NCBI GenBank assembly: GCA_003139095.1
Contig: PLHW01000010.1
Span: 1 to 64,000 of the forward strand
Direction: 5' to 3'
From: Acidobacteriaceae bacterium
GTDB lineage: Bacteria > Acidobacteriota > Terriglobia > Terriglobales > Acidobacteriaceae
Length of the DNA: 64,000 nucleotides
Positions 1 through 64,000 of the stretch are shown here, one piece after another. Position 1 is the stretch's first letter; each line of letters starts with the position of its first letter. Made by a program: the position numbers and the translations under genes. The notes under the pieces were generated by a model that was not told the origin of the DNA, searched no databases, and was given only the letters and a program-made list of their open reading frames with translations.

Positions 1-527
1 CCGAAAAGAAAGCGGATGTCGGCATGCTCGTCAGCCCCGGGATGCCAATCTTTACCGTGGAGGACCTTCACCGCTACCGACTGGAAGCCACGGTCAACGA
101 AACCGATCTGAAGTACGTCCGCATGGGACAGCAGGTTCCCGTCATTATCGATGCCGTCGGAGACAAAGAGCTCAAAGGACGGGTTGTCGAGATTGTTCCT
201 GCGGCAGACGCAGCGAGCCGCAGCTTCTTGGTGAAAATCGAAATACCATCCGACCCAGCTCTGCGTTCCGGGCTTTTTGGCCGGGCGCAATTTTCTCGCG
301 GAGAGCGGCCGTCCCTTCTTATTCCGCGCACCGCGGTGGTGGAGCGCGGGCAATTGCAGGGGATCTACGTGCTCGATCAGAACAAGGTTGCCAACTTGCG
401 GTATATCACGCTCGGTAAACCATCCGGCGGACAAGTGGAAGTTCTCGCTGGCCTGCAAGCCGGTGAGACGCTCATCGCCGATCCGGGTGACAGGGAATTC
501 AGCGGCAAGAAGATCGAGTCGCACTAG
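1..527 (+). CDS. RND efflux periplasmic adaptor (HlyD/MFP family), C-terminal part
   Basis: The reading frame is open from the first bases of the window, so the gene starts upstream and only about 175 C-terminal residues are visible. The visible part matches the beta-barrel and membrane-proximal domains of membrane fusion proteins: a [13 protein letters not shown] stretch, a segment with [17 protein letters not shown], and a terminal domain ending in [11 protein letters not shown]. Such adaptors link an inner-membrane RND pump to an outer-membrane channel. The stop lies 10 bases before the RND pump gene, so the two are almost surely one operon. The substrate cannot be told from the sequence. 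Confidence 0.9.
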
Positions 528-537
528 GGAGTCATGG

Positions 538-3500
538 ATGAGCACTGCTAACAGCAATTCCGGACAGGCTAACCAGCATCCAGCGCTTCGCCTGGCAGGA
601 CAGATCGCTCGCACGTTCATCGATTCGAAGCTGACTCCGCTTGTCATCGTCGCTGCCCTCCTCCTCGGTGCATTCGCCATCCTCGAAACGCCGCGCGAAG
701 AGGAGCCGCAGATCGTGGTTCCGATGCTTGATGTTTTTGTCCAGATGCCGGGCGCGTCCTCGCAGGAGGTTGCCCAGCGCGTCAGCCTTCCGATGGAGAA
801 GCTGCTGCGCGAAGTGCCGGGGGTCGAATACATCTACTCGATCAGCCATCCGGGCATGAGCATGTTGATCGTGCGCTTTTATGTGGGCACAAAAGAAGAA
901 GACGCGATCATCCAGACCTACAACAAACTCTACTCAAATTTCGACCGCATCCCGCCCGGCGTCTCACAACCGGTCATCAAAGTCCGCTCGATTAACGATG
1001 TCCCGATCATGGCCCTGACACTTTGGGGAAAGAACTATGACTCCTATCGTCTGCGGCGAGTCGCGGGCGAACTGGAAAACTCGCTCAAGAAACTCGATGA
1101 TGTTTCGGAGACGACCCTCATCGGCGGGCAACCTCGCCAGGTCCGCGTTGTCCTGGATACACAGCGGCTCGCCGCCTACGGCCTCACGCCCGGAGCCGTC
1201 GTGGGCCAGCTTCAAAGTGCGAATAGCCGAGGACAAGCTGGAAGTTTCTCCCGCGACAACCGCGAATTCCAGGTTGAAGCGGGATTGTTTTTCACTCGTG
1301 TCGACGATTTGCAGCAAGTTGTGGTCGGAGTTCACAGCGGCCGGCCCATTTACTTGCGCGACGTGGTGGAGAAAATCGAGGATGGTCCGGCCGAGCCCGA
1401 CAACTATGTGCTATTCGCAAATGCCAGGGGGGCGAGCGCTCAGTCGGACAATTCTGAATATCCCGCGGTGACGATAACACTCGCCAAGCGCAAGGGCACG
1501 AACGCAAGCATTATCGCGGACCACGTTCTCGAAAAAGTAAGCGCGCTGCGCGGCTACATGCTACCCCAGGACCTGAATATCACGGTCACACGAAACTACG
1601 GGGAGACGGCAAAGGACAAGTCGGACGAACTCCTCAAACACCTGCTCATCGCAACCCTGTCGGTCACTCTATTAATCGCACTGGCCTTGGGTTGGCGCGA
1701 ATCTGGCGTGGTTCTGCTGGCCGTGCCCGTGACGCTGGCCCTGACGTTAGCAATCTTCTACCTGTTCGGGTACACGCTGAACCGGGTGACTTTGTTCGCG
1801 CTCATCTTCTCCATCGGCATTCTGGTCGACGATGCCATCGTGGTGGTCGAAAATATCGTCCGCCATTTTCGTTTGCCGGAGAGTCGCGGGCGTTCGTTGG
1901 TGGACGTAGCAGTGGAAGCCGTAGACGAAGTGGGAAATCCCACGATTCTGGCGACATTCGCGGTGATTGGCGCGATTCTGCCGATGGCGTTTGTCCGTGG
2001 TCTGATGGGACCCTACATGCGGCCGATCCCGGTCGGCGCGTCTGCGGCCATGATGTTCTCACTGATCGTGGCATTTGTGGTTTCGCCCTGGGCGGCATTG
2101 CGGCTGTTGCGGCATTACGCCGCAGACGGCGGACACGGCCACAACGAGTCCGAAGGATGGACCACGCGCTTCTACCGTAAGATCATGAACCCGCTGATTC
2201 TCGATGCGCGCCGTCGTTGGATGTTTTTCGGTGGGGTGGTAATTCTGCTGCTCGCGGCGGTTGCTTTCGTCCCGTTGAAGTGGGTCCGTGTGAAAATGCT
2301 GCCCTTCGACAACAAGAGCGAGTTCCAGGTCATCATCGATATGCCCGATGGCACGCCCCTGGAGCAAACGACGCGGGTGGCGCAGGCACTGGGACAATAT
2401 CTTGGCACGCAGCCCGAGGTCATCAATTACCAGATATATGCGGGTACATCGGGGCCTTACAACTTCAACGGCTTGGTGCGGCACTATTTCTTGCGCCGCC
2501 AGCCCAATCAAGCTGACATTCAAGTAAATCTGTTGTCCCGTCATGACCGCAAGGCGCAAAGCCATGAAATCGCGCGGCGCTTGCGGCCGGAGTTAGACAA
2601 GATTGCTGAACCCTACGGTGCGCGCATCAAGGTCGCCGAAGTTCCGCCCGGTCCGCCGGTGCTACAAACTCTGGTCGCCGAAGTTTATGGGCCAGACTAC
2701 AAAGGCCAGATTGAACTGGCAGCCCAGATTAAGAAGGTCTTTCAGCAAACTCCGGGCGTAGTAGACGTCGATTGGTATGTTGAGGACCCGCAGACCAAGT
2801 ACGACCTGAAGGTGGACCTCGAGAAGGCGTCGCTGCACGGAATTTCCGCCGCGGATGTTACTCGTACATTGCAGGTGGGGCTGGGTGGCGCTGATGCTGG
2901 CCTGCTGCATGATTCCCAGTCGCGGGAGGACGTTCCGATCGAGGTGCGCCTGTCACGGCCCGATCGTTCCGGCATTCAGGATCTTGAAAACCTCAGGCTC
3001 CCGACTCCTTCCGGTGGGCAGATCGCGTTGCAAGAAGTGACGAATCTGCAACAGACCACCATCGACACTAGTGTGTATCGCAAGAATCTGCAGCCGGTGG
3101 TCTACGTGACGGGAGACGTTGCGGGTGGAGAGGAAAGCCCTGTGTACGCCATCATGAAGATGAGCGACGAGATCGACAAGATCAAGTTGCCCGATGGCTA
3201 CGGGGTGAAGCAATACAAGGGCACGACCATGCCCGAGCGCACCGACCGCTTCTCCATGAAGTGGGACGGCGAGTGGCATATCACGGTGGAAGTATTTCGA
3301 GACTTGGGCTTGGCATTCGCAGCGGTGCTGGTCCTTATTTATGTGCTGGTCGTGGGCTGGTTCCGGTCGTTTATAACGCCGCTGGTCATCATGGCGCCGA
3401 TTCCATTGACGCTGGTCGGCATCCTGCCTGCCCATGCCTTAATGGGCGCGTTCTTTACCGCAACCTCAATGATCGGATTTATCGCCGGTGCGGGAATCAT

Positions 3501-3819
3501 CGTCCGCAACTCGATCATCCTGGTAGATTTCATCGAACTGCGGCGCTCGCAGGGCATGCCGCTGGAAGAAGCCGTTGTGGATGCGGGGGCGGTGCGCTTC
3601 CGGCCGATGCTGCTCACCGCAGCTGCGGTCGTAGTGGGCGCGAGCGTGATCCTGTTCGACCCCATATTCCAGGGGCTTGCACTTTCTTTGATGGCGGGCG
3701 AGGTTGCGTCTACTGTTCTCTCTCGCATGGCGGTGCCTGTTCTCTACTACATGAGTGAGCGGAGAAATCAGACAAAAGCGGACGGCGCGAAATCTCATCT
3801 ACAGGAGGTACAAGTATGA
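538..3819 (+). CDS. RND-family efflux pump (AcrB/CusA superfamily)
   Basis: Protein of 1093 residues, the usual length for RND transporters. It has the expected two-fold layout: an N-terminal membrane helix after [13 protein letters not shown], a large periplasmic porter domain, a helix bundle containing [14 protein letters not shown] with the paired aspartates of the proton relay, then a second porter domain and a second bundle. The start at 538 (MSTANSNSG) is preferred over the long upstream extension of the same frame, which would overlap the adaptor gene almost completely. It uses the proton gradient to export an unknown substrate with the upstream adaptor. The stop overlaps the start of the following small membrane gene (ATGA), which shows translational coupling. 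Whether it exports metals or organic compounds is not decidable here. Confidence 0.93.
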
Positions 3820-4028
3820 CGGTAGAACGTGGTCTTCAATTGATGGCGGGAGCGTTCATTCTCCTCTCCGTTGCTTTAGGACGTTGGCTGAGCCCCTATT
3901 GGTATCTGTTCACTGCGTTTGTCGGGTTGAACCTGTTCCAATCCGGACTAACGAACTGGTGCCCCGCGATGTTCGTGCTTCGAAAGTTGGGATTGCGCGA
4001 GTCGTTACCACTTGTCTCAAAAGGCTGA
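3816..4028 (+). CDS. DUF2892-type small inner-membrane protein
   Basis: A 70-residue protein with two hydrophobic segments (about residues 8-24 and 27-43), followed by a Cys-containing [13 protein letters not shown] motif typical of the YgaP-like DUF2892 family. Its ATG overlaps the stop of the RND pump gene by four bases, and a strong AGGAGG-like ribosome site lies about 8 bases upstream. The position suggests a small membrane partner or accessory of the efflux operon, but the family has no settled function. Confidence 0.8.
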
Positions 4029-4053
4029 TGGATCACGCGATTCGACGAAACCA

Positions 4054-4191
4054 ATGACATCCATCGTCCAAGTCGAATATCGACTCAGTCTATTGTCGAT
4101 CCGCCAAGAGATCCTCGAATCCCTCGGGCACCCAGTGATTTCTGTCGTGGGTTCGCGTGCTGCACGAAATCTTGATCTCTCGAATCGGTAG
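4054..4191 (+). pseudogene. Receiver-like protein fragment cut by the IS6 element
   Basis: A 45-codon frame starting MTSIVQVEYR and containing ILESLGHPVISVVGSRAA. It looks like the beginning of the small CheY-like receivers common in Acidobacteriota: beta-1, then an alpha-1 helix with the RQEILESLGH pattern, then beta-2. The resemblance is from memory of the family and was not checked. The frame runs into the left terminal repeat of the IS6 element at 4187, and its stop codon (TAG, 4189-4191) is formed by the IS end. The rest of the gene is not found beyond the IS at 5004. It may have followed the efflux operon. No convincing ribosome site is seen. Confidence 0.45.
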
Positions 4192-4206
4192 TGTTGCAAC
4201 TTTCAG
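4187..4206 (+). repeat. IS6 terminal inverted repeat, left
   Basis: The sequence GGTAGTGTTGCAACTTTCAG matches the reverse complement of 4984-5003 at 18 of 20 positions and has the GTGTTGCAA core typical of IS6-family ends. Confidence 0.85.
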
Positions 4207-4245
4207 ATGAAGACAAGTTTGTCGCCGAGCTTCTGTCGTTTGTCC

Positions 4246-4725
4246 TCATGTTGCCAAATCGAAAAGGCGGTCGATGAACTGAATCTGGCGAAGCAGGTTG
4301 TCTCCTGCCACCCATCGAACCTGCCCCTTCCGGATCATGTGAACCGCCTCGTAGCCTTGAATCGTCCGCCGAGCCGCCTGGAATTCTCGGAACCCCTGCT
4401 TGGCGTTCACTCGACGTTTGAGGGCTCGATGATCCTGTTCGAGAATGTTGTTCAAGTACTGCACGGGTCGGTGTCGACAGCGCTTGCGCAGCGTCCCTTC
4501 CTTCCTACTGTCGGGAATGGCGGAGCTGTAGATCGGCGCCAGATCGGTGTTGATCACTCGAGGTTGGGGATGGGACCGATCGCCGAGCGCCTTGCGAAAC
4601 AGCCGCTTGGCAGCATCGACATCACGGAACGCTGACAGCAAGAAATCGATGGTGGCACCCTTGGAATCAATAGCCCGATACAAGTAGCACTAGCGACCCT
4701 TCACACGAACGTAGGTTTCATCGAC
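4246..4725 (-). pseudogene. IS6 transposase, C-terminal part, with amber stop
   Basis: The reading begins at VDETYVRVKG, the first catalytic Asp region of the IS6 DDE transposase, and continues through AIDSKGATIDFLLSA, then VINTDLAPIY (second Asp) and RCRHRPVQYLNNILEQDHR (region leading to the catalytic Glu). It ends at IDRLFDLAT. An in-frame TAG at 4690-4692 replaces the Trp codon expected in the KGRWCYLYRA segment. The N-terminal part is missing on this strand because it is inverted (4736-4954). Not functional. Confidence 0.85.
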
Positions 4726-4735
4726 CCGACCCGCG

Positions 4736-4954
4736 ATCTTCAAATGGCGGCAGACCGAACCCGGCCTCATCCTTTGTGCGGTCCGGTGGTATCTTCGCTA
4801 TTCTCTTTCGCCGCGCGATGTCGAGGAGTTGCTAGAGGAGCGCGGTCTCAATCTCGATCACACAACGGTCTGGCGCTGGGTGCAGTGTTACGGGCCTGAG
4901 TTGGAGCAGCGACTGCGGCCGCATCTCAAGCCGACCAACAAGTCTTGGCGAGTG
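4736..4954 (+). pseudogene. IS6 transposase, N-terminal part, inverted
   Basis: Translation gives IFKWRQTEPGLILCAVRWYL, then RYSLSPRDVEELLEERGLNL, then DHTTVWRWVQCYGPEL and finally HLKPTNKSWRV. This is the helix-turn-helix N-terminus of an IS6 transposase. It ends exactly where the DETYVRVKG part should follow, but that part lies on the other strand starting at 4725. Flipping 4736-4954 in place would restore one continuous transposase reading. There is no start codon before IFKW in the present arrangement. The frame closes at a TGA at 4985-4987. Confidence 0.8.
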
Positions 4955-4983
4955 CGATTCTTTCACGCCACCAGCCAGCGACC

Positions 4984-5003
4984 CTGAAAATTGCAACACA
5001 ACC
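4984..5003 (-). repeat. IS6 terminal inverted repeat, right
   Basis: On the minus strand this reads GGTTGTGTTGCAATTTTCAG, differing from the left repeat at 2 of 20 positions. It sets the outer end of the element 174 bases from the stop of the REC-AAA regulator gene. Confidence 0.85.
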
Positions 5004-5177
5004 GCTTTTTCTCCCCACTCCACAAAGACGATCAACTCCACATTCTATTGGACGCTTAATGGACGCTGATTTCTTCGGGACAGGTCTTCTATTTAGGGCA
5101 ACTTGGTTTACGGCGGGCGAGCACAGTGTAGCGAATGCTCGTTCTCGCTCGTCGATGTTTGCTTCCTCGGAAATCTT

Positions 5178-7265
5178 TCAAAGCATTGGTTTCGTAGTGT
5201 AACTGGGGTCGTTGATCTCCCCCACTCTCTTCTCTTCGAAATGACGGGCCAGCCAAGGCGTGCTCTGGCTCGGTTGAGTCAAGACCTCGACCCACTGTCC
5301 CATTCGCGTGTGCAGTTTCGCTTTGCGTCCCGGAGCAATTCGTTCGCAGCAGACCTCGCGGTAAAGCGCATGCACGAACTCGTAGCATGCAGAGACCGTC
5401 CCGTCTGGCACCTTCTCGGGTTCACCGACACGTAAAATGCCATGCTGTCGCACGAGTTTTTCACACAAGCATTCAAAGGTTTCCGGTTCCAGTTCTGCAG
5501 CCGCGGCTCCGGGTACGACCGCGAACCGGGAATCGCCGACGCTTGCAAGGCTCGCCACTTCCAGTACCAGCTGTTCATCAGGACTGAGGCGGTCGATCTG
5601 GGCCTCGATCATCTGGCGCAGAGTTTCTGGTACCTCTAGACCAATGCTCTCAACAGGAACGTGAATTCTCCAATTTACCTTGTCGTGACTGATGAAACCC
5701 CGTTGCTGCATGTGGTCAAGGACTGCCATCAGGAACAGCGGATTGCCCTCGGTGTGACGATGGATCAATCGAGTCAGGCCTTCGGGTACCAGTGCCCCTC
5801 CCGACACGGCAACGAGGTATTCCGCAACGCCAGCTTCCCGGAGCGGCTCTAGAGCGATCTCCTGGCACAGGTGATGAACCAGCAGATCCTGCTTTACCAC
5901 TTTCAAAGAATGCTCAGAAAACGCCAGGTCCACAGGCCGGCAGGTACCGACGAGCATTAGTTTGGCTGATTCGCGACGGCGAGCCAACGCAGAAATCAGA
6001 TCAACAGTGCACTGATCCGCAAGATGCAGATCTTCAATGACCACCAAGAGGGGCTTTTGGGATGCAATCGTCTCCAGCGCCTCGCAAATCTCCCGCACCA
6101 TGCGGTCGCGCGCCGTGGCCAAAATCTCCATCGGTAGCTTCTGTCGATGTTCCTGTTTCACGAACCCGGGGAGCTGTATCAGCCATGTCGGGGCCTTTTC
6201 CGCAAGGACCTGCACCACCGACTCACCCTCAGATCCACGGCACATTTGACCTAGCGCTTCGAGAATCGAGTAGTAAGGTTCCTTGCTCCCGTATCCTTCC
6301 ACGCATTGCCCTCGACCCAGACGGACGGTCGGCGCAATCAAGACTGCCTCGCGCTGGAATTCGTCTGCGAGTGCTGTTTTCCCGATACCGTGCTCGCCGG
6401 TCACAAACACGATCTGCCGCTGTCCCCGCATTGCCGCGTGCAGGCCCCGGTTCAGCTGCGCGAGTGCTGCGTTCCGGCCAATCAGCCTCCGGGTCGGTTG
6501 TTCCAGGCTAACCGACCCTTCAGATGACGAGCTCTTAATTGGAGCGATGAACTGGTATCCTCTCCGGGGAAGGGTCTCGATAAATTGAGGATGCTTCGGA
6601 TCGTCCCCGAGCGCGCGGCGGATGTCGAGGACTTGACTCTTCAGCACTTCGGGCTGCACGAAGGTATCCGGCCACACCGCTTCGAGCAGTTCGCTCTGCG
6701 TCACCAGCCGTCCGGCGTGCTCGACCAAATACCGCAGGACGGCAAAGCCCTTGGGAGTGAGCCGAATCTTCTCGTCATCTTCATCAACCTTTTGAAGCCA
6801 TAGGCACTCGTTAATGGTATCCAGCAGGAAGGGATAAAACTCCTTCATGTTCGTCTTTGAGACAGAAGTTCGACATTGCTGCTGAGGCGTGCGGTAGCGA
6901 GCGACAGCCTGCCGGATCACATGCAAGAGATCCTCGTCGTCAAACGGCTTCGTCAGGAAATCCACTGCACCCGCTTTTATCGCTTGCACGCTCATTGGGA
7001 TATCGCCGCGGCCAGTGAGAAAAATGATCGGGATCCGGACATTCGCCTTCGCGAGCTCTTGCTGGAGGTCGAGTCCACTCAGGCCCGGAAGCTCCACATC
7101 CAGTACCAGGCAGTTCGGCACCTCGGGTCGCGAGGTACTGAGGAACTCATGCGCCGATGTGAAGGTGAGTGCGTTCAATCCTGCGGAGCGGACCAGACTT
7201 GCCACTCCTTCGCGCACTGACGCATCGTCGTCCACAATGTAGATAACAGCACCGATATCGTCCAT
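5178..7265 (-). CDS. Receiver-winged helix-AAA ATPase regulator, C-terminus short
   Basis: A 695-residue protein with three parts. Residues 5-120 are a CheY-like receiver with acidic DDD at 12-14, the phospho-accepting Asp at about 56 (LVLDVELPG) and Lys106. Residues about 150-243 are an OmpR/CadC-type winged helix ending LPRRGYQFIA. From about 262 there is an AAA/STAND-type ATPase with Walker A GEHGIGKT (290-297) and Walker B LLVVIEDLH (406-414). Proteins of this ATPase family normally continue into TPR-like repeats, but here the frame stops shortly after LARHFEEKR, so the repeat part is absent. The gene lies 14 bases downstream of a lone receiver gene and is the last gene of the kinase cluster. 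Loss of the 3' end may relate to the nearby IS6 remnant. It probably regulates transcription under phosphorylation control; the target is unknown. Confidence 0.85.
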   Translation of the reverse strand: MDDIGAVIYIVDDDASVREGVASLVRSAGLNALTFTSAHEFLSTSRPEVPNCLVLDVELPGLSGLDLQQELAKANVRIPIIFLTGRGDIPMSVQAIKAGAVDFLTKPFDDEDLLHVIRQAVARYRTPQQQCRTSVSKTNMKEFYPFLLDTINECLWLQKVDEDDEKIRLTPKGFAVLRYLVEHAGRLVTQSELLEAVWPDTFVQPEVLKSQVLDIRRALGDDPKHPQFIETLPRRGYQFIAPIKSSSSEGSVSLEQPTRRLIGRNAALAQLNRGLHAAMRGQRQIVFVTGEHGIGKTALADEFQREAVLIAPTVRLGRGQCVEGYGSKEPYYSILEALGQMCRGSEGESVVQVLAEKAPTWLIQLPGFVKQEHRQKLPMEILATARDRMVREICEALETIASQKPLLVVIEDLHLADQCTVDLISALARRRESAKLMLVGTCRPVDLAFSEHSLKVVKQDLLVHHLCQEIALEPLREAGVAEYLVAVSGGALVPEGLTRLIHRHTEGNPLFLMAVLDHMQQRGFISHDKVNWRIHVPVESIGLEVPETLRQMIEAQIDRLSPDEQLVLEVASLASVGDSRFAVVPGAAAAELEPETFECLCEKLVRQHGILRVGEPEKVPDGTVSACYEFVHALYREVCCERIAPGRKAKLHTRMGQWVEVLTQPSQSTPWLARHFEEKRVGEINDPSYTTKPML

Positions 7266-7279
7266 TGGAACTCCTTGGA

Positions 7280-7669
7280 CTAGGGGTCTTTCGTCCCGTT
7301 CGATTTCGAACTCAGGGCTATATCGACCGCACTCAGTAACGCTTCCTCAGTAAACGGTTTGATCAAGTAATCCACCGCGCCACTCCGGAGAGCTTGCGAA
7401 CGTAAGTGTTCCTCTGAGGCGTGGGCGGTGATAAAAATGACTGGAACCTTCCACTTTTTCGCCAAGAGGTAACGGTGGAGATCGATTCCATTCATTCCCG
7501 GCAGGCGCACATCCAGGATTAGGCAGTTTGTTTCAAGCACACGAGGCGAATTCAGGAACTCTTCAGCGGAAGCAAACACCTTGACCGCAAATCCAATAGA
7601 CCGGATCAAACTCTCGAGGGATTCGCGGACAGAAGCGTCGTCGTCGACCACTGATATAAGCGGCGGCAT
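7280..7669 (-). CDS. Stand-alone receiver-domain response regulator
   Basis: A 129-residue single receiver domain with acidic residues DDD (9-11), phospho-acceptor Asp53 in LILDVRLPG and Lys104 in YLIKPF. There is no output domain. Its sequence is closely like the receivers of both neighbours, so the three probably arose by duplication. It may act as a phosphate sink or relay for the histidine kinase encoded upstream, or by protein contact. The ATG at 7669 is chosen; a GTG at 7675 is possible. It lies about 80 bases after the FixJ-like gene and 14 before the REC-AAA gene, in one operon. Confidence 0.88.
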   Translation of the reverse strand: MPPLISVVDDDASVRESLESLIRSIGFAVKVFASAEEFLNSPRVLETNCLILDVRLPGMNGIDLHRYLLAKKWKVPVIFITAHASEEHLRSQALRSGAVDYLIKPFTEEALLSAVDIALSSKSNGTKDP

Positions 7670-7749
7670 TGACACATATTTAGCGGTAGTGGGAAGAGAA
7701 AATCTATTGCACCTTGGTGTAAGGCCGCAAGTTGCGGCGCTGCCGGAGC

Positions 7750-8379
7750 TTACAACATTTTCTCGCTGCTGGTCCGCAGCTTCTCCGCCATTCTAACCAG
7801 ATCCGCCAAAGAATTGGCATGCATCTTTCGCATAACCTGCCCGCGATGAACCTTCACCGTGAACTCGGTTATCTTGAGTTCGGCAGCAGCTTGTTTATTG
7901 AGCAGGCCAGCAACCACTTGCTCCATTACTTCCCGCTCGCGCGGGGTTAGCGATTCATACCGAGCCCGCAAGTCACTGATCTCGGAGTGCCGCTGACGTG
8001 CACGCTGGTCGCGTTCTATCGCCTGTTCAATTGCGCGCAGCAGGTCTTCCTCGGCAAATGGCTTGGTGAGAAACTCAAGCGCTCCTGCCTTCATCGCCTG
8101 TACCGAAGCCGGGACGTTACCATGACCGGTAATGAAAACTATGGGAATCTCAAGGTTGACGTCGGCCAACTGCTTCTGCAGGTCGAGCCCGCTCAAACCC
8201 GGCAGCTGTAAATCTAAAACCAAACAACTCGGCGCGTCGACCTGGGGACGAGCCAGGAACTCCTGCGCAGAGGCAAACGCCTCGACCCTCAACCCGGCAG
8301 AACGAATCAGACTTTCTAGAGATTCCCGAACCGACGGGTCGTCGTCTACAACAGCGATAAGTGCGTCAGACGGCGGCAA
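7750..8379 (-). CDS. FixJ/NarL-type response regulator
   Basis: A 209-residue two-domain protein. The receiver (about 1-120) has DDD at 12-14, Asp56 in LVLDLQLPG and a Lys in FLTKPF. A LuxR-type helix-turn-helix follows, marked by [15 protein letters not shown] and [17 protein letters not shown]. This is the FixJ layout and length. The frame is open further upstream, but that part overlaps the kinase gene; a TTG at 8379, just before PPSDALIAV, gives the family's usual start. It overlaps the kinase stop by 14 bases, so the kinase and this regulator are translationally coupled partners. Confidence 0.88.
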
Positions 8380-11300
8380 TGGATGGCTCCTCGTCGGACT
8401 TCGGAAGGGTAAAATGAAAGGTCGTACCCGGTCCGTCATTGGCCGCCGCCCACAGACGGCCTCCATGTTTCTGCACAATCGACCGGCTAACGGAGAGTCC
8501 CAAGCCCAGGCCCGCCGGTTTTGTGGTGTAGAAGGCATCAAAGATTTTGTCCAGGTTCTGTGGCTCCAGACCCGTCCCTGAATCCTGAATCGTAACTAGC
8601 ACCTGCTCATCCTCAACGTTGCGAGTGGTTATGACCAGTTCCCGTGGCCGTCCCTCAACGCTACTCATGGCTTCGATGCCGTTCATGATCAGGTTGAGCA
8701 CTACCTGCTGCAACTGCACTCGGTCGCCTAGAACGGGGGCAAGGTCATCCGCAAATTGCGTTCGTACTATTACGCCCTTTCCTTTTGCTTCGTCCCCGAC
8801 GAGGGCGAGGATCTCCCGAATAGTTTGGTTGATGTCCAGCTTGCCCGAAGGTGTACCAGCTCTTCTTGCCAGAGCCCGAACTCGGGCGATCACTTCCCCA
8901 GCTCGCTTCCCATCGCGGACGATGCGGCGGGCGGATTCCCGGGCTTCCTCCAGGTTGGGCGAAACTCCTGCCAGCCAACGCAGGCAGGCACTCCCGTTGC
9001 TTACAATGCCTGAAAGCGGCTGATTGATTTCATGTGCGATGGAAGCCGTCATTTCGCCCATGGTCGTCAACCGTGTAACGTGCGCGAGTGCTGCCTGAGC
9101 CTGGCGTAATGCTTCTTCGGCATATTTGCGTTCGGTGACGTCGATGTGGGTTCCCACCACTTCAATCACTTCTCCGCTCGCATTGAGAACCTGATGGCCG
9201 ACCGAATGGATGTATCTTACAGTGCCGTCGGGTAGCTCAATTCGGAACTCGTGGGCGTAGTCTGTTTTCTCTCGCACCGAGCGCCAGCCGAATTCCATCG
9301 CTCTGTCGCGATCCTCTGGATGCATCCGTTGACGCATTAATTCGAGGCTGGGGGTGGACTGCTGGGGGTCAAATCCCCAGATTCGAAAATTTTCCTCCGA
9401 CCAGTAGAGCGCATCTCCCCCAGGCTTGTAGGCCCAAGTGCCCGTGTGAGTCAGCCTCTGCGATTCCGCCAGATAGGCTTCGCTTCGCTGCAATGCTTGC
9501 TCGGCGCGTTTGCGATCTTCGATGTCGGTCAGTTTTCCGTACCATTTGAGAATGTTTCCATGCTCGTCCCGAAGTGGGACAGCACGGATCAGAAACCAAC
9601 GATATTGCCCGTCAGCGCGACGGAAACGCGCCTCATCTTCGAAAGGTTCTGCAGTCGCAACGGACGCGCGCCACTTATCCACATGTCGCTCGACGTCTTG
9701 CGGATGTACTACAAACTGCCAGCCTGAGCCGGCCGTGTCCTCCGCCGACAATCCGGTGTATTCCCGCCAACGCCGGTTCGCAAAAGCGTTGGAACCGTCA
9801 GGCAACGTGGTAAACGCCATCACCGGAATTGTTTCAATCACATCGCGAAGCTCGTTTTCGATCTTCCGGGCAGCCTCTTCGGCGCGCTTGCGATCCTCGA
9901 TATCGGTACGGGTACCGTACCAGCGAAGAACGCGTCCCTGCTCATCCCGTAGCGGATTGTCCCGGATCAGGAACCAGCGATACTGCCCATCTTTTCCCCT
10001 TATTCGTGCCTCCAGTTCACAAGGGACAGACTCTAAAAGTGCGCGCTCACGAACGGCCTCTAACTTCCTCAGATCTTCGGGATGAAACTTTCTGGCAAAG
10101 ATGTCTTTCGACTTCGTCTCTTCGAGAGTAAGGCCGGTGTATTCCCGTTCTCGTTGGTTGGCAAAAAGCGGACTCCAATCCGCGTCGAAAACATAGACCT
10201 GCTGGGGAATCACATCGACCAGCTGTCGCAGCTCCTCTTCGCTCTGGCGAATCTTTTCCTCGGCCCGCTTTCGGTCCGTGATATCGCGAATGGTGCTGGA
10301 AATCAGCACGCCTTCCTCGGTTTGCAAAGGGCTCAGGCTGATCTCCACCGGAAACTCCCGTCCTTCTTTATGCAGGCCGTACAGTTCCAGCCCGGACCCC
10401 ATTGCCCGCGCGCGAGGGTCGGCAACAAAACCCCTGCGGAGTCCCGGATGCTTGCTCCGGAACCGCTCCGGTATCAACATCTCGATTTCGTTTCCCAATA
10501 CCTCTTGTCGCCGATAGCCAAACAGCTTCTCCATTTGCGTATTGACCAAAACAATTTTGCCCTCACGATTCACCACCACGACCGCGTCGGGCGCCGACTC
10601 CAGCAGGTCGCGGAATCTTTGTTCGGCTTGCTTGCGATCTTCAATGTCCGTCGAGGTGCCGTACCACTTCAGGACCTTGCCTCGTTGATCCCGCAGCGGC
10701 ACAGCGCGTACCAGGAACCAGCGATATTCGCCGTCCGCGCGCCGGAAGCGCACCTCGTGTTCGAAAGGCTCGCCGTTCGTTATCGAGGCGCGCCATTTCT
10801 CTGTATGTCGCTTCAAGTCTTCCGGGTGAACGGCGGCTTCCCAACCTGAGCCGGCGGTGTTCTCGGTGGATAAACCCGAATACTTCTCCCAGTTGCGATT
10901 GGCGAAGTCGATGGAGCCATCCGGCAGAGCGGTCCAGGCAAATGTCGGAATGGTTTCGACCACATCCCGCAGCTTCTTTTCCTGACGCCGCAGTTGCCGA
11001 ACACGTACTTGATAGGCCGCCCAGAGCAACGCGAGGAACGCGGCCGCGCAAAGCGCTCGGAACCAGTTGGTCTGGTAGTAGGCCGGAGCAATCGCGAAGT
11101 CCAGGGACGCGCCTTCCTGGTTCCAAACACCGCTGTTGTTGCTCGCGATTACGCGGAATCGGTAGTGGCCCGGCGCAAGATTCGAATACTGCACCTGCCG
11201 GTCGTTCACTACCTCGCGCCAGTCCTGGTCCTGTCCTTCGAGCTTGAAACGGAAGCGCACCTTCTCTGGTGCCACCAGACTCAGAGCTGTGTAATCAATC

Positions 11301-13399
11301 CAAAGGTTCCGAATTCGCGGCGGCAGCATTAGACCGGCAGTAGGAGCATATGTCTTTCCATCCGCGGTGATCTGCTCAACGTGGACCGGTGGAGAAACTT
11401 TATTGAATCGGAGGTTGCGTGGGTCAATGACACTGGTACCATCCGAATGTACGAACCACAGTTTTCCATCCGCCGACTTCGTCACGACTGGGGCGTAGTT
11501 AGTCAGCAATGCATGTAATCTGACCCCGTCGCTGCCATCAAAGATCGTACTGCGGACTTTATGTTTTGGGTCCGCTGCCCACGCTTCCATTTCGGTCCGG
11601 TCGACATGGAGCAGACCGCAGGCCGCGTACAGCCAGAAGGAAGAAGCATCGTCCTGCATGACCCCGTGAACGGCATCGCAAGGGAGTCCATTTTTGGTGT
11701 TTAGAGTAGCGATACCACCGTCCTTGACTCGGCTCAAACCGCCTTGCGTTGCGGCCCAAAGTGTACCGTCTCCATCAACCTGAAGGTTCCAAATCTGATC
11801 CGCACCCAGGCCATCCTTGGCGCCAAGGGTTTTGTCGATTTGGCCGTCCTTGAAATGCGCGATGCCTCCGTCGACGAATCCAAGCCACAGTCCATCATGG
11901 ACGGGATCGGGTACGACCGCAGACAGGCGTTGGTCATGCCCAAGCTTCAACCATGGCCATGTCACCGATTCGACTACTCTGTTGTCGACCGCGTGAAACA
12001 GACCATGACCGGGATAGCTGATCCAAACCCCCTCGTGCTGATCAGCAAAGATTGCGTTGGCAGATCCGCCCGGCACGCCACTCACGCTAGTAAATCTGCC
12101 ATTCTCGAACCGCACAACTCCCTTTAGGCTGGTCACCCAGAGGCGGCCGCGTGGATCTTCGAAGAGTGAGCCGATATTGTTGTCAAGTAGTCCGGCATCC
12201 AGGATTTCACGGGCAGCGCCGTTCGCTTCTCCGGAGGATTTCCTCGACTGGGCCGGGGCGGCGCGATAGACAGTCATCTGTCCTCGATTCCACCGGTCCA
12301 GTCCATTAAAGGTACCGACCCAGATGCTGCCGTCGCGGGCAGCCAGCACTGACCAGGCCGGACTAGACAATCCTTGATGCCCAGAGATCGTAGAGACGGC
12401 GGGTTCGCGGAAGCGGTCCAGACCATTGGTCGTGCCTACCCAAATGGTGCCTTCGCGGTCCTCAAGAAAGGCCGTGACAAGATCGCCTGTTAGCCCGTTC
12501 CGCAGCCCAAACCAGGTTGTCGTTCCGTGGAAAACACGTAGTAGCCCCCTGTCGAAAGTTCCGATCCACAGAGCACCGTCGCGATCCCGCAGCAGCTTGG
12601 AAGGTCCAAAGGGCCGCATGCCTGGGAGATCGTAGCCTTCCACCTTGTTGTCGGTGACCTGTTCCAGGCCACTACTGCTTCCGAAAATCACGGATGTCGC
12701 GGGCTCCCCCGGAACCAGCGTCTGTTGGCTGTCGCTTGGATTCGGCGAATACAGTTGCGGAGGACCGGGCTTCCACCGCCACAGGCCTGACTCGGTTCCG
12801 GCCCAGAGACGGCCGTCGGTGTCCTCATATAAGGACTCCACATTACGACTACCGTAGCGATAATACTGACCTATTTCCGCACCAGCTCCAGTATCTTGGC
12901 ACGCAACTCTTTCCCTCCGAATCGCGCAAATCTTCCCGGAACCTCCAGCCCACACCGTTCCCTCGTGGTCCTCCGTGAGAGCCATTACCCCTCCATGAAT
13001 CTCGGGGTACTGGATCAGCTTGTCCTCTTTCCAGCTCGCAAGGCCCTCCAAGGTCCCGATCCAGAGAGTGCCGTCTCGCGTAGCGAGGAGCGCTAAGATA
13101 TTTGGGCTCGGGAAGTGCTGGCCCAGCGGTGGACTCCATGGGACGAATCGCACACCATCGAAGCGAACCAAGCCGAATTCCGTGCCAAGCCAAAGATAAC
13201 CGTCGGGCGTCTGGACAATTGCCCGGGTGCTGCCCTTCAAACCTTCGGGAGCCGTCCAGGCTGTATGCGTGTATTGGGTGAGGTCGAGTGAAGGATCTAG
13301 GGCCGCAGCGCGAGGGCAGACCACCACCAACAGGCTTACTACGCCAAACACAAGGCGCGAAATCGCAATTCTTGTCGGCCAGTGCCCTCTCGTTCTCAT
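8366..13399 (-). CDS. Propeller-sensor histidine kinase with five PAS domains
   Basis: A 1677-residue membrane sensor. After a signal-like N-terminus ([18 protein letters not shown]) comes a periplasmic two-component regulator propeller made of repeated blades (W-G-T/DRDG motifs such as [10 protein letters not shown]), then a Y_Y_Y-type domain (about 675-780) and one membrane helix (about 780-800). Five PAS/PAC units follow at about 811-927, 928-1060, 1061-1184, 1185-1316 and 1317-1444. Then come HisKA with His1456 in HEINQPLSG and a HATPase domain with [15 protein letters not shown] and GLGLGL boxes. It lacks an attached receiver. The ATG at 13399 is used; a GTG at 13408 is also possible. 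It is divergent from the Oar-like receptor gene and probably senses an extracellular compound, passing phosphate to the downstream regulators. Confidence 0.92.
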
Positions 13400-13558
13400 C
13401 GGCAACACATTTTACCCCGGAGTGCTCCTTCGCACGCCATTCAGCTTTTCGTCGACAATTTATAGCAGGATTGCGATAATTTGCCCGTTTAGATTTCGTC
13501 CGCGACGGCAAGTATGCTGTTTACAGAGTCGTCTGTCGGAAAAATGAATGTCCCCTGG

Positions 13559-13573
13559 TCGGAACGCTTCCGA
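13559..13573. promoter_or_regulatory. 15-bp dyad TCGGAACGCTTCCGA upstream of receptor gene
   Basis: A perfect inverted repeat (TCGGAA-CGC-TTCCGA) lies in the 173-base space between the divergent kinase and receptor genes, about 48 bases before the ATG at 13621. It could be an operator, perhaps for the FixJ-like or winged-helix regulator of the cluster. No experimental or comparative support was available. Confidence 0.35.
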
Positions 13574-16500
13574 TGATACGGGATAGTTGGCGTGTTCACG
13601 TGGCACCGACGGATATAGCCATGAAACCTATGCCATCAACGAAAATCAGATTCCGCCTCTGGGCTGCAGGTTTGTTACCGCTCACGCTTTTGTCCATGGC
13701 GGTTTTGGGGCTTTGCGCAACAGGGTGGGCTCAAACCTCCATGACAGGCCTTCTGAGAGGAGTGGTTACCGATCCTTCAGGTCGGGTGGTCGCGAATGCC
13801 GATGTTCGTGTAACCAATGAGAGAACCAACGAGGTAAGGACCGTGAAAACGGGCGCGGATGGAGCCTACACTGTGCCCCTACTTCCGCCCGGGACCTATC
13901 AGGTCGACATCGATGCGAAGGGTTTCGCTCGCACCATCGTTTCTTCAGTCGTGATCGCAGTAACTGAAACGAACGTCGAGAACGTCACCGTCAAGGTAAG
14001 CAGCGCACTGACAGCCGTCGAAGTGAAGGGAATTCCTCCGGTCGTCGAAACCAGCACGAATGCGCTCGGCGACGTGGTCACTACCGAACAAGTCGAGGCT
14101 CTTCCTCTGGTAAATCGCAATTTCACACAGATCATGACCCTCTCGGCGGGGGTTATCGCCAGCGTGACGGATGCGGCGGAATTAGGGCGTGGAAGCGGGG
14201 GCCAGATTCCCACCACCGAAGGGCAAGGGCAAAACGTCAATGGTGCGCGCGCCAGCGACATCAATTTTCGAATGGATGGGGTGGACGTGAACGATTACGA
14301 CGCCTCCGGTTTCGGTGTCCCCATCCCCAACCCCGATACGATCCAGGAGTTCAAAGTCCAGACGGGAATGTACGACGCGGAATACGGTCGGGATGCCGGC
14401 GCGAATGTGACCCTGGTGACGAAAACGGGCTCGAACGCATTGCATGGCGACGTCTTCGAATTTTGGCGGAACGATGTACTCAATGCCAACGACTTTTTTT
14501 TCAATCAGAATAGCGTCCCACGCCCCGAACTGAAGCAGAACCAATTTGGAGGCACGCTGGGCGGGCCGATCATTAAGAACAAATTGCTTTTCTTCGGCTC
14601 GTATCAGGGCACACGGCAGATCAATGGAGTATCGGGCCGCCAAACCTTCTATTCCCCACTTACTAGCAATGATCGTTCCGCCGCTTCGCTCGGGACGCTT
14701 TTTGCCGGACAGCAAGGGCTCTGCTACATTTTTTGCCCCGGTCTTCCGGGGTTTGGACCACCAATCGCCGCTGACGGCTCCAATATCAATCCGGTTGCGC
14801 TGACTCTTCTGCAAATGAAATTACCGAATGGGCAATATCTGTTCCCGACTGCCAACCCGGCAAACGACTCCGTCTCCCTGAGTGTGCCTGCGAGCTTCAA
14901 CGAGAATCAGTACATGGGAAATTTCGATTTCTTGCAGTCACCGAAGAACACGATCCAGGGCCGTTTTTTTGCTGCGCAGAGTAATACTACGAATGTTTTC
15001 GCTGGTGGCGGCAATCTGCCGGGCGCTCCCTCGACAGATGACCTGAACTATCTAGTGGCCTCGCTGACCGACACATACGTCTTCAAGCCGAATCTCTTTA
15101 ATCAAATTCGGTTGGGCTACGATCGAATTTCTTCCGTTACCACGCCGCATTCGCCATTCACTTTTTCCGGTGTAGGCGTGAACACTTCCACCCAGAATGA
15201 CAACAAGCCATCGGTAACCATCGCTGGCTCCGATAACTTTAACCCCGGGTTCTACTTCCCTTTTGCACAAGATCTTTTCAACCTCGAGGACAACATAGCC
15301 TGGGTGCGTGGCCGGCATACTCTTCGCTTCGGCGGCGGAATCACTAGAGCCTATCTGAATAACCGCGGGGAAGAATACTACGGTCAGGTGAACTTCCCCA
15401 GTTGGCCAGACTTCCTCCTGGGAATGAACGGTGCACAAAACGGAACCGCCGGGTTACCTGGGTTTCCGCCCAACGGCTTCAGCAATGTTTTGTACTCGCT
15501 GGAGGTACTCGGTGTACTGGCGGGGCATGCTCGGACCTGGGAGATCTCGGCTTATGCTCAAGATGATTGGCGAATCGACTCCAGGCTGACGCTGAACCTC
15601 GGCCTGCGCTGGGAGTGGTTACCGCCGTTCACTAACACGAATGGCCGGGCGACAAATATAAACCCCCCGTTATTGAACCCCAACCCTCCGCCGACGGGCA
15701 GTCTGGCAGGATATGTTGTACCGGCGAATTGGACGTATCCGGTCCCGGCAGGCGTCGTGAAGTCTGGCATCAACGGGTTCGTACCTGGGAGCGGAAACCA
15801 TACATGGGGTCCGCGAGTTGGGTTTGCGTACAGCTTGCCCCCCACCAATGACCGCGTCGTGGTGCGGGGCGGGTACGGGATCTATTATTCAGCGGTAACT
15901 GGCAATAGCGAGTTCCAGTCTATAGGCGGCTTGCCCTGGGCGCTGATCGGTGTCTTTGCTCCGCCCTTCAATGGCAGCGCCTCTTGGGCACATCCGTTCC
16001 AGGAACCGATTCCCCCGCTCAGCCAATTTCCGTTCTTCGATCCCTATACACCGGATAGCGACCTGAGTTTGACCGCCACGCAGCAGACGATCCGTCCTGC
16101 TATCACGCAGGAGTATTCATTCAATGTACAAACTGCAATTACTCCAACATTGGCATTACAAATTGCCTACGTCGGATCGAGTGCCAACCATCTGATTTAC
16201 TCGCACTCCATCAACCAGGCGGGTCTGGCCACTCCGCAGAATCCAATCCGCGGACAAATTACCAGTACTTTGTCTAATCTCGCTCTGAGGGTTCCGTACC
16301 AAGGGTGGGACCCCGCAGGATTTATGGAACAAGGCTCGGAAGGGCGGTCCAGCTTCAACGCCTTGGAGGTTACGCTGAAAAAGAATCTGAGTCACGGATT
16401 GCAATTCTTGTCGGCGTATACCTGGTCGAAAACGTTGTCCACCGGGGCTGCGAACGTCGTGGGGAGCACCTTCGGCGAAGGGACGATCGGCGATCAAAAC

Positions 16501-17109
16501 AATCTCTATGCGGGTTACGGTGAAGCCAATTTCAGCCGGCGGCACCGCGTAATCGCAAGTGCGATTTACGAATTGCCGAGGTTTGACCACGGATCTGGCA
16601 TCGCGGCAAAAATGTCGAGTGGCTGGGCCCTGTCCACGGTGGTGACTCTCCAGTCCGGAACGCCGCTCACATTCTTCAACACCAATTCGAACAATCTGTT
16701 TGGTACGTCGAGCGACTTTGCCTACCTTGATCTGAGTGCACCGGGATGCGACGCACGTCTCGGACTCGGCGGCTCTGTTAGGAGTCGCTTGGACGAATAT
16801 TTCAACACCAATTGCTTTACCAGTCCTCCGGTGATCAGTTCAGATAAAGGTACGGGCTTTGGCAACACGAAGCCCGGACTGCTTCGCGGACCCGCCCAGC
16901 ACAACGTTGATCTTTCGCTAAGGAAGACGACTGCATTGACCGAGCGGATGGCCCTTGAGTTCCGAGCCGAATTCTTTAACGCCTTCAACAGCACGCAATT
17001 CGGCAATCCGGATACTACATTTAGCGACGGCGTGCCCGCATTCGGCAAGATCACAAGTACTTCGGTAGCGCCTCGTATTGGACAACTCGCATTGAAGCTT
17101 AGTTTTTGA
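13573..17109 (+). CDS. Oar-like TonB-dependent receptor with carboxypeptidase-like domain
   Basis: A 1178-residue outer-membrane protein. A signal peptide (hydrophobic LLPLTLLSMAVLGLCATGWA) is followed by a carboxypeptidase regulatory-like fold (GVVTDPSGRVVANADVRV, then LPPGTYQVDI). Next comes a TonB plug region (LPLVNRNFTQIMTLSAGV, then MDGVDVNDY) and a long beta-barrel that ends in a C-terminal aromatic residue (ALKLSF). This Oar/CarboxypepD_reg-like family is greatly expanded in Acidobacteriota; substrates are mostly unknown and may be glycans or peptides. The first ATG (13573) overlaps a DNA dyad; the ATG at 13621 (MKPMPSTKIRF) may be the real start. No SusD-like gene or glycoside hydrolase lies beside it. 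It is divergent from the propeller kinase, which suggests ligand-linked control. Confidence 0.9.
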   Translation: MIRDSWRVHVAPTDIAMKPMPSTKIRFRLWAAGLLPLTLLSMAVLGLCATGWAQTSMTGLLRGVVTDPSGRVVANADVRVTNERTNEVRTVKTGADGAYTVPLLPPGTYQVDIDAKGFARTIVSSVVIAVTETNVENVTVKVSSALTAVEVKGIPPVVETSTNALGDVVTTEQVEALPLVNRNFTQIMTLSAGVIASVTDAAELGRGSGGQIPTTEGQGQNVNGARASDINFRMDGVDVNDYDASGFGVPIPNPDTIQEFKVQTGMYDAEYGRDAGANVTLVTKTGSNALHGDVFEFWRNDVLNANDFFFNQNSVPRPELKQNQFGGTLGGPIIKNKLLFFGSYQGTRQINGVSGRQTFYSPLTSNDRSAASLGTLFAGQQGLCYIFCPGLPGFGPPIAADGSNINPVALTLLQMKLPNGQYLFPTANPANDSVSLSVPASFNENQYMGNFDFLQSPKNTIQGRFFAAQSNTTNVFAGGGNLPGAPSTDDLNYLVASLTDTYVFKPNLFNQIRLGYDRISSVTTPHSPFTFSGVGVNTSTQNDNKPSVTIAGSDNFNPGFYFPFAQDLFNLEDNIAWVRGRHTLRFGGGITRAYLNNRGEEYYGQVNFPSWPDFLLGMNGAQNGTAGLPGFPPNGFSNVLYSLEVLGVLAGHARTWEISAYAQDDWRIDSRLTLNLGLRWEWLPPFTNTNGRATNINPPLLNPNPPPTGSLAGYVVPANWTYPVPAGVVKSGINGFVPGSGNHTWGPRVGFAYSLPPTNDRVVVRGGYGIYYSAVTGNSEFQSIGGLPWALIGVFAPPFNGSASWAHPFQEPIPPLSQFPFFDPYTPDSDLSLTATQQTIRPAITQEYSFNVQTAITPTLALQIAYVGSSANHLIYSHSINQAGLATPQNPIRGQITSTLSNLALRVPYQGWDPAGFMEQGSEGRSSFNALEVTLKKNLSHGLQFLSAYTWSKTLSTGAANVVGSTFGEGTIGDQNNLYAGYGEANFSRRHRVIASAIYELPRFDHGSGIAAKMSSGWALSTVVTLQSGTPLTFFNTNSNNLFGTSSDFAYLDLSAPGCDARLGLGGSVRSRLDEYFNTNCFTSPPVISSDKGTGFGNTKPGLLRGPAQHNVDLSLRKTTALTERMALEFRAEFFNAFNSTQFGNPDTTFSDGVPAFGKITSTSVAPRIGQLALKLSF

Positions 17110-17300
17110 CGGGCAGCGCTTGATCCAACTGGTGCTCTAAGCTTCACTTCTGAACATCCAACGGAACAATCGTTCGCTCTGCCGGGGCGTGGCTCGCGTG
17201 TTCTCCGTGCTCCACGTGACCGCGTCTTTCACCGGAACGCGGCAACGGTAAGAAACTTCCTTAGCCTTTCGATACTTCAAAATAACAGGCGCGAATTCGT

Positions 17301-17314
17301 TTACAATTTTGTAA
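17301..17314. promoter_or_regulatory. 14-bp AT-rich palindrome TTACAATTTTGTAA
   Basis: A perfect dyad (TTACAAT-TTTGTAA arms meeting at the centre) about 80 bases upstream of the M15 peptidase gene, in the 286-base gap after the receptor gene. It could be an operator or part of a promoter; this is only a sequence observation. Confidence 0.3.
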
Positions 17315-17395
17315 GCGTCAGCGCGTCGCGTAATCAAGCAAGACGAGCTACTCCAACTCGGGTTGCTGGTTGGGATGAAAGGGTAAGAACAAGAG

Positions 17396-17962
17396 ATGAA
17401 CAGATGGCTGTCCGGAAACATCGACTTCCGGAATTTCACTTTGTGGCTGGTTTTCCTTTTGCTTGTAGTACCGTTTGGTTGGACATCAGAGCAGGCTGTC
17501 CCGCCGGCACGCGAATACCGCCTTCACCTTTATCACACCCATACCGGCGAGCGGCTCGATATCGTGTACCGCCGCGGCGACGCTTATATACCGGGTGCGC
17601 TCGATGAACTCGACCATTATCTCCGCGATCATCGCACGGGTGAGGTCCGCCATTTCGATCCCCGCCTGTTCGACGTGCTGTACGACCTAACCGCTTCTCT
17701 CAACGATACGGGCGGTGAGATTGACGTAGTTTGTGGATACCGCACTCCTTGGAGCAACGAGTTCTTGCGCTCGCGAAGCGCGCACACGGGCGTGGCTCTC
17801 CACAGCCTTCACATTAAGGCAGAAGCGATCGACATTCGCCTGCCTGGGATTCCAACGGCAGGAGTTCGGGATGCCGCATTGCGGCTGCATCGCGGGGGGG
17901 TGGGCTACTATCGCGCTTCCGACTTCGTTCACGTGGATGTGGGCCGCGTGCGCCGTTGGTAA
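17396..17962 (+). CDS. DUF882/YcbK-type murein endopeptidase (M15 fold)
   Basis: A 188-residue exported protein: a hydrophobic N-terminal segment (TLWLVFLLLVVPFGW), then the DUF882 domain, which belongs to the zinc peptidase M15 fold. The likely zinc ligands are His139 and Asp146 (SLHIKAEAIDIR) and His179 (FVHVDV). E. coli YcbK (MepK) of this family cuts meso-DAP cross-links in peptidoglycan. The gene converges on a YcbB-type L,D-transpeptidase gene with only 8 bases between the stops. In E. coli ycbB and ycbK are also neighbours, so the pairing supports a role in 3-3 cross-link turnover. Confidence 0.85.
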   Translation: MNRWLSGNIDFRNFTLWLVFLLLVVPFGWTSEQAVPPAREYRLHLYHTHTGERLDIVYRRGDAYIPGALDELDHYLRDHRTGEVRHFDPRLFDVLYDLTASLNDTGGEIDVVCGYRTPWSNEFLRSRSAHTGVALHSLHIKAEAIDIRLPGIPTAGVRDAALRLHRGGVGYYRASDFVHVDVGRVRRW

Positions 17963-17970
17963 CTCCAATC

Positions 17971-19716
17971 TCACCAGGGATACGGATAGCCCTTTGCGAG
18001 AACCTTGTCCAGGGCGGCATCGTGTCCATAAATGTCGTCGTAGAAGTGTACGGCGCCGTCTTCCAGGACGATGACGGTGCCATACAGGATCAAGACGGGA
18101 ATCGGGTGCGTGAGATTCACCTGCTGGGTCGTGGTACCGTTCATCGCCGCGCGAATGCGGTCGGGCGTCCATCCGGGATTGTCGCGCAGAACCCACGCCG
18201 CGAGCTCGGCGGGTTTTTCCAGCCGGACGCAACCGTGGCTAAAATCCCTTCTGGACTTCGCGAAAAATTCGGTCGACGGCGTATCGTGCATATATACGTT
18301 GTAGCTGTTAGGAAAAACGAACTTCACTAGTCCCAGCGCGTCCTTTGGGCCCGGCTTTTGACGGATGAAGAGCTTGCCCGCTCGAAGTTGGGCGAGCACC
18401 TCGGGCGTGACCTCTCCCGCCGCAACCACGTTCTGCCTGCTGTCGACCACTTCGAATCCCTTGCTCGCCAAATACCCGGGATCGCGCACAATGTGCGGAA
18501 TCATCTCCCCGTGGATAATGGACGGCGGAACCTCCCAATGGGGCCGGAAGACAACGTACTGCATCGTGTCGGTAAACACCGGGGTGTTGTGGCCGCCATA
18601 GGCTTTGCCCACGACGACGTTCATCGTGACGCCGATTTTGAAATCTTTGTCATAGGCGCGGAGACGGAACTCGGGGATATTCACCACGATGGGCTCCTTT
18701 TGATACGAGTCCGGCATCCACCGCCATCGCTCCAGAGTCAATTGCATTTGCCGAACCCGGCGGCTCAAAGGAACGTTTAAGTCGGCGAGGGTTAGAGCGT
18801 CGATTCTCCCATTCGGATCGCGGCCATGCCTGCGCTGAAAATTCTTCACCGCTTCCACGAGCGCACCGGCATAGACAGGAGGATCAACCGGAACATTCGC
18901 GTCTCCCGGGAGGTCGCCAACCAACCGAAGCAAGCGCGTGAGCCGCGGAACGCCGGGGTATGTGTCACCCGGCACAACTGCTTTCTTGCCCGCCGGGAGT
19001 TGCTCCCCGTCATCTCTCTTCGCCAGCTCGACATAGGTTTGTAGCGCCTGCAGGGTGCGTCGGTAACCGGGATAGGACGGCTCCACTTGCGCCAAAACGC
19101 CAGCAACGTTTCCCGCGCCGACAACGTGATCCTTCAGAAACTCCGCTAAGTCGTATTTCTTGGACTCATCATCCAAAGCAAAGGCCAGGCGCTTGGGATT
19201 TACCTTGCCGATATGGAGGTCAGAGATATACCGCATCGCGCAAACTGTGAGCGCGAGATCGAATTTCACGGCATCGGCGTCGCTCGGCTGACGGGTCGCG
19301 GGTTTGAGAGGGGTCAATCGGCCGCTCCACTTGGGTCCATCGTAATCGTCGGCGGAAAGTCCCTTCTGGTCGGCCTGGAGCAGCAACGCGATCACTTCTC
19401 GCGCCTGACGGGTTGGCTCCATTCCTTTGACCCATGACAATGAATTCCCGTTGAGTTCGTAGAATTTCTGAACCTGCCCTCTGTAGTCACTGAAATCGGG
19501 CCAGCGCAAATCGGGAAATGTGCCGCCCGTAATGGCTGCACGCAACCACACGTGATCTTCGGAGCTGAGGTCCTGCGCTCTTTCATTGCCATTGCTAGAA
19601 GTTACCGGCTGAGTCTGAGCAAAGCGCGCTAAGCCGAGCAATCCGCAAGACAGAGCGATCAGCAACATGGCCATCAACAAGCGGGGTCCCCGCCACAAAA
19701 TCTGCAATTGCTTCAC
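17971..19716 (-). CDS. YcbB-type L,D-transpeptidase
   Basis: A 581-residue protein with an N-terminal membrane anchor (LLMAMLLIALSCGLLGLA), an N-terminal scaffold domain, a peptidoglycan-binding helix bundle (AVKNFQRRHGRDPNGRID) and a C-terminal YkuD catalytic domain. The active site is SHGCVRL, with the nucleophile Cys496. It forms 3-3 cross-links in peptidoglycan in the periplasm. The start is GTG at 19716, fixed by a perfect AGGAGG five bases upstream. It converges with the DUF882 endopeptidase gene, whose family removes such cross-links. Confidence 0.92.
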   Translation of the reverse strand: MKQLQILWRGPRLLMAMLLIALSCGLLGLARFAQTQPVTSSNGNERAQDLSSEDHVWLRAAITGGTFPDLRWPDFSDYRGQVQKFYELNGNSLSWVKGMEPTRQAREVIALLLQADQKGLSADDYDGPKWSGRLTPLKPATRQPSDADAVKFDLALTVCAMRYISDLHIGKVNPKRLAFALDDESKKYDLAEFLKDHVVGAGNVAGVLAQVEPSYPGYRRTLQALQTYVELAKRDDGEQLPAGKKAVVPGDTYPGVPRLTRLLRLVGDLPGDANVPVDPPVYAGALVEAVKNFQRRHGRDPNGRIDALTLADLNVPLSRRVRQMQLTLERWRWMPDSYQKEPIVVNIPEFRLRAYDKDFKIGVTMNVVVGKAYGGHNTPVFTDTMQYVVFRPHWEVPPSIIHGEMIPHIVRDPGYLASKGFEVVDSRQNVVAAGEVTPEVLAQLRAGKLFIRQKPGPKDALGLVKFVFPNSYNVYMHDTPSTEFFAKSRRDFSHGCVRLEKPAELAAWVLRDNPGWTPDRIRAAMNGTTTQQVNLTHPIPVLILYGTVIVLEDGAVHFYDDIYGHDAALDKVLAKGYPYPW

Positions 19717-20133
19717 TGAATCCTCCTGCCCCGCCGGACCTCTCGTCGCGGGCGTTCTGCGCGAAAGTCGCCTTCGCAGTGGAACGATCCGAACTTAGGG
19801 AAGATGGGAGCGCAATGGCTCCGAAATGTTGCTATGTTGCCTGTGATGTCGCTGCTCACAAACGGTGGCGTTCCCGATTCCAGTTTGAACGTCTCCATCA
19901 CCGCCATGCCGGATCCAAGACTTTGTTTCCAAGACATTCATATAGGCCATGACCAAGACGTCCTGGAGAGACATTGCCCTGTAACGAATGCGCCACATCT
20001 AGCCCCTCCAGTTCCTGTCAAGTGTTGACATGCCCAAAGCTGAAAATCGTTCGCGTTCCTCAGTGAGTACCGCAAACGCCAGGCTCATTCCAGTTCCAGA
20101 ATCCCCCAAGCTCGAAATAACGGACTGCTTGAG
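19717..20133. other. Intergenic stretch with a 15-bp dyad
   Basis: About 420 bases between the L,D-transpeptidase start and the 37-residue gene. Only short open frames are present (one on the minus strand runs into the transpeptidase ribosome site), with no recognisable protein and no good ribosome sites. It contains the dyad TGTCAAGTGTTGACA at 20016-20030. I see no RNA gene. Confidence 0.5.
20016..20030. promoter_or_regulatory. 15-bp dyad TGTCAAGTGTTGACA
   Basis: A perfect inverted repeat (TGTCAA-GTG-TTGACA) in the long non-coding stretch upstream of the L,D-transpeptidase. A related imperfect copy (TGTCAA-GAGT-TTGACG) occurs at 32316-32331. It could be a repressor site, or it could include a TTGACA -35 element. 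Function unknown. Confidence 0.3.
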
Positions 20134-20247
20134 CTAGGCTGATTTTTTGGTCCGCGAACAAAACTCGATAACCTTCCCGTGTTGCGACTGAGTAGCGCGC
20201 GCCATCCGGAAGGTCTTCGGTACGTAAAACTCAATTAGTTTTGCCAT
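20134..20247 (-). CDS. 37-residue small protein with repeated IEF motif
   Basis: A very short gene whose start is set by a strong AAGGAG ribosome site six bases before the ATG at 20247. The product begins MAKLIEFYVPKTFR and ends GKVIEFCSRTKKSA, so a short K-[LV]-IEF motif occurs twice, once at each end, joined by a basic linker. It is highly basic and has no signal peptide or membrane segment. I recall similar tiny proteins in Acidobacteriota, but no function is known. It stands alone between two dissimilar genes. Confidence 0.65.
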   Translation of the reverse strand: MAKLIEFYVPKTFRMARATQSQHGKVIEFCSRTKKSA

Positions 20248-20444
20248 GAGAAACTCCTTCATCGTCTGGGTCCACGCGTGCGGGGAAGCGATCCCGAGTT
20301 CCAATAGCCCTACCATATCCATCCGCAACCACAACGAACGGAGTCGCACCACCGGCGCTTACGCAAGAGGGCTTTACAAACAGCGCATGATCTCATCCAC
20401 ATGTCTTTTCTCCCGCGACTTTCCACATCCTCGTACCTCTTACA

Positions 20445-22574
20445 TCATTGCGGACGAACCGGAATATTGAGCTTGCGAATCCGATATGCCAGGGTCGTCC
20501 GTTTCATGCCAAGCCGTGCCGCGGCACCGTTTGGCCCGCCGATGACCCAGTTGGAGGCCCGAATCGCCTGGAGCACCCGATCGCGTTCCGCCTCTTCTGC
20601 TGTGCTCAGCTTCGGATTCGGGCTCGGGAAGGATGCCTGTTTCAGTTCCGCCAGGGGCGGCCTGAGAACGCTCCCCGGCGATAGGATCACGGCCCGCTCG
20701 ATGAAGTTCTGCAGTTCACGAACATTTCCCGGCCACGAATAGTTTGCAAAGATCTCCATGGCATAGGAAGGAATGGTTTCGATGTGCCGGTTCATTCGCC
20801 GGGCGTACTTGTCAACGTAGTGGCGCACCAGGATCGGTATATCCTCGCTACGATCGCGCAACGGCGGCACTTGCAGAGGAAACACATGCAATCGGTAATA
20901 CAGATCGTGTCTGAACTTCCCTTCCTCGCACATCTGCTTCAAGTCGCGGTGTGTGGCGGCGATCACGCGCACGTCCACCTGCTGTGTGCGCGTGCTGCCC
21001 AACCTCTCAAATTCACGCTCCTGCAAAACCCGCAACAATTTCGGCTGCAACTCCAGTGGGATGTCGCCCACTTCATCCAGAAACAGCGTGCCCTGATCCG
21101 CAACCTCGAACCGGCCGGCCTTCCGCATGATGGCGCCGGTGAATGCTCCCTTTTCGTGTCCAAAAAGCTCGCTTTCCAATAGCCCGGAGGGGATGGCGGC
21201 ACAGTTCAGCTTGATAAAGGGCCGATCACGGCGAGAGCTCAGATTATGAATCGCTCGCGCAATCAACTCTTTGCCTGTGCCTGTTTCTCCCTGGATCATC
21301 ACGCCGGAGTCAGTCGGGGCGACGACCTCAACCTGCCGCAGCACGCGCTGCAGAGCCGAGCTCCTGCCGACGATTTCTTCGAAGTTCAGCTCGCTGCGGA
21401 TTTCATCCTCGAGGCACACCCGCTCCTCGGTAAAGTTGTCCTTCAGCTTTCGCAGTTCGCCGTAAACCAGCGCGTTCTCAACCGCTACGGCTACCTGGCT
21501 AGAGACCTGCAACAAAAAATCAAGTTCATCGTGGGTATAGGCGGTATCCTCGTGTTTGCCGAGGGCGAGAATCCCCAGCATCCGGTCCCGGCCGGCAAGC
21601 GGGACGACACAACTGTTCCTGAAGCCTGCTACCACCCACTTCGAATCGCCCTCCGCATCCACTTGGTCTGACTCTTCGGAATTTCCCACCCAGGGTTTGC
21701 CCGAGCAGAAAACGCGAGCGCCAAACATCTCGCCCAAAACGTCGACTGCCTCTTTGGCGAGCATGTTGTCCTCAGCCATATCGCAAGCGCTTACCACAAC
21801 CCGGTCCCCCTCGGAATCCAAGAGTCCAACCATCGCCAGATCGGACGGGATGACTCGCCGGATGCCCGCCGTCACTTCACTTAGAAGCTCATTCACCGGC
21901 AGATTGGCCATCACACCGTTGGTCAGGGCGCCGATCAGCTTGAGTCGCGCACTCTGCACGTCCAACTCGGACTGCGCGCGTTGCGACCTCTCACGGCTCA
22001 GCGCGTGAGATATGGCAAGTGCCACCTGGTCGGCCGCCAGCGACAGGAACCGTACTTCCTCATCTGAATAGTCGTGCGGTCGAGAACTGGCAATACTGAA
22101 TACTCCGAGCGGCCCCTGTGGAGTGCGCAATGGCAGTCGGCAGAGAGAGCGGTACTCGACTCCCATTTTGTTCAGCGCCTCTCTTCGGACCGCAAACCGT
22201 TTGTCCAGCTTCCAGTCTGCAATGCACAGCGGTTGCTGTTGTTGGTGAACCCACCAGAAAGTCGTCTCCTCGACCGGAACATCGGGTGGGGCGAACTGCC
22301 CGGCTCCAACGGAGTGCCAGAGCACTTCGCTGGTCCCTTGTTTGAAAACGACGACATCGAGGAAGTCGAAATCGAGCAATGGACGCAGCAAATTGGCGAG
22401 ATTGTGCGACAAATCCTCCAGGGTCATGGATGCAAGAGATATGGAGAGCCGCGACAACGCTTCGTATTGCTTCGCCAGCGTCTCCGATTCGGTCGGCGGC
22501 TGCGTCACTCGCATGTTGGGTAGGAAACTCATCAAAGACTCCTGCGGTCTCAGTCCAAACTCAGCGATACTCAT
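20445..22574 (-). CDS. Sigma-54-dependent activator with two GAF domains
   Basis: A 709-residue activator of the FhlA/NorR type. Two GAF-like sensor domains lie at about residues 40-190 and 215-370. They are followed by the AAA+ domain with Walker A GETGTGKE (429-436), the sigma-54 contact loop GAFTGA (476-481), Walker B TLFLDEVGD (about 496-504), and a C-terminal Fis-type helix-turn-helix (AARLGMKRTTLAYRIRKLNI). No receiver domain, so it is probably switched by small-molecule binding or by partner proteins. The ATG at 22574 with a GAGG site 5 bases upstream is preferred; an ATG at 22634 is also possible. The target promoters are not visible in its immediate surroundings. Confidence 0.93.
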   Translation of the reverse strand: MSIAEFGLRPQESLMSFLPNMRVTQPPTESETLAKQYEALSRLSISLASMTLEDLSHNLANLLRPLLDFDFLDVVVFKQGTSEVLWHSVGAGQFAPPDVPVEETTFWWVHQQQQPLCIADWKLDKRFAVRREALNKMGVEYRSLCRLPLRTPQGPLGVFSIASSRPHDYSDEEVRFLSLAADQVALAISHALSRERSQRAQSELDVQSARLKLIGALTNGVMANLPVNELLSEVTAGIRRVIPSDLAMVGLLDSEGDRVVVSACDMAEDNMLAKEAVDVLGEMFGARVFCSGKPWVGNSEESDQVDAEGDSKWVVAGFRNSCVVPLAGRDRMLGILALGKHEDTAYTHDELDFLLQVSSQVAVAVENALVYGELRKLKDNFTEERVCLEDEIRSELNFEEIVGRSSALQRVLRQVEVVAPTDSGVMIQGETGTGKELIARAIHNLSSRRDRPFIKLNCAAIPSGLLESELFGHEKGAFTGAIMRKAGRFEVADQGTLFLDEVGDIPLELQPKLLRVLQEREFERLGSTRTQQVDVRVIAATHRDLKQMCEEGKFRHDLYYRLHVFPLQVPPLRDRSEDIPILVRHYVDKYARRMNRHIETIPSYAMEIFANYSWPGNVRELQNFIERAVILSPGSVLRPPLAELKQASFPSPNPKLSTAEEAERDRVLQAIRASNWVIGGPNGAAARLGMKRTTLAYRIRKLNIPVRPQ

Positions 22575-23118
22575 ATCGGCCTCGCTCTCTCGGGTGTAGT
22601 GCGCTCGGAATTGATTGTCGGACCCTATCCCCATTTCGTCCCCAGGTTCGTACTCCGCTGTATGCAGACTAGTGAATTCACAGTTGCCTGTCGTGATCCG
22701 GGAGTCATGTTTCGGTGGAAATTGTGTTCCCGGTCGGTATATTGTCTCGTGACAAAGAGCCGCAGAAAGGGACAAATGCCACCCCTTTTCGTTCATAATT
22801 TCCCCCACATAGCGCCCGGATCGACTGCAGCGCGACGCCAACATCCAGGCAGCCTCTCGTCGCAAATTGGGCCGGGGCGGATTCTACCTGGAGCCAGAGC
22901 CCAATCCGGAACCGCGTATTGGGCATGTGTATACTCGGCCCATCTGGCTGTAAATGCTCTGGCGGTGATTTTCCGGTGAAATGCGAGGGCTGTCATGCAA
23001 ACGATTTATTCTAAACGACTAAGCTTACGGCTTTGGGTTGTCAGAACTTCGTCTTTTTGATAATTTTTCTTGGGGTCCAGCACGAAGTTTTACACTCTTA
23101 GCCAATCTCACAGGTCTC
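22575..23118. other. Divergent intergenic region
   Basis: The space between the sigma-54 activator and the winged-helix kinase gene. It holds the dyad TTGTCTCGTGACAA at 22742-22755 (arms TTGTC and GACAA). The leading part remains open in the activator's frame but has no family similarity. The part before 23119 is open in the kinase frame from a TTG at 23038. No RNA gene is seen. Confidence 0.45.
22742..22755. promoter_or_regulatory. Dyad TTGTC-TCGT-GACAA upstream of the sigma-54 activator
   Basis: An inverted repeat with 5-base arms and a 4-base centre, about 170 bases before the chosen start of the activator gene. It might be an operator for autoregulation. Support is sequence symmetry only. 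Confidence 0.25.
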
Positions 23119-26100
23119 GTGGAAAAGCCTGTCCCAGGTCGCGTCCGGTTCGGGGGGTTTGAGCTTGACGTTAAGTCGGGGGAATTGTGTCCGACGGGCT
23201 CGGTCGACGGCGAAGGCAAAGTCCTCCTGCGGGAGCAAGCCTTCCAGGTCCTGCGAATGCTGGTTGAGCGCGGGGGCAAAATCGTGACCCGCGAGGAAAT
23301 CAAGAGCAAGCTTTGGCAAAACGATACGGTCGTGGATTTCGACCACAGCATCAACGCGACCATCAAGACTCTCCGGCGGGCTCTCGGCGATTCGGCTGAC
23401 AACCCTCAGTACATCGAGACGTTAGCGCGACGAGGGTATCGGTTGATGGTCGCGACCGAGTGGCTGGAATCGACGGCAGGAACTCCTCTTGCCGACGCTC
23501 GCAGTGTGCAGTCGTCCCCTGTACCCGGCGACCTCATCGGGAAGAAGGTCTCCCACTACCGCGTACTGGGTTTCATCGGTGGCGGCGGCATGGGGATGGT
23601 CTATAAAGCCGCGGACCTCAAGCTGGGCCGCCCGGTGGCTCTGAAATTTCTGCCCGAGGAACTGGCGAGTGATCCAGTTGCGCTTAAGCGTTTTGAGCGT
23701 GAAGCGCAGACTGCCTCGGCCCTGAACCATCCCAACATTTGCACGATTTACGAGATTGAAGAGCATGAAGGCGAGCCGTTCATTGTCATGGAGTTGCTGG
23801 AAGGGGAAACCCTGCGGAATCGGATGTCTACCCCAGAGTCCAAGGCAATCCCGGTGTCTGAGCTCTTAGACATCGCAACGCAAATCGCCAGCGGATTGAA
23901 AGCCGCCCACGACAAGGACATCATTCACCGCGACATCAAGCCGGCCAATATCTTTCTGACGAAGCAGGGCACGGTCAAAATTCTCGATTTCGGTTTGGCC
24001 AAGCTGGCCGACGGAGAAGAAACGCCGGAACACGCCCATGCAGAGGCTTCCGGGGTCAGGCGACCTCCGTCGAGGGTTGGGCAACCGCCAAAGGAGCAAA
24101 CGCCCACGTCTCGGATCTACGCGAGCCTGACTCGGTCTGGAACCTCCGGTACAGCCGGTTACATGTCGCCTGAGCAAGTGCGCAAGGAAAAGCTGGATGC
24201 TCGCACAGACCTGTTTTCCTTTGGCATGGTTCTCTACGAGATGGCTACTGGTCGCCGCGCTTTTGAGGGAGACACCGTCGCCGTCATTCACGAGGCAATT
24301 CTCCACCAGAGAGCTGTCCCGGCGCACGAACTGAACCCGGCTGTGCCGCGCAAGCTCGACAACATCATCATCAAAGCCTTGGAGAAAGATCGTTCGCAGC
24401 GTTACCAATCCGCTGCCGAGATGAGGAGTGACCTGGCGGAAGTCCATCGTCAGCAGCAGCCACAGCGTCTCCGCCTGCGCAAATGGTTGGCGGCGGTTGC
24501 GTTGTCGGCTGTTGTCGCCGGAGCGTACTGGTCCTACTGGAGCTACAGCCATCGCATCACCCTCGCTCCGACCGACACAATCGTGCTGGCCGACGTCGAC
24601 AACCGAACGAACGACCCTGTTTTCGACGACGCCTTGAACACCGCATTGCGCTATGAAATGGGGCAGACGCCATATCTAAATCTGCTGGGATTGGATAAAG
24701 CGTACGCCACCCTGGGGCAACTGAAACTTCCGCCGACCACCAAGATCACTCCGGAGATCGCACGCCAGATTTGTAGTAAGACCAACAGCAAGATGGTGAT
24801 CTCTGATTCAATCGCCGACAGCGGTAACCGATATCAGCTGGAGATGAGTGCACTCGACTGCGGATCAGGAGCGACCTTGGCTGAGGAAAGTGCCGACATT
24901 AGCGCTCGTAATCAGGTAGTCCATGAGTTGGGAGCGGCGGCCGTACGCCTTCGGAGCAAGCTCGGGGAGCCGGCCGAATCGCTGGCCCGGTACAATCAGC
25001 CTCTGGAAAAAGCGACCAGCGCCTCCTTGGAAGCACTCCAGATCGGCACCGAGGGAACGAAGCTCTTCCTCGCTGGCAACCCGCAGGCAGCGCTCCCCCT
25101 GTATCAGAGGGAAATCGAACTGGACCCAGACCTTGCGCTCGGGTACGAGGGAATTGGCATGGCCAACGGAGATCTCGGCCATTCCGACCTCATGGCAGCT
25201 TCAGTTACGCGCGCCTTCCAATTGCGCGACCGAATGACGGAGAAGGATAGGCTGAATACCGATTATCTCTATTACAGCGACGTGACGGGCGAGCTCGACA
25301 AGGCCTACTCCGTCCTACTTCGGTTGCTGGAACTCTTTCCTCGCGATGTATTCTTTCATACTAACCTGGCGTACACGCTGGGTGAACTCGGCCAGCCCAA
25401 GCGTGCGGCCGACCTACGGAATGAGACGGCGCGGCTGGAGCCAAGTCCACTCTATTTTTCGTGGGCGGCCGAGGCCAACATAAGCGCAAGCAGGTTCAAG
25501 GAGGCGAGGTCGTGGCTGGCTCAGGCGGAGGCCCTTAAATTTGACAGCCTCGAACTGAGGATCCAAAGACTGCGACTGGCATTCATCGAAGGTGATCGGG
25601 CAGCTCTCGACCGGATCTTCGACGGCGAAGCGCATGGCCCTAATCGAGTCGTGTTTTTGCGCCTTAGATCGCGATATGAAGCTCAGCAGGGTCACTTTGA
25701 CTCCGCAGATCGCCTACAACTGCAGGTATCGAAGATGCCTTCGGATCCGGAGGATATTGCCAGGGACCTTGTCTTTTCAGCCCTGCAAGACGCAGAGGCG
25801 GGCAGGGCAATCAAAGCGCGCAAAACCGAAGATCAGGCACTTCAGAACAAATTGGAGCGAAACAAACGAATGGTTTTGGCTCTCTCGCTTGCCCGGTCGG
25901 GGAGAACCGACGAAGCCGAACAGATCGCAGACGAAGTTAGCCAGGAAGCACCCTTGGACACCATTGTGCAGCGGTATCTTGTTCCCACAGTTCGCGCTGC
26001 GGTCAAATTACAGCAGCATGATCCCGGCGCCGCCATCGATCTGCTCCGCGGGACTGTCCAGTACGACCTTGCAGACACTCTGTCGTTTGGTTATCTCTAC

Positions 26101-26385
26101 CCGGCCTACATCCGTGGCCTGGCCTACCTGGAGTCGGGCGATGGCCGATCTGCAGCGGGAGAGTTCCAAAAGCTGATCGACAATCCCGGTTTTAGCGTGA
26201 GACACGTCATCGGACCCCTGGCTTGGCTCCAACTCGGCCGCGCGCAGCAGATGATGGGCGACAACGCAGCCGCCCGCAAATCTTACGAAAAATTCCTTAG
26301 CATTTGGAAAGACGCCGACCCCGATCTTCCCATCTATCGACAAGCCAAAGCCGAGTATGGCCGGCTCAAAAATCTAGGCAAATAA
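23119..26385 (+). CDS. Winged helix-Ser/Thr kinase-TPR membrane protein
   Basis: With the GTG start at 23119 the protein has 1088 residues; a TTG at 23038 would add 27. It begins with a CadC/OmpR-type winged helix (about 5-112: RFGGFELD, then RRGYRLMV). A eukaryotic-like protein kinase follows (about 145-440) with glycine loop [10 protein letters not shown], Lys176, HRDIKPAN (270-277) and DFG (290-292). One membrane helix lies at about 456-476. The outer part contains [20 protein letters not shown] and several TPR-like helical repeats up to the C-terminus. All key kinase residues are present. Such fusions are typical of Acidobacteriota. A DNA-binding domain joined to a membrane kinase suggests a one-protein sensor regulator that may act on DNA from the membrane. 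Targets are unknown. Confidence 0.9.
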
Positions 26386-26606
26386 GGGCGATGACTCCGT
26401 GACCTTGATCAGTAGCGGGAAGTGAAGAGTTGCGGCCTCCAACACTGTCGGGTTTTGGCCACAACTGCCCGCCATGCGATTCCACAATGGAACGGCTGAT
26501 AGCCAATCCCATGCCGCTGCCCTGTGGCTTGGTGGTAAAGACTCTCTTTGTGTCGTTGTCCAACGCCTTAGTTGCGTCGCGGAATGGCTCTGTAACCTCG
26601 CGTGCG
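26366..26606 (-). pseudogene. Decayed histidine kinase ATPase-domain fragment
   Basis: The minus strand encodes [20 protein letters not shown] followed by ESHGGQLW, the G1/G2 boxes of a HisKA/HATPase kinase. Upstream residues ([17 protein letters not shown]) are a blurred version of the preceding helix. After VGGRN the family sequence continues in another frame ([11 protein letters not shown]), which points to a frameshift. There is no start and no kinase core. The fragment overlaps the 3' end of the winged-helix kinase gene and lies directly after the LEA-like gene. It is a remnant of a lost sensor kinase. Confidence 0.65.
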
Positions 26607-26960
26607 TTACTTTATTGCGTCCTCCGTTTTCTTTGCTCCTTTTGCCACGCCCTTGCCGACGTCTTTTGTGCCCTTTCCAATCTCTTCCGCAGATTTTTTG
26701 CCAGCACGCTCGCTGACTCGCTCCGTCTTCCTGGCTGCCTTCTTCGTGCCCCGAGCCGTTTCTGTGGCTGCTTTGTCCGTGGCATCAGCGGCGCTTTTCA
26801 CAGCCGCTTCGCTACCGCGACCGGTATCTTTAGTAGTTGTCTCTACAGCTTTGCCTGTGTCCTTCGCTCCCTTGCCAACATCCGTGGCGACGTCTTGTGC
26901 AAGCCCGATTGAGCCTATCGTCAGGACCAGAGCGAAAACGATTGATTGCGTCAGCTTCAT
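26607..26960 (-). CDS. LEA-like secreted Lys/Ala/Thr-rich protein
   Basis: A 117-residue protein with a clear signal peptide ([17 protein letters not shown]), then about 95 residues of low complexity built from loose repeats such as [14 protein letters not shown] and [10 protein letters not shown]. The composition (Lys, Ala, Thr, Gly, Asp, Glu) and heptad-like spacing resemble late-embryogenesis-abundant and other desiccation-related helical proteins. The start is supported by an AAAGGAG site eight bases upstream. Function is inferred only from composition: an unordered or helical periplasmic protein, perhaps protective. Confidence 0.75.
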
Positions 26961-27367
26961 GCGGTCATTCTCCTTTTAGAAATTGCTGATCAAGTACATG
27001 CGGGATCTTGGTTTCTCGGCTGCAATCGACTTGCCAGTTTTACCCTTGCCATTCGCCGTCGCCTTGCAGAGTCACTTCATCGAGATCTAGTCGCGCGCCT
27101 CTCTGCGCCTTAGAAGAATCGGATCTCGACACCTCTCGGCCTCCGCCGGGAACAATTCGCTAACACCTTTTCCGGCTAGCGAATCGAGTGCTGCCAAGGA
27201 ACTTCGACCGGTGGCAAGCGTGTCCGATTGTCAGGTGACGAATCGAAGTCCGAAGGCTCGGCGAGGCATCCCGCAATATCCGGTCTCTCAATAGCTTGTC
27301 GTGGTATCCGCCCCGCTATTCCATTTCCGTCACAATTGCGATCTCTTAGCAGGCCGATCAAACCGCG
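26961..27367. other. Intergenic stretch, no gene recognised
   Basis: About 400 bases between the LEA-like gene and the MscS gene stop. A 61-codon minus-strand frame is present but lacks a ribosome site and family features. It must contain the LEA-like gene promoter. I see no RNA gene or repeat. Confidence 0.5.
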
Positions 27368-28336
27368 TCAGGCGCTGGCAGCCTCCCCAACCAAACTCGA
27401 GGTTTGGCCCACAGAGATCCCGTGCTCATGGAGCTGTTTCAAAATCAGCAATCGTAGGTCACTCTTGAGCCGGTGATTGTCATGCGCCTGAATGATGGTC
27501 CAGAAACGCAAAGAAAACGCGAGTGAGTCTTTCGCGAGATCATTCAGCAGAGCCTCCGGTGGAGGGTCTGTTAGAACACTCGGGTTTTCCCGGGCCACCT
27601 CCAGCAGCAAGGCCGCAATCTTCTCGGCGTCGCTGTCATGGGCAACCACAACGCCGATCGCCAGGCGCACGCGATCGTCATTCACCGTCCAATTGGTTAC
27701 CTGGTGGGTGGTAAAGTCGGAATTCGGGACAATGATCACTTCGTTGTCATAAGTTCGTACCCACGTGCTGCGAGCTCCCACCCGACCGACCACTCCGGCG
27801 ATCCCTCCGACGTCGATACGGTCCCCGATACGGAACGGCTGCTCGATAAGCAGTACCAACCCAGCGACCCAATTGGCTACGATCGATTGCAGACCAAAAC
27901 CTACGCCGATTCCGAGCGATCCTCCCAGGATCGCCAAGGAGTTCAGGTTTACTCCAGCTGCCTGCAGCCCGATCATGAGACCAATCACGTAGATCAGGAG
28001 TGACACGAAACGCGCCAACACATAGCTGTGCTGGGGATCAAACGTGCTCGTTCTCGAAACGCGCTGGTACAGGAGTTTGCGGACGCGGTTCGACAGCACT
28101 GTCAGAAGTCCCAGAAAGAGTAGAGCCTTGAGCAGGGAGATCGGCGTCACAGCCTGCGTACCAATCGAGAACACCGGGATCGTCAGCCGCCTCTGCAATC
28201 CTGCCCCCAGCACGTGAGTCAGGCTCGGTCCGTATGGAACCCACCAAACTAAGGCCGTGAGCAGGCTCATTAGCAGGACGGCACGAAAGATCACCTTGGC
28301 GCTCAAGGAGTGGCGCACATCGGTATCTTCAGGCAT
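27368..28336 (-). CDS. MscS-type mechanosensitive channel
   Basis: A 322-residue membrane protein with about four helices. The pore and cytoplasmic domain are typical of MscS: LGIGVGFGLQSIVANWVAGL (TM3 and following), then EQPFRIGDRI and VPNSDF in the beta domain. It opens on membrane tension to release solutes during osmotic downshock. The ATG at 28336 (MPEDTDVRH) is chosen over a TTG at 28357. It is on the same strand as the downstream LEA-like gene and the upstream hydrolase gene but with real gaps, so an operon is not certain. With the LEA-like gene nearby, a water-stress theme is possible. Confidence 0.9.
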   Translation of the reverse strand: MPEDTDVRHSLSAKVIFRAVLLMSLLTALVWWVPYGPSLTHVLGAGLQRRLTIPVFSIGTQAVTPISLLKALLFLGLLTVLSNRVRKLLYQRVSRTSTFDPQHSYVLARFVSLLIYVIGLMIGLQAAGVNLNSLAILGGSLGIGVGFGLQSIVANWVAGLVLLIEQPFRIGDRIDVGGIAGVVGRVGARSTWVRTYDNEVIIVPNSDFTTHQVTNWTVNDDRVRLAIGVVVAHDSDAEKIAALLLEVARENPSVLTDPPPEALLNDLAKDSLAFSLRFWTIIQAHDNHRLKSDLRLLILKQLHEHGISVGQTSSLVGEAASA

Positions 28337-28414
28337 AGACTGCTTCGCACCTCGCAACCCTCATGGTCCAACCATTCGTGTCCCGAACCGTGATTGCATC
28401 GGCCTGGTGCACGC

Positions 28415-29311
28415 TCAGGAGGTTTCCCTCGATGGGTAAGCCTCCAGCACAGATGAGATCCAGTGAAGAAGATTGGCACGAACTTCCGCACGATTGATCT
28501 CATTGAGCATCTCGTGCCTTCCGCCTGGGTAAAAATCATGCGAGATGTTGTGAACGCCAGCGGCACGGTAGCGCTCGATCAGAATACGAAGTCCTTCCAG
28601 CCGCTGGCCCACCGGATCATCACTTCCCGAAAACAGATAGATGGGTAAGTCGCTGCGTATTTTACGCAGACTTGCAGGGTCCGCAAGAACGGAAGCTGCG
28701 GCAAAGAAAGACTCTATTGACAAAGGTTGAAGGGCAGGGAAACACAGAGGGTCATTCATGGAGGCATCGACAACCGCCGTGTCCCGGCTCAACCAATCGA
28801 ACGGTGTCCTGGCCGGCTGGAAGGCTTGATTCAGGATGTTGTCTGCTTCTCGAGGCGCGGATCTAGCAACTTGCGCTAGTCCGTCCAGCGCACCGGAACC
28901 GGAAAGGACGAGGCCGGCGATGTCGCGGCTGTGATCGATCGCGTAGAGTTGCGCTGCGAACGATCCCATACTGTGCCCCAGCAAGATAAGCGGCTTTCCT
29001 GGGTTCTCCTTTTTTGCGAGCAGGGTCAGGTGAAACATATCCTCCGCCAGCAGGCCGAAGCCGCCATCCCCAAAATCCCCTAACGCCTGGGGATAGGGTG
29101 CGGTACGGCCGTGCCCGCGGTGATCGTTGCCATAGACGATCAGGCCTGACTCCACCAAGACTTCGATCAGCTCGGCATATCGTCCGACGTGTTCGCCCAT
29201 GCCATGAGCGATCTGGACGACACCGCGAACGGGTCCGCGGGCATCCCATCGGGTACAGGCGATGGCCAGGCCATCGGTGCTGCTGAATTGAAACTGACAG
29301 GAAGGTGTCAC
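28415..29311 (-). CDS. Alpha/beta hydrolase, monoacylglycerol lipase-like
   Basis: A protein of about 298 residues in the Hydrolase_4/lysophospholipase family. The nucleophile elbow is GHSMG, the oxyanion region is HGMGEH, the acid is in GSDDPVG and the catalytic His is in GGRHEML. The motif NDHRGHGRT is typical of monoacylglycerol lipase-like enzymes. There is no clear signal peptide, so it is probably cytosolic. It hydrolyses ester bonds of lipids or similar molecules; the substrate is not known. The start codon is GTG at 29311, or TTG at 29329. Confidence 0.85.
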   Translation of the reverse strand: MTPSCQFQFSSTDGLAIACTRWDARGPVRGVVQIAHGMGEHVGRYAELIEVLVESGLIVYGNDHRGHGRTAPYPQALGDFGDGGFGLLAEDMFHLTLLAKKENPGKPLILLGHSMGSFAAQLYAIDHSRDIAGLVLSGSGALDGLAQVARSAPREADNILNQAFQPARTPFDWLSRDTAVVDASMNDPLCFPALQPLSIESFFAAASVLADPASLRKIRSDLPIYLFSGSDDPVGQRLEGLRILIERYRAAGVHNISHDFYPGGRHEMLNEINRAEVRANLLHWISSVLEAYPSRETS

Positions 29312-29329
29312 TAGGGCAGCTATTAGCAA

Positions 29330-29692
29330 GATCTTCGCCTCTCCGCGCTCTTATCCGTGTTCACAGTGCAGAGGAGCAGCCATTCGCAAGTCTTTGAAAA
29401 ACAGAGACGCGCGTGGAGGCAACGCTGACAACTGGTTGACCAATGCCAAATCATGTGGCAGAGGACGACCCAGACCGCGGCATTGGGGAGTGGCAGGAGC
29501 TTCAAGCGGAGTTATCAAACTCGGGCTACGCTGACCATAAAAGGGGGAGGTTGGTTCCGGCCGGGTCGGTTGGTCCTAACCCGCGCGGGAGGAATTGAGA
29601 AAAGTCACGCCGGAACCGGTGAGCCTCCACGGCGACTTCCCTGAAAATTGTGGGGCTGCACTACTTGCAAACTACAGTGCAAGAAAGCGCCG
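29330..29692. other. Intergenic stretch with a short hairpin
   Basis: About 360 bases between the hydrolase and ECF sigma genes. It has a small hairpin at 29664-29683 just after the sigma gene stop. No protein, RNA gene or repeat is recognised in the remainder. Confidence 0.45.
29664..29683 (-). terminator. Possible hairpin after the ECF sigma gene
   Basis: CTTGCA and TGCAAG form a 6-bp stem with an 8-base loop, starting 10 bases after the sigma gene stop. There is no following U-run on the transcript, so it is a weak candidate for an intrinsic terminator. Confidence 0.25.
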
Positions 29693-30514
29693 CTATGCGC
29701 TAACCCAGGCTTCGTATCCTCCTTTCGGCGATTGGAAACCAGCACTCGGCTCGGGTACTTCACACCGCGCAGGATCCGGTCCATAACCGGAGCAACAATC
29801 TCTGCGCTTTGCACCGCCGTCAGTGATGGCGGCCCTGCTTTGACGTTTCCCTGCAACCTTCTGAAATCGTCGGGTTAGGGCGGCTCGACCACGAGCGAGC
29901 TGCGCTTTCAAAGTTCCTTCGGGCACGCCCAGTGTTTCGGCTGCCTCTCTGATGGAAAGTTCATCTCGCAGGTGAAGGCACAGAGCGGCCCGCTGCGAAT
30001 CTGAAAGGCTGCTGGTCAGCCTGGCAACCAGATCACGCAATTCGTTGCGCTCTACCGTCTGCTCGGGGGTGGGTCTGGAATCGGCGAGAAACCCCGCGAT
30101 ACTCGATTTACCCTCGTCTGGCCCCTGGTCAAGCGACAAGACCTGACAGCGCGGACGCCGCCGCAGCTGCATGCGCACCGAGTTGATCACAATCGCCGTG
30201 ATCCAGGTCGACAACCGGGCGCGCCCATTAAATGCCCCGATGTGTTTGTACGCCGACAGCATGGCATCCTGCACGGCGTCCTCAGCGTCTTCGGGATTAC
30301 GCAGCCAGCGCATCGCTGTCCGTCGGAATTGTGGCAGGCGGTGCGACACAATCCTCTCGAACTCCATCCGAACTTCTTGGCTGGCTTGGCTGGTGGGCTC
30401 TTGTCTGCTCCTGGTTGCTACCGGCGGAGCAGCACTATCACGGATCGTCGAGGCTATCTGCATTTTGTCAATCTCCGTTTGTCGCTCACCAGATCCATCA
30501 GCCCTAAATCTCAT
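29693..30514 (-). CDS. ECF-type RNA polymerase sigma factor
   Basis: About 273 residues. Sigma region 2 is seen in RNPEDAEDAVQDAMLSAYKH and RARLSTWITAIVINSVR; region 4 is SDSQRAALCLHLRDELSIRE followed by VPEGTLKAQLARGRAALTRR. These are hallmarks of ECF sigma factors. It has an N-terminal extension of about 45 residues and a C-terminal tail of about 45 residues beyond region 4, longer than most. No anti-sigma gene (zinc-finger or FecR type) is beside it, so its control is not evident. The start is uncertain among GTG 30517, ATG 30514 and ATG 30463. Confidence 0.9.
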   Translation of the reverse strand: MRFRADGSGERQTEIDKMQIASTIRDSAAPPVATRSRQEPTSQASQEVRMEFERIVSHRLPQFRRTAMRWLRNPEDAEDAVQDAMLSAYKHIGAFNGRARLSTWITAIVINSVRMQLRRRPRCQVLSLDQGPDEGKSSIAGFLADSRPTPEQTVERNELRDLVARLTSSLSDSQRAALCLHLRDELSIREAAETLGVPEGTLKAQLARGRAALTRRFQKVAGKRQSRAAITDGGAKRRDCCSGYGPDPARCEVPEPSAGFQSPKGGYEAWVSA

Positions 30515-31449
30515 CACTGAGAGTCTTTGCCACGTTGGTTCTCATACATCTGCGCTTTCCAACCGTACACAGCATTTTTCGTACCAATAGCATGCGAGTC
30601 GGGCCTCTCTATGCCACTGCTGAAGACCGGGTAGTGCCGGATAAAAAAGAATTGGATGACACGAGTGGCGACTAGCACCAGCAATCCCAATCTTGTGGCT
30701 GACGGTGGTGCATCACTTGCCAACCCTGAGCAAGCGAGTACGTTTTGAGGGATAAGATCGATGCTTGCTCGGCTGTGAGAATCCCTGGATGCGCAAAGCG
30801 ATTAAAGCTACCTGCGATGAAGAATCTGTGTTGCGGGTGGGAGACTTCTTTGAGGCAAATGTACGTTCTTCGTGTGTCGACTGTCAAGTTACGGACACTA
30901 GCATCCAAGCAGCCAACAAAAGCGATTCAATCGACCTATGCTACACGCGTGCGATTCACAAACAGCTCGAACTCAGTTCCCAGCATGCCCGCACCAGCCG
31001 AACTGCGGTAAAAGAGCTGCACTTGGCCGGCTACCTCCAGCCAGCCGGTCTTTACGATGGACACTTTCTTGGGAATTATCGTGTTAGGATTTCGCCAAAC
31101 GATCTTCATAACGCCTCTTTTCTACTGTCGGACCTCTGGCATTGTCTGTAGCCGAGCGCAAAACACCACCTGCCCCGCTGTCGCTGCTGAGATCGACCAT
31201 CGCTGCACCTGATGCCATGGATGAGAAAGCGAAGCAGGGGGCTGTGATTTTGCCGTCACCGTTAGGTGAAAGGAAAGTTGTCGGTTGGTGAACTGACGGG
31301 GCGCTTCTCGAAAGAGGAGCCCAATTTCGTCGGTCGTGAAAGCGGGGGTTCGAGCGGTTTTCTGATCAGTGGATTTTATGGACTTTTCCGAAAAAGTTAG
31401 GCAGCCAGGACGAGGGGAGAGCATGATTAGCCCGGCTGCCCAGGCGCGC
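30515..31449. other. Long stretch without a convincing gene
   Basis: About 930 bases between the ECF sigma gene and the beta-barrel gene. Several open frames of 70-128 codons exist on both strands (the longest is plus 30765-31151), but none has a good ribosome site, a recognisable domain or a consistent codon pattern. It may hold decayed genes or regulatory RNA. I cannot support a specific call. Confidence 0.45.
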
Positions 31450-32055
31450 CTAGAACCGGTACACGATGCCGGCCGAGGGCTGAGCCGAGTGTGTCCAGGT
31501 ATCCGTCTTCAAGCTTTGAAGGCCGAAGTCCGGATCCTTGTATACGAAACCCCGGTATTCCGCGCGCAACGAAAAATGGTTCGTCAAGACATAGTCGGCG
31601 CCAGCGCCATAGAGGAATGCGCCTTTTGCTTGGGTGTCCGCACCGGGCACAAATCCGCCGCCGTTGCCCGTGGGATGAAAGATCAGGCCCCCGCCTCCTG
31701 CCAGCGCGTAAGGACTGAACTTACTGATGTGGAGAGGCAGCTTCACCGCAACGTCCGCAGTAACGCCGTGGACGTCGGACTGGACTCTGTTCTCTCCCCC
31801 AGATGAAAAATATCTTTGCGTGTTGCGGTCGAAACCGTAATTCGCTTCCGCGGAGAACCAACGATTGATGTTATAGCGGTATCCCACTTCCAAACCTCCG
31901 GTATTGGTCGTAGTCCGCGAGATTCCGTTGCCGCTACTGTCCTTGGTAAAGAAGCCTGTTCCTTGCACGCTTATTTCATTCCGAGATTCTTGTGCCATTG
32001 CAATGATCGAAAAGAGCAGTATGGACGCAACAGTTAAAAACAAACCCCGTTTCAT
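31450..32055 (-). CDS. Outer-membrane beta-barrel protein
   Basis: A 201-residue protein starting MKRGLFLTVASILLFSIIAM with signal cleavage after MAQ. The mature part alternates polar and hydrophobic residues in short strands (GLEVGYRYNINRWFSAEANY, VTADVAVKLPLHISKFSPYA, HFSLRAEYRGF) and ends in the C-terminal Phe of outer-membrane proteins (SAGIVYRF). It fits an OmpA/OmpW-sized eight-stranded barrel. The ATG at 32055 is chosen because it begins the signal peptide; the frame extends 19 codons upstream. Function is unknown. Confidence 0.8.
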   Translation of the reverse strand: MKRGLFLTVASILLFSIIAMAQESRNEISVQGTGFFTKDSSGNGISRTTTNTGGLEVGYRYNINRWFSAEANYGFDRNTQRYFSSGGENRVQSDVHGVTADVAVKLPLHISKFSPYALAGGGGLIFHPTGNGGGFVPGADTQAKGAFLYGAGADYVLTNHFSLRAEYRGFVYKDPDFGLQSLKTDTWTHSAQPSAGIVYRF

Positions 32056-32652
32056 AAGTCTCCGTTTCCCCATTTTCAAGAAATTTGAGCTTCCGTCGAA
32101 ACTCTTGCTCACAAGCGATCAAACAACACGCCAACAGTTCGTTTCTGGGCCGTTGGTGTGTTGACAGTTCGCCTTGAGCAGGAGAGAAACAGCATTCAAC
32201 GTTCCAAATTTGGAAAATTGAGACGAACCGCGGGCATCCCCTTTCGGAGTGCACGTTTAAACCACTCCGACAACCCAGCAGCATCACACTTCTTCCATTT
32301 CGGCTCGACGAAGACTGTCAAGAGTTTGACGAGTGTCAGTGCGCATGTCATCGGACTCCTCTTGATCACTCCGCGCCCCGTTGGACCCCAGGCTAAATGC
32401 GAGACAAACAGAATCCCTTGTCAAGTGCCAACCTAATTGGCAGTGACAACCTTGCAGCGATGCGGGGGATGCTTTGCTCTCTCGATGCATGGCGCTGCTA
32501 AGCGCTTCTAGTTGCCGCACTTGGGAACCGGAGTGGCCCCGAATCTGGGAGTGGAAACGTGGATGCCTAAAGAGAATCGGCTGGCATCGACGGGCTTCGC
32601 AACAGTCGTGTCTGGTTAATCACTTGCCGATCAGTGTCCACAAGGGGGATGA
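32056..32652. other. Intergenic region with a strong hairpin
   Basis: About 600 bases between the divergent beta-barrel gene and the secreted-protein gene at 32653. It contains a two-part hairpin at 32418-32449 and an imperfect dyad TGTCAA-GAGT-TTGACG at 32316-32331. No protein is recognised. It should contain promoters for both flanking genes. Confidence 0.45.
32418..32449. promoter_or_regulatory. Two-stem hairpin or operator dyad
   Basis: Outer arms TTGTCA and TGACAA enclose inner arms TGCCAA and TTGGCA around the loop CCTAA, giving 12 paired bases in 32 with only AG and G unpaired between the stems. There is no U-run on either side. It could be a protein-binding dyad (the inner part is TGCCAA-N5-TTGGCA) or an RNA structure in the leader of the gene at 32653. 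Confidence 0.35.
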
Positions 32653-33201
32653 ATGCATAGAAAACAATTTTTCTTTGTCGCAGCGTGTATCGCGGTATTG
32701 TTGTGGGCTCGTAACCCGGCTTTTTCTCAGGATTCCGCCTCGCAGCCCGACAAACCGGGGACGCTGAGTGGTAAGTCCGCTAACAGCGTGGGTGTTCAGG
32801 AGCCGATCGACGAAGATATCAAACTGATCAGGAAGGACCTGCGATCAGAGAAAAAGCAGATTGTCGCGGCCAACATGAACCTGACGGACGTTGAGGCCGA
32901 AAAATTCTGGCCTGTTTACGACCGGTACGCGGCCGATCTAGCCAAAATCAATGACCAGAAAGCTGCGCTGATCAACGAATATTGGCAGACCTTCGACACG
33001 ATGAACAGCGAACAGGCCGAGAGCTACGTGCGAAAGCGCGGCGCCGTCGAGGAATCGATCATGCAGCTCAGACTCAAGTACATTCCCATCTTTGGCAAAG
33101 TTCTTTCGGGCCGGCAAACCGCATTGTTTTTTCAGATCGATTGGAGACTCGGTCTGATGATCGATCTGCAGTTGGCGAAGATGCCTCTGATTGATCCGTA
33201 A
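32653..33201 (+). CDS. Secreted helical protein of unknown function
   Basis: A 182-residue protein with a signal peptide (FFFVAACIAVLLWARNPAFS) and a mature part that is mostly predicted helix and charged. A central segment (LTDVEAEKFWPVYDRYAADL, followed by AKINDQKAALINEY) has a pattern seen in many secreted Acidobacteriota proteins of unknown role, and it loosely resembles Spy/CpxP-type periplasmic chaperones. A GGGGGA ribosome site precedes the ATG. The STAS-Mla genes begin 49 bases downstream on the same strand, so co-transcription with the lipid transport operon is possible. Confidence 0.75.
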   Translation: MHRKQFFFVAACIAVLLWARNPAFSQDSASQPDKPGTLSGKSANSVGVQEPIDEDIKLIRKDLRSEKKQIVAANMNLTDVEAEKFWPVYDRYAADLAKINDQKAALINEYWQTFDTMNSEQAESYVRKRGAVEESIMQLRLKYIPIFGKVLSGRQTALFFQIDWRLGLMIDLQLAKMPLIDP

Positions 33202-33250
33202 GCAACAGTGTCGAATCAGAGATGGCACCTGACACTGAAGGGGAAACGCG

Positions 33251-33610
33251 TTGACTAGCAACATAGCCACTGCGACCGATCTCGAGATCACCCTAGACGA
33301 GGGCGACGGGACGGCGCTCGTGCGCTTGCGGGGACGCCTTAGCATTGACACCTCGCCGGCGTTGCGCGATCAGCTTCTCGCCGTTCTCGATGGGCCATCC
33401 GTGCAAGCCGTCATCGTCGATTTGGACGCAGTCTCCTACATTGACGCTTCGGGCGTTGCGACTTTGATTGAAGGACTCAAGATCGCTCAGAGTGTCCCCA
33501 CCACGTTGTGCTTGAAGGGACTGCAGGGTCGTGTGCTGCATCTGTTCGAGGTCACGGGCCTGCTGAGTCTGTTCGACACGAGTGGTTGTAAGGGTGCTTT
33601 CCTGAGTTGA
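33251..33610 (+). CDS. STAS-domain protein (MlaB-like or anti-sigma antagonist)
   Basis: A 119-residue single STAS domain (LVRLRGRLSIDTSPALRDQL, VIVDLDAVSYIDASGVATL). The Ser in DASG is the position phosphorylated in anti-sigma antagonists. It starts with TTG at 33251 after a GGGGAA site. It lies 10 bases before the MlaE permease gene, so it most likely serves as the MlaB-like cytoplasmic subunit that binds the ATPase of the lipid ABC transporter. In proteobacterial operons mlaB comes last; here the STAS gene comes first. Confidence 0.85.
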   Translation: MTSNIATATDLEITLDEGDGTALVRLRGRLSIDTSPALRDQLLAVLDGPSVQAVIVDLDAVSYIDASGVATLIEGLKIAQSVPTTLCLKGLQGRVLHLFEVTGLLSLFDTSGCKGAFLS

Positions 33611-33620
33611 AGGTGTCTTG

Positions 33621-34424
33621 ATGGCAACAGTTCTCGAAAACGTCGGAACGAAAACGATCGAGCATCTCGACTACGTCGGAAGCCTGAACATTCAGCTGTG
33701 GGCGACCCTGCGCGCCATGGGGAGTGCGTTGCCGTTTGTAGGAAACCGTTACCGCTGGCGGGCGACGGCGCGACAGATGTTCCAGATTGGTGTGGACGCG
33801 CTGCCCATGGTGTCCCTCATGGCCATTTGCACCGGATTCATTCTCGCCATGCAGGGAGCCTCTGAACTGCGACGTTTCGGTGCATTGCATTACGTCATCG
33901 ACCTGGTTGCGGTCGGCTTCACCCGTGAACTCGGCCCACTGCTCACGGCGATCGCTGTCAGTGGAAGGTCGGGCTCGTCTTTCGCGGCCGAGATTGGAAC
34001 TATGAAGGTGACCGAGGAACTTGACTCTCTTCGTGTTATGGCGCTCGAACCTGTCGAGTTCATCCTGGCGCCAAAATATCTGGCCGCGCTGATCACGGTG
34101 CCGTGCCTCAGCATCGCTTCAAACCTTTGCGGCATTCTGGCGGGCGGGTTGTTCATGTTCTTCAGCACCCGGCTCGCTCCACTACTCTACTTCCGCTATG
34201 TATTGGATTCCATCGTGCTGCGCGATGTGATTACGGGACTCATCAAGAGTGTGGCCTTTGCCACCATCATCGCTCACGTTGGCTGTCTAGAAGGCTTCCG
34301 CGTCCGCGGAGGACCCGACTCAGTGGGCCGTTCCACAACCAACGCCGTGGTGAAGTCAACTTTCCTTGTCATCGTGGCTGATGCCGTCTTCACCGCCATC
34401 TTCTACCTTACGGTGAAATCCTGA
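33621..34424 (+). CDS. mlaE: MlaE-family ABC transporter permease
   Basis: A 267-residue inner-membrane permease of the MlaE/YrbE family. Conserved stretches are seen in VAVGFTRELGPLLTAIAVSG, then RSGSSFAAEIGTMKVTEELD, then VMALEPVEFILAPKYLA. It forms the membrane core of an ABC system that moves phospholipids between the inner and outer membranes. The ATG at 33621 is preferred to the TTG at 33618. Its stop overlaps the ATPase start by one base (TGATG), which shows coupling. Confidence 0.93.
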   Translation: MATVLENVGTKTIEHLDYVGSLNIQLWATLRAMGSALPFVGNRYRWRATARQMFQIGVDALPMVSLMAICTGFILAMQGASELRRFGALHYVIDLVAVGFTRELGPLLTAIAVSGRSGSSFAAEIGTMKVTEELDSLRVMALEPVEFILAPKYLAALITVPCLSIASNLCGILAGGLFMFFSTRLAPLLYFRYVLDSIVLRDVITGLIKSVAFATIIAHVGCLEGFRVRGGPDSVGRSTTNAVVKSTFLVIVADAVFTAIFYLTVKS

Positions 34425-35227
34425 TGCCGATCATTTCAATTCGCGACCTGGTAGTTGAATACGACGGGCGCCGAATACTGGATGGGCTCAACCTCGACAT
34501 CGAACATGGCGAGACCATGGTTCTGCTGGGCGGCAGCGGTTCTGGCAAAAGCACACTGTTGCGCCAGATTCTGGCCCTGGAGCGCCCCAAGTCGGGTAGC
34601 GTCCACGTGAAAGGGACCGACATTACCCGCTGCTCCGCCGCCGAACTGAAGACTCTCCGGCGCTCCATCGGCGTGGCGTTTCAAAGCGCGGCATTGTTCA
34701 ATTCGCTTTCGGTCGAGGACAACGTCGCCCTCACCCTGCGAGAGCACACCCGGCTCGCGCCATCCATCATTGACCTAGTGGTATGGATGAAGCTGGCCGT
34801 GGTTGGCCTGGCGGACTTCGCCAAGCTGCATCCCCAGGAATTATCGGGCGGCATGAAGAAACGCGCGGCGGTCGCGCGTGCGCTTGCGCTTGGTCCCGAA
34901 ATTCTGGTCCTCGATGAACCCTCCGCGGGGCTGGACCCCATTGTCGCGGCGGAACTGGATGAACTCATCCTTCTCCTCAAAGAGGCATTTCAGATGACGG
35001 TCATCGTCGTAACTCATGAGCTTCCGAGCGCGTTCCGCATCGCCGACCGCATCGCGATGCTGTACCAGGGAAGGTTTTGCTCGATTGGAACCAGAGACGA
35101 AATCAAGGCGAGCCAGGACCCCCGGGTCCGGCAGTTCCTCAATCGCATTCCGGGGAATATCGCAAAGGCGGCCGCGGTAGCCGCTTACTTCGAAAAATAC
35201 CTGCACACTCCGGAGGCAGCCGCATGA
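34424..35227 (+). CDS. mlaF: MlaF-family ABC transporter ATPase
   Basis: A 267-residue ABC ATPase with Walker A GGSGSGKST, signature LSGGMKKR and Walker B EILVLDEPSAGLDP; the H-loop is in VVTHELPSA. The LSGGMKKRAAVARAL signature is typical of the MlaF/Ttg2A/Mkl group. It powers the MlaE permease from the cytoplasm. Coupled to both neighbours by one- and four-base overlaps. Confidence 0.94.
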   Translation: MPIISIRDLVVEYDGRRILDGLNLDIEHGETMVLLGGSGSGKSTLLRQILALERPKSGSVHVKGTDITRCSAAELKTLRRSIGVAFQSAALFNSLSVEDNVALTLREHTRLAPSIIDLVVWMKLAVVGLADFAKLHPQELSGGMKKRAAVARALALGPEILVLDEPSAGLDPIVAAELDELILLLKEAFQMTVIVVTHELPSAFRIADRIAMLYQGRFCSIGTRDEIKASQDPRVRQFLNRIPGNIAKAAAVAAYFEKYLHTPEAAA

Positions 35228-36150
35228 CAACAGAAGCGAAAGTTGGGGCCTTCGTCCTGGGATGTTTCGCAATCCTGGCTTTCACGGTCATCTATCTTAT
35301 GCAGGCGCAGTTCAGTGGGGACACGGTGCCCTATCGAACTTATCTGCGTTATGCCGGTGGACTTGAACCAGGAGCTGAGGTGCTTTTTGGGGGGATCACC
35401 GTTGGCAAAGTAACAGCCGTTCGGCCTTGGACGTCAGATCCCACCAAGATAGAAATCCTGCTTCAAGTCAAGCAAGGTACCCCATTGAACGAGAAGTCCG
35501 TGGCCAAGTTGGGGCTGGTGAGCATCATGAACAGCGCGGCCCTGTCGATCACCACCGGCAGCAACGACGCGAAACGGCTCGGTCCCGGGTCCTCAATCCC
35601 GTCCAAGGAGGCCGCCAGCCTGGACGAGATCGCGGGCAAGATGGCCGACGTCGCCGACAGCGCCAACGCGCTCATCGCGCAGGCACAGGGAGAGCTAGAA
35701 GGCATCAGCGGCGACGCGCGCGGTCTCCTTTCCAATCTGAAAACCGTCACCGGCCCGCCCACGCAACAAAAGATTCAAGCCGTACTGGATCATGTCAACG
35801 GAATACTGGCGACCGAAGGTCCAAAAATTGATCGTATTTCGGATCAACTGGTCGCCCTGAGCCAGCACGCTGATAACACCGTCCAGAACGTGAATGGCAC
35901 GGTGACCGATATGCGGGAGCCGATCCGCAAGGATCTGGCCGAGCTACAGAACACTTTGCAGCAAGCCAAGCAGTTGCTGGCGGACATGCAGGTCATGGTG
36001 CGAGCGAACGACTACAAGATCGACGACACGGTGGAAAACCTGCGCGTAGCAACCGACAACTTGGATCAGTTAACTGATTCGCTGAAGCAGCGCCCGTGGA
36101 GTCTGATCCGAATCAAGCAACCGAAAGAACGACAGGTTCCACAACAATGA
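35224..36150 (+). CDS. mlaD: MlaD-family MCE protein with long helical tail
   Basis: A 308-residue protein: one N-terminal membrane helix (AFVLGCFAILAFTVIYLM), one MCE domain (about 35-120: PYRTYLRYAGGLEPGAEVLF, ending near NSAALSITTG), then about 170 residues of mostly helix with heptad-like leucines (NTLQQAKQLLADMQVMV). MCE domains form hexameric rings in the periplasm that guide lipids. The long helical tail is bigger than in E. coli MlaD (183 residues) and could build a needle-like channel as in PqiB-type proteins. The ATG at 35224 overlaps the ATPase stop (ATGA). Confidence 0.9.
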   Translation: MTTEAKVGAFVLGCFAILAFTVIYLMQAQFSGDTVPYRTYLRYAGGLEPGAEVLFGGITVGKVTAVRPWTSDPTKIEILLQVKQGTPLNEKSVAKLGLVSIMNSAALSITTGSNDAKRLGPGSSIPSKEAASLDEIAGKMADVADSANALIAQAQGELEGISGDARGLLSNLKTVTGPPTQQKIQAVLDHVNGILATEGPKIDRISDQLVALSQHADNTVQNVNGTVTDMREPIRKDLAELQNTLQQAKQLLADMQVMVRANDYKIDDTVENLRVATDNLDQLTDSLKQRPWSLIRIKQPKERQVPQQ

Positions 36151-36776
36151 TGAAGGTGGATATGAAAAAGCATCTGACGGGAGTTGGGTTTGCGCTGGCA
36201 GTCTTGATGGTCCTGGCTGGCTGCGGAAGACCAGTGAAGTATCCGAACTACTACACGCTCCACCTACCACCACCACCCGATCCGCCGGCGCCAGAAAATG
36301 TTCACGCCAACTTGGCGATCCGCGAGTTTCGATCCCCCACTTACCTGCGGCAGGGCGCCATCGTTTACAAGACCTCTCCGGAACAGATAGGCTTTTACAA
36401 TTACCACCGCTGGGCAGTGGATCCGCGAGATTTTCTGACGAGTGCCGTGGCCGATCGCCTGCGCGCGAACGGCACCTTCAACCGGGTAACGGTATACGAC
36501 GGACGCTCCGACGTTGATTATGTTCTCAGCGGACGCCTTGAAGAACTTGAGGAAATCGACTACGCAGGTGGCATCCAAGTCCAGGTGGCTATCTCCGCCC
36601 AGATGGTGAGCGTTGCCACCGGCGCGACCGTGTGGACGAACTCTGTTTCCGAAGTTGGAGAAGTCAACCAGCGCGATGTGCCGGCCGTTGTTTCCGCGAT
36701 GAACGCCACGATGGGGCGGGCGATTGAAAAGTTGCTGACTCCAGCTCCTGCTCCCGTCCCCATCAAGGCAAACTAG
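36147..36776 (+). CDS. ABC-transport auxiliary lipoprotein (PqiC-like)
   Basis: A 209-residue lipoprotein: signal ending in LMVLAGC, where the Cys is lipidated, followed by a Pro-rich linker and a domain with the pattern of the ABC_trans_aux/PqiC family (LAIREFRSPTYLRQGAIVYK, then VLSGRLEELEEIDYAGG). PqiC-type lipoproteins sit at the outer membrane and contact the MCE protein. The ATG overlaps the MlaD stop (ATGA), so this is the last gene of the coupled set. It replaces MlaA/MlaC, which are absent here. Confidence 0.88.
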   Translation: MMKVDMKKHLTGVGFALAVLMVLAGCGRPVKYPNYYTLHLPPPPDPPAPENVHANLAIREFRSPTYLRQGAIVYKTSPEQIGFYNYHRWAVDPRDFLTSAVADRLRANGTFNRVTVYDGRSDVDYVLSGRLEELEEIDYAGGIQVQVAISAQMVSVATGATVWTNSVSEVGEVNQRDVPAVVSAMNATMGRAIEKLLTPAPAPVPIKAN

Positions 36777-37128
36777 GCCTCGATAGATGTCATATGCCCC
36801 CCGGCGGTCAGGCGCCCGAGCCGATGACCAAACAGCAGCAATCCTAGTCTGCGGTCCGGTGCGCCTTGCTTCATGCTCGATCAGGTTGCCTCTGGTAGGA
36901 GGGCAGTTACTCTTCACGCTCAGTTGCTTCCCCGTCAAATGTTTGTCACCTGCTATTGCTTGACACCACTTCTCCGAAGGCGGTTTACGCTTTCAAGGGC
37001 TTACGAGTGGCCCCAAAGTTGCATTTCACAGAGCAGCTTTCGCCACCTCCGAGTAGCAAGAGCCAACCACTGCGCGACGAAATGAAAACTCGTTACGACT
37101 CCACCGCGGGACACAAGGAGCTTAAGAA
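36777..37128. other. Intergenic region before the phosphoketolase gene
   Basis: About 350 bases with no recognisable gene. A TTGACA at 36960-36965 with TTTACG 18 bases later is a weak candidate promoter for the sugar-phosphate operon. An AAGGAG ribosome site lies 8 bases before the ATG at 37129. Confidence 0.4.
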
Positions 37129-39573
37129 ATGACGCCTGTAGCAGAAATCGAAGAGCTATCGACGCTCTCGTTGAGCGCTTATGGAAACGCGAGGTCCACC
37201 ATTCAAGGATCGCCGCTGAGTTCCGAGGAATTAAGAAAGACTGACGCCTACTGGCGAGCGTGCAAGTACCTCGCGCTCGGCATGATCTACCTGCAGGCCA
37301 ATCCCCTACTGAAGGAACCGCTGAAGCCCGAGCACATCAAGAACCGCCTGCTGGGGCATTGGGGCTCAAGCCCCGGTCTCGCTTTCATCTATATCCACCT
37401 GAACCGTTTGATCAAGAAGTTCGGCCTCGACATGATTTTCATGGCAGGTCCTGGGCATGGCGCGCCGGGCGTTCTCGGTCCGGGATATCTTGAGGGAACC
37501 TACTCTGAGATCTACCCCGAAAAAAGCGAAGACGAACGTGGCATGCACGAGTTCTTCAAGCAGTTCTCGTTTCCGGGCGGCATCGGCAGCCACTGCACGC
37601 CTGAGACACCCGGTTCGATCCATGAGGGTGGCGAGTTGGGTTACGTGCTCTCTCACGCCTGCGGCGCGGCGTTCGACAATCCAGATTTGATCGTCTCGGC
37701 CGTGGTCGGAGACGGCGAGTCTGAGACCGGGCCTCTGGCCACTTCGTGGCACATCAGCAAGTTCCTGAACCCCATTCGGGACGGAGCAGTGCTCCCCATC
37801 CTTCACTTAAACGGTTACAAGATCAACAACCCGACCCTCCTCGCGCGTATTAGCCATGAAGAACTGGAAGACCTCATGCGCGGCTATGGTTGGACACCCT
37901 ACTTTGTTGAGGGATCGGATCCCGAAAGCATGCATCAGGCCATGGCGGCAACGGTGGAACATTGCGTCGCAGAGATTCGCGCTCATCAGCAGGAGTGCCG
38001 GACCAGTGGCGTCGCGAAACGGCCGCGCTGGCCCATGATCGTCTTGCGATCTCCGAAAGGGTGGAGCGCGCCTCGAGAAGTAGGCGGCCACTACCTGGAG
38101 GGGTTCTGGCGCGCCCACCAGGTGCCCTTGACCGACGTCAAGAAGAGCCCGGAACAGTTGCGCATCCTTGAGAAATGGATGCGCGACCTGAAGCCGGAAG
38201 AGTTGTTTGGCCAGAACGGCAAGCTCATTCCAGAACTCAAGGCTCTGGCTCCAACCGGCGACCGCCGCATGAGCGCCAACCCTCATGCCAACGGCGGACG
38301 TGTGAAGAGGGCCCTGCGTTTGCCCGAATTCGCCGACTACGCCGTGAAAGTCGAACAGCCGGGAACCGTGGAAGTCGAGAATGTTCCACCGCTGGGGAAT
38401 TTCCTTCGTGATGTGATGACGGAAAACATGAACGACTTTCGCGTGTTCGGACCGGACGAAACCACTTCGAACAAGCTACAGGCTGTCTATCAAGCATCGA
38501 AGAAGTTCTGGATCGCTGACTACTTTCCGGAAGATAAGGACGGCGGCGAACTGGCAACTGACGGTCGCGTCATCGAGATGCTGAGCGAGCACACCATGGA
38601 GGGCATGCTCGAAGGCTACCTCCTTACCGGACGAAACGGCTTCTTCTCCTCTTATGAAGCCTTCGTTCACGTGATCGACTCGATGTTCAACCAGCATGCG
38701 AAGTGGCTGTCGATCTGCAATCACCTCTCGTGGCGGCAGAAGATCGCTTCCTTGAATCTTCTGATCACTTCGACGGTCTGGCGACAGGACCATAACGGTT
38801 TCACGCACCAGGATCCGGGCTTCCTCGATGTTGTGCTGAACAAGAGCGCCGAGGTCACTCGCATTTATCTGCCGCCCGACGCGAATTGCCTGCTGTCCGT
38901 TGCCAATCACTGCCTGAGAAGCGAGAACTACATCAATGTGATCGTTTCCGACAAGCAACTCCATCTTCAGTACCTGAATATGGATACTGCCATCGAGCAC
39001 TGCACCAAGGGCATCGGTATCTGGGACTGGGCGAGCAACGACCAGGGTGTGGAACCCGACGTCGTCATGGCCTCGGCCGGCGACATACCGACGCAGGAGG
39101 CCCTGGCCGCGACGGTGCTGCTCCGGGAAGAGTTCCCCGATGTGAAGATCCGTTTCGTCAACGTTGTGGATCTCTTCAAACTCGAGCCCAGCAAGAACCA
39201 TCCCCACGGGCTGACGGACCGGGACTTTGATTCGCTTTTCACGACCGACAAGCCGATCATTTTCAATTTCCACGGCTATCCGTACCTTATTCACCGCCTG
39301 ACCTACGCTCGCACCAATCGGAACTTACACGTCCGTGGCTACAAGGAGAAAGGCAACATCAATACTCCGATGGAGTTGGCGATGAACAATGAAACTGATC
39401 GCTATACGCTTGCGATCGACGCCATCGACCGGATACCGAGGCTCCAGAAGATCGGGGGACACGCCAAGGAGAAGTTCCGGAACAAGCAAATCGAATGCCG
39501 GGCCTATGCGTACAAGAACGGCATTGATTCGCCCGAGATTACCGGATGGAAGTGGCCATACCCCTCCGAGTGA
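37129..39573 (+). CDS. xfp: Xylulose-5-P/fructose-6-P phosphoketolase
   Basis: An 814-residue thiamine-diphosphate enzyme of the usual family length. Marks are [40 protein letters not shown] (ThDP/Mg site) and [15 protein letters not shown]. It cleaves xylulose 5-phosphate (and often fructose 6-phosphate) with phosphate to acetyl phosphate and glyceraldehyde 3-phosphate (or erythrose 4-phosphate) in the cytosol. It heads a gene set with transketolase, ribose-5-P isomerase and transaldolase, which together can recycle sugar phosphates into acetyl phosphate. No acetate kinase gene is seen in the window. The AAGGAG site fixes the start. Confidence 0.96.
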
Positions 39574-39677
39574 CTGGAGCGGCCGTGAGCAGGTGGCCGG
39601 CTCCCTGGAACCGGCCACCACAATTTCTTGTTTACAACAGAGGCCTGCTAGCGAACAGCGGCGCGAAAGGATATTGA

Positions 39678-41789
39678 ATGAGCGTAGCAACGGCAACTCC
39701 TCCCCTGACCCCGGCGGAGCAAAGCATGGATGTGGTCAGCATCAACACCATCCGCACCTTGTCCATCGATGCAATCCAGGCGGCGAATTCAGGACATCCG
39801 GGAACTCCCATGGGCATGGCGCCAGTGGCTTACACCCTCTGGCAAGAGTTCCTCCGCTTCGATCCGCAGGATCCGGTGTGGCCAAACCGGGACCGTTTTG
39901 TGCTTTCGGCCGGCCACGCGTCCATGCTGCTCTACTCCCTGCTGCATTTGACTGAAGTCCGCGCTGTCAGCAAGGACTATGAAACTCTCGGCGACGTATC
40001 CGTACCACTCGATGCGATCAAGTCTTTCCGACAACTGGATAGCCGCTGCCCTGGGCATCCGGAATACCGCTGGACATCGGGCGTGGAAACCACGACGGGG
40101 CCGCTCGGTCAGGGTCTCGCCACGAGCGTCGGTATGGCCATCGCACGAGAATGGCTGGCGGCGCGCTACAACAAGGCAGTTCCGGGCTTCGAGAATCTCT
40201 TTGACTTCAATGTCTACGCGCTCTGCGGAGACGGATGCATGATGGAAGGCATCTCGGGCGAGGCTGCTTCGCTCGCCGGACACCTGCGTCTTTCCAACCT
40301 CTGCTGGATTTACGACAACAATCACATCACGATCGAAGGCAACACTTCCCTTGCTTTTACCGAAGACGTGGCCACACGATTCTTCGGCTATGGCTGGAAC
40401 GTGACGCGAGTCAGCGATGCAAACGACCTCGATATGCTGAGGCGCGCGTTCCAGCATTTTCAGAACACCAAGGATCGCCCTACGCTCATCATAGTGGACA
40501 GCCATATCGGTTACGGCGCGCCTCACAAGCAAGACACCAGCGCCGCCCACGGCGAACCACTGGGCGAAGACGAAATCCGGCTCGCCAAACGGAACTACGG
40601 CTGGCCCGAAGACAAGAAGTTTTACGTGCCGGACGGTGTTTACGACCACTTCCGGCAAGGCATCGGGACGCGCGGCAAAGAGCTGCGCAACGCCTGGTTC
40701 GAGCGAATCGTCGAGTATCGCGAGCACTACCCAGACCTCGCTGAAGAACTTTTCCGCATGCAGCACCGCCAGCTTCCGGAAGGCTGGGACCGAGACTTGC
40801 CCAACTTCCCTGCCGACCCGAAAGGCCTCGCCACGCGCGAGTCGTCAGCCAAAGTGCTGAATGCGGCCGCCAAGAACATTCCCTGGCTCATTGGAGGATC
40901 AGCAGATCTCGCTCCCTCCACCAAAACCCGCTTGATCTTTGAAGGGGCCGGCGACTTTTCGGCGGAGAACTATGCCGGGCGCAATTTTCACTTCGGCATC
41001 CGCGAACACGCGATGGGTGCCATTCTGAACGGAATGAGTCTCGTGAAACTGCGCCCCTACGGATCCGGATTCTTCATCTTCGTCGACTACATGCGGGAAC
41101 CCATGCGCCTGGCTGCCTTAATGGAGCTTCCTGTCATCTACGTCTTCACTCACGACTCAATCGGAGTTGGCGAGGACGGCCCCACGCACCAACCCATTGA
41201 GCAACTCGCCCACATGCGCGCCATGCCGGGCCTCATCATGATCCGCCCCGCGGACGCAAATGAGGTGACCGAAGCCTGGAAGGTCATCCTGCAACTGCAT
41301 CACGAGCCGGCAGTGCTGGTACTCACCCGCCAAGCCCTGCCCACCATCGATCGGGCAAAATACGCCCCTGCGTCCGGCTTGACTCGCGGCGCCTACATTC
41401 TCGCCGACTCCGCCGGCGGGGACCCCGAGGTCATCCTCATCGGCACCGGCAGCGAGGTTGCGCTCTGCCTGGAGGCATACGAGCAACTAACCAAGGAAGG
41501 CGTCCGGGCGCGAGTCGTCAGTATGCCGTCGTGGGAATTATTTGACGATCAGGACAAGAGCTACCGGGAATCCGTTCTGCCACCAAGTGTGAAGGCGCGA
41601 GTATCAGTGGAAGAGGCCTCCGATTTCGGCTGGAGCAAATACACGGGTTCCGAGGGGCACAACATTTGCATCGATACCTTCGGGGCGTCGGCGCCGCTCA
41701 AACAATTGCTGAAGAAATTCGACATCACTGCCGAGCACGTTGTAGCAGCCGCCAAGAGCCAGATCGCGCGGCACGGGAGCACAAAATGA
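39678..41789 (+). CDS. tkt: Transketolase
   Basis: A 703-residue transketolase with SGHPGTPMGMAP near the N-terminus, ALCGDGCMMEGISGEAASLA (ThDP-binding GDG motif), the IVDSHIGYGAPHKQDTSAAH loop and a C-terminal domain with DSIGVGEDGPTHQP. It moves two-carbon units between sugar phosphates in the cytosol. The stop overlaps the next gene, rpiB, by four bases (ATGA). It needs thiamine diphosphate, as does the upstream phosphoketolase. Confidence 0.95.
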   Translation: MSVATATPPLTPAEQSMDVVSINTIRTLSIDAIQAANSGHPGTPMGMAPVAYTLWQEFLRFDPQDPVWPNRDRFVLSAGHASMLLYSLLHLTEVRAVSKDYETLGDVSVPLDAIKSFRQLDSRCPGHPEYRWTSGVETTTGPLGQGLATSVGMAIAREWLAARYNKAVPGFENLFDFNVYALCGDGCMMEGISGEAASLAGHLRLSNLCWIYDNNHITIEGNTSLAFTEDVATRFFGYGWNVTRVSDANDLDMLRRAFQHFQNTKDRPTLIIVDSHIGYGAPHKQDTSAAHGEPLGEDEIRLAKRNYGWPEDKKFYVPDGVYDHFRQGIGTRGKELRNAWFERIVEYREHYPDLAEELFRMQHRQLPEGWDRDLPNFPADPKGLATRESSAKVLNAAAKNIPWLIGGSADLAPSTKTRLIFEGAGDFSAENYAGRNFHFGIREHAMGAILNGMSLVKLRPYGSGFFIFVDYMREPMRLAALMELPVIYVFTHDSIGVGEDGPTHQPIEQLAHMRAMPGLIMIRPADANEVTEAWKVILQLHHEPAVLVLTRQALPTIDRAKYAPASGLTRGAYILADSAGGDPEVILIGTGSEVALCLEAYEQLTKEGVRARVVSMPSWELFDDQDKSYRESVLPPSVKARVSVEEASDFGWSKYTGSEGHNICIDTFGASAPLKQLLKKFDITAEHVVAAAKSQIARHGSTK

Positions 41790-42283
41790 AAGTAGGTATT
41801 GGCTCCGATCACGGCGGATTCGAAATGAAGCAGCAGCTAGCCAAGTTGCTGGCCGCGGACGGCCACGAGGTCGTCGACTTCGGCAACAAAGTTTACGACA
41901 ACAACGACGACTACCCCGACTTTGCGATTCCCCTTGCCCGCGCTGTGGCGCGGGGCGATGTGGAGCGTGGAGTGCTGGTGTGCGGGAGCGGCGTCGGTGC
42001 TTCGGTGGCTGCGAACAAGATTGTCGGTGTTCGCGCGGCACTGTGCCACGATGACTTTTCGGCTCGCCAGGGAGTAGAAGACGACAACATGAACATCATC
42101 TGCTTCGGAGGCCGCACGACCGGTATCGCAGTCGCCTGGGACTGCACGAAGAATTTCCTCGGCGCCAGGTTCAGCGGTGCGGACCGCCATCGCCGGCGGC
42201 TGGCCAAGGTTACGCAACTCGATGCCAACCGAAGTCCCCATGCGGACGATCGCAAGGAGTTCCAGGCCGTTGGCCCCGAATAG
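41786..42283 (+). CDS. rpiB: Ribose-5-phosphate isomerase B
   Basis: A 165-residue RpiB/LacAB-family protein: [19 protein letters not shown] at the N-terminus, [16 protein letters not shown] in the phosphate-binding and catalytic-Cys region, then [20 protein letters not shown]. It interconverts ribose 5-phosphate and ribulose 5-phosphate. The ATG at 41786 overlaps the transketolase stop. The terminal ~20 residues extend a little past the usual 145-150. The frame is open upstream inside tkt, but that is not coding. Confidence 0.93.
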
Positions 42284-42300
42284 AATTTAAGGAGAATACA

Positions 42301-43272
42301 ATGACGTTGTTTGAGTCTTTGAAGAAATATACAACCGTTGTAGCGGACACGGGCGATATCGAAGCCATCGCCAAACACCGGCCGCAAGATGCCACCACCA
42401 ATCCTTCCCTTCTCTATCACGCCGCCCAGATGCCGGGTTACCGGCACTTGGTGGAAGAGGCCACGGAACTGGCACTGGAGCGCGGCGGCCGTCACGAAGA
42501 AATGGCGGCAGAGTTCATCGATCGTCTCTTTGTCCTGTTTGGATGCGAGATCCTGAAGGTGGTTCCGGGCCGCGTATCCACAGAGGTCGCCGCCAGCCTG
42601 AGTTTCGACACCACAGCCACCATCGCGAAGGGCCGCAAGCTCATTTCGCTTTATGAGAAGCAGGGTGTGGGGCGGGAACGCATCCTGATCAAGGTCGCGA
42701 GCACATGGGAGGGCATTCGGGCGGCCGAACTTCTGGAGAAGGAGGGCATTCACTGCAATCTGACGCTCTTGTTCAGCTTCGCCCAAGCCGTCGCGTGCGC
42801 CGAGGCCGGTGTCACCTTGATCTCGCCTTTCGTGGGCCGTATTTACGACTGGTATAAGAAGGAGAAGGGCGGCGCCGAAATTCCCGCCGACCAGGACCCT
42901 GGCGTTGCATCCGTCACTCGAATCTACAACTACTACAAGAAATACGGCTACAAGACGCAGGTGATGGGCGCCAGCTTCAGAAATGTCAACCAGATCATTC
43001 GGCTGGCGGGATGCGACTTGCTCACCATCAGTCCAGAGCTCCTTGACCAGCTCGAGAAGACCGAGGGAACGCTGGATCGTAAGCTCGATCCGGCGAAAGC
43101 GAAGACCGGCAAGGAAGAACAAATCCACTTGGATGAGAAGACATTCCGCTGGATGCACAACGAAGACGCGATGGCGACAGAGAAACTGGCAGAGGGCATC
43201 CGCAAGTTTAATAGCGACGCCCACCACCTGGAAGAGTTTGCGCTCTCCCAGGTTGCCGAAAAAGTCGGGTGA
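42301..43272 (+). CDS. tal: Transaldolase
   Basis: A 323-residue transaldolase of the TalB group. Seen: [20 protein letters not shown] near the start, then [19 protein letters not shown] with the Schiff-base Lys in IKVAST, then [19 protein letters not shown] and [13 protein letters not shown]. It transfers dihydroxyacetone units between sugar phosphates. An AAGGAG site lies six bases before the ATG, 17 bases after the rpiB stop. Confidence 0.95.
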
Positions 43273-43402
43273 ATACTGGCCCCAGCGAAGCGTGCGGCTC
43301 AGCTAGGTCGAGCCGCACAGCATCGTGCCAAAGGATTGGTCTTCGTCCGCTGAAACAACTGCTGCGGGGATATTCGTTCCAGACATTCGCGAGGAGAATC
43401 AA

Positions 43403-44080
43403 GTGAGCGCTAGTCGAGCAGTTCTCTGGGACATGGATGGAACATTAATTGACTCAGAAGAGTTCCACTGGATTTCATGGCGGAACACGCTGGCCAATGA
43501 AGGCATCACCATCACACGTGAGCAGTTTCTTGCATCATTCGGTCAGCGCAATGACTCCATCATTCCCCGGTGGTTGGGCGCGGCTGCGACTCCCGAGCGC
43601 ATCGAGAGAATTTCCAAGGCCAAAGAGGAACTATACCGTCATCTAGTTCGCAGAGACGGCATGTCTCCTGAGCCCGGAGTCGCAACCTGGTTGCACCGGC
43701 TTCACAAGCAGGGATGGCTGCAGGCGATTGCCTCCGCGGCACCGCGTGCGAATATCGATGCCGTTCTTGAAGCTTTGTCGGCTACCCATATCTTTCAAGG
43801 CGTTGTCTCAGCTGACGACGTCCACCGGGGCAAACCAGATCCAGAGGTGTATCTGATCGCCGCCTCCCGCGTTGCCGTGCCGCCCGACAAGTGCATTGTG
43901 GTGGAGGACGCCGTTGCCGGTGTCCAGGGAGCGCGTAGCGCCGGTATGAAGAGCATCGGGGTCAGTCACAACGGCAAGCAGCTGCCTGCGGACGTTGTCG
44001 TGCATTCACTGGATCTCCTGGCCCCTGACGCATTCGAAAGGTTGCTGGAGGATCAACGCCTCTCCGCGCCAATCGGATAG
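43403..44080 (+). CDS. HAD-superfamily sugar phosphatase or phosphomutase
   Basis: A 225-residue HAD protein of the beta-phosphoglucomutase-like subfamily. Nucleophile motif WDMDGTLIDS, a helical cap, and motif III/IV GKPDPEVYL...VVEDAVAGVQGA. It dephosphorylates or isomerises a small phosphorylated sugar. GTG at 43403 with a GAGGAG site is preferred over the longer upstream frame. It follows transaldolase by 130 bases, so the substrate may be a sugar phosphate of this pathway; this is inference from position. Confidence 0.87.
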   Translation: MSASRAVLWDMDGTLIDSEEFHWISWRNTLANEGITITREQFLASFGQRNDSIIPRWLGAAATPERIERISKAKEELYRHLVRRDGMSPEPGVATWLHRLHKQGWLQAIASAAPRANIDAVLEALSATHIFQGVVSADDVHRGKPDPEVYLIAASRVAVPPDKCIVVEDAVAGVQGARSAGMKSIGVSHNGKQLPADVVVHSLDLLAPDAFERLLEDQRLSAPIG

Positions 44081-44095
44081 CCCTCTTGCATCCGC

Positions 44096-45202
44096 TTGAA
44101 AGTGGGCTTCGACAAATTTGCTATGGGAACTCCGATAGAACCTGGCATTGACGAGTATCTGCGTAAGAGGCTGACGCCAGTAGAAGGCGCGATCCCGCAC
44201 TTAGCCAGAACGGACATGTATGGCAATTCCATTCCAGCAGAAAATGTGGGCGGCGATCTCTTCGAGTACTTGAACTTCCAGCAACGCTACAACATCGACG
44301 CACGAATCGCGACCGCTCTACGGTTGTCCAAAGAATATCTGGAACCCATTCCTGAAGGCCGGATTCCACGAAACTCGGTGGACCAGCATGTGCAATGGCT
44401 TCGGTCGAAATCTAACGGTAGTGAAGTGCGCGAGGCCGAGTACAGGTGGGCGAAAAGCTCAGACCAACTCCAGGTCGCCGATAATTTGCACGAGCTCTAC
44501 ACGACTGCCGGAGTCCTTCTGGTGGATGCCCAGGGCCATGGCATCATCTCGGCGAAAATAGCTTCAACGGTGCACGACACCTTCCATGCTTGTATGCTCG
44601 GCGAACTCGATCGGTACGGAAAGACCACGGCGAGGTTGTTCGAAGAAATCAATCTCCGGCTGGCGCAATCTGTCACGGCACGAAATGCTTTAGGTCGTGA
44701 CACGCATGAGGAAGCACGCGAAATCGCGACCATGCTCTACGGCGAACTGCGTCCCGAGGGACATTTTCGCTTTGTAAATTTTGGCAGCCCTCCGCCGTTA
44801 GTGTATTCGGCGGAGCACCGACGGTTCCTGCCGATGCATATTGATCATCTCGTGCAATTCCCTGCGCTCGGATTGGAAATTCCCGAGGATCATCCTGACC
44901 GGAACAAGTATTTTGCAATGGCGGTCAGGCCCCGGCAGATCAACCCCTCGGATGTAGCGGAGATCACGTTGATGAACCCGGGCGACATCGTTTTTCTTTA
45001 CTCTGACGGCGTGTATGACGGAAGCGATGAGGAGGATCGTCTTCGGCTCGAATGCATCGTTCGTGAGCATCAAGAAAGCTCCGCCAAGGAGATTTGTAAT
45101 TCGATCCTGGACTATGCATTAAAGCGCGACGATTACTATCGGAAGATCGGCGAAGACGACCGCATCGACGACAAGACCGCATTCATCATCAAGTACAGCT
45201 AG
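44096..45202 (+). CDS. SpoIIE/RsbU-type serine phosphatase
   Basis: About 368 residues with a PP2C-like SpoIIE domain: the NVGGDLFEYLNF motif with a metal-binding Asp, VDAQGHGIISAKIASTV, NFGSPPPLVYS and GDIVFLYSDGVYDGSDEED. It has no sensory or membrane segment. Such phosphatases usually act on STAS-domain anti-sigma antagonists or on phospho-Ser proteins. It follows the HAD gene by only 15 bases but no partner-switch kinase is next to it. The start is TTG 44096 or ATG 44123. Confidence 0.85.
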   Translation: MKVGFDKFAMGTPIEPGIDEYLRKRLTPVEGAIPHLARTDMYGNSIPAENVGGDLFEYLNFQQRYNIDARIATALRLSKEYLEPIPEGRIPRNSVDQHVQWLRSKSNGSEVREAEYRWAKSSDQLQVADNLHELYTTAGVLLVDAQGHGIISAKIASTVHDTFHACMLGELDRYGKTTARLFEEINLRLAQSVTARNALGRDTHEEAREIATMLYGELRPEGHFRFVNFGSPPPLVYSAEHRRFLPMHIDHLVQFPALGLEIPEDHPDRNKYFAMAVRPRQINPSDVAEITLMNPGDIVFLYSDGVYDGSDEEDRLRLECIVREHQESSAKEICNSILDYALKRDDYYRKIGEDDRIDDKTAFIIKYS

Positions 45203-45335
45203 AACCTGACTTGCACCCTTCGAAGGTCGTCCGGGCGCGTCGCCTACGTTCGCCACTTAGCTGTGTTGCCGCGAGGCTTCGCAAGTAAGGAAGAGTGCTA
45301 CCCCGATGATCGAGGCTTTCGGCCGGATCGCGTTA

Positions 45336-45818
45336 TCACCGGACACGTCTCCATGAATCAGGGCTGCGCAGTATGTGCGTCGCAATCGACAGCCCAGCAC
45401 CGATGGCGCCGGCGGTGAAGATTACGCGTAGCGCAAATTCCAGGGTAGTCAGTGCGAGCTTACTCGGATTACCAGGCTGTGGAGCAGTCAAGGCGAACAA
45501 ACCGAAAATTGCCTGAGCGGCGAAGAAACCGGGGACCATTGGAATGCATCCAGCGACCGCCAGCGCGTTGTTGGCGATCCCCAAACGGGCACGCAGTAAT
45601 CGCCCACCGAAACCCACGGCCGCCGCAGCGGCAAACGTGGCAGCCTCAAGGCTCCAACCAGCGTCCTGTCCAATCGTGCGGGTTGTTAGTGCCAGGGCCC
45701 CGCTGGCGGCGCACCAGGGAAGGTCTCGCCAGCCGAAATTAAACAAAACGCCGAAGCCGCTAGCCGCCACAGCACCGAAAACAGCCTGGTGCACTAAATG
45801 CAGCACATCGACGGTCAT
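45336..45818 (-). CDS. ThrE-type exporter, second half (ThrE_2/DUF3815)
   Basis: A 160-residue membrane protein with about five helices (VAASGFGVLFNFGWRDLPWC, LLRARLGIANNALAVAGCIP, FAAQAIFGLFALTAPQP). It corresponds to the C-terminal half of threonine/serine exporters that are single proteins in Corynebacterium. The ATG at 45818 overlaps the stop of the first half gene (ATGA). The two halves should act together in the inner membrane to export small amino acids. Confidence 0.82.
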   Translation of the reverse strand: MTVDVLHLVHQAVFGAVAASGFGVLFNFGWRDLPWCAASGALALTTRTIGQDAGWSLEAATFAAAAAVGFGGRLLRARLGIANNALAVAGCIPMVPGFFAAQAIFGLFALTAPQPGNPSKLALTTLEFALRVIFTAGAIGAGLSIATHILRSPDSWRRVR

Positions 45819-46624
45819 GGCTGCACCCCCAGGAGCACTTGGGCAAGCAATACCCCGATCGCGATGAACGTCAGCAGCATGATGACGCAGATACCTCGTG
45901 CAGTGCCCAAAGTCGGGTGTCCCTCCATGATGTCGGACTGGGCATTGAACGCGGGCACTCCGGGCACCAGCATCAGGACCGAGGCGACCATCGCCACATT
46001 GACCGTGGCGCTGCCCGCCCGACTGGCTCCCAATCCAGCCAAGCTCGACGATAGTAAGGCGACACACGCAGCGATCACGAAAACATTCACGAGGCGGCGC
46101 AGCATGACCTGACGAACAGCTTGGCCGATGGCTCCGGCCGCAGCGACAGGAAGGAAGGCCGGCCAATCGAGACCCAGCAACCGTCCGAAAGCGGCGCACG
46201 CTATGCCAGATGTCAGAGCGACCAGCCACGGAGCAAAATGCGGCGTGTCGCTCCTCAAACCTGTGGCTTTCGCCAGCGCCTCGGATGGCGTCAGGTTAGC
46301 CTGCTGAATGCGGCGGACCAAATCGCGGAGTGCGTGGCTGAGTCGGTGATCAACTCCATGTGGTCCCACTTCCATCGTTCGCGTGATCGTACTGGCGCCT
46401 CTACTCACCGTGATGTCGACGGAGGCATAGCCGGAGCGTAAGTCAACATGATCGGCGCCAAAGCCATGCGCCACAATGGAACAGTCTTCATGGACGACCT
46501 CGGCACGGGCACCCGACTCCATCAATAGTCGCCCGATCAGTAGAGTCGTCATCGCGATCTGCTCAAGTTCCGGATCGTTGAGCGGTACCGGAACGGTGAC
46601 TTTTGTGCTGTCGACAATGTTCAC
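45815..46624 (-). CDS. ThrE-type threonine/serine exporter, first half (DUF1212)
   Basis: A 269-residue protein: a soluble N-terminal part with the DUF1212/ThrE fold (LLMESGARAEVVHEDCSIVA), then membrane helices with LTSGIACAAFGRLLGLDWPA and VLMLVPGVPAFNAQSDIMEG. Starts with GTG at 46624; no better ATG is available. It overlaps the second half by four bases. The gene follows the FUSC-like gene, making two unrelated exporters at the end of the respiratory run. Confidence 0.83.
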   Translation of the reverse strand: MNIVDSTKVTVPVPLNDPELEQIAMTTLLIGRLLMESGARAEVVHEDCSIVAHGFGADHVDLRSGYASVDITVSRGASTITRTMEVGPHGVDHRLSHALRDLVRRIQQANLTPSEALAKATGLRSDTPHFAPWLVALTSGIACAAFGRLLGLDWPAFLPVAAAGAIGQAVRQVMLRRLVNVFVIAACVALLSSSLAGLGASRAGSATVNVAMVASVLMLVPGVPAFNAQSDIMEGHPTLGTARGICVIMLLTFIAIGVLLAQVLLGVQP

Positions 46625-46709
46625 TGCTTGCCTCGTCCCGCAGTACGGGGAATCGCGATCCTTCAATCGACATTCGCCTGCCGTTTCGTTGATCTCGCCC
46701 GCAGCGTTA

Positions 46710-47237
46710 TCATCTGTCTTCTGCCTCGGGCCATAGCACCGCCAATACCAGCGCCACACCAATTCCGATGGACACTTCGGCGAAACGATGAAACGCGACT
46801 TGCCATGCGGGAGCTTGCCGCGGCAATAACACCACGATCGCCAGTGCGATCCCCCCAAATCGATATGCACTTCGTTCCAAGTGTGCCGCGGCGCAGAGTA
46901 GCCCAAGAAGAAACACACTTATGCCAAATACCAGTAGCGTATGCCCGAGGTAGGTCGCCACAATCGCCCCAACTGCCGCTCCCACCGCCGTACCGAAAAA
47001 ACGCTGCGTGGACACTTCGAATGCGGCACCCAGCGAGGACTGCGTAATCACGATGGTTGTAATCGGCGCCCAGTACGTTTCGGGCAGCGTGAAGAATCGC
47101 GCGACCAGGAGGGAAGCAACCGTCGCGACGGCCGTCCGCGTGGAATGCACCAAAACCGGCCATATCTTCGACCTTGACACATCTCTCGCAAATGCCAACT
47201 CCAACATGTCTGTTTTCTCAACGCTCCTGTAGCCCAT
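46710..47237 (-). CDS. FUSC-type membrane exporter, small
   Basis: A 175-residue membrane protein with about five helices (TAVATVASLLVARFFTLPETY, LGHTLLVFGISVFLLGLLCA, FAEVSIGIGVALVLAVLW). It resembles the membrane part of FUSC/aromatic acid exporter proteins (conserved YWAPITTIVITQSSLGAAF). It lacks the soluble C-terminal domain. The start is ATG 47237 or 47207. It lies 21 bases after ctaB, in the same direction. Confidence 0.75.
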   Translation of the reverse strand: MGYRSVEKTDMLELAFARDVSRSKIWPVLVHSTRTAVATVASLLVARFFTLPETYWAPITTIVITQSSLGAAFEVSTQRFFGTAVGAAVGAIVATYLGHTLLVFGISVFLLGLLCAAAHLERSAYRFGGIALAIVVLLPRQAPAWQVAFHRFAEVSIGIGVALVLAVLWPEAEDR

Positions 47238-47258
47238 CTCGGGTCTCGGGTCTAATTC

Positions 47259-48182
47259 CTAAGTGACCATCGTCAGCGACAGCAGCAACGGAAGATAGAA
47301 GACGGACGCAACCAGGAGCCGTCGCGCAGTCGCGCCAGATCTGTGGAGAACAAATTGCATTCCACAATAGAGAAAACTCACACTCAACAGGCAAGCCCCT
47401 AATAGATAGAACAGACTGGATTCACGGAAGACCGTCGGCAGCAGAGCGGCTGGAACCAAAAGTAGCAGGGGCAAGATGGTCTGCAAGGTTGCAACGCGAT
47501 CTCTCGACTGGCCACGCGGCAGAACAAGATAGCCCGCCCGATCGTAGTCTTCACGGTACATCCAGGCGATCGCCATGAAGTGCGGGAACTGCCACAAGAA
47601 GAGGATCGCGTAAAGCAGCCACCCCTCACTGCTCAATCCTCCCGACGCGGCGGCCCAGCCAATCAGCGGAGGCATCGCACCGGGGAAGGCGCCGACGAGA
47701 ACGCAAAGAGGCGTCTCTCGTTTCAGCGGAGTGTACAAAAACAAGTATGACAATAGCGTGAGAAGTGCCAGCAGGCTCGCAAGCGGACCGGCGGCCACTG
47801 CGAGATAGATGGTCCCGGCCACGGACAGCACGATTCCGAAGGCCAGGACTGCATGCGGTTCAAGGCGGCCGGCCGCGGCGGGGCGACGAGCGGTCCTGCG
47901 CATTTGTGCATCAAAGCTGCGTTCGATGTACTGGTTCAGTGTCGCCGTCCCGCTTGCAACCAGCAACGTCCCAAGCAACGTATTGAACACTGCAATGAAT
48001 GAAAACTGTCGTCCTGCGCTCGCACAACCCAGGTAGAACCCGACAAAAGTTGTGATCAAAATCAGAAAGTTGACTTCTGGCTTGGTTAGCGCCCAGTAAT
48101 CAGAGAGCAGGGCGGATGCTGTGACACGACGGCCTTTCATTAGGGGCGCTTTGAGCACCGCAATGAGAGGCTTGCCGGACAT
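47259..48182 (-). CDS. ctaB: Protoheme IX farnesyltransferase (heme O synthase)
   Basis: A 307-residue UbiA-family membrane enzyme. The first motif is in DYWALTKPEVNFLILITTFV; the catalytic Asp-rich motif is NQYIERSFDAQMRRTARRP. It adds a farnesyl group to heme b, giving heme O for the heme-copper oxidase. It begins immediately after the ctaG stop, with no gap. Its product is used by the caa3 oxidase encoded upstream; no heme A synthase (ctaA) is next to it. Confidence 0.93.
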   Translation of the reverse strand: MSGKPLIAVLKAPLMKGRRVTASALLSDYWALTKPEVNFLILITTFVGFYLGCASAGRQFSFIAVFNTLLGTLLVASGTATLNQYIERSFDAQMRRTARRPAAAGRLEPHAVLAFGIVLSVAGTIYLAVAAGPLASLLALLTLLSYLFLYTPLKRETPLCVLVGAFPGAMPPLIGWAAASGGLSSEGWLLYAILFLWQFPHFMAIAWMYREDYDRAGYLVLPRGQSRDRVATLQTILPLLLLVPAALLPTVFRESSLFYLLGACLLSVSFLYCGMQFVLHRSGATARRLLVASVFYLPLLLSLTMVT

Positions 48183-49070
48183 CTAGACAACCTCCACGTG
48201 CTGGGGGGTCGTGTGCGATGCCACACTGAGTTGCGAGTCTGATATCGGAAAAGAGTATGGGTGCGAATTCTGGGGCGCGAGCAGCCGCGCTGCGACAATT
48301 GTTCCAGCGACCAAGTAAACGACCGTAACGCAAGTCCACATCAATGCGCCGGCACACTGCTGATCCTCGAGAGCAGAAAACGCAAACCGGTGCGGTGCCC
48401 CGAAATAAACCGGGTAGACCACGCGGTCGCAAAAGACAAGAAATCCGGAAAGGATGTCGCACGGCAAGGTGGCGAGAAACAGATAGAGGAGGATCGGCCA
48501 CTCTGACCAATTCGAGACGGTCGGCCGCGGCCGGACGACTGGCCACCAGAAAAGAAGCCCCGATGTCAGAAACGAGGCCTGCTCAATTCCATGCCACATT
48601 TCTGATTGGAGACCGAGCGCAAACAACGTCGGAATGTGCCATCCAATCAGCGTAGCGGAAGCGGCCAGCCAGCAGAGTGTGGGGTTCGCCAGTGCATTTC
48701 CAAGTAGCTTCATCGGCGACCAACGGGAAATTCGAGCGAGGAACTCTTCGACGAATCGGTGGGGTAAACCATGCGCCAGCGCGTTCCCTGGTGCGCCGAG
48801 CCAGATGAAAGGAGGGGCCAGCGTCATGAGCAGCAAATGCTGAATCATGTGGACTGTCAGCAGTTGGTGGTCGAGGGCAGCGATCGGTGAAGATATTGCT
48901 AGCCAAATGAAGAACAGTCCCAGGAGAAGGCTGGCGGCGCGCCATCCGCTAACGTCGTCCCGTTCAAGTCTGCGAAGGCGAACCCATCCCCGCACGTAGA
49001 TTAGCGCTGCGAGAATCAAGACCGCAGAATCCCAGAATGATTCGAAAGCGGCGTGATGAGTGTGTGGCAT
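48183..49070 (-). CDS. ctaG: CtaG/Caa3-type cytochrome oxidase assembly protein
   Basis: A 295-residue protein with seven or more membrane helices of the caa3_CtaG family. The pattern HQLLTVHMIQHLLLMTLAPP has the paired His/Gln-His motif; WHGIEQASFLTSGLLFWWPV has another conserved region. It assists CuB/heme assembly of the caa3 oxidase in Bacillus. Located 9 bases after the cytochrome b-c gene. Confidence 0.9.
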   Translation of the reverse strand: MPHTHHAAFESFWDSAVLILAALIYVRGWVRLRRLERDDVSGWRAASLLLGLFFIWLAISSPIAALDHQLLTVHMIQHLLLMTLAPPFIWLGAPGNALAHGLPHRFVEEFLARISRWSPMKLLGNALANPTLCWLAASATLIGWHIPTLFALGLQSEMWHGIEQASFLTSGLLFWWPVVRPRPTVSNWSEWPILLYLFLATLPCDILSGFLVFCDRVVYPVYFGAPHRFAFSALEDQQCAGALMWTCVTVVYLVAGTIVAARLLAPQNSHPYSFPISDSQLSVASHTTPQHVEVV

Positions 49071-49079
49071 CGATGGATC

Positions 49080-50570
49080 CTATTGTTGTGTGCCGGGAGA
49101 TTTCTGACTGCTTTCGCCAAGGGCCAAGTCACGTGAGGCGTCCCGCGCGGGCACTTGCCCTGGGGGATGCAACGTTTCCAGAAACGCAACGAGTGCCGTA
49201 GTCTCAGCCGGACTCAAGTTTTTTCCATAGGCAGGCATGTTGCCGCCGCCCTGAATCACCTGCCGGATGAGCTGGTCCTGCGTGAGGCGGACGGCGACAG
49301 CGTCCAAGGACGGGCCCCTCTTTCCACCGGTTTCGCCAAGGGAGTGGCAGTTGCGGCACTGCTTGACCTGAAACACCAACGCGCCCTGACGCTCGAGTGC
49401 AGTTGTACCATGCACGAAGCGATCCGGGACAGGATCGCCGCTCCACGCATTCATTTGTGGACTCCACGGCGCGAACTGCGCGAGCCGGGTGAAAGTTCCG
49501 AGGGTGATCGAAATCAGCATCACCGTGAGGACTGCAATGGGCCGGCGCTTCCAGCTCTTTTCTCCTTCGCCGGAAAGAAACGGCAGAAAAATTAACGCCA
49601 GGATCGCCACAGCTGGGCCGATGAGAAGAAATGGCGTCTCCATCGAGGGAGGAAGCAACGAAAGCAAAGCGTAGAGCCACAGAAAAAAGTAATCGGGCTT
49701 GGGAGCGGTCTGGATGATCGTGGGATCAGGCTGGCCAGTCGGTCCAAACGGACCGAAGTAGAAGGCGCAAGCGGCGATAGCCAGGATGATAAATGCCGCA
49801 AAGAACAAATCCTTCCAGATCGCATATGGTACGAATGGCGCGCCGTTTTGCTTCGTCAGCGCTTGGTATTCGCGTTCATAGGTGGCTCGCTTTACGACGC
49901 GGCCCGGCATCGGCCATTCGTTGATTCCCAGCTTCAGCACCATCAGGAGATGAAGGCTAACGAACCCGATCAGCAGTCCGGGGATTACGAACACGTGCAG
50001 CGCGAAAAATCGGGAGAGGGTTGCGCCCGCGATGATCGGCCCACCCAGCATCAGCTTTACCACGAAGGGGCCGATGATTGGAACGCGGCTGGAGATGGAC
50101 GCTCCGATTCCCAATCCCCAGTAGGCATCCTGATCGAAGCGCAGCACTTGTCCAGTGAAGGCCATTCCCAAAGTCATCAATAAGAGGAAAACTCCGATGA
50201 CCCAGGTGAGCTCGCGCGGGAACTTATGTGCCCCGAACAGGAAGACCTGCACCATGTGAATCAGAACAATGGCGACCATGAAGTTGGAGCCCCAGCCGTG
50301 CATCGCGCGGATGAACCAGCCGAGCGCCACCTGATGATTCAGAGCCTGCAGACTGCTCCAAGCCTGGCCCGCGGAGGGCACGTAGATCAGAGCCAGCAGA
50401 ATTCCCGTCACAAGTTGGAGGATGAAGACGGTGAGCGCCGCGCTGCCGAACACGTAGAACCAGCTCGCCGTGCTTCGCGGGACGGGATGTTCGGCGACTT
50501 CGCGAATCGGCGCCGCGAGTTGCAGGCGATGGTCGAACCATTCGCCGATTTTTCCAATCATGATGCGCAT
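49080..50570 (-). CDS. Cytochrome b6-type / cytochrome c fusion protein
   Basis: A 496-residue protein. The N-terminal ~350 residues are a cytochrome b with heme ligands His91/His105 and His192/His207. The second pair is 15 residues apart, the b6f-type spacing. A PDYF motif (292-295) sits in the place of PEWY. From about 390 a cytochrome c domain follows with CRNCH (405-409). It is the quinol-oxidising core of a bc-type complex, carrying its own c heme. It overlaps the Rieske gene by 13 bases and lies in the caa3 operon, which suggests a coupled bc-caa3 chain. Confidence 0.92.
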   Translation of the reverse strand: MRIMIGKIGEWFDHRLQLAAPIREVAEHPVPRSTASWFYVFGSAALTVFILQLVTGILLALIYVPSAGQAWSSLQALNHQVALGWFIRAMHGWGSNFMVAIVLIHMVQVFLFGAHKFPRELTWVIGVFLLLMTLGMAFTGQVLRFDQDAYWGLGIGASISSRVPIIGPFVVKLMLGGPIIAGATLSRFFALHVFVIPGLLIGFVSLHLLMVLKLGINEWPMPGRVVKRATYEREYQALTKQNGAPFVPYAIWKDLFFAAFIILAIAACAFYFGPFGPTGQPDPTIIQTAPKPDYFFLWLYALLSLLPPSMETPFLLIGPAVAILALIFLPFLSGEGEKSWKRRPIAVLTVMLISITLGTFTRLAQFAPWSPQMNAWSGDPVPDRFVHGTTALERQGALVFQVKQCRNCHSLGETGGKRGPSLDAVAVRLTQDQLIRQVIQGGGNMPAYGKNLSPAETTALVAFLETLHPPGQVPARDASRDLALGESSQKSPGTQQ

Positions 50571-51154
50571 GGCGGTTTCTCCCCGGTGAGTGATGCGATA
50601 GCTGCGCCCGGCGTGGGCAGCTCACCGGCCTGAATCGTGACCAGGCCGTTTTCAACTTTGTAGGGATATTCGAACAGCCCGCGCTCCGGCGGTCCTGACG
50701 CACGCGAGCCGTCGCGGTAATAAGCTCCGCCGTGACAAGGACACATAAATAAACCGGACTGCTGAAACCAGCGCACCGGGCAGCCAAGATGCGCGCAGTT
50801 GATCGCAAACACCTGAAACTTCTCACCTGCAACATGCCGCACCCAGCAGGCAGTGTCCACCGTCTTGCCATCCGTGGGCATCACGTATGGATTCTGGAAA
50901 GTAGCCAGCCGCGTCTCGCCCTCGGGAAAATCACTCACCTTCCCGAGCGGCACCCATGAGAGATAGCCGTTGGCGCGCCCGCGCGTAACCGAGGAAAGCA
51001 GAAATCCAACAACCGGCACCGCCAACACCATAGCTGCGAATCCGTTGAAAAGAATTCCCAGCTTCATGAAAAATCCGCGGCGGGAAACTGAGGCGTCATT
51101 TCTCGGGACAATGACGGGTCCGGTATTCGGCTCAATGGCAGGTTTAGTCGACAT
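50558..51154 (-). CDS. Rieske iron-sulfur protein
   Basis: A 198-residue protein: a twin-Arg-like start (SRRGFFMKLG), one membrane helix (ILFNGFAAMVLAVPVVGFLL) and a Rieske domain with ligands Cys120, His122, Cys138 and His141 in CAHLGCPV and CPCHGG, plus the disulfide Cys125/Cys140. It passes electrons from quinol to the c hemes. ATG at 51154; the stop overlaps the cytochrome b gene by 13 bases. Confidence 0.94.
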   Translation of the reverse strand: MSTKPAIEPNTGPVIVPRNDASVSRRGFFMKLGILFNGFAAMVLAVPVVGFLLSSVTRGRANGYLSWVPLGKVSDFPEGETRLATFQNPYVMPTDGKTVDTACWVRHVAGEKFQVFAINCAHLGCPVRWFQQSGLFMCPCHGGAYYRDGSRASGPPERGLFEYPYKVENGLVTIQAGELPTPGAAIASLTGEKPPCAS

Positions 51155-51893
51155 GTCTGGACTCCAAGTGCTGTTCGTAATTTGAAGCGGAGTAAGGCTG
51201 CCCGGGGTTTTGGACGCGACGTGATGCGAGCCAGGAGATGACATCCGTGATTTCCTGGTCCGTCATCGATTTTCCTGGAACGTTGCCGCGCCAGTCTGGC
51301 GCGCCCAATTCCGGGCGACCAGCTATGACGATCGTGCGCAGTCCCTGGTCGCTGACGAGAGCCAGGAACGAATCGTTCGTAATGGCGCTTCCCTTGGGGC
51401 TGCCTTGGCCGCCAGTGCCGTGGCAGGAGGCGCAGTACGTTCCGTACACGATTTCGCCATTCGCGGGATTGCCCATAGTCCTTGCCACATAAGAAGGTGG
51501 ATTGCTTCCGTCGAGAATCCCTTTTCGTGCCCAGCGTGAAAATATTCCGCTCGCAATCGCATCAACCTGTTTGTCGGTCAGCATTCCCCCTGCGCTCTGA
51601 GCAAATGCCGGCATTGAGGTTCCACGTGTGCCGTTGGCGATAACTTTGCGCATGGACGGTTCGTCCACAATGGCGAGATAAACGGGATCTGCCATGGCGA
51701 TCGCCGGTCCTCCTCGTCCTTGGGCACCGTGGCAACCCGCGCAATTTTCAGCGTAGAGCGTCGTGAAATCCAAGACCTGGCTCGGAGCAATGGCTTCCGA
51801 ATCCTTCTGGGGTTGACCATGAGGAGAGCTACTACAGCCCGAGAGCAGCAGGGTTAGCACCGCGGACGCCCATACATATTGAAATCGTTTCAC
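51144..51893 (-). CDS. Diheme cytochrome c lipoprotein
   Basis: A 249-residue protein with a lipoprotein signal (TLLLSGC, Cys20) and two cytochrome c domains: CAGCH at 51-55 and CASCH at 154-158, each with a Met ligand downstream (MPAF at 94). It is membrane-tethered outside the cytoplasm and probably carries electrons between the Rieske/cytochrome b complex and the caa3 oxidase. Start is GTG at 51893, overlapping the upstream stop (GTGA). Confidence 0.92.
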   Translation of the reverse strand: MKRFQYVWASAVLTLLLSGCSSSPHGQPQKDSEAIAPSQVLDFTTLYAENCAGCHGAQGRGGPAIAMADPVYLAIVDEPSMRKVIANGTRGTSMPAFAQSAGGMLTDKQVDAIASGIFSRWARKGILDGSNPPSYVARTMGNPANGEIVYGTYCASCHGTGGQGSPKGSAITNDSFLALVSDQGLRTIVIAGRPELGAPDWRGNVPGKSMTDQEITDVISWLASRRVQNPGQPYSASNYEQHLESRHVD

Positions 51894-52762
51894 TGTCCGT
51901 CCTCTCCGTTTTCTCGTGGTGGAATCATCCCCGGAGCTTCAATCCCCGCGCGCATGGCGAAGGGCAGGTTCTCCTGAGTAATCATGCGTGATTGCCTCGC
52001 GACCACGATACCCGCCACAATTCCAAAGGCCACTTGTGAAGCAATAAACCAGGCCCAGTCAATGTGGCTCGCGAGCAGTGGATTCACGACCCCCAGGATC
52101 GTGTAGATCAACCCCGACCACAGAGCTGGGGCAATGAGTCCGCCAAGCACGATCGGGCGGCGCGCGAACATCGGAAGCATCGCGCCATAGAGCAACCCAA
52201 CAAGCGCTGATACGATGAGGTGCAAAACCAAAGCAATCTCGAAGCTATCGGCATGAAATGAATACAACTGTGCGGGCCCAAGCTTCAGCGATTCGGCGTA
52301 CACGGCCGCTGCAAGAAGATTGATCGGGTACCAGATGCTTCCTGCCTTCAGCACGCCATAGGCACAGGCCAAAACCGCCATGGCGACAGCGCCTGCCAAT
52401 CCCCCTTTGACGCCTGCCGAAATTGGATACGTGTGGACAGGGAGCCACGCGCGCAATTGGTAAGCGGCGACGGGAAGCCGCTCGACGGTTCGCCGTTCTG
52501 TGGTTATGCGAATGTCTTCGGGGACAATCGGCACAACCTCTTCGTGCTCGTGGGGGAAGACTTCGCGAAACCAACCGATGCAACCAGCCACGGCAAGCAC
52601 GGCGCCGAGCGCGCTGACCGACATCGTCGTGACCAGGCCCGCAAATAGTAAGGTGAAGCCGAAAGCCAAAACAAAGGGCCACACGGTCGACGCTGGCACT
52701 TCAATCTCGCGCGGAGCCCGCGGGCTTTCCATCACTTGCTCTGCTGTCAACAGCGTTGCCAT
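51890..52762 (-). CDS. Membrane protein of unknown function in the oxidase operon
   Basis: A 290-residue protein. Two helices at about residues 27-66 recall the short subunit IV of caa3 oxidases; a charged loop with HEHEEVVP (71-78) follows, then five more helices (GGLAGAVAMAVLACAYGVL, FEIALVLHLIVSALVGLLYG, WAWFIASQVAFGIVAGIVV). Start is ATG at 52762, 11 bases after the ctaE stop; it is coupled to the cytochrome c gene by a four-base overlap. It lies between oxidase and bc-type genes, so it could hold the two complexes together. I do not recognise the family. Confidence 0.75.
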   Translation of the reverse strand: MATLLTAEQVMESPRAPREIEVPASTVWPFVLAFGFTLLFAGLVTTMSVSALGAVLAVAGCIGWFREVFPHEHEEVVPIVPEDIRITTERRTVERLPVAAYQLRAWLPVHTYPISAGVKGGLAGAVAMAVLACAYGVLKAGSIWYPINLLAAAVYAESLKLGPAQLYSFHADSFEIALVLHLIVSALVGLLYGAMLPMFARRPIVLGGLIAPALWSGLIYTILGVVNPLLASHIDWAWFIASQVAFGIVAGIVVARQSRMITQENLPFAMRAGIEAPGMIPPRENGEDGQ

Positions 52763-52773
52763 TTCCTTTCTCC

Positions 52774-53370
52774 TCAGCGTCCCACGACGTAAACCACAGT
52801 GAAGACCACGACCCACACGGCATCAACAAAGTGCCAGTACATTGAGAGCACTTCCACGCGACGGGAGTGCTGCACGCCTACGCGGCCAACCAAAGCAAAG
52901 ATCGCAACCATCGAGAGCATAAGCAAGCCTGCCGTGACGTGAAATGCGTGTAGGCCGACGAGTGAGTAGTATGTGGTTCCGAATAGATTTGTCGAAATAG
53001 TAAGCCCGTGTTCATAAATCAGCCGATGCCACTCTTGCGCAGTGCCATACATAAACGCGCCACCCAAAACGATTGTGAGTACCCATAAGCCGAGAAACGC
53101 TCCGACTCGGTCGCGTGCCAGTGATTTCGCGGCAAGATGAACGGTCAGGCTGCTCGACAACAGGCAGATAGTGTAGAAAATCGGCGTTTCGAGCACTTCG
53201 CGAGGACTCGGTCCGGTGAGGCTCTTCCCCACATAAAACAGATAAGCAACAACAAAAATCGTGAAGATCGCCGACTCGGCAATGATGAGGCCGGCCATTG
53301 CGACCTTGCCACGATCCGGAAGGGCCCAGTTTGCGGGCGCCTGTGGGTACGAATTTGCCATCGCACTCAT
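52774..53370 (-). CDS. ctaE: Cytochrome c oxidase subunit III
   Basis: A 198-residue protein with five membrane helices, the shorter subunit III form of caa3 oxidases. Conserved: MAGLIIAESAIFTIFVVAYL, GLHAFHVTAGLLMLSMVAIF (the HAFHV His) and VLSMYWHFVDAVWVVVF. It supports the oxidase core. Twenty-eight bases after the ctaD stop. Confidence 0.93.
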   Translation of the reverse strand: MSAMANSYPQAPANWALPDRGKVAMAGLIIAESAIFTIFVVAYLFYVGKSLTGPSPREVLETPIFYTICLLSSSLTVHLAAKSLARDRVGAFLGLWVLTIVLGGAFMYGTAQEWHRLIYEHGLTISTNLFGTTYYSLVGLHAFHVTAGLLMLSMVAIFALVGRVGVQHSRRVEVLSMYWHFVDAVWVVVFTVVYVVGR

Positions 53371-53398
53371 TGCATTCTTCCTTTATTCACAGCGTCTC

Positions 53399-55072
53399 TC
53401 ATTCGTAACGGCTGTCTGGATCTTCGGGATGCTTCAAGTCCCACAACGGCCGGCGGCTCGCGACCACTGGTATGGAAGCAAAGTTGTAGGCAGGCGGCGG
53501 CGAGCTTGTGGCCCATTCCAGCGTCCAGGCGTCCCAGGGATCGTTGCCGGCTTTGGCGCCCTTGAAATAAGAAATGATCAGGTTTGCCACAAACAGCAGG
53601 ATGGCGATCGCCTGAATGAAACCACCGATGCTGATAAGCAGGTTCAAAGTATTCCAGCCGCGTCCCGGTTCGTAGGTGTAAATACGGCGCGGCATGCCCA
53701 AGAGGCCGGGAAAGTGCATGAGGTCGAATGTGAGATGGAAGCCGATCAGAAAGAGCCAGAAGTGCAATTTGCCAAGGGTTTCATTCAACATTCTCCCCGT
53801 GATTTTTGGGTACCAGTAGCAGATGGCGGCGAACACGGCAAACACAACCCCACCTACCAGTGTGTAATGAAAATGCGCGACCACGAAATACGACAGGGTA
53901 AGCTGCGAAGCGAAGGCCGCGCTTCCCAGCATGACGCCGGTCAGGCCAGCAATCAGGAACTGGAAGAGAAATGCGATGCAGAACAGCATCGGCACCTTAA
54001 ACTGAATCCTTCCTCCCCACATCGTGCCAAGCCAATTGAAGATCTTGATTCCCGTAGGAACACCGACCGCCATCGTCGTAATCGTGAAAAAACTGTTCGC
54101 ATAAGAGTTCATTCCGACGGAAAACATGTGGTGCGCCCACACGCTCATGCTCACGAATCCGATGCAGAGAGTGGCTGCGACCATGACCGGATAGCCGAAA
54201 ATCGGTTTTCGGGAAAACACCGGGATGATCTCCGACATGAAAGCAAAACAGGGAATAATAAGGATGTAGACTTCCGGATGTCCAAATATCCAAAAGAAGT
54301 GCATCCACAGCACTGCGGAGCCGCCCGCCTGCGTGTCGAAAAAATGGCCGCCTAAATATCGATCGATGAGCAGCATGGCCTGCGCGGCGGTCAGGGGCGA
54401 AACAGCGATCAGAACCATTCCCGCCATGACCAGGTTGAGCCATGCCAGCAAAGGCATGCGGTTGAGCTTCATGCCCGGGCAGCGCATGCACAGAATGGTC
54501 GCGATAATATTGATTGCGGTTCCAATGCTGCCAAATCCGGAAACCAGCAGAGCCAGTGTCCAATAATCAGTGCTGTGGCCTGGCGAAAAGGCCCGCGCCG
54601 TCAGAGGCGCATATGCCCACCATCCCACGTCCGGAGCGTTGCCCGCGCCGTAGAGCCCATTTGCGCCCACCAGGCTGAAGTAGAGAAGAAACCCGCCCAG
54701 CGCAGAAAGCCAGAAGCTGAAGGCATTCAGGCGGGGAAAGGCCATGTCGCGAGCGCCAATCATTAACGGCACGAGGTAGTTCGCAAACCCAAACAGGATT
54801 GGCATGCCCATGAAGAAAACCATGGTTGTGCCGTGCAAGGTAAACAGGCGGTTGAAGACCTCCGGCGAAACAAAATGATTGTGCGGGAACATCAGCTGAA
54901 TGCGGATGATCAGCGCTTCGACACCGGCGATCACCAGAAATAGCAGGGCATAGAGAATATAGAGAACGCCCAACCGCTTGTGATCAACCGTAGTCACCCA
55001 CTCGTGAAGGGTGTCAACCCAAGGCTTCTCGTCAATCTGCACACCGGGAACAGTGATCGCATTCGATGACAT
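53399..55072 (-). CDS. ctaD: Cytochrome c oxidase subunit I
   Basis: A 557-residue heme-copper oxidase core. The motif FGHPEVYILIIP carries CuB His and the cross-linked Tyr; WAHHMFSVGM holds two further CuB His; HFHYTLVGG holds the high- and low-spin heme ligands. The Tyr in HPEVY places it in the A-type oxidases. It reduces O2 to water and pumps protons across the inner membrane. Its N-terminus has HEWVTTVDHKRLG, typical of caa3 enzymes. Confidence 0.96.
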   Translation of the reverse strand: MSSNAITVPGVQIDEKPWVDTLHEWVTTVDHKRLGVLYILYALLFLVIAGVEALIIRIQLMFPHNHFVSPEVFNRLFTLHGTTMVFFMGMPILFGFANYLVPLMIGARDMAFPRLNAFSFWLSALGGFLLYFSLVGANGLYGAGNAPDVGWWAYAPLTARAFSPGHSTDYWTLALLVSGFGSIGTAINIIATILCMRCPGMKLNRMPLLAWLNLVMAGMVLIAVSPLTAAQAMLLIDRYLGGHFFDTQAGGSAVLWMHFFWIFGHPEVYILIIPCFAFMSEIIPVFSRKPIFGYPVMVAATLCIGFVSMSVWAHHMFSVGMNSYANSFFTITTMAVGVPTGIKIFNWLGTMWGGRIQFKVPMLFCIAFLFQFLIAGLTGVMLGSAAFASQLTLSYFVVAHFHYTLVGGVVFAVFAAICYWYPKITGRMLNETLGKLHFWLFLIGFHLTFDLMHFPGLLGMPRRIYTYEPGRGWNTLNLLISIGGFIQAIAILLFVANLIISYFKGAKAGNDPWDAWTLEWATSSPPPAYNFASIPVVASRRPLWDLKHPEDPDSRYE

Positions 55073-55090
55073 ATTGGTCTTCCACTTCCT

Positions 55091-56146
55091 CTAACGCAGT
55101 GTCTCCATATAACTCACGACTGCGTCCAAATCTGTACCGCTCAACTGCATGGCCGGCATCAGCGAGCCGGGCTTTATTTTGTTCGGATCCTGAATCCAAA
55201 GGCGAAGCTTTTCTGGCGTATTGGGGGCGGCACCGGAGGCGATAGTGGCCCGGCTCATCAAGTGGGTGAGGTCCGGCCCGAAGCGCCCGTTGGCATTCGT
55301 TCCTGCCACGGCATGACAGTTGATGCAGGCAGTGCTTTCGAAAACCCGCCTGCCCGTCTCCACGCTTGCGTCCTGAACCGCGGGCTGTTGCTGGCTCCGG
55401 ACCCAAGCCGCAAAATCTTCGGGACTATCCACCGAGACACGCAGCAGCATCTTGGCGTGTTGTACTCCGCAGTACTGCGCACACTGGCCGAGAAAGATTC
55501 CGATGCGGTGCGGATCCATCCACATCCGGTTCGGATGGTTGGGAATCAGGTCGGTCTTGCCCGCGAGTTCCGGAATCCAGAAGCTGTGGTCCGTGTCAGC
55601 GGAAAGCAAAGTCAAAAAAGTAGGAGTTGGATTCTCAGGATCGCTCACCGGGATGTGCATCTCATTCGCTGTAACGATTCCCAGCTTCGGATAGCGAAAT
55701 TCCCACCAGTATTGGTGTCCGATGGCGGTGACTTCTATGGCGCTCGGCGGTTGGGGAGCGTCCTGAATGGCATGGATCACTCGCGCCGTGGCCAGGAACA
55801 AGACAACAACGATCAGGATTGGAATGATCGTCCAGGCCAACTCAATCTGGGTGCTTCCAAAGACTTGAGCGGGTTCGCGGCCCGCATCCACGGCTCGCCC
55901 GCGGAACTTAATAAGGGAGTAGACCAGTAACGTAAAAACGACGACAAAGATGATCCCGGTAATGATAAGGACAAATACAGATAGGTGAGCAATAGATTTG
56001 GCCGGCGTTGATTCAGGAGCAAAAATGTTCGTCGGGCTCAGAGCCGGAGAAGTTGCTCCGACGACCGCGCTCGCCTGCCAAATGACGGACAGCAAGACCG
56101 CGAGAGGTCCACGCGCAAACGAGTTGGTCGATCGCAAGGCTTGCAT
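55091..56146 (-). CDS. ctaC: Cytochrome c oxidase subunit II with cytochrome c domain
   Basis: A 351-residue subunit II: N-terminal signal/helix, two transmembrane helices, the cupredoxin domain with CuA ligands His187, Cys222, Cys226, His230 and Met233, then a cytochrome c domain with CINCH at 274-278. This fusion defines caa3 oxidases. The CuA loop reads CAQYC rather than the common CAEYC; Gln here replaces the Glu that offers a backbone ligand. It receives electrons from cytochrome c. Stop lies 18 bases before ctaD. Confidence 0.95.
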   Translation of the reverse strand: MQALRSTNSFARGPLAVLLSVIWQASAVVGATSPALSPTNIFAPESTPAKSIAHLSVFVLIITGIIFVVVFTLLVYSLIKFRGRAVDAGREPAQVFGSTQIELAWTIIPILIVVVLFLATARVIHAIQDAPQPPSAIEVTAIGHQYWWEFRYPKLGIVTANEMHIPVSDPENPTPTFLTLLSADTDHSFWIPELAGKTDLIPNHPNRMWMDPHRIGIFLGQCAQYCGVQHAKMLLRVSVDSPEDFAAWVRSQQQPAVQDASVETGRRVFESTACINCHAVAGTNANGRFGPDLTHLMSRATIASGAAPNTPEKLRLWIQDPNKIKPGSLMPAMQLSGTDLDAVVSYMETLR

Positions 56147-56211
56147 CCGTCAATCTCTCTTTCTCTCAAAACTTCAGCTCGAACCTTCGGCAGCGGCTCG
56201 ACTGTTCCGGG

Positions 56212-57573
56212 CTAATGAACTTCTGCACCGAGCGGATCGGCCTTCAGCTCAGTTGTACAGTTCTCGCAAGCAATCTCATGATTGAAGTCGAAATCAGTGT
56301 TTGCGGTGCCAGTAATCAGTCTTGCTCCGCGACTTGAAGTGAGATCCTGGATCGCCCACTTGATGAAAACCACAAGGCGACTCTGGAATTCCACGATGTA
56401 CATCAAGTGGATAAATACCCAGACTAGCCAAGCCGGCAGGCCCCAAAGATGAATCCCGAACACGTTGGCCACCGCGGCCGCGCGCCCGATCACCGCCAGA
56501 TTTCCTTTGTCGAGATATTCGAAGGCCTTCCGCGGCGGTTTGCCCTGGACCTTCCTGACGATCGCCTTGGCGGCATAGGTCCCCTGTTGCATCGCAACCT
56601 GTGCCACGCCTGCCAGCGGTTTTCCTTCCGCGTCCAAAGAGAGGGCTAGATCCCCGATCACATAGATGTCCGGAAACTCGGCGATGGTAAGGTCGGGGCC
56701 CACTTTGATCCTTCCGCCACGGTCGGTCTCAGCTCCTGTGCGTTTCGCTAGCGTTCTACCGAGGGCAGCAACGGTAACGCCGCCCGCCCAAATGACGGTC
56801 CTGGTATCCAGCCGCTCCTCGTGATCGCCTAACTCAAGGGTCACGCTCGCCTGATCCACGCTCTTAACCATGGCTTTGGTCTTAACCTGAACGCCGAGCT
56901 TGGCGAGCGATCGCTCCGCTTTTCGCGCTAGGTCTTCCGGGAAAGGCATTAGTAATCTCGGCGCGCCGTCGAGCAGAATGATGCGCGACTCTTCCGGGTG
57001 GATGGAGCGAAAGTCGTTCTTGAGCGTCTCGCGGGCGATTTCGCCGATGGCCCCCGCGAGTTCCACCCCGGTGGGACCCGCTCCCACGATTACGAACGTG
57101 AGCCAGGCTCGTCGTAGAGCGGGATCGGAGAGCCGTTCCGCGACTTCAAATGCATACAGAATTTTGTGCCGTATCGTCGTCGCTTCCTCCAGGCTCTTCA
57201 GGCCGGGGGCCCATTTCTGCCACTGATCGTTCCCGTAGTAAAAACTGGTTGAGCCGGATGCGACAATCAGAGAGTCGTATTCAAAACTCGCTCCATCAGC
57301 CAGCAGCACGCGCTTCAACGCCGGGTCGATATCCTCGACGTCGCCGAGCAACACGCGGGTATTTTTCTGGCGGCCCAAGACGCCCCGCAAGGGTGCTGCG
57401 ATTTCACCGGGAGAAAGCGAACCGGTGGCGACTTGATAGAGGAGAGGTTGAAAAAGGTGGTAGTTGCGCCGATCGATCAATATTATGTCAACTGGCGCTG
57501 ACCCAAGCGTGCGTGCTGCGCATAGTCCTCCAAATCCGCCCCCAATAATGATGACCTTTGATCGCCCGCTCAT
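56212..57573 (-). CDS. ndh: Type II NADH dehydrogenase (NDH-2)
   Basis: A 453-residue single-subunit flavoprotein: FAD site IIIGGGFGGLCAARTLG at the N-terminus, second nucleotide site FVIVGAGPTGVELAGAIGE, GDLALSLDAEGKPLAGVAQ and a membrane-associating C-terminal region (WLVWVFIHLMYIVEF). It oxidises NADH and reduces quinone without pumping protons. An added C-terminal tail of about 30 residues contains CENC, which is unusual. It lies 65 bases upstream of ctaC and 5 bases after the glgX stop, so it may be the entry point to this electron chain. Confidence 0.93.
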   Translation of the reverse strand: MSGRSKVIIIGGGFGGLCAARTLGSAPVDIILIDRRNYHLFQPLLYQVATGSLSPGEIAAPLRGVLGRQKNTRVLLGDVEDIDPALKRVLLADGASFEYDSLIVASGSTSFYYGNDQWQKWAPGLKSLEEATTIRHKILYAFEVAERLSDPALRRAWLTFVIVGAGPTGVELAGAIGEIARETLKNDFRSIHPEESRIILLDGAPRLLMPFPEDLARKAERSLAKLGVQVKTKAMVKSVDQASVTLELGDHEERLDTRTVIWAGGVTVAALGRTLAKRTGAETDRGGRIKVGPDLTIAEFPDIYVIGDLALSLDAEGKPLAGVAQVAMQQGTYAAKAIVRKVQGKPPRKAFEYLDKGNLAVIGRAAAVANVFGIHLWGLPAWLVWVFIHLMYIVEFQSRLVVFIKWAIQDLTSSRGARLITGTANTDFDFNHEIACENCTTELKADPLGAEVH

Positions 57574-57578
57574 AAGTC

Positions 57579-59726
57579 CTAACGTTCCTTCCTTCCCGAC
57601 CTGTTTCGAGACCGGAGCAACACAACTACCGATCTCGCAGCCACCTTGTAGCTCGCCGTCCTTAGCGGATCACCCTCAGAGAAATCACCGGGACTCGGCA
57701 ATGCTGTGTCTACGACTCTTGTCCACTCCTGCACGTAGCCTTCCTGAATGTGAAACTCCAATTCCTCCCAGTACGCGTTGATCATTACGTAGATGTCATC
57801 ATCGTTTTCGGAAGCACCGTGAAGGCAGAACGCCAGACTGCGGGAGTCATAGGACACGTCGGCCCTCGGCCCAGTCCCGTACCAGGCGACATCCTCCCGC
57901 CAGAACCGGCTGCGGCCCGACGCAGGATGGCTCTTGCGAAACGCAATCATGTTCTTGAAGAAACGAAAGACGTCCTGATTCGTCTGAAGTTGGCTCCAAT
58001 CCAGCCATCCCGCGGAGTTGTCCTGGTTGTACGGATTGTTGTTGCCGAACTGCGTGTTCAGAAATTCATCGCCGGCGCGGAACATGGGAGTTCCGTTCGA
58101 CAGCATGAGCAGGCAGAACAAATTCTTCACTTGTTTGCGGCGTAGCGCCAACACTTCGGACGGCGCGCCTTCGTCGCCCTCGTGGCCGCAATTCCAGCTG
58201 TAATTGTCGTCAGTTCCATCCCGGTTGTTATTTCCATTCGCCCAGTTGCGCTTCTGGTTATAGGCGACCAAGTCGTAGAGGGTGAAGCCGTCGTGCGAAG
58301 CGATGTAGTTCACGCTCTGGTAGGCGTGATAGGCGCCGGCGCGGCTGTCGGGGAAAAAATCGTCGCTACCATAGATGCGCAGCATCAGGTCAGGAACCAT
58401 TCCAGGATCACCTCTTACAAATCGGCGGACGTCGTCCCGGAAGCGCCCGTTCCACTGGAGCCAGGTGATGCCGGGGAATCCCCGCCCGAGTTGATAAGCG
58501 CCCGTATCCCAAGGCTCCGCGATCAACCGTAACCGTCCCAACTCCGGATCGGCCGCGATCTCACTGAAAATGGGAGCATGCCCCCAGTTGAGAGATCCAT
58601 CCGCATTCCGGCTGAACACGGACGCCAGATCGAAGCGGAATCCGTCAACATGCATCTCCTTTTTCCAATACCGCAAGCTGTCCATCACCATTTGGCGTAC
58701 GTGTGCCTCGCCAAAATTCAAGGTATTGCCGGTACCGGAGTAATTGGCGTACGGGTTGGCCGGGTCGGAGGACATCATGTAATAGCCGGCGCTGTCGAAA
58801 CCCTTGTAGCTGTAAACGGGGCCCCGGTGATCTCCCTCGCAAGTGTGGTTGTACACAACGTCGAGCACCACGCCGATCCCCGCATGGTGAAATGCCTTCA
58901 CCATGTTTCTGAATTCAATATGCTGCTCATCGTCATCGCGGGTACTGGCGTATTGCGCGTGGGGCGCGAAGAAATTTAAAGGCATGTAGCCCCAGTAGTC
59001 ACCTTCCTGCGGGTCGCGCTGGAAGATCGGCATCAGCTCGACAACCGTGATTCCGAGATCTTTCAGATATGGGATCTTCTCTACCAGACCCGCATACGTT
59101 CCGGCCCGAGAATGATCGACTCCCGAGTTGGGGTTTTTCGTGAAACCCTTCACGTGAAGTTCGTAAATGATTGCGTCCGACTCGTGATGAAGCGACCGGT
59201 CCTCTGCCCAGTCAAAAACTGGACGGTGAGCCGTCAGCACGCCCAATGGTGCGCGGCCTGCGTTTGCTCCTTCTCGCATTGCCAGAGTGCGATCGAACTC
59301 GGCCGGGAAAAACACCCCTCTCGCGTAAGGATCGAGCAGAACCTTCTGTGGGTCGAAGCTATGAATGCTGGAAGCAGTTTGGCCCGATACCGAGTAGGCG
59401 TAATAGGCACACCCGCCAATTCTTGAAAGTGGGACTCGACAATGCCAAATCTGTCCCGACTTGTTGCGCAGAAAGTCGAAACGGTACGTTAGAAGCGGAT
59501 TGACCAGATCGGTAGAAGAGTAGAGCAACAGCGTGACGCTTTCCGCATGTTCCGACTGCACGGCAAAGTTGAACGCTTGCTCGTCTTCAATCCAGATAAC
59601 GCCAAGGGGAAGAGGACTGCCTTCGGCCTGCGCCCACGTCGGTCGCTTCGTGACTGAGGTAGTCGTGGTCACGGCCGTGCCCGAATCATCCACGCCAGCA
59701 AGCAACTCTTGGATGGAATTGTTCAC
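57579..59726 (-). CDS. glgX: Glycogen debranching enzyme
   Basis: A 715-residue GH13 protein with an N-terminal CBM48 region and the catalytic barrel. Regions: VVYNHTCEGDHRGP, DGFRFDLASVF (nucleophile Asp), LIAEPWDTGAYQLG (acid Glu) and ASHDGFTLYD (transition-state Asp). It is the size and form of GlgX/TreX isoamylase-type enzymes that hydrolyse alpha-1,6 branches of glycogen. Starts with GTG at 59726. It lies just before ndh; whether it shares a promoter with the respiratory genes is not known. Confidence 0.94.
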   Translation of the reverse strand: MNNSIQELLAGVDDSGTAVTTTTSVTKRPTWAQAEGSPLPLGVIWIEDEQAFNFAVQSEHAESVTLLLYSSTDLVNPLLTYRFDFLRNKSGQIWHCRVPLSRIGGCAYYAYSVSGQTASSIHSFDPQKVLLDPYARGVFFPAEFDRTLAMREGANAGRAPLGVLTAHRPVFDWAEDRSLHHESDAIIYELHVKGFTKNPNSGVDHSRAGTYAGLVEKIPYLKDLGITVVELMPIFQRDPQEGDYWGYMPLNFFAPHAQYASTRDDDEQHIEFRNMVKAFHHAGIGVVLDVVYNHTCEGDHRGPVYSYKGFDSAGYYMMSSDPANPYANYSGTGNTLNFGEAHVRQMVMDSLRYWKKEMHVDGFRFDLASVFSRNADGSLNWGHAPIFSEIAADPELGRLRLIAEPWDTGAYQLGRGFPGITWLQWNGRFRDDVRRFVRGDPGMVPDLMLRIYGSDDFFPDSRAGAYHAYQSVNYIASHDGFTLYDLVAYNQKRNWANGNNNRDGTDDNYSWNCGHEGDEGAPSEVLALRRKQVKNLFCLLMLSNGTPMFRAGDEFLNTQFGNNNPYNQDNSAGWLDWSQLQTNQDVFRFFKNMIAFRKSHPASGRSRFWREDVAWYGTGPRADVSYDSRSLAFCLHGASENDDDIYVMINAYWEELEFHIQEGYVQEWTRVVDTALPSPGDFSEGDPLRTASYKVAARSVVVLLRSRNRSGRKER

Positions 59727-60043
59727 TTTGCCTCATTCATGCAGATTGCGATTGGACCTTCCACGATCCCCACAAAACGCACAGTTATGCCGTCACGGCC
59801 GACGTCCAACCGTCGTTCCAAAGGATTCTGCATCCGGCATTCCACGCTAGGAGTAGGGCTCGTTTGTCTTGAAGGCTTGTGCAGGATCAATCACTTAGTC
59901 CCGCGGAGAGCTATGCGTGGCAGAAGGCGGGCTGTGCTGCGTTTTGGCGCCTGTCGTCAGGAGTCCGTCACTTGCCAATCCAGCCGACACCGGTCAACCG
60001 ATACGCGTGTCCCGATTCGATGGAAGCAGTCAACGGGAGTGAG
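59727..60043. other. Intergenic region, no gene recognised
   Basis: About 320 bases between the thiO stop and the glgX start. It should hold the glgX promoter. No ORF with family features, RNA gene or repeat was seen. Confidence 0.5.
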
Positions 60044-61201
60044 CTATCTTCCTGTGACTTGTGGGGCGCATTCAGTTATCTGGTGGGAGACCAGATGGGC
60101 GGTCGCAGGAGCCAAGAGAATGCCGTTGCGATAGTGCCCATATGCGAGCCACACATTCGTTCCCGGCACTCTACCGATCGTGGGCGCATGGCTTTCGCTC
60201 GCAGGCCGGAAGCCTGTCCACTCCCGCGTTGGTTCCAGCATGGATATCGGTGTGTAAAAGGAGCCGACGGCATGGCGAATCTCGCTGATCCGCTCTGGAT
60301 TGACGCTTCTGTTGAAGCCACCCTGCTCTTCCGACGAACCGGCGATAGTGAACCCACTCTTTCGTTGCACGATGTAGTGGTGGCCATTCCGCAGGATCGG
60401 ACGTAGTGAACCCGAGAGAAGCCGATACCCGACCAGGTGGCCTTTGACGGGAAAGCTTTCGGGGATGTGTGTGGTCACTCCCAAGCGGCTGACAGGAATC
60501 TGTGAACTCCAGGCACCGGCAGCCAAGACGAGATGTCGCCCGATGATCCGCTGCTCGCGGACTCTCACCATCACCCGGCGGCGTTCCGCGTCAATCTTCT
60601 CCACCGGGCTGTTTTCTAGAATCCTGACGCCTTCGCATTCACATACGGCTCGCAAGGCTCGAAGCAGGTCGGCGGGAGCCACACAAGCATCGTCCGGATA
60701 ATAAAGCACGCCCAGCAGGCCTTCTAAATTCAGGCCTGGTGCGAGTGCACTCAGACTTGACGGACAGAGCATCTGAGCCGAGATTCCGAAGCGACGCTGA
60801 GTGTCGGCGCGTCTTCGCAGCGCGCGCCAGCCCTCGTGGTCATAGGCCAATTCGATCGCACCGCACTTGCGATAGTCAATCGAGATGCCGCTCTCCTTCT
60901 CGAACTGGCGAACGAATGTGGGGTACATGGCTAGGCTCTCGATCGCGAATCGAGCCGCTGGCGAAGGTTCGCGATACTCCCCGCCCGGGGCAAGCATGCC
61001 TGCGCCGGCAGCGCTTGCCTCTCCCCCGAAACTACCCGCATCGATGAGGACGACCCTGCAACCTGCCTTTGAGAGTAGCCATGCGATCGAACTGCCCATG
61101 AGGCCGGCACCGACGACAAGCACGTCTTGAAAAGCGTCCGCTTCAAGGACGTTGGACCGCTCGGCGATTAAGCGCTCCTCACCGGTTTCATGACCAAACA
61201 C
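60044..61201 (-). CDS. thiO: Glycine oxidase ThiO (FAD-dependent)
   Basis: A 385-residue DAO-family flavoprotein with the FAD motif VLVVGAGLMGSSIAWLLSKAG and the terminal region TIGRVPGTNVWLAYGHYRNG followed by ILLAPATAHL. In thiamine synthesis ThiO oxidises glycine to iminoglycine for the thiazole ring. Its position 37 bases after thiC supports this assignment rather than another amino-acid oxidase. Start is GTG 61201. Confidence 0.9.
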   Translation of the reverse strand: MFGHETGEERLIAERSNVLEADAFQDVLVVGAGLMGSSIAWLLSKAGCRVVLIDAGSFGGEASAAGAGMLAPGGEYREPSPAARFAIESLAMYPTFVRQFEKESGISIDYRKCGAIELAYDHEGWRALRRRADTQRRFGISAQMLCPSSLSALAPGLNLEGLLGVLYYPDDACVAPADLLRALRAVCECEGVRILENSPVEKIDAERRRVMVRVREQRIIGRHLVLAAGAWSSQIPVSRLGVTTHIPESFPVKGHLVGYRLLSGSLRPILRNGHHYIVQRKSGFTIAGSSEEQGGFNRSVNPERISEIRHAVGSFYTPISMLEPTREWTGFRPASESHAPTIGRVPGTNVWLAYGHYRNGILLAPATAHLVSHQITECAPQVTGR

Positions 61202-61238
61202 TGTCTACTCCTCAATCTCTAGACGACTCCACCCACAT

Positions 61239-63496
<2,258 letters not shown>

Positions 63497-63597
63497 GGCT
63501 GTTCCTGCCCCGTTCCTATCCTTATTAATACTGCTGTCCGTGGCACCTGTCCGGAGAATGGCAGTCATACCCTTCGAAGGCCAATCTTTGCATATAC

Positions 63598-64000
63598 TTA
63601 GGCCGGCACTTTTGTTGCTGCTTGATCAGAAAAGATCACCGCCCGCTCCTGATTAATCTTTCCTGCCGGAATCGACTGGTCGCCCTGGCGCAGGCGGGCT
63701 AGCATGATGGCTTTCTCACTGCCAGTAGCCAACCACAGGATCCGGCGGGCGCGATTGATAATCGGATAGGTCAGAGTCATTCGCCGCCTGTGCTGGTATT
63801 CACCTGTCAGAGCTACGTCAGCCTCGGTGATCTTGAGTACTGGATCTCCCGGCACAAGGGAGGCGGTATGCCCGTCCGGCCCCAGGCCCAAGTGGACCAA
63901 GTCCAGGACCGGCGGAGTCCCGGCAATATCACGCAAGGTTGCGGCATAGCGCGCGACTCCTGTTTCCAGATCGGGCGATTCCACCGGCATGGCGTGGATC
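63598..64000 (-). CDS. pgl: 6-Phosphogluconolactonase, C-terminal part
   Basis: About 134 C-terminal residues of the SOL/DevB-type lactonase: LVHLGLGPDGHTASLVPGDP contains the active-site Asp/His region, and RMTLTYPIINRARRILWLAT follows. The frame is open to the window end, so the start lies outside. It hydrolyses 6-phosphogluconolactone in the oxidative pentose phosphate pathway. It stops 101 bases before the thiG start on the same strand. Confidence 0.9.
   Translation of the reverse strand, partial: IHAMPVESPDLETGVARYAATLRDIAGTPPVLDLVHLGLGPDGHTASLVPGDPVLKITEADVALTGEYQHRRRMTLTYPIINRARRILWLATGSEKAIMLARLRQGDQSIPAGKINQERAVIFSDQAATKVPA

Follow-up and report, generated by a model that had tools for sequence, protein, structure and literature searches.

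A propeller sensor kinase divergent from an Oar-like receptor in a soil acidobacterium, a possible counterpart of Bacteroidota ligand-sensing uptake circuits

The 64,000-nucleotide stretch of DNA analysed here (the window), which comes from a soil bacterium of the Acidobacteriota, carries a gene for a periplasmic-propeller histidine kinase divergent from a gene for an Oar-like TonB-dependent receptor, and kinases with a closely similar sensor have a receptor directly upstream far more often than do more distant ones. The likeliest reading, to which we give a probability of roughly 55%, is that the locus is a classical, non-hybrid two-component counterpart, in the Acidobacteriota, of the sensor/receptor circuits of Bacteroidota. 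Comparison of the sequences shows three components of this reading, namely the sensor clade, its habit of adjoining a receptor and the match between kinase and regulator class; phosphotransfer, promoter control and a ligand are what we infer beyond them, regulation being read from gene order alone. A preliminary description of this DNA had likewise suggested an Acidobacteriota ligand-sensing uptake circuit. The recurrent pairing of the sensor clade with receptors and the relation of the sensor to the HTCS family favour that suggestion, but two of its elements, a dyad serving as operator and conservation of the exact gene pair, did not stand. Acidobacteriota have dozens of Oar-like receptors whose substrates and control are obscure, and a sensor clade that keeps receptors beside it would offer a handle on both.

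The kinase gene (8366-13399, minus strand) encodes, according to Pfam, Reg_prop repeats, a Y_Y_Y domain (11090-11272, minus strand; a match to the family profile PF07495), one transmembrane segment, about five PAS domains, HisKA and HATPase_c; the transmembrane segment was read by eye, as were the H, N and G boxes, all of them intact. Its open reading frame (8366-13408) opens with a GTG at 13408, and the conserved ATG is at 13399. The receptor gene (13621-17109, plus strand; open reading frame 13573-17109) encodes CarboxypepD_reg, Plug and OMP_b-brl_4 domains (Pfam), the combination by which we call it Oar-like, the Plug match of 24.4 bits being barely above the cut-off of 23.9. The likely starts, ATG 13399 for the kinase and ATG 13621 for the receptor, were set against the paralogue in locus L031 and the orthologue in locus L032, respectively, and the divergent spacer is therefore 13400-13620, or 221 bp. 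It includes a promoter-like TCGACA-17-GATAAT on the plus strand (13452-13480), which is a consensus match only. The back-to-back placement of a propeller kinase and an Oar-type receptor, as first described, is thus borne out by domains and strands; the interval to which it had been assigned, 13400-17109, holds the spacer and the receptor but leaves the kinase outside. Searches of solved structures with the receptor, and of plasmids with positions 13000-14000, gave zero matches.

The window sensor matches the solved Bacteroides HTCS sensors 4a2l (E 2.9e-36) and 3v9f. As described in PMC3243724, the HTCS layout consists of periplasmic Reg_prop propellers with Y_Y_Y, one transmembrane segment and a histidine kinase. 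The window locus shares with the HTCS of Bacteroidota polysaccharide utilization loci the propeller/Y_Y_Y sensor, the transmembrane segment, the kinase and the neighbouring TonB-dependent receptor. It differs in having regulators that are separate proteins of FixJ/NarL or winged-helix (wHTH) type, and Pfam detected neither a Response_reg nor an HTH domain in the window kinase, so that it is not an HTCS in the one-polypeptide sense. The receptor, moreover, is Oar-like and not SusC. Neither SusD nor glycan-degrading enzymes were found by Pfam among the ten window proteins scanned, in agreement with the earlier statement that SusD and glycoside hydrolases are missing, and we rejected the designation of polysaccharide utilization locus because the SusC/SusD pair and glycan-degrading enzymes are missing among these proteins. 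The locus most likely works like an HTCS-controlled uptake locus, yet it is neither an HTCS nor a polysaccharide utilization locus. As for the receptor, Oar of Myxococcus xanthus is described in the relevant part of PMC6434023 as a large TonB-dependent receptor with an N-terminal carboxypeptidase-regulatory-like extension, and the window receptor resembles it by domains (Pfam) in its large size, TonB-dependent type and CarboxypepD_reg extension. Searches of the open-licence PMC literature yielded no account of such a pairing in Acidobacteriota; the portion of PMC3174227 that treats receptor paralogues does not mention it.

On the kinase side, the minus-strand order of transcription is kinase, FixJ-type response regulator (7750-8541; receiver and GerE; true start uncertain), a stand-alone FixJ-type receiver of 131 amino acids (7280-7675) and a regulator with receiver, winged helix (Trans_reg_C) and AAA_16 domains (5178-7265), all assigned by Pfam. 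Both the FixJ-like and the winged-helix response regulator that had been proposed at the outset therefore exist. The open reading frame of the former extends into the 3′ end of that of the kinase. Kinase and regulator are likened here to FixL/FixJ-type systems, with which they share a PAS-HisKA-HATPase_c transmitter and an adjoining FixJ-type receiver-GerE regulator, with active-site residues present by eye. They differ from those systems in that the kinase is fused to a periplasmic propeller sensor and that two further proteins are present, the lone receiver and the one that joins a receiver to wHTH-AAA. The lone receiver clusters with the short receivers of L051, L052, L063, L072 and L121. 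The wHTH-AAA part of the 5178-7265 protein shares 58% identity with a copy in L031 that has no receiver. The receiver of the window protein is 59% identical to that of the adjoining FixJ-type regulator, and the other 37 of the 38 matches to the protein in 200 genomes start at residue 120-143, past the receiver; the window locus thus appears to have gained a second DNA-binding output for its one kinase. In the circuit that we propose, the periplasmic propeller and Y_Y_Y domain would sense a ligand reaching the periplasm, and PAS-HisKA-HATPase_c would hand the signal on to the FixJ-type regulator encoded beside it, with the lone receiver and the receiver-wHTH-AAA protein as probable further recipients. 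These proteins would in turn tune transcription of the divergent receptor gene, and the Oar-like receptor would import the ligand or its source.

The evidence that such adjacency exceeds chance comes from 174 kinases. Their sources were 398 genomes of the family, where 75 places in 50 genomes matched and 70 of these were covered, a search for matches to the window sensor, and a scan of named genomes, from which the best 80 of 587 confirmed matches were taken; the sample is biased to near relatives. A 95% duplicate filter removed 17 kinases, leaving 157, and a further 19 with less than 1 kb upstream were set aside, so that 36 fell outside the main count of 138. With a receptor HMM built from 30 receptors, a receptor was found directly upstream of 12 of the 30 close kinases (sensor score of at least 680, a boundary chosen after the scores were seen) versus 1 of the 108 more distant ones (Fisher p 1.6e-8); with the window left out, 11 of 29 close kinases are paired. 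The 18 close kinases that lack an upstream receptor count against the circuit reading. The contrast holds at every cut-off from 500 to 800, with a worst p of 0.0004 (0.0019 without the window), and the result is therefore independent of the post hoc boundary. Nine of the 12 receptors are divergent and three are on the same strand; that of L111 is an 84-aa remnant, and those of L050 and L113 are truncated where the contig ends. In L120 (6411-9677, minus strand) the receptor's place, divergent from a close HisKA-type propeller kinase, is taken by a 1088-aa Sortilin-Vps10/BNR protein. The linked receptors make up six groups or more (quick tree), with identities between groups of about 25-32% in the pairs compared, and six groups counted as events give p ~2.5e-5 at a generous background of 2%. 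Shared ancestry of one pair is therefore not the whole cause, and one sensor clade has been paired repeatedly with different receptors. By these comparisons conservation extends to the kind of pair but not to this particular one. One receptor lineage (L048, L052, L113, L121, L124, L125; 48-83% identical) keeps kinases scattered over the sensor tree, and in a 44-row sensor tree from a quick search the transmitter class changes at least eight times and receptor adjacency at least seven times. The cultured strain Edaphobacter aggregans DSM 19364 (L110) has one such kinase-receptor pair. CCCCAAAAGAGTGATGC is identical in three receptor-kinase spacers (L113:1178, L121:9869 and L125:4392) and may be a regulatory site belonging to the receptor lineage of these loci; it was rejected as a motif shared with the window, being missing from both the window and L031.

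The most serious alternative, which we hold to be doubtful although it deserves real weight, is that adjacency reflects genomic accretion, that is, numerous, mobile and often co-acquired kinds of gene coming to lie together without a regulatory link. This is supported by the observation that the genome is rich in both kinds, with 37 PF25183 matches (~26-28 receptor genes after merging) and seven Y_Y_Y matches. Unpaired members are also known, since the receptor orthologue in genome G007 and the kinases examined in G001, G005 and G000:C28/C43 stand without a partner; in L048 an IS200-like open reading frame lies between the two genes, and this pair was kept out of the 12. However, with ~26 receptors in 5.53 Mb, we estimate that a random kinase would have a receptor in that place in only ~0.5% of cases, and accretion does not readily account for the difference in pairing between the inner and outer kinases. 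Nor does it sit well with the short kinase-receptor spacers (30-338 bp, measured from open reading frame ends and not from true starts) that recur with unrelated receptors.

The best match of the window sensor is a paralogue about 62-63% identical to it and 95 kb away on the same contig, in L031 (G000:C74:100000-119999), where a receiver-less wHTH-AAA regulator, a NarL-type regulator and two tandem propeller kinases are followed by a divergent Oar-like receptor that is 31% identical to the window receptor over 337 aa. The transmitters differ, the L031 kinases being HisKA_3 and the window kinase PAS-HisKA with about five PAS domains. The window and L031 kinases are nevertheless sisters in the sensor tree (support 100, quick tree search) within a mostly HisKA group, so that a transmitter exchange took place on either the window or the L031 branch. 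Transmitter and regulator vary together: near HisKA kinases the regulator is FixJ-type in 6 cases, NarL-type in 0, weak in 1 and lacking in 14, and near HisKA_3-class kinases it is FixJ-type in 2, NarL-type in 42, weak in 2 and lacking in 27. The transmitter class was assigned by phmmer score, and a Pfam check of 16 kinases of each class agreed for 16/16 HisKA_3 and 15/16 HisKA. In L078 (6612-10793, minus strand), a propeller/Y_Y_Y sensor is fused to a sigma-54 activator AAA+ domain with GAFTGA as a one-protein regulator, and no histidine kinase H box was found in this protein. The kinase-proximal part of the window spacer resembles that of L031 (score 15.0; shuffles 8.4 ± 1.5, with 0/300 reaching it). 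The receptor-proximal part does not (0.07 of shuffles reach its score), and the window spacer has no match to the region upstream of the G007 receptor (0.86 of shuffles). We thus found no conserved operator, the receptor half of the spacer being unlike both paralogue and orthologue.

That no conserved site was seen in the receptor-proximal part of the spacer could also mean that the kinase controls other genes and that the receptor is constitutive, merely supplying the ligand sensed by the propeller, and the three receivers and two DNA-binding regulators on the kinase side would suit such an arrangement. We regard it as unlikely, for recurrent head-to-head placement is the usual sign of a shared promoter region, and the three same-strand receptor-kinase loci also fit co-expression.

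The exact pair is unique to the source genome within the genomes searched. Receptor matches at 1e-100 occur in 36 of 61 genomes, and the best one outside the window, the G007 orthologue (85-86% identical), has a kinase-free neighbourhood with two Peptidase_S10 genes, an aminotransferase and an amidohydrolase downstream and RidA, a YheO-like regulator and another S10 gene on the other side. The kinase lies in the flank of 1 of 30 receptor loci, and that one (L001) is the window itself. Strict conservation of the pair, which had been expected in relatives, is contradicted by this kinase-less orthologue and by the sister kinase of L031, which pairs with a different receptor. When positions 8001-26000 of the window were compared with a 20-kb G007 stretch, the sole DNA homology block (blastn, 80.6%, plus strand, 13602-17122) covered exactly one gene, its ends falling ~19 nt upstream of the ATG and 13 nt downstream of the stop codon. 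A close copy of the G007 operon was not found in the source genome G000, where the best S10 match is 33% and the best amidohydrolase match 43% identical. The sequence suggests that the receptor gene was captured singly, from a lineage that elsewhere sits beside peptide-degrading genes, and we therefore guess at a peptide-like substrate. Ten neighbours of receptor relatives at 38-47% identity comprise three beta-lactamase-fold hydrolases, one S9 and one S15 peptidase, two MR_MLE enzymes, one amidohydrolase, one kinase and one AMP-binding enzyme, so that the relatives adjoin peptidases, serine hydrolases and amidohydrolases. The kinase and the AMP-binding enzyme speak against the guess, as do alpha-glucan enzymes near the receptor-linked loci L031 (15092-17077) and L111 (15085-17271), one of which is branching-enzyme-like and one debranching-enzyme-like.

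An extension of the uptake-circuit reading, offered tentatively, is that the sensor clade forms a fixed chassis on which the receptor (from at least six lineages) and the transmitter with its regulator (HisKA_3/NarL or PAS-HisKA/FixJ) are exchanged. The window could then be a recent case, with a one-gene receptor graft and a recent fusion of a receiver to an older wHTH-AAA regulator. If this is true, receptor capture would rewire uptake gene by gene while the sensor stays in place, and receptors swapping under a constant sensor would be an example of uptake circuits that evolve by capturing single genes. Should the ligand be specific, frequent receptor exchange would be surprising, except where the different receptors import ligands of one class.

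According to PMC6434023, M. xanthus Oar exports the protease PopC, and the window protein might by analogy export a protein, with the kinase monitoring export; this is very improbable, given that the pair lacks a secreted-protease gene and that the closest receptor relatives sit in catabolic operons.

The preliminary description had also drawn attention to a perfect dyad between the genes, TCGGAA-CGC-TTCCGA (13559-13573). The letters are present and both 6-bp arms are perfect (the CGC centre is itself asymmetric), but its frequency is within chance and it is not conserved. Perfect 6-bp-arm dyads with spacers of 0-10 number 190 in the window, or 0.63 per 212 bp; those with a spacer of exactly 3 are fairly uncommon (16, or 0.053 per 212 bp). 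TCGGAANNNTTCCGA occurs at this single place in the 5.53-Mb genome, and the dyad is absent from the L031 spacer and from the region upstream of the L032 receptor, contrary to the conservation looked for in the intergenic comparison. Some perfect 6- or 7-bp dyad is present in 9 of the 12 receptor-linked kinase spacers, none common to two. The last base of the dyad is the first base of the first ATG of the receptor open reading frame (13573), and it lies ~80 bp downstream of the sole promoter-like match, which, should that promoter be genuine, puts the dyad in the leader and not in the usual place of an activator site. Despite its perfect arms and its position inside the spacer, we give next to no credence to the dyad as an operator or leader hairpin tying both genes together, since such dyads are at chance level, this one has a single genomic copy missing in paralogue and orthologue, and the other linked spacers carry different ones.

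To the right of the receptor, at 17396-19716, are convergent genes for a DUF882/M15 peptidase and an L,D-transpeptidase, which presumably correspond to MepK and to the gene names ycbB/ycbK. We considered and rejected this MepK/L,D-transpeptidase pair as part of the kinase-receptor unit: in G005 (L198) the two genes are kept together in a locus that has neither the kinase nor the receptor.
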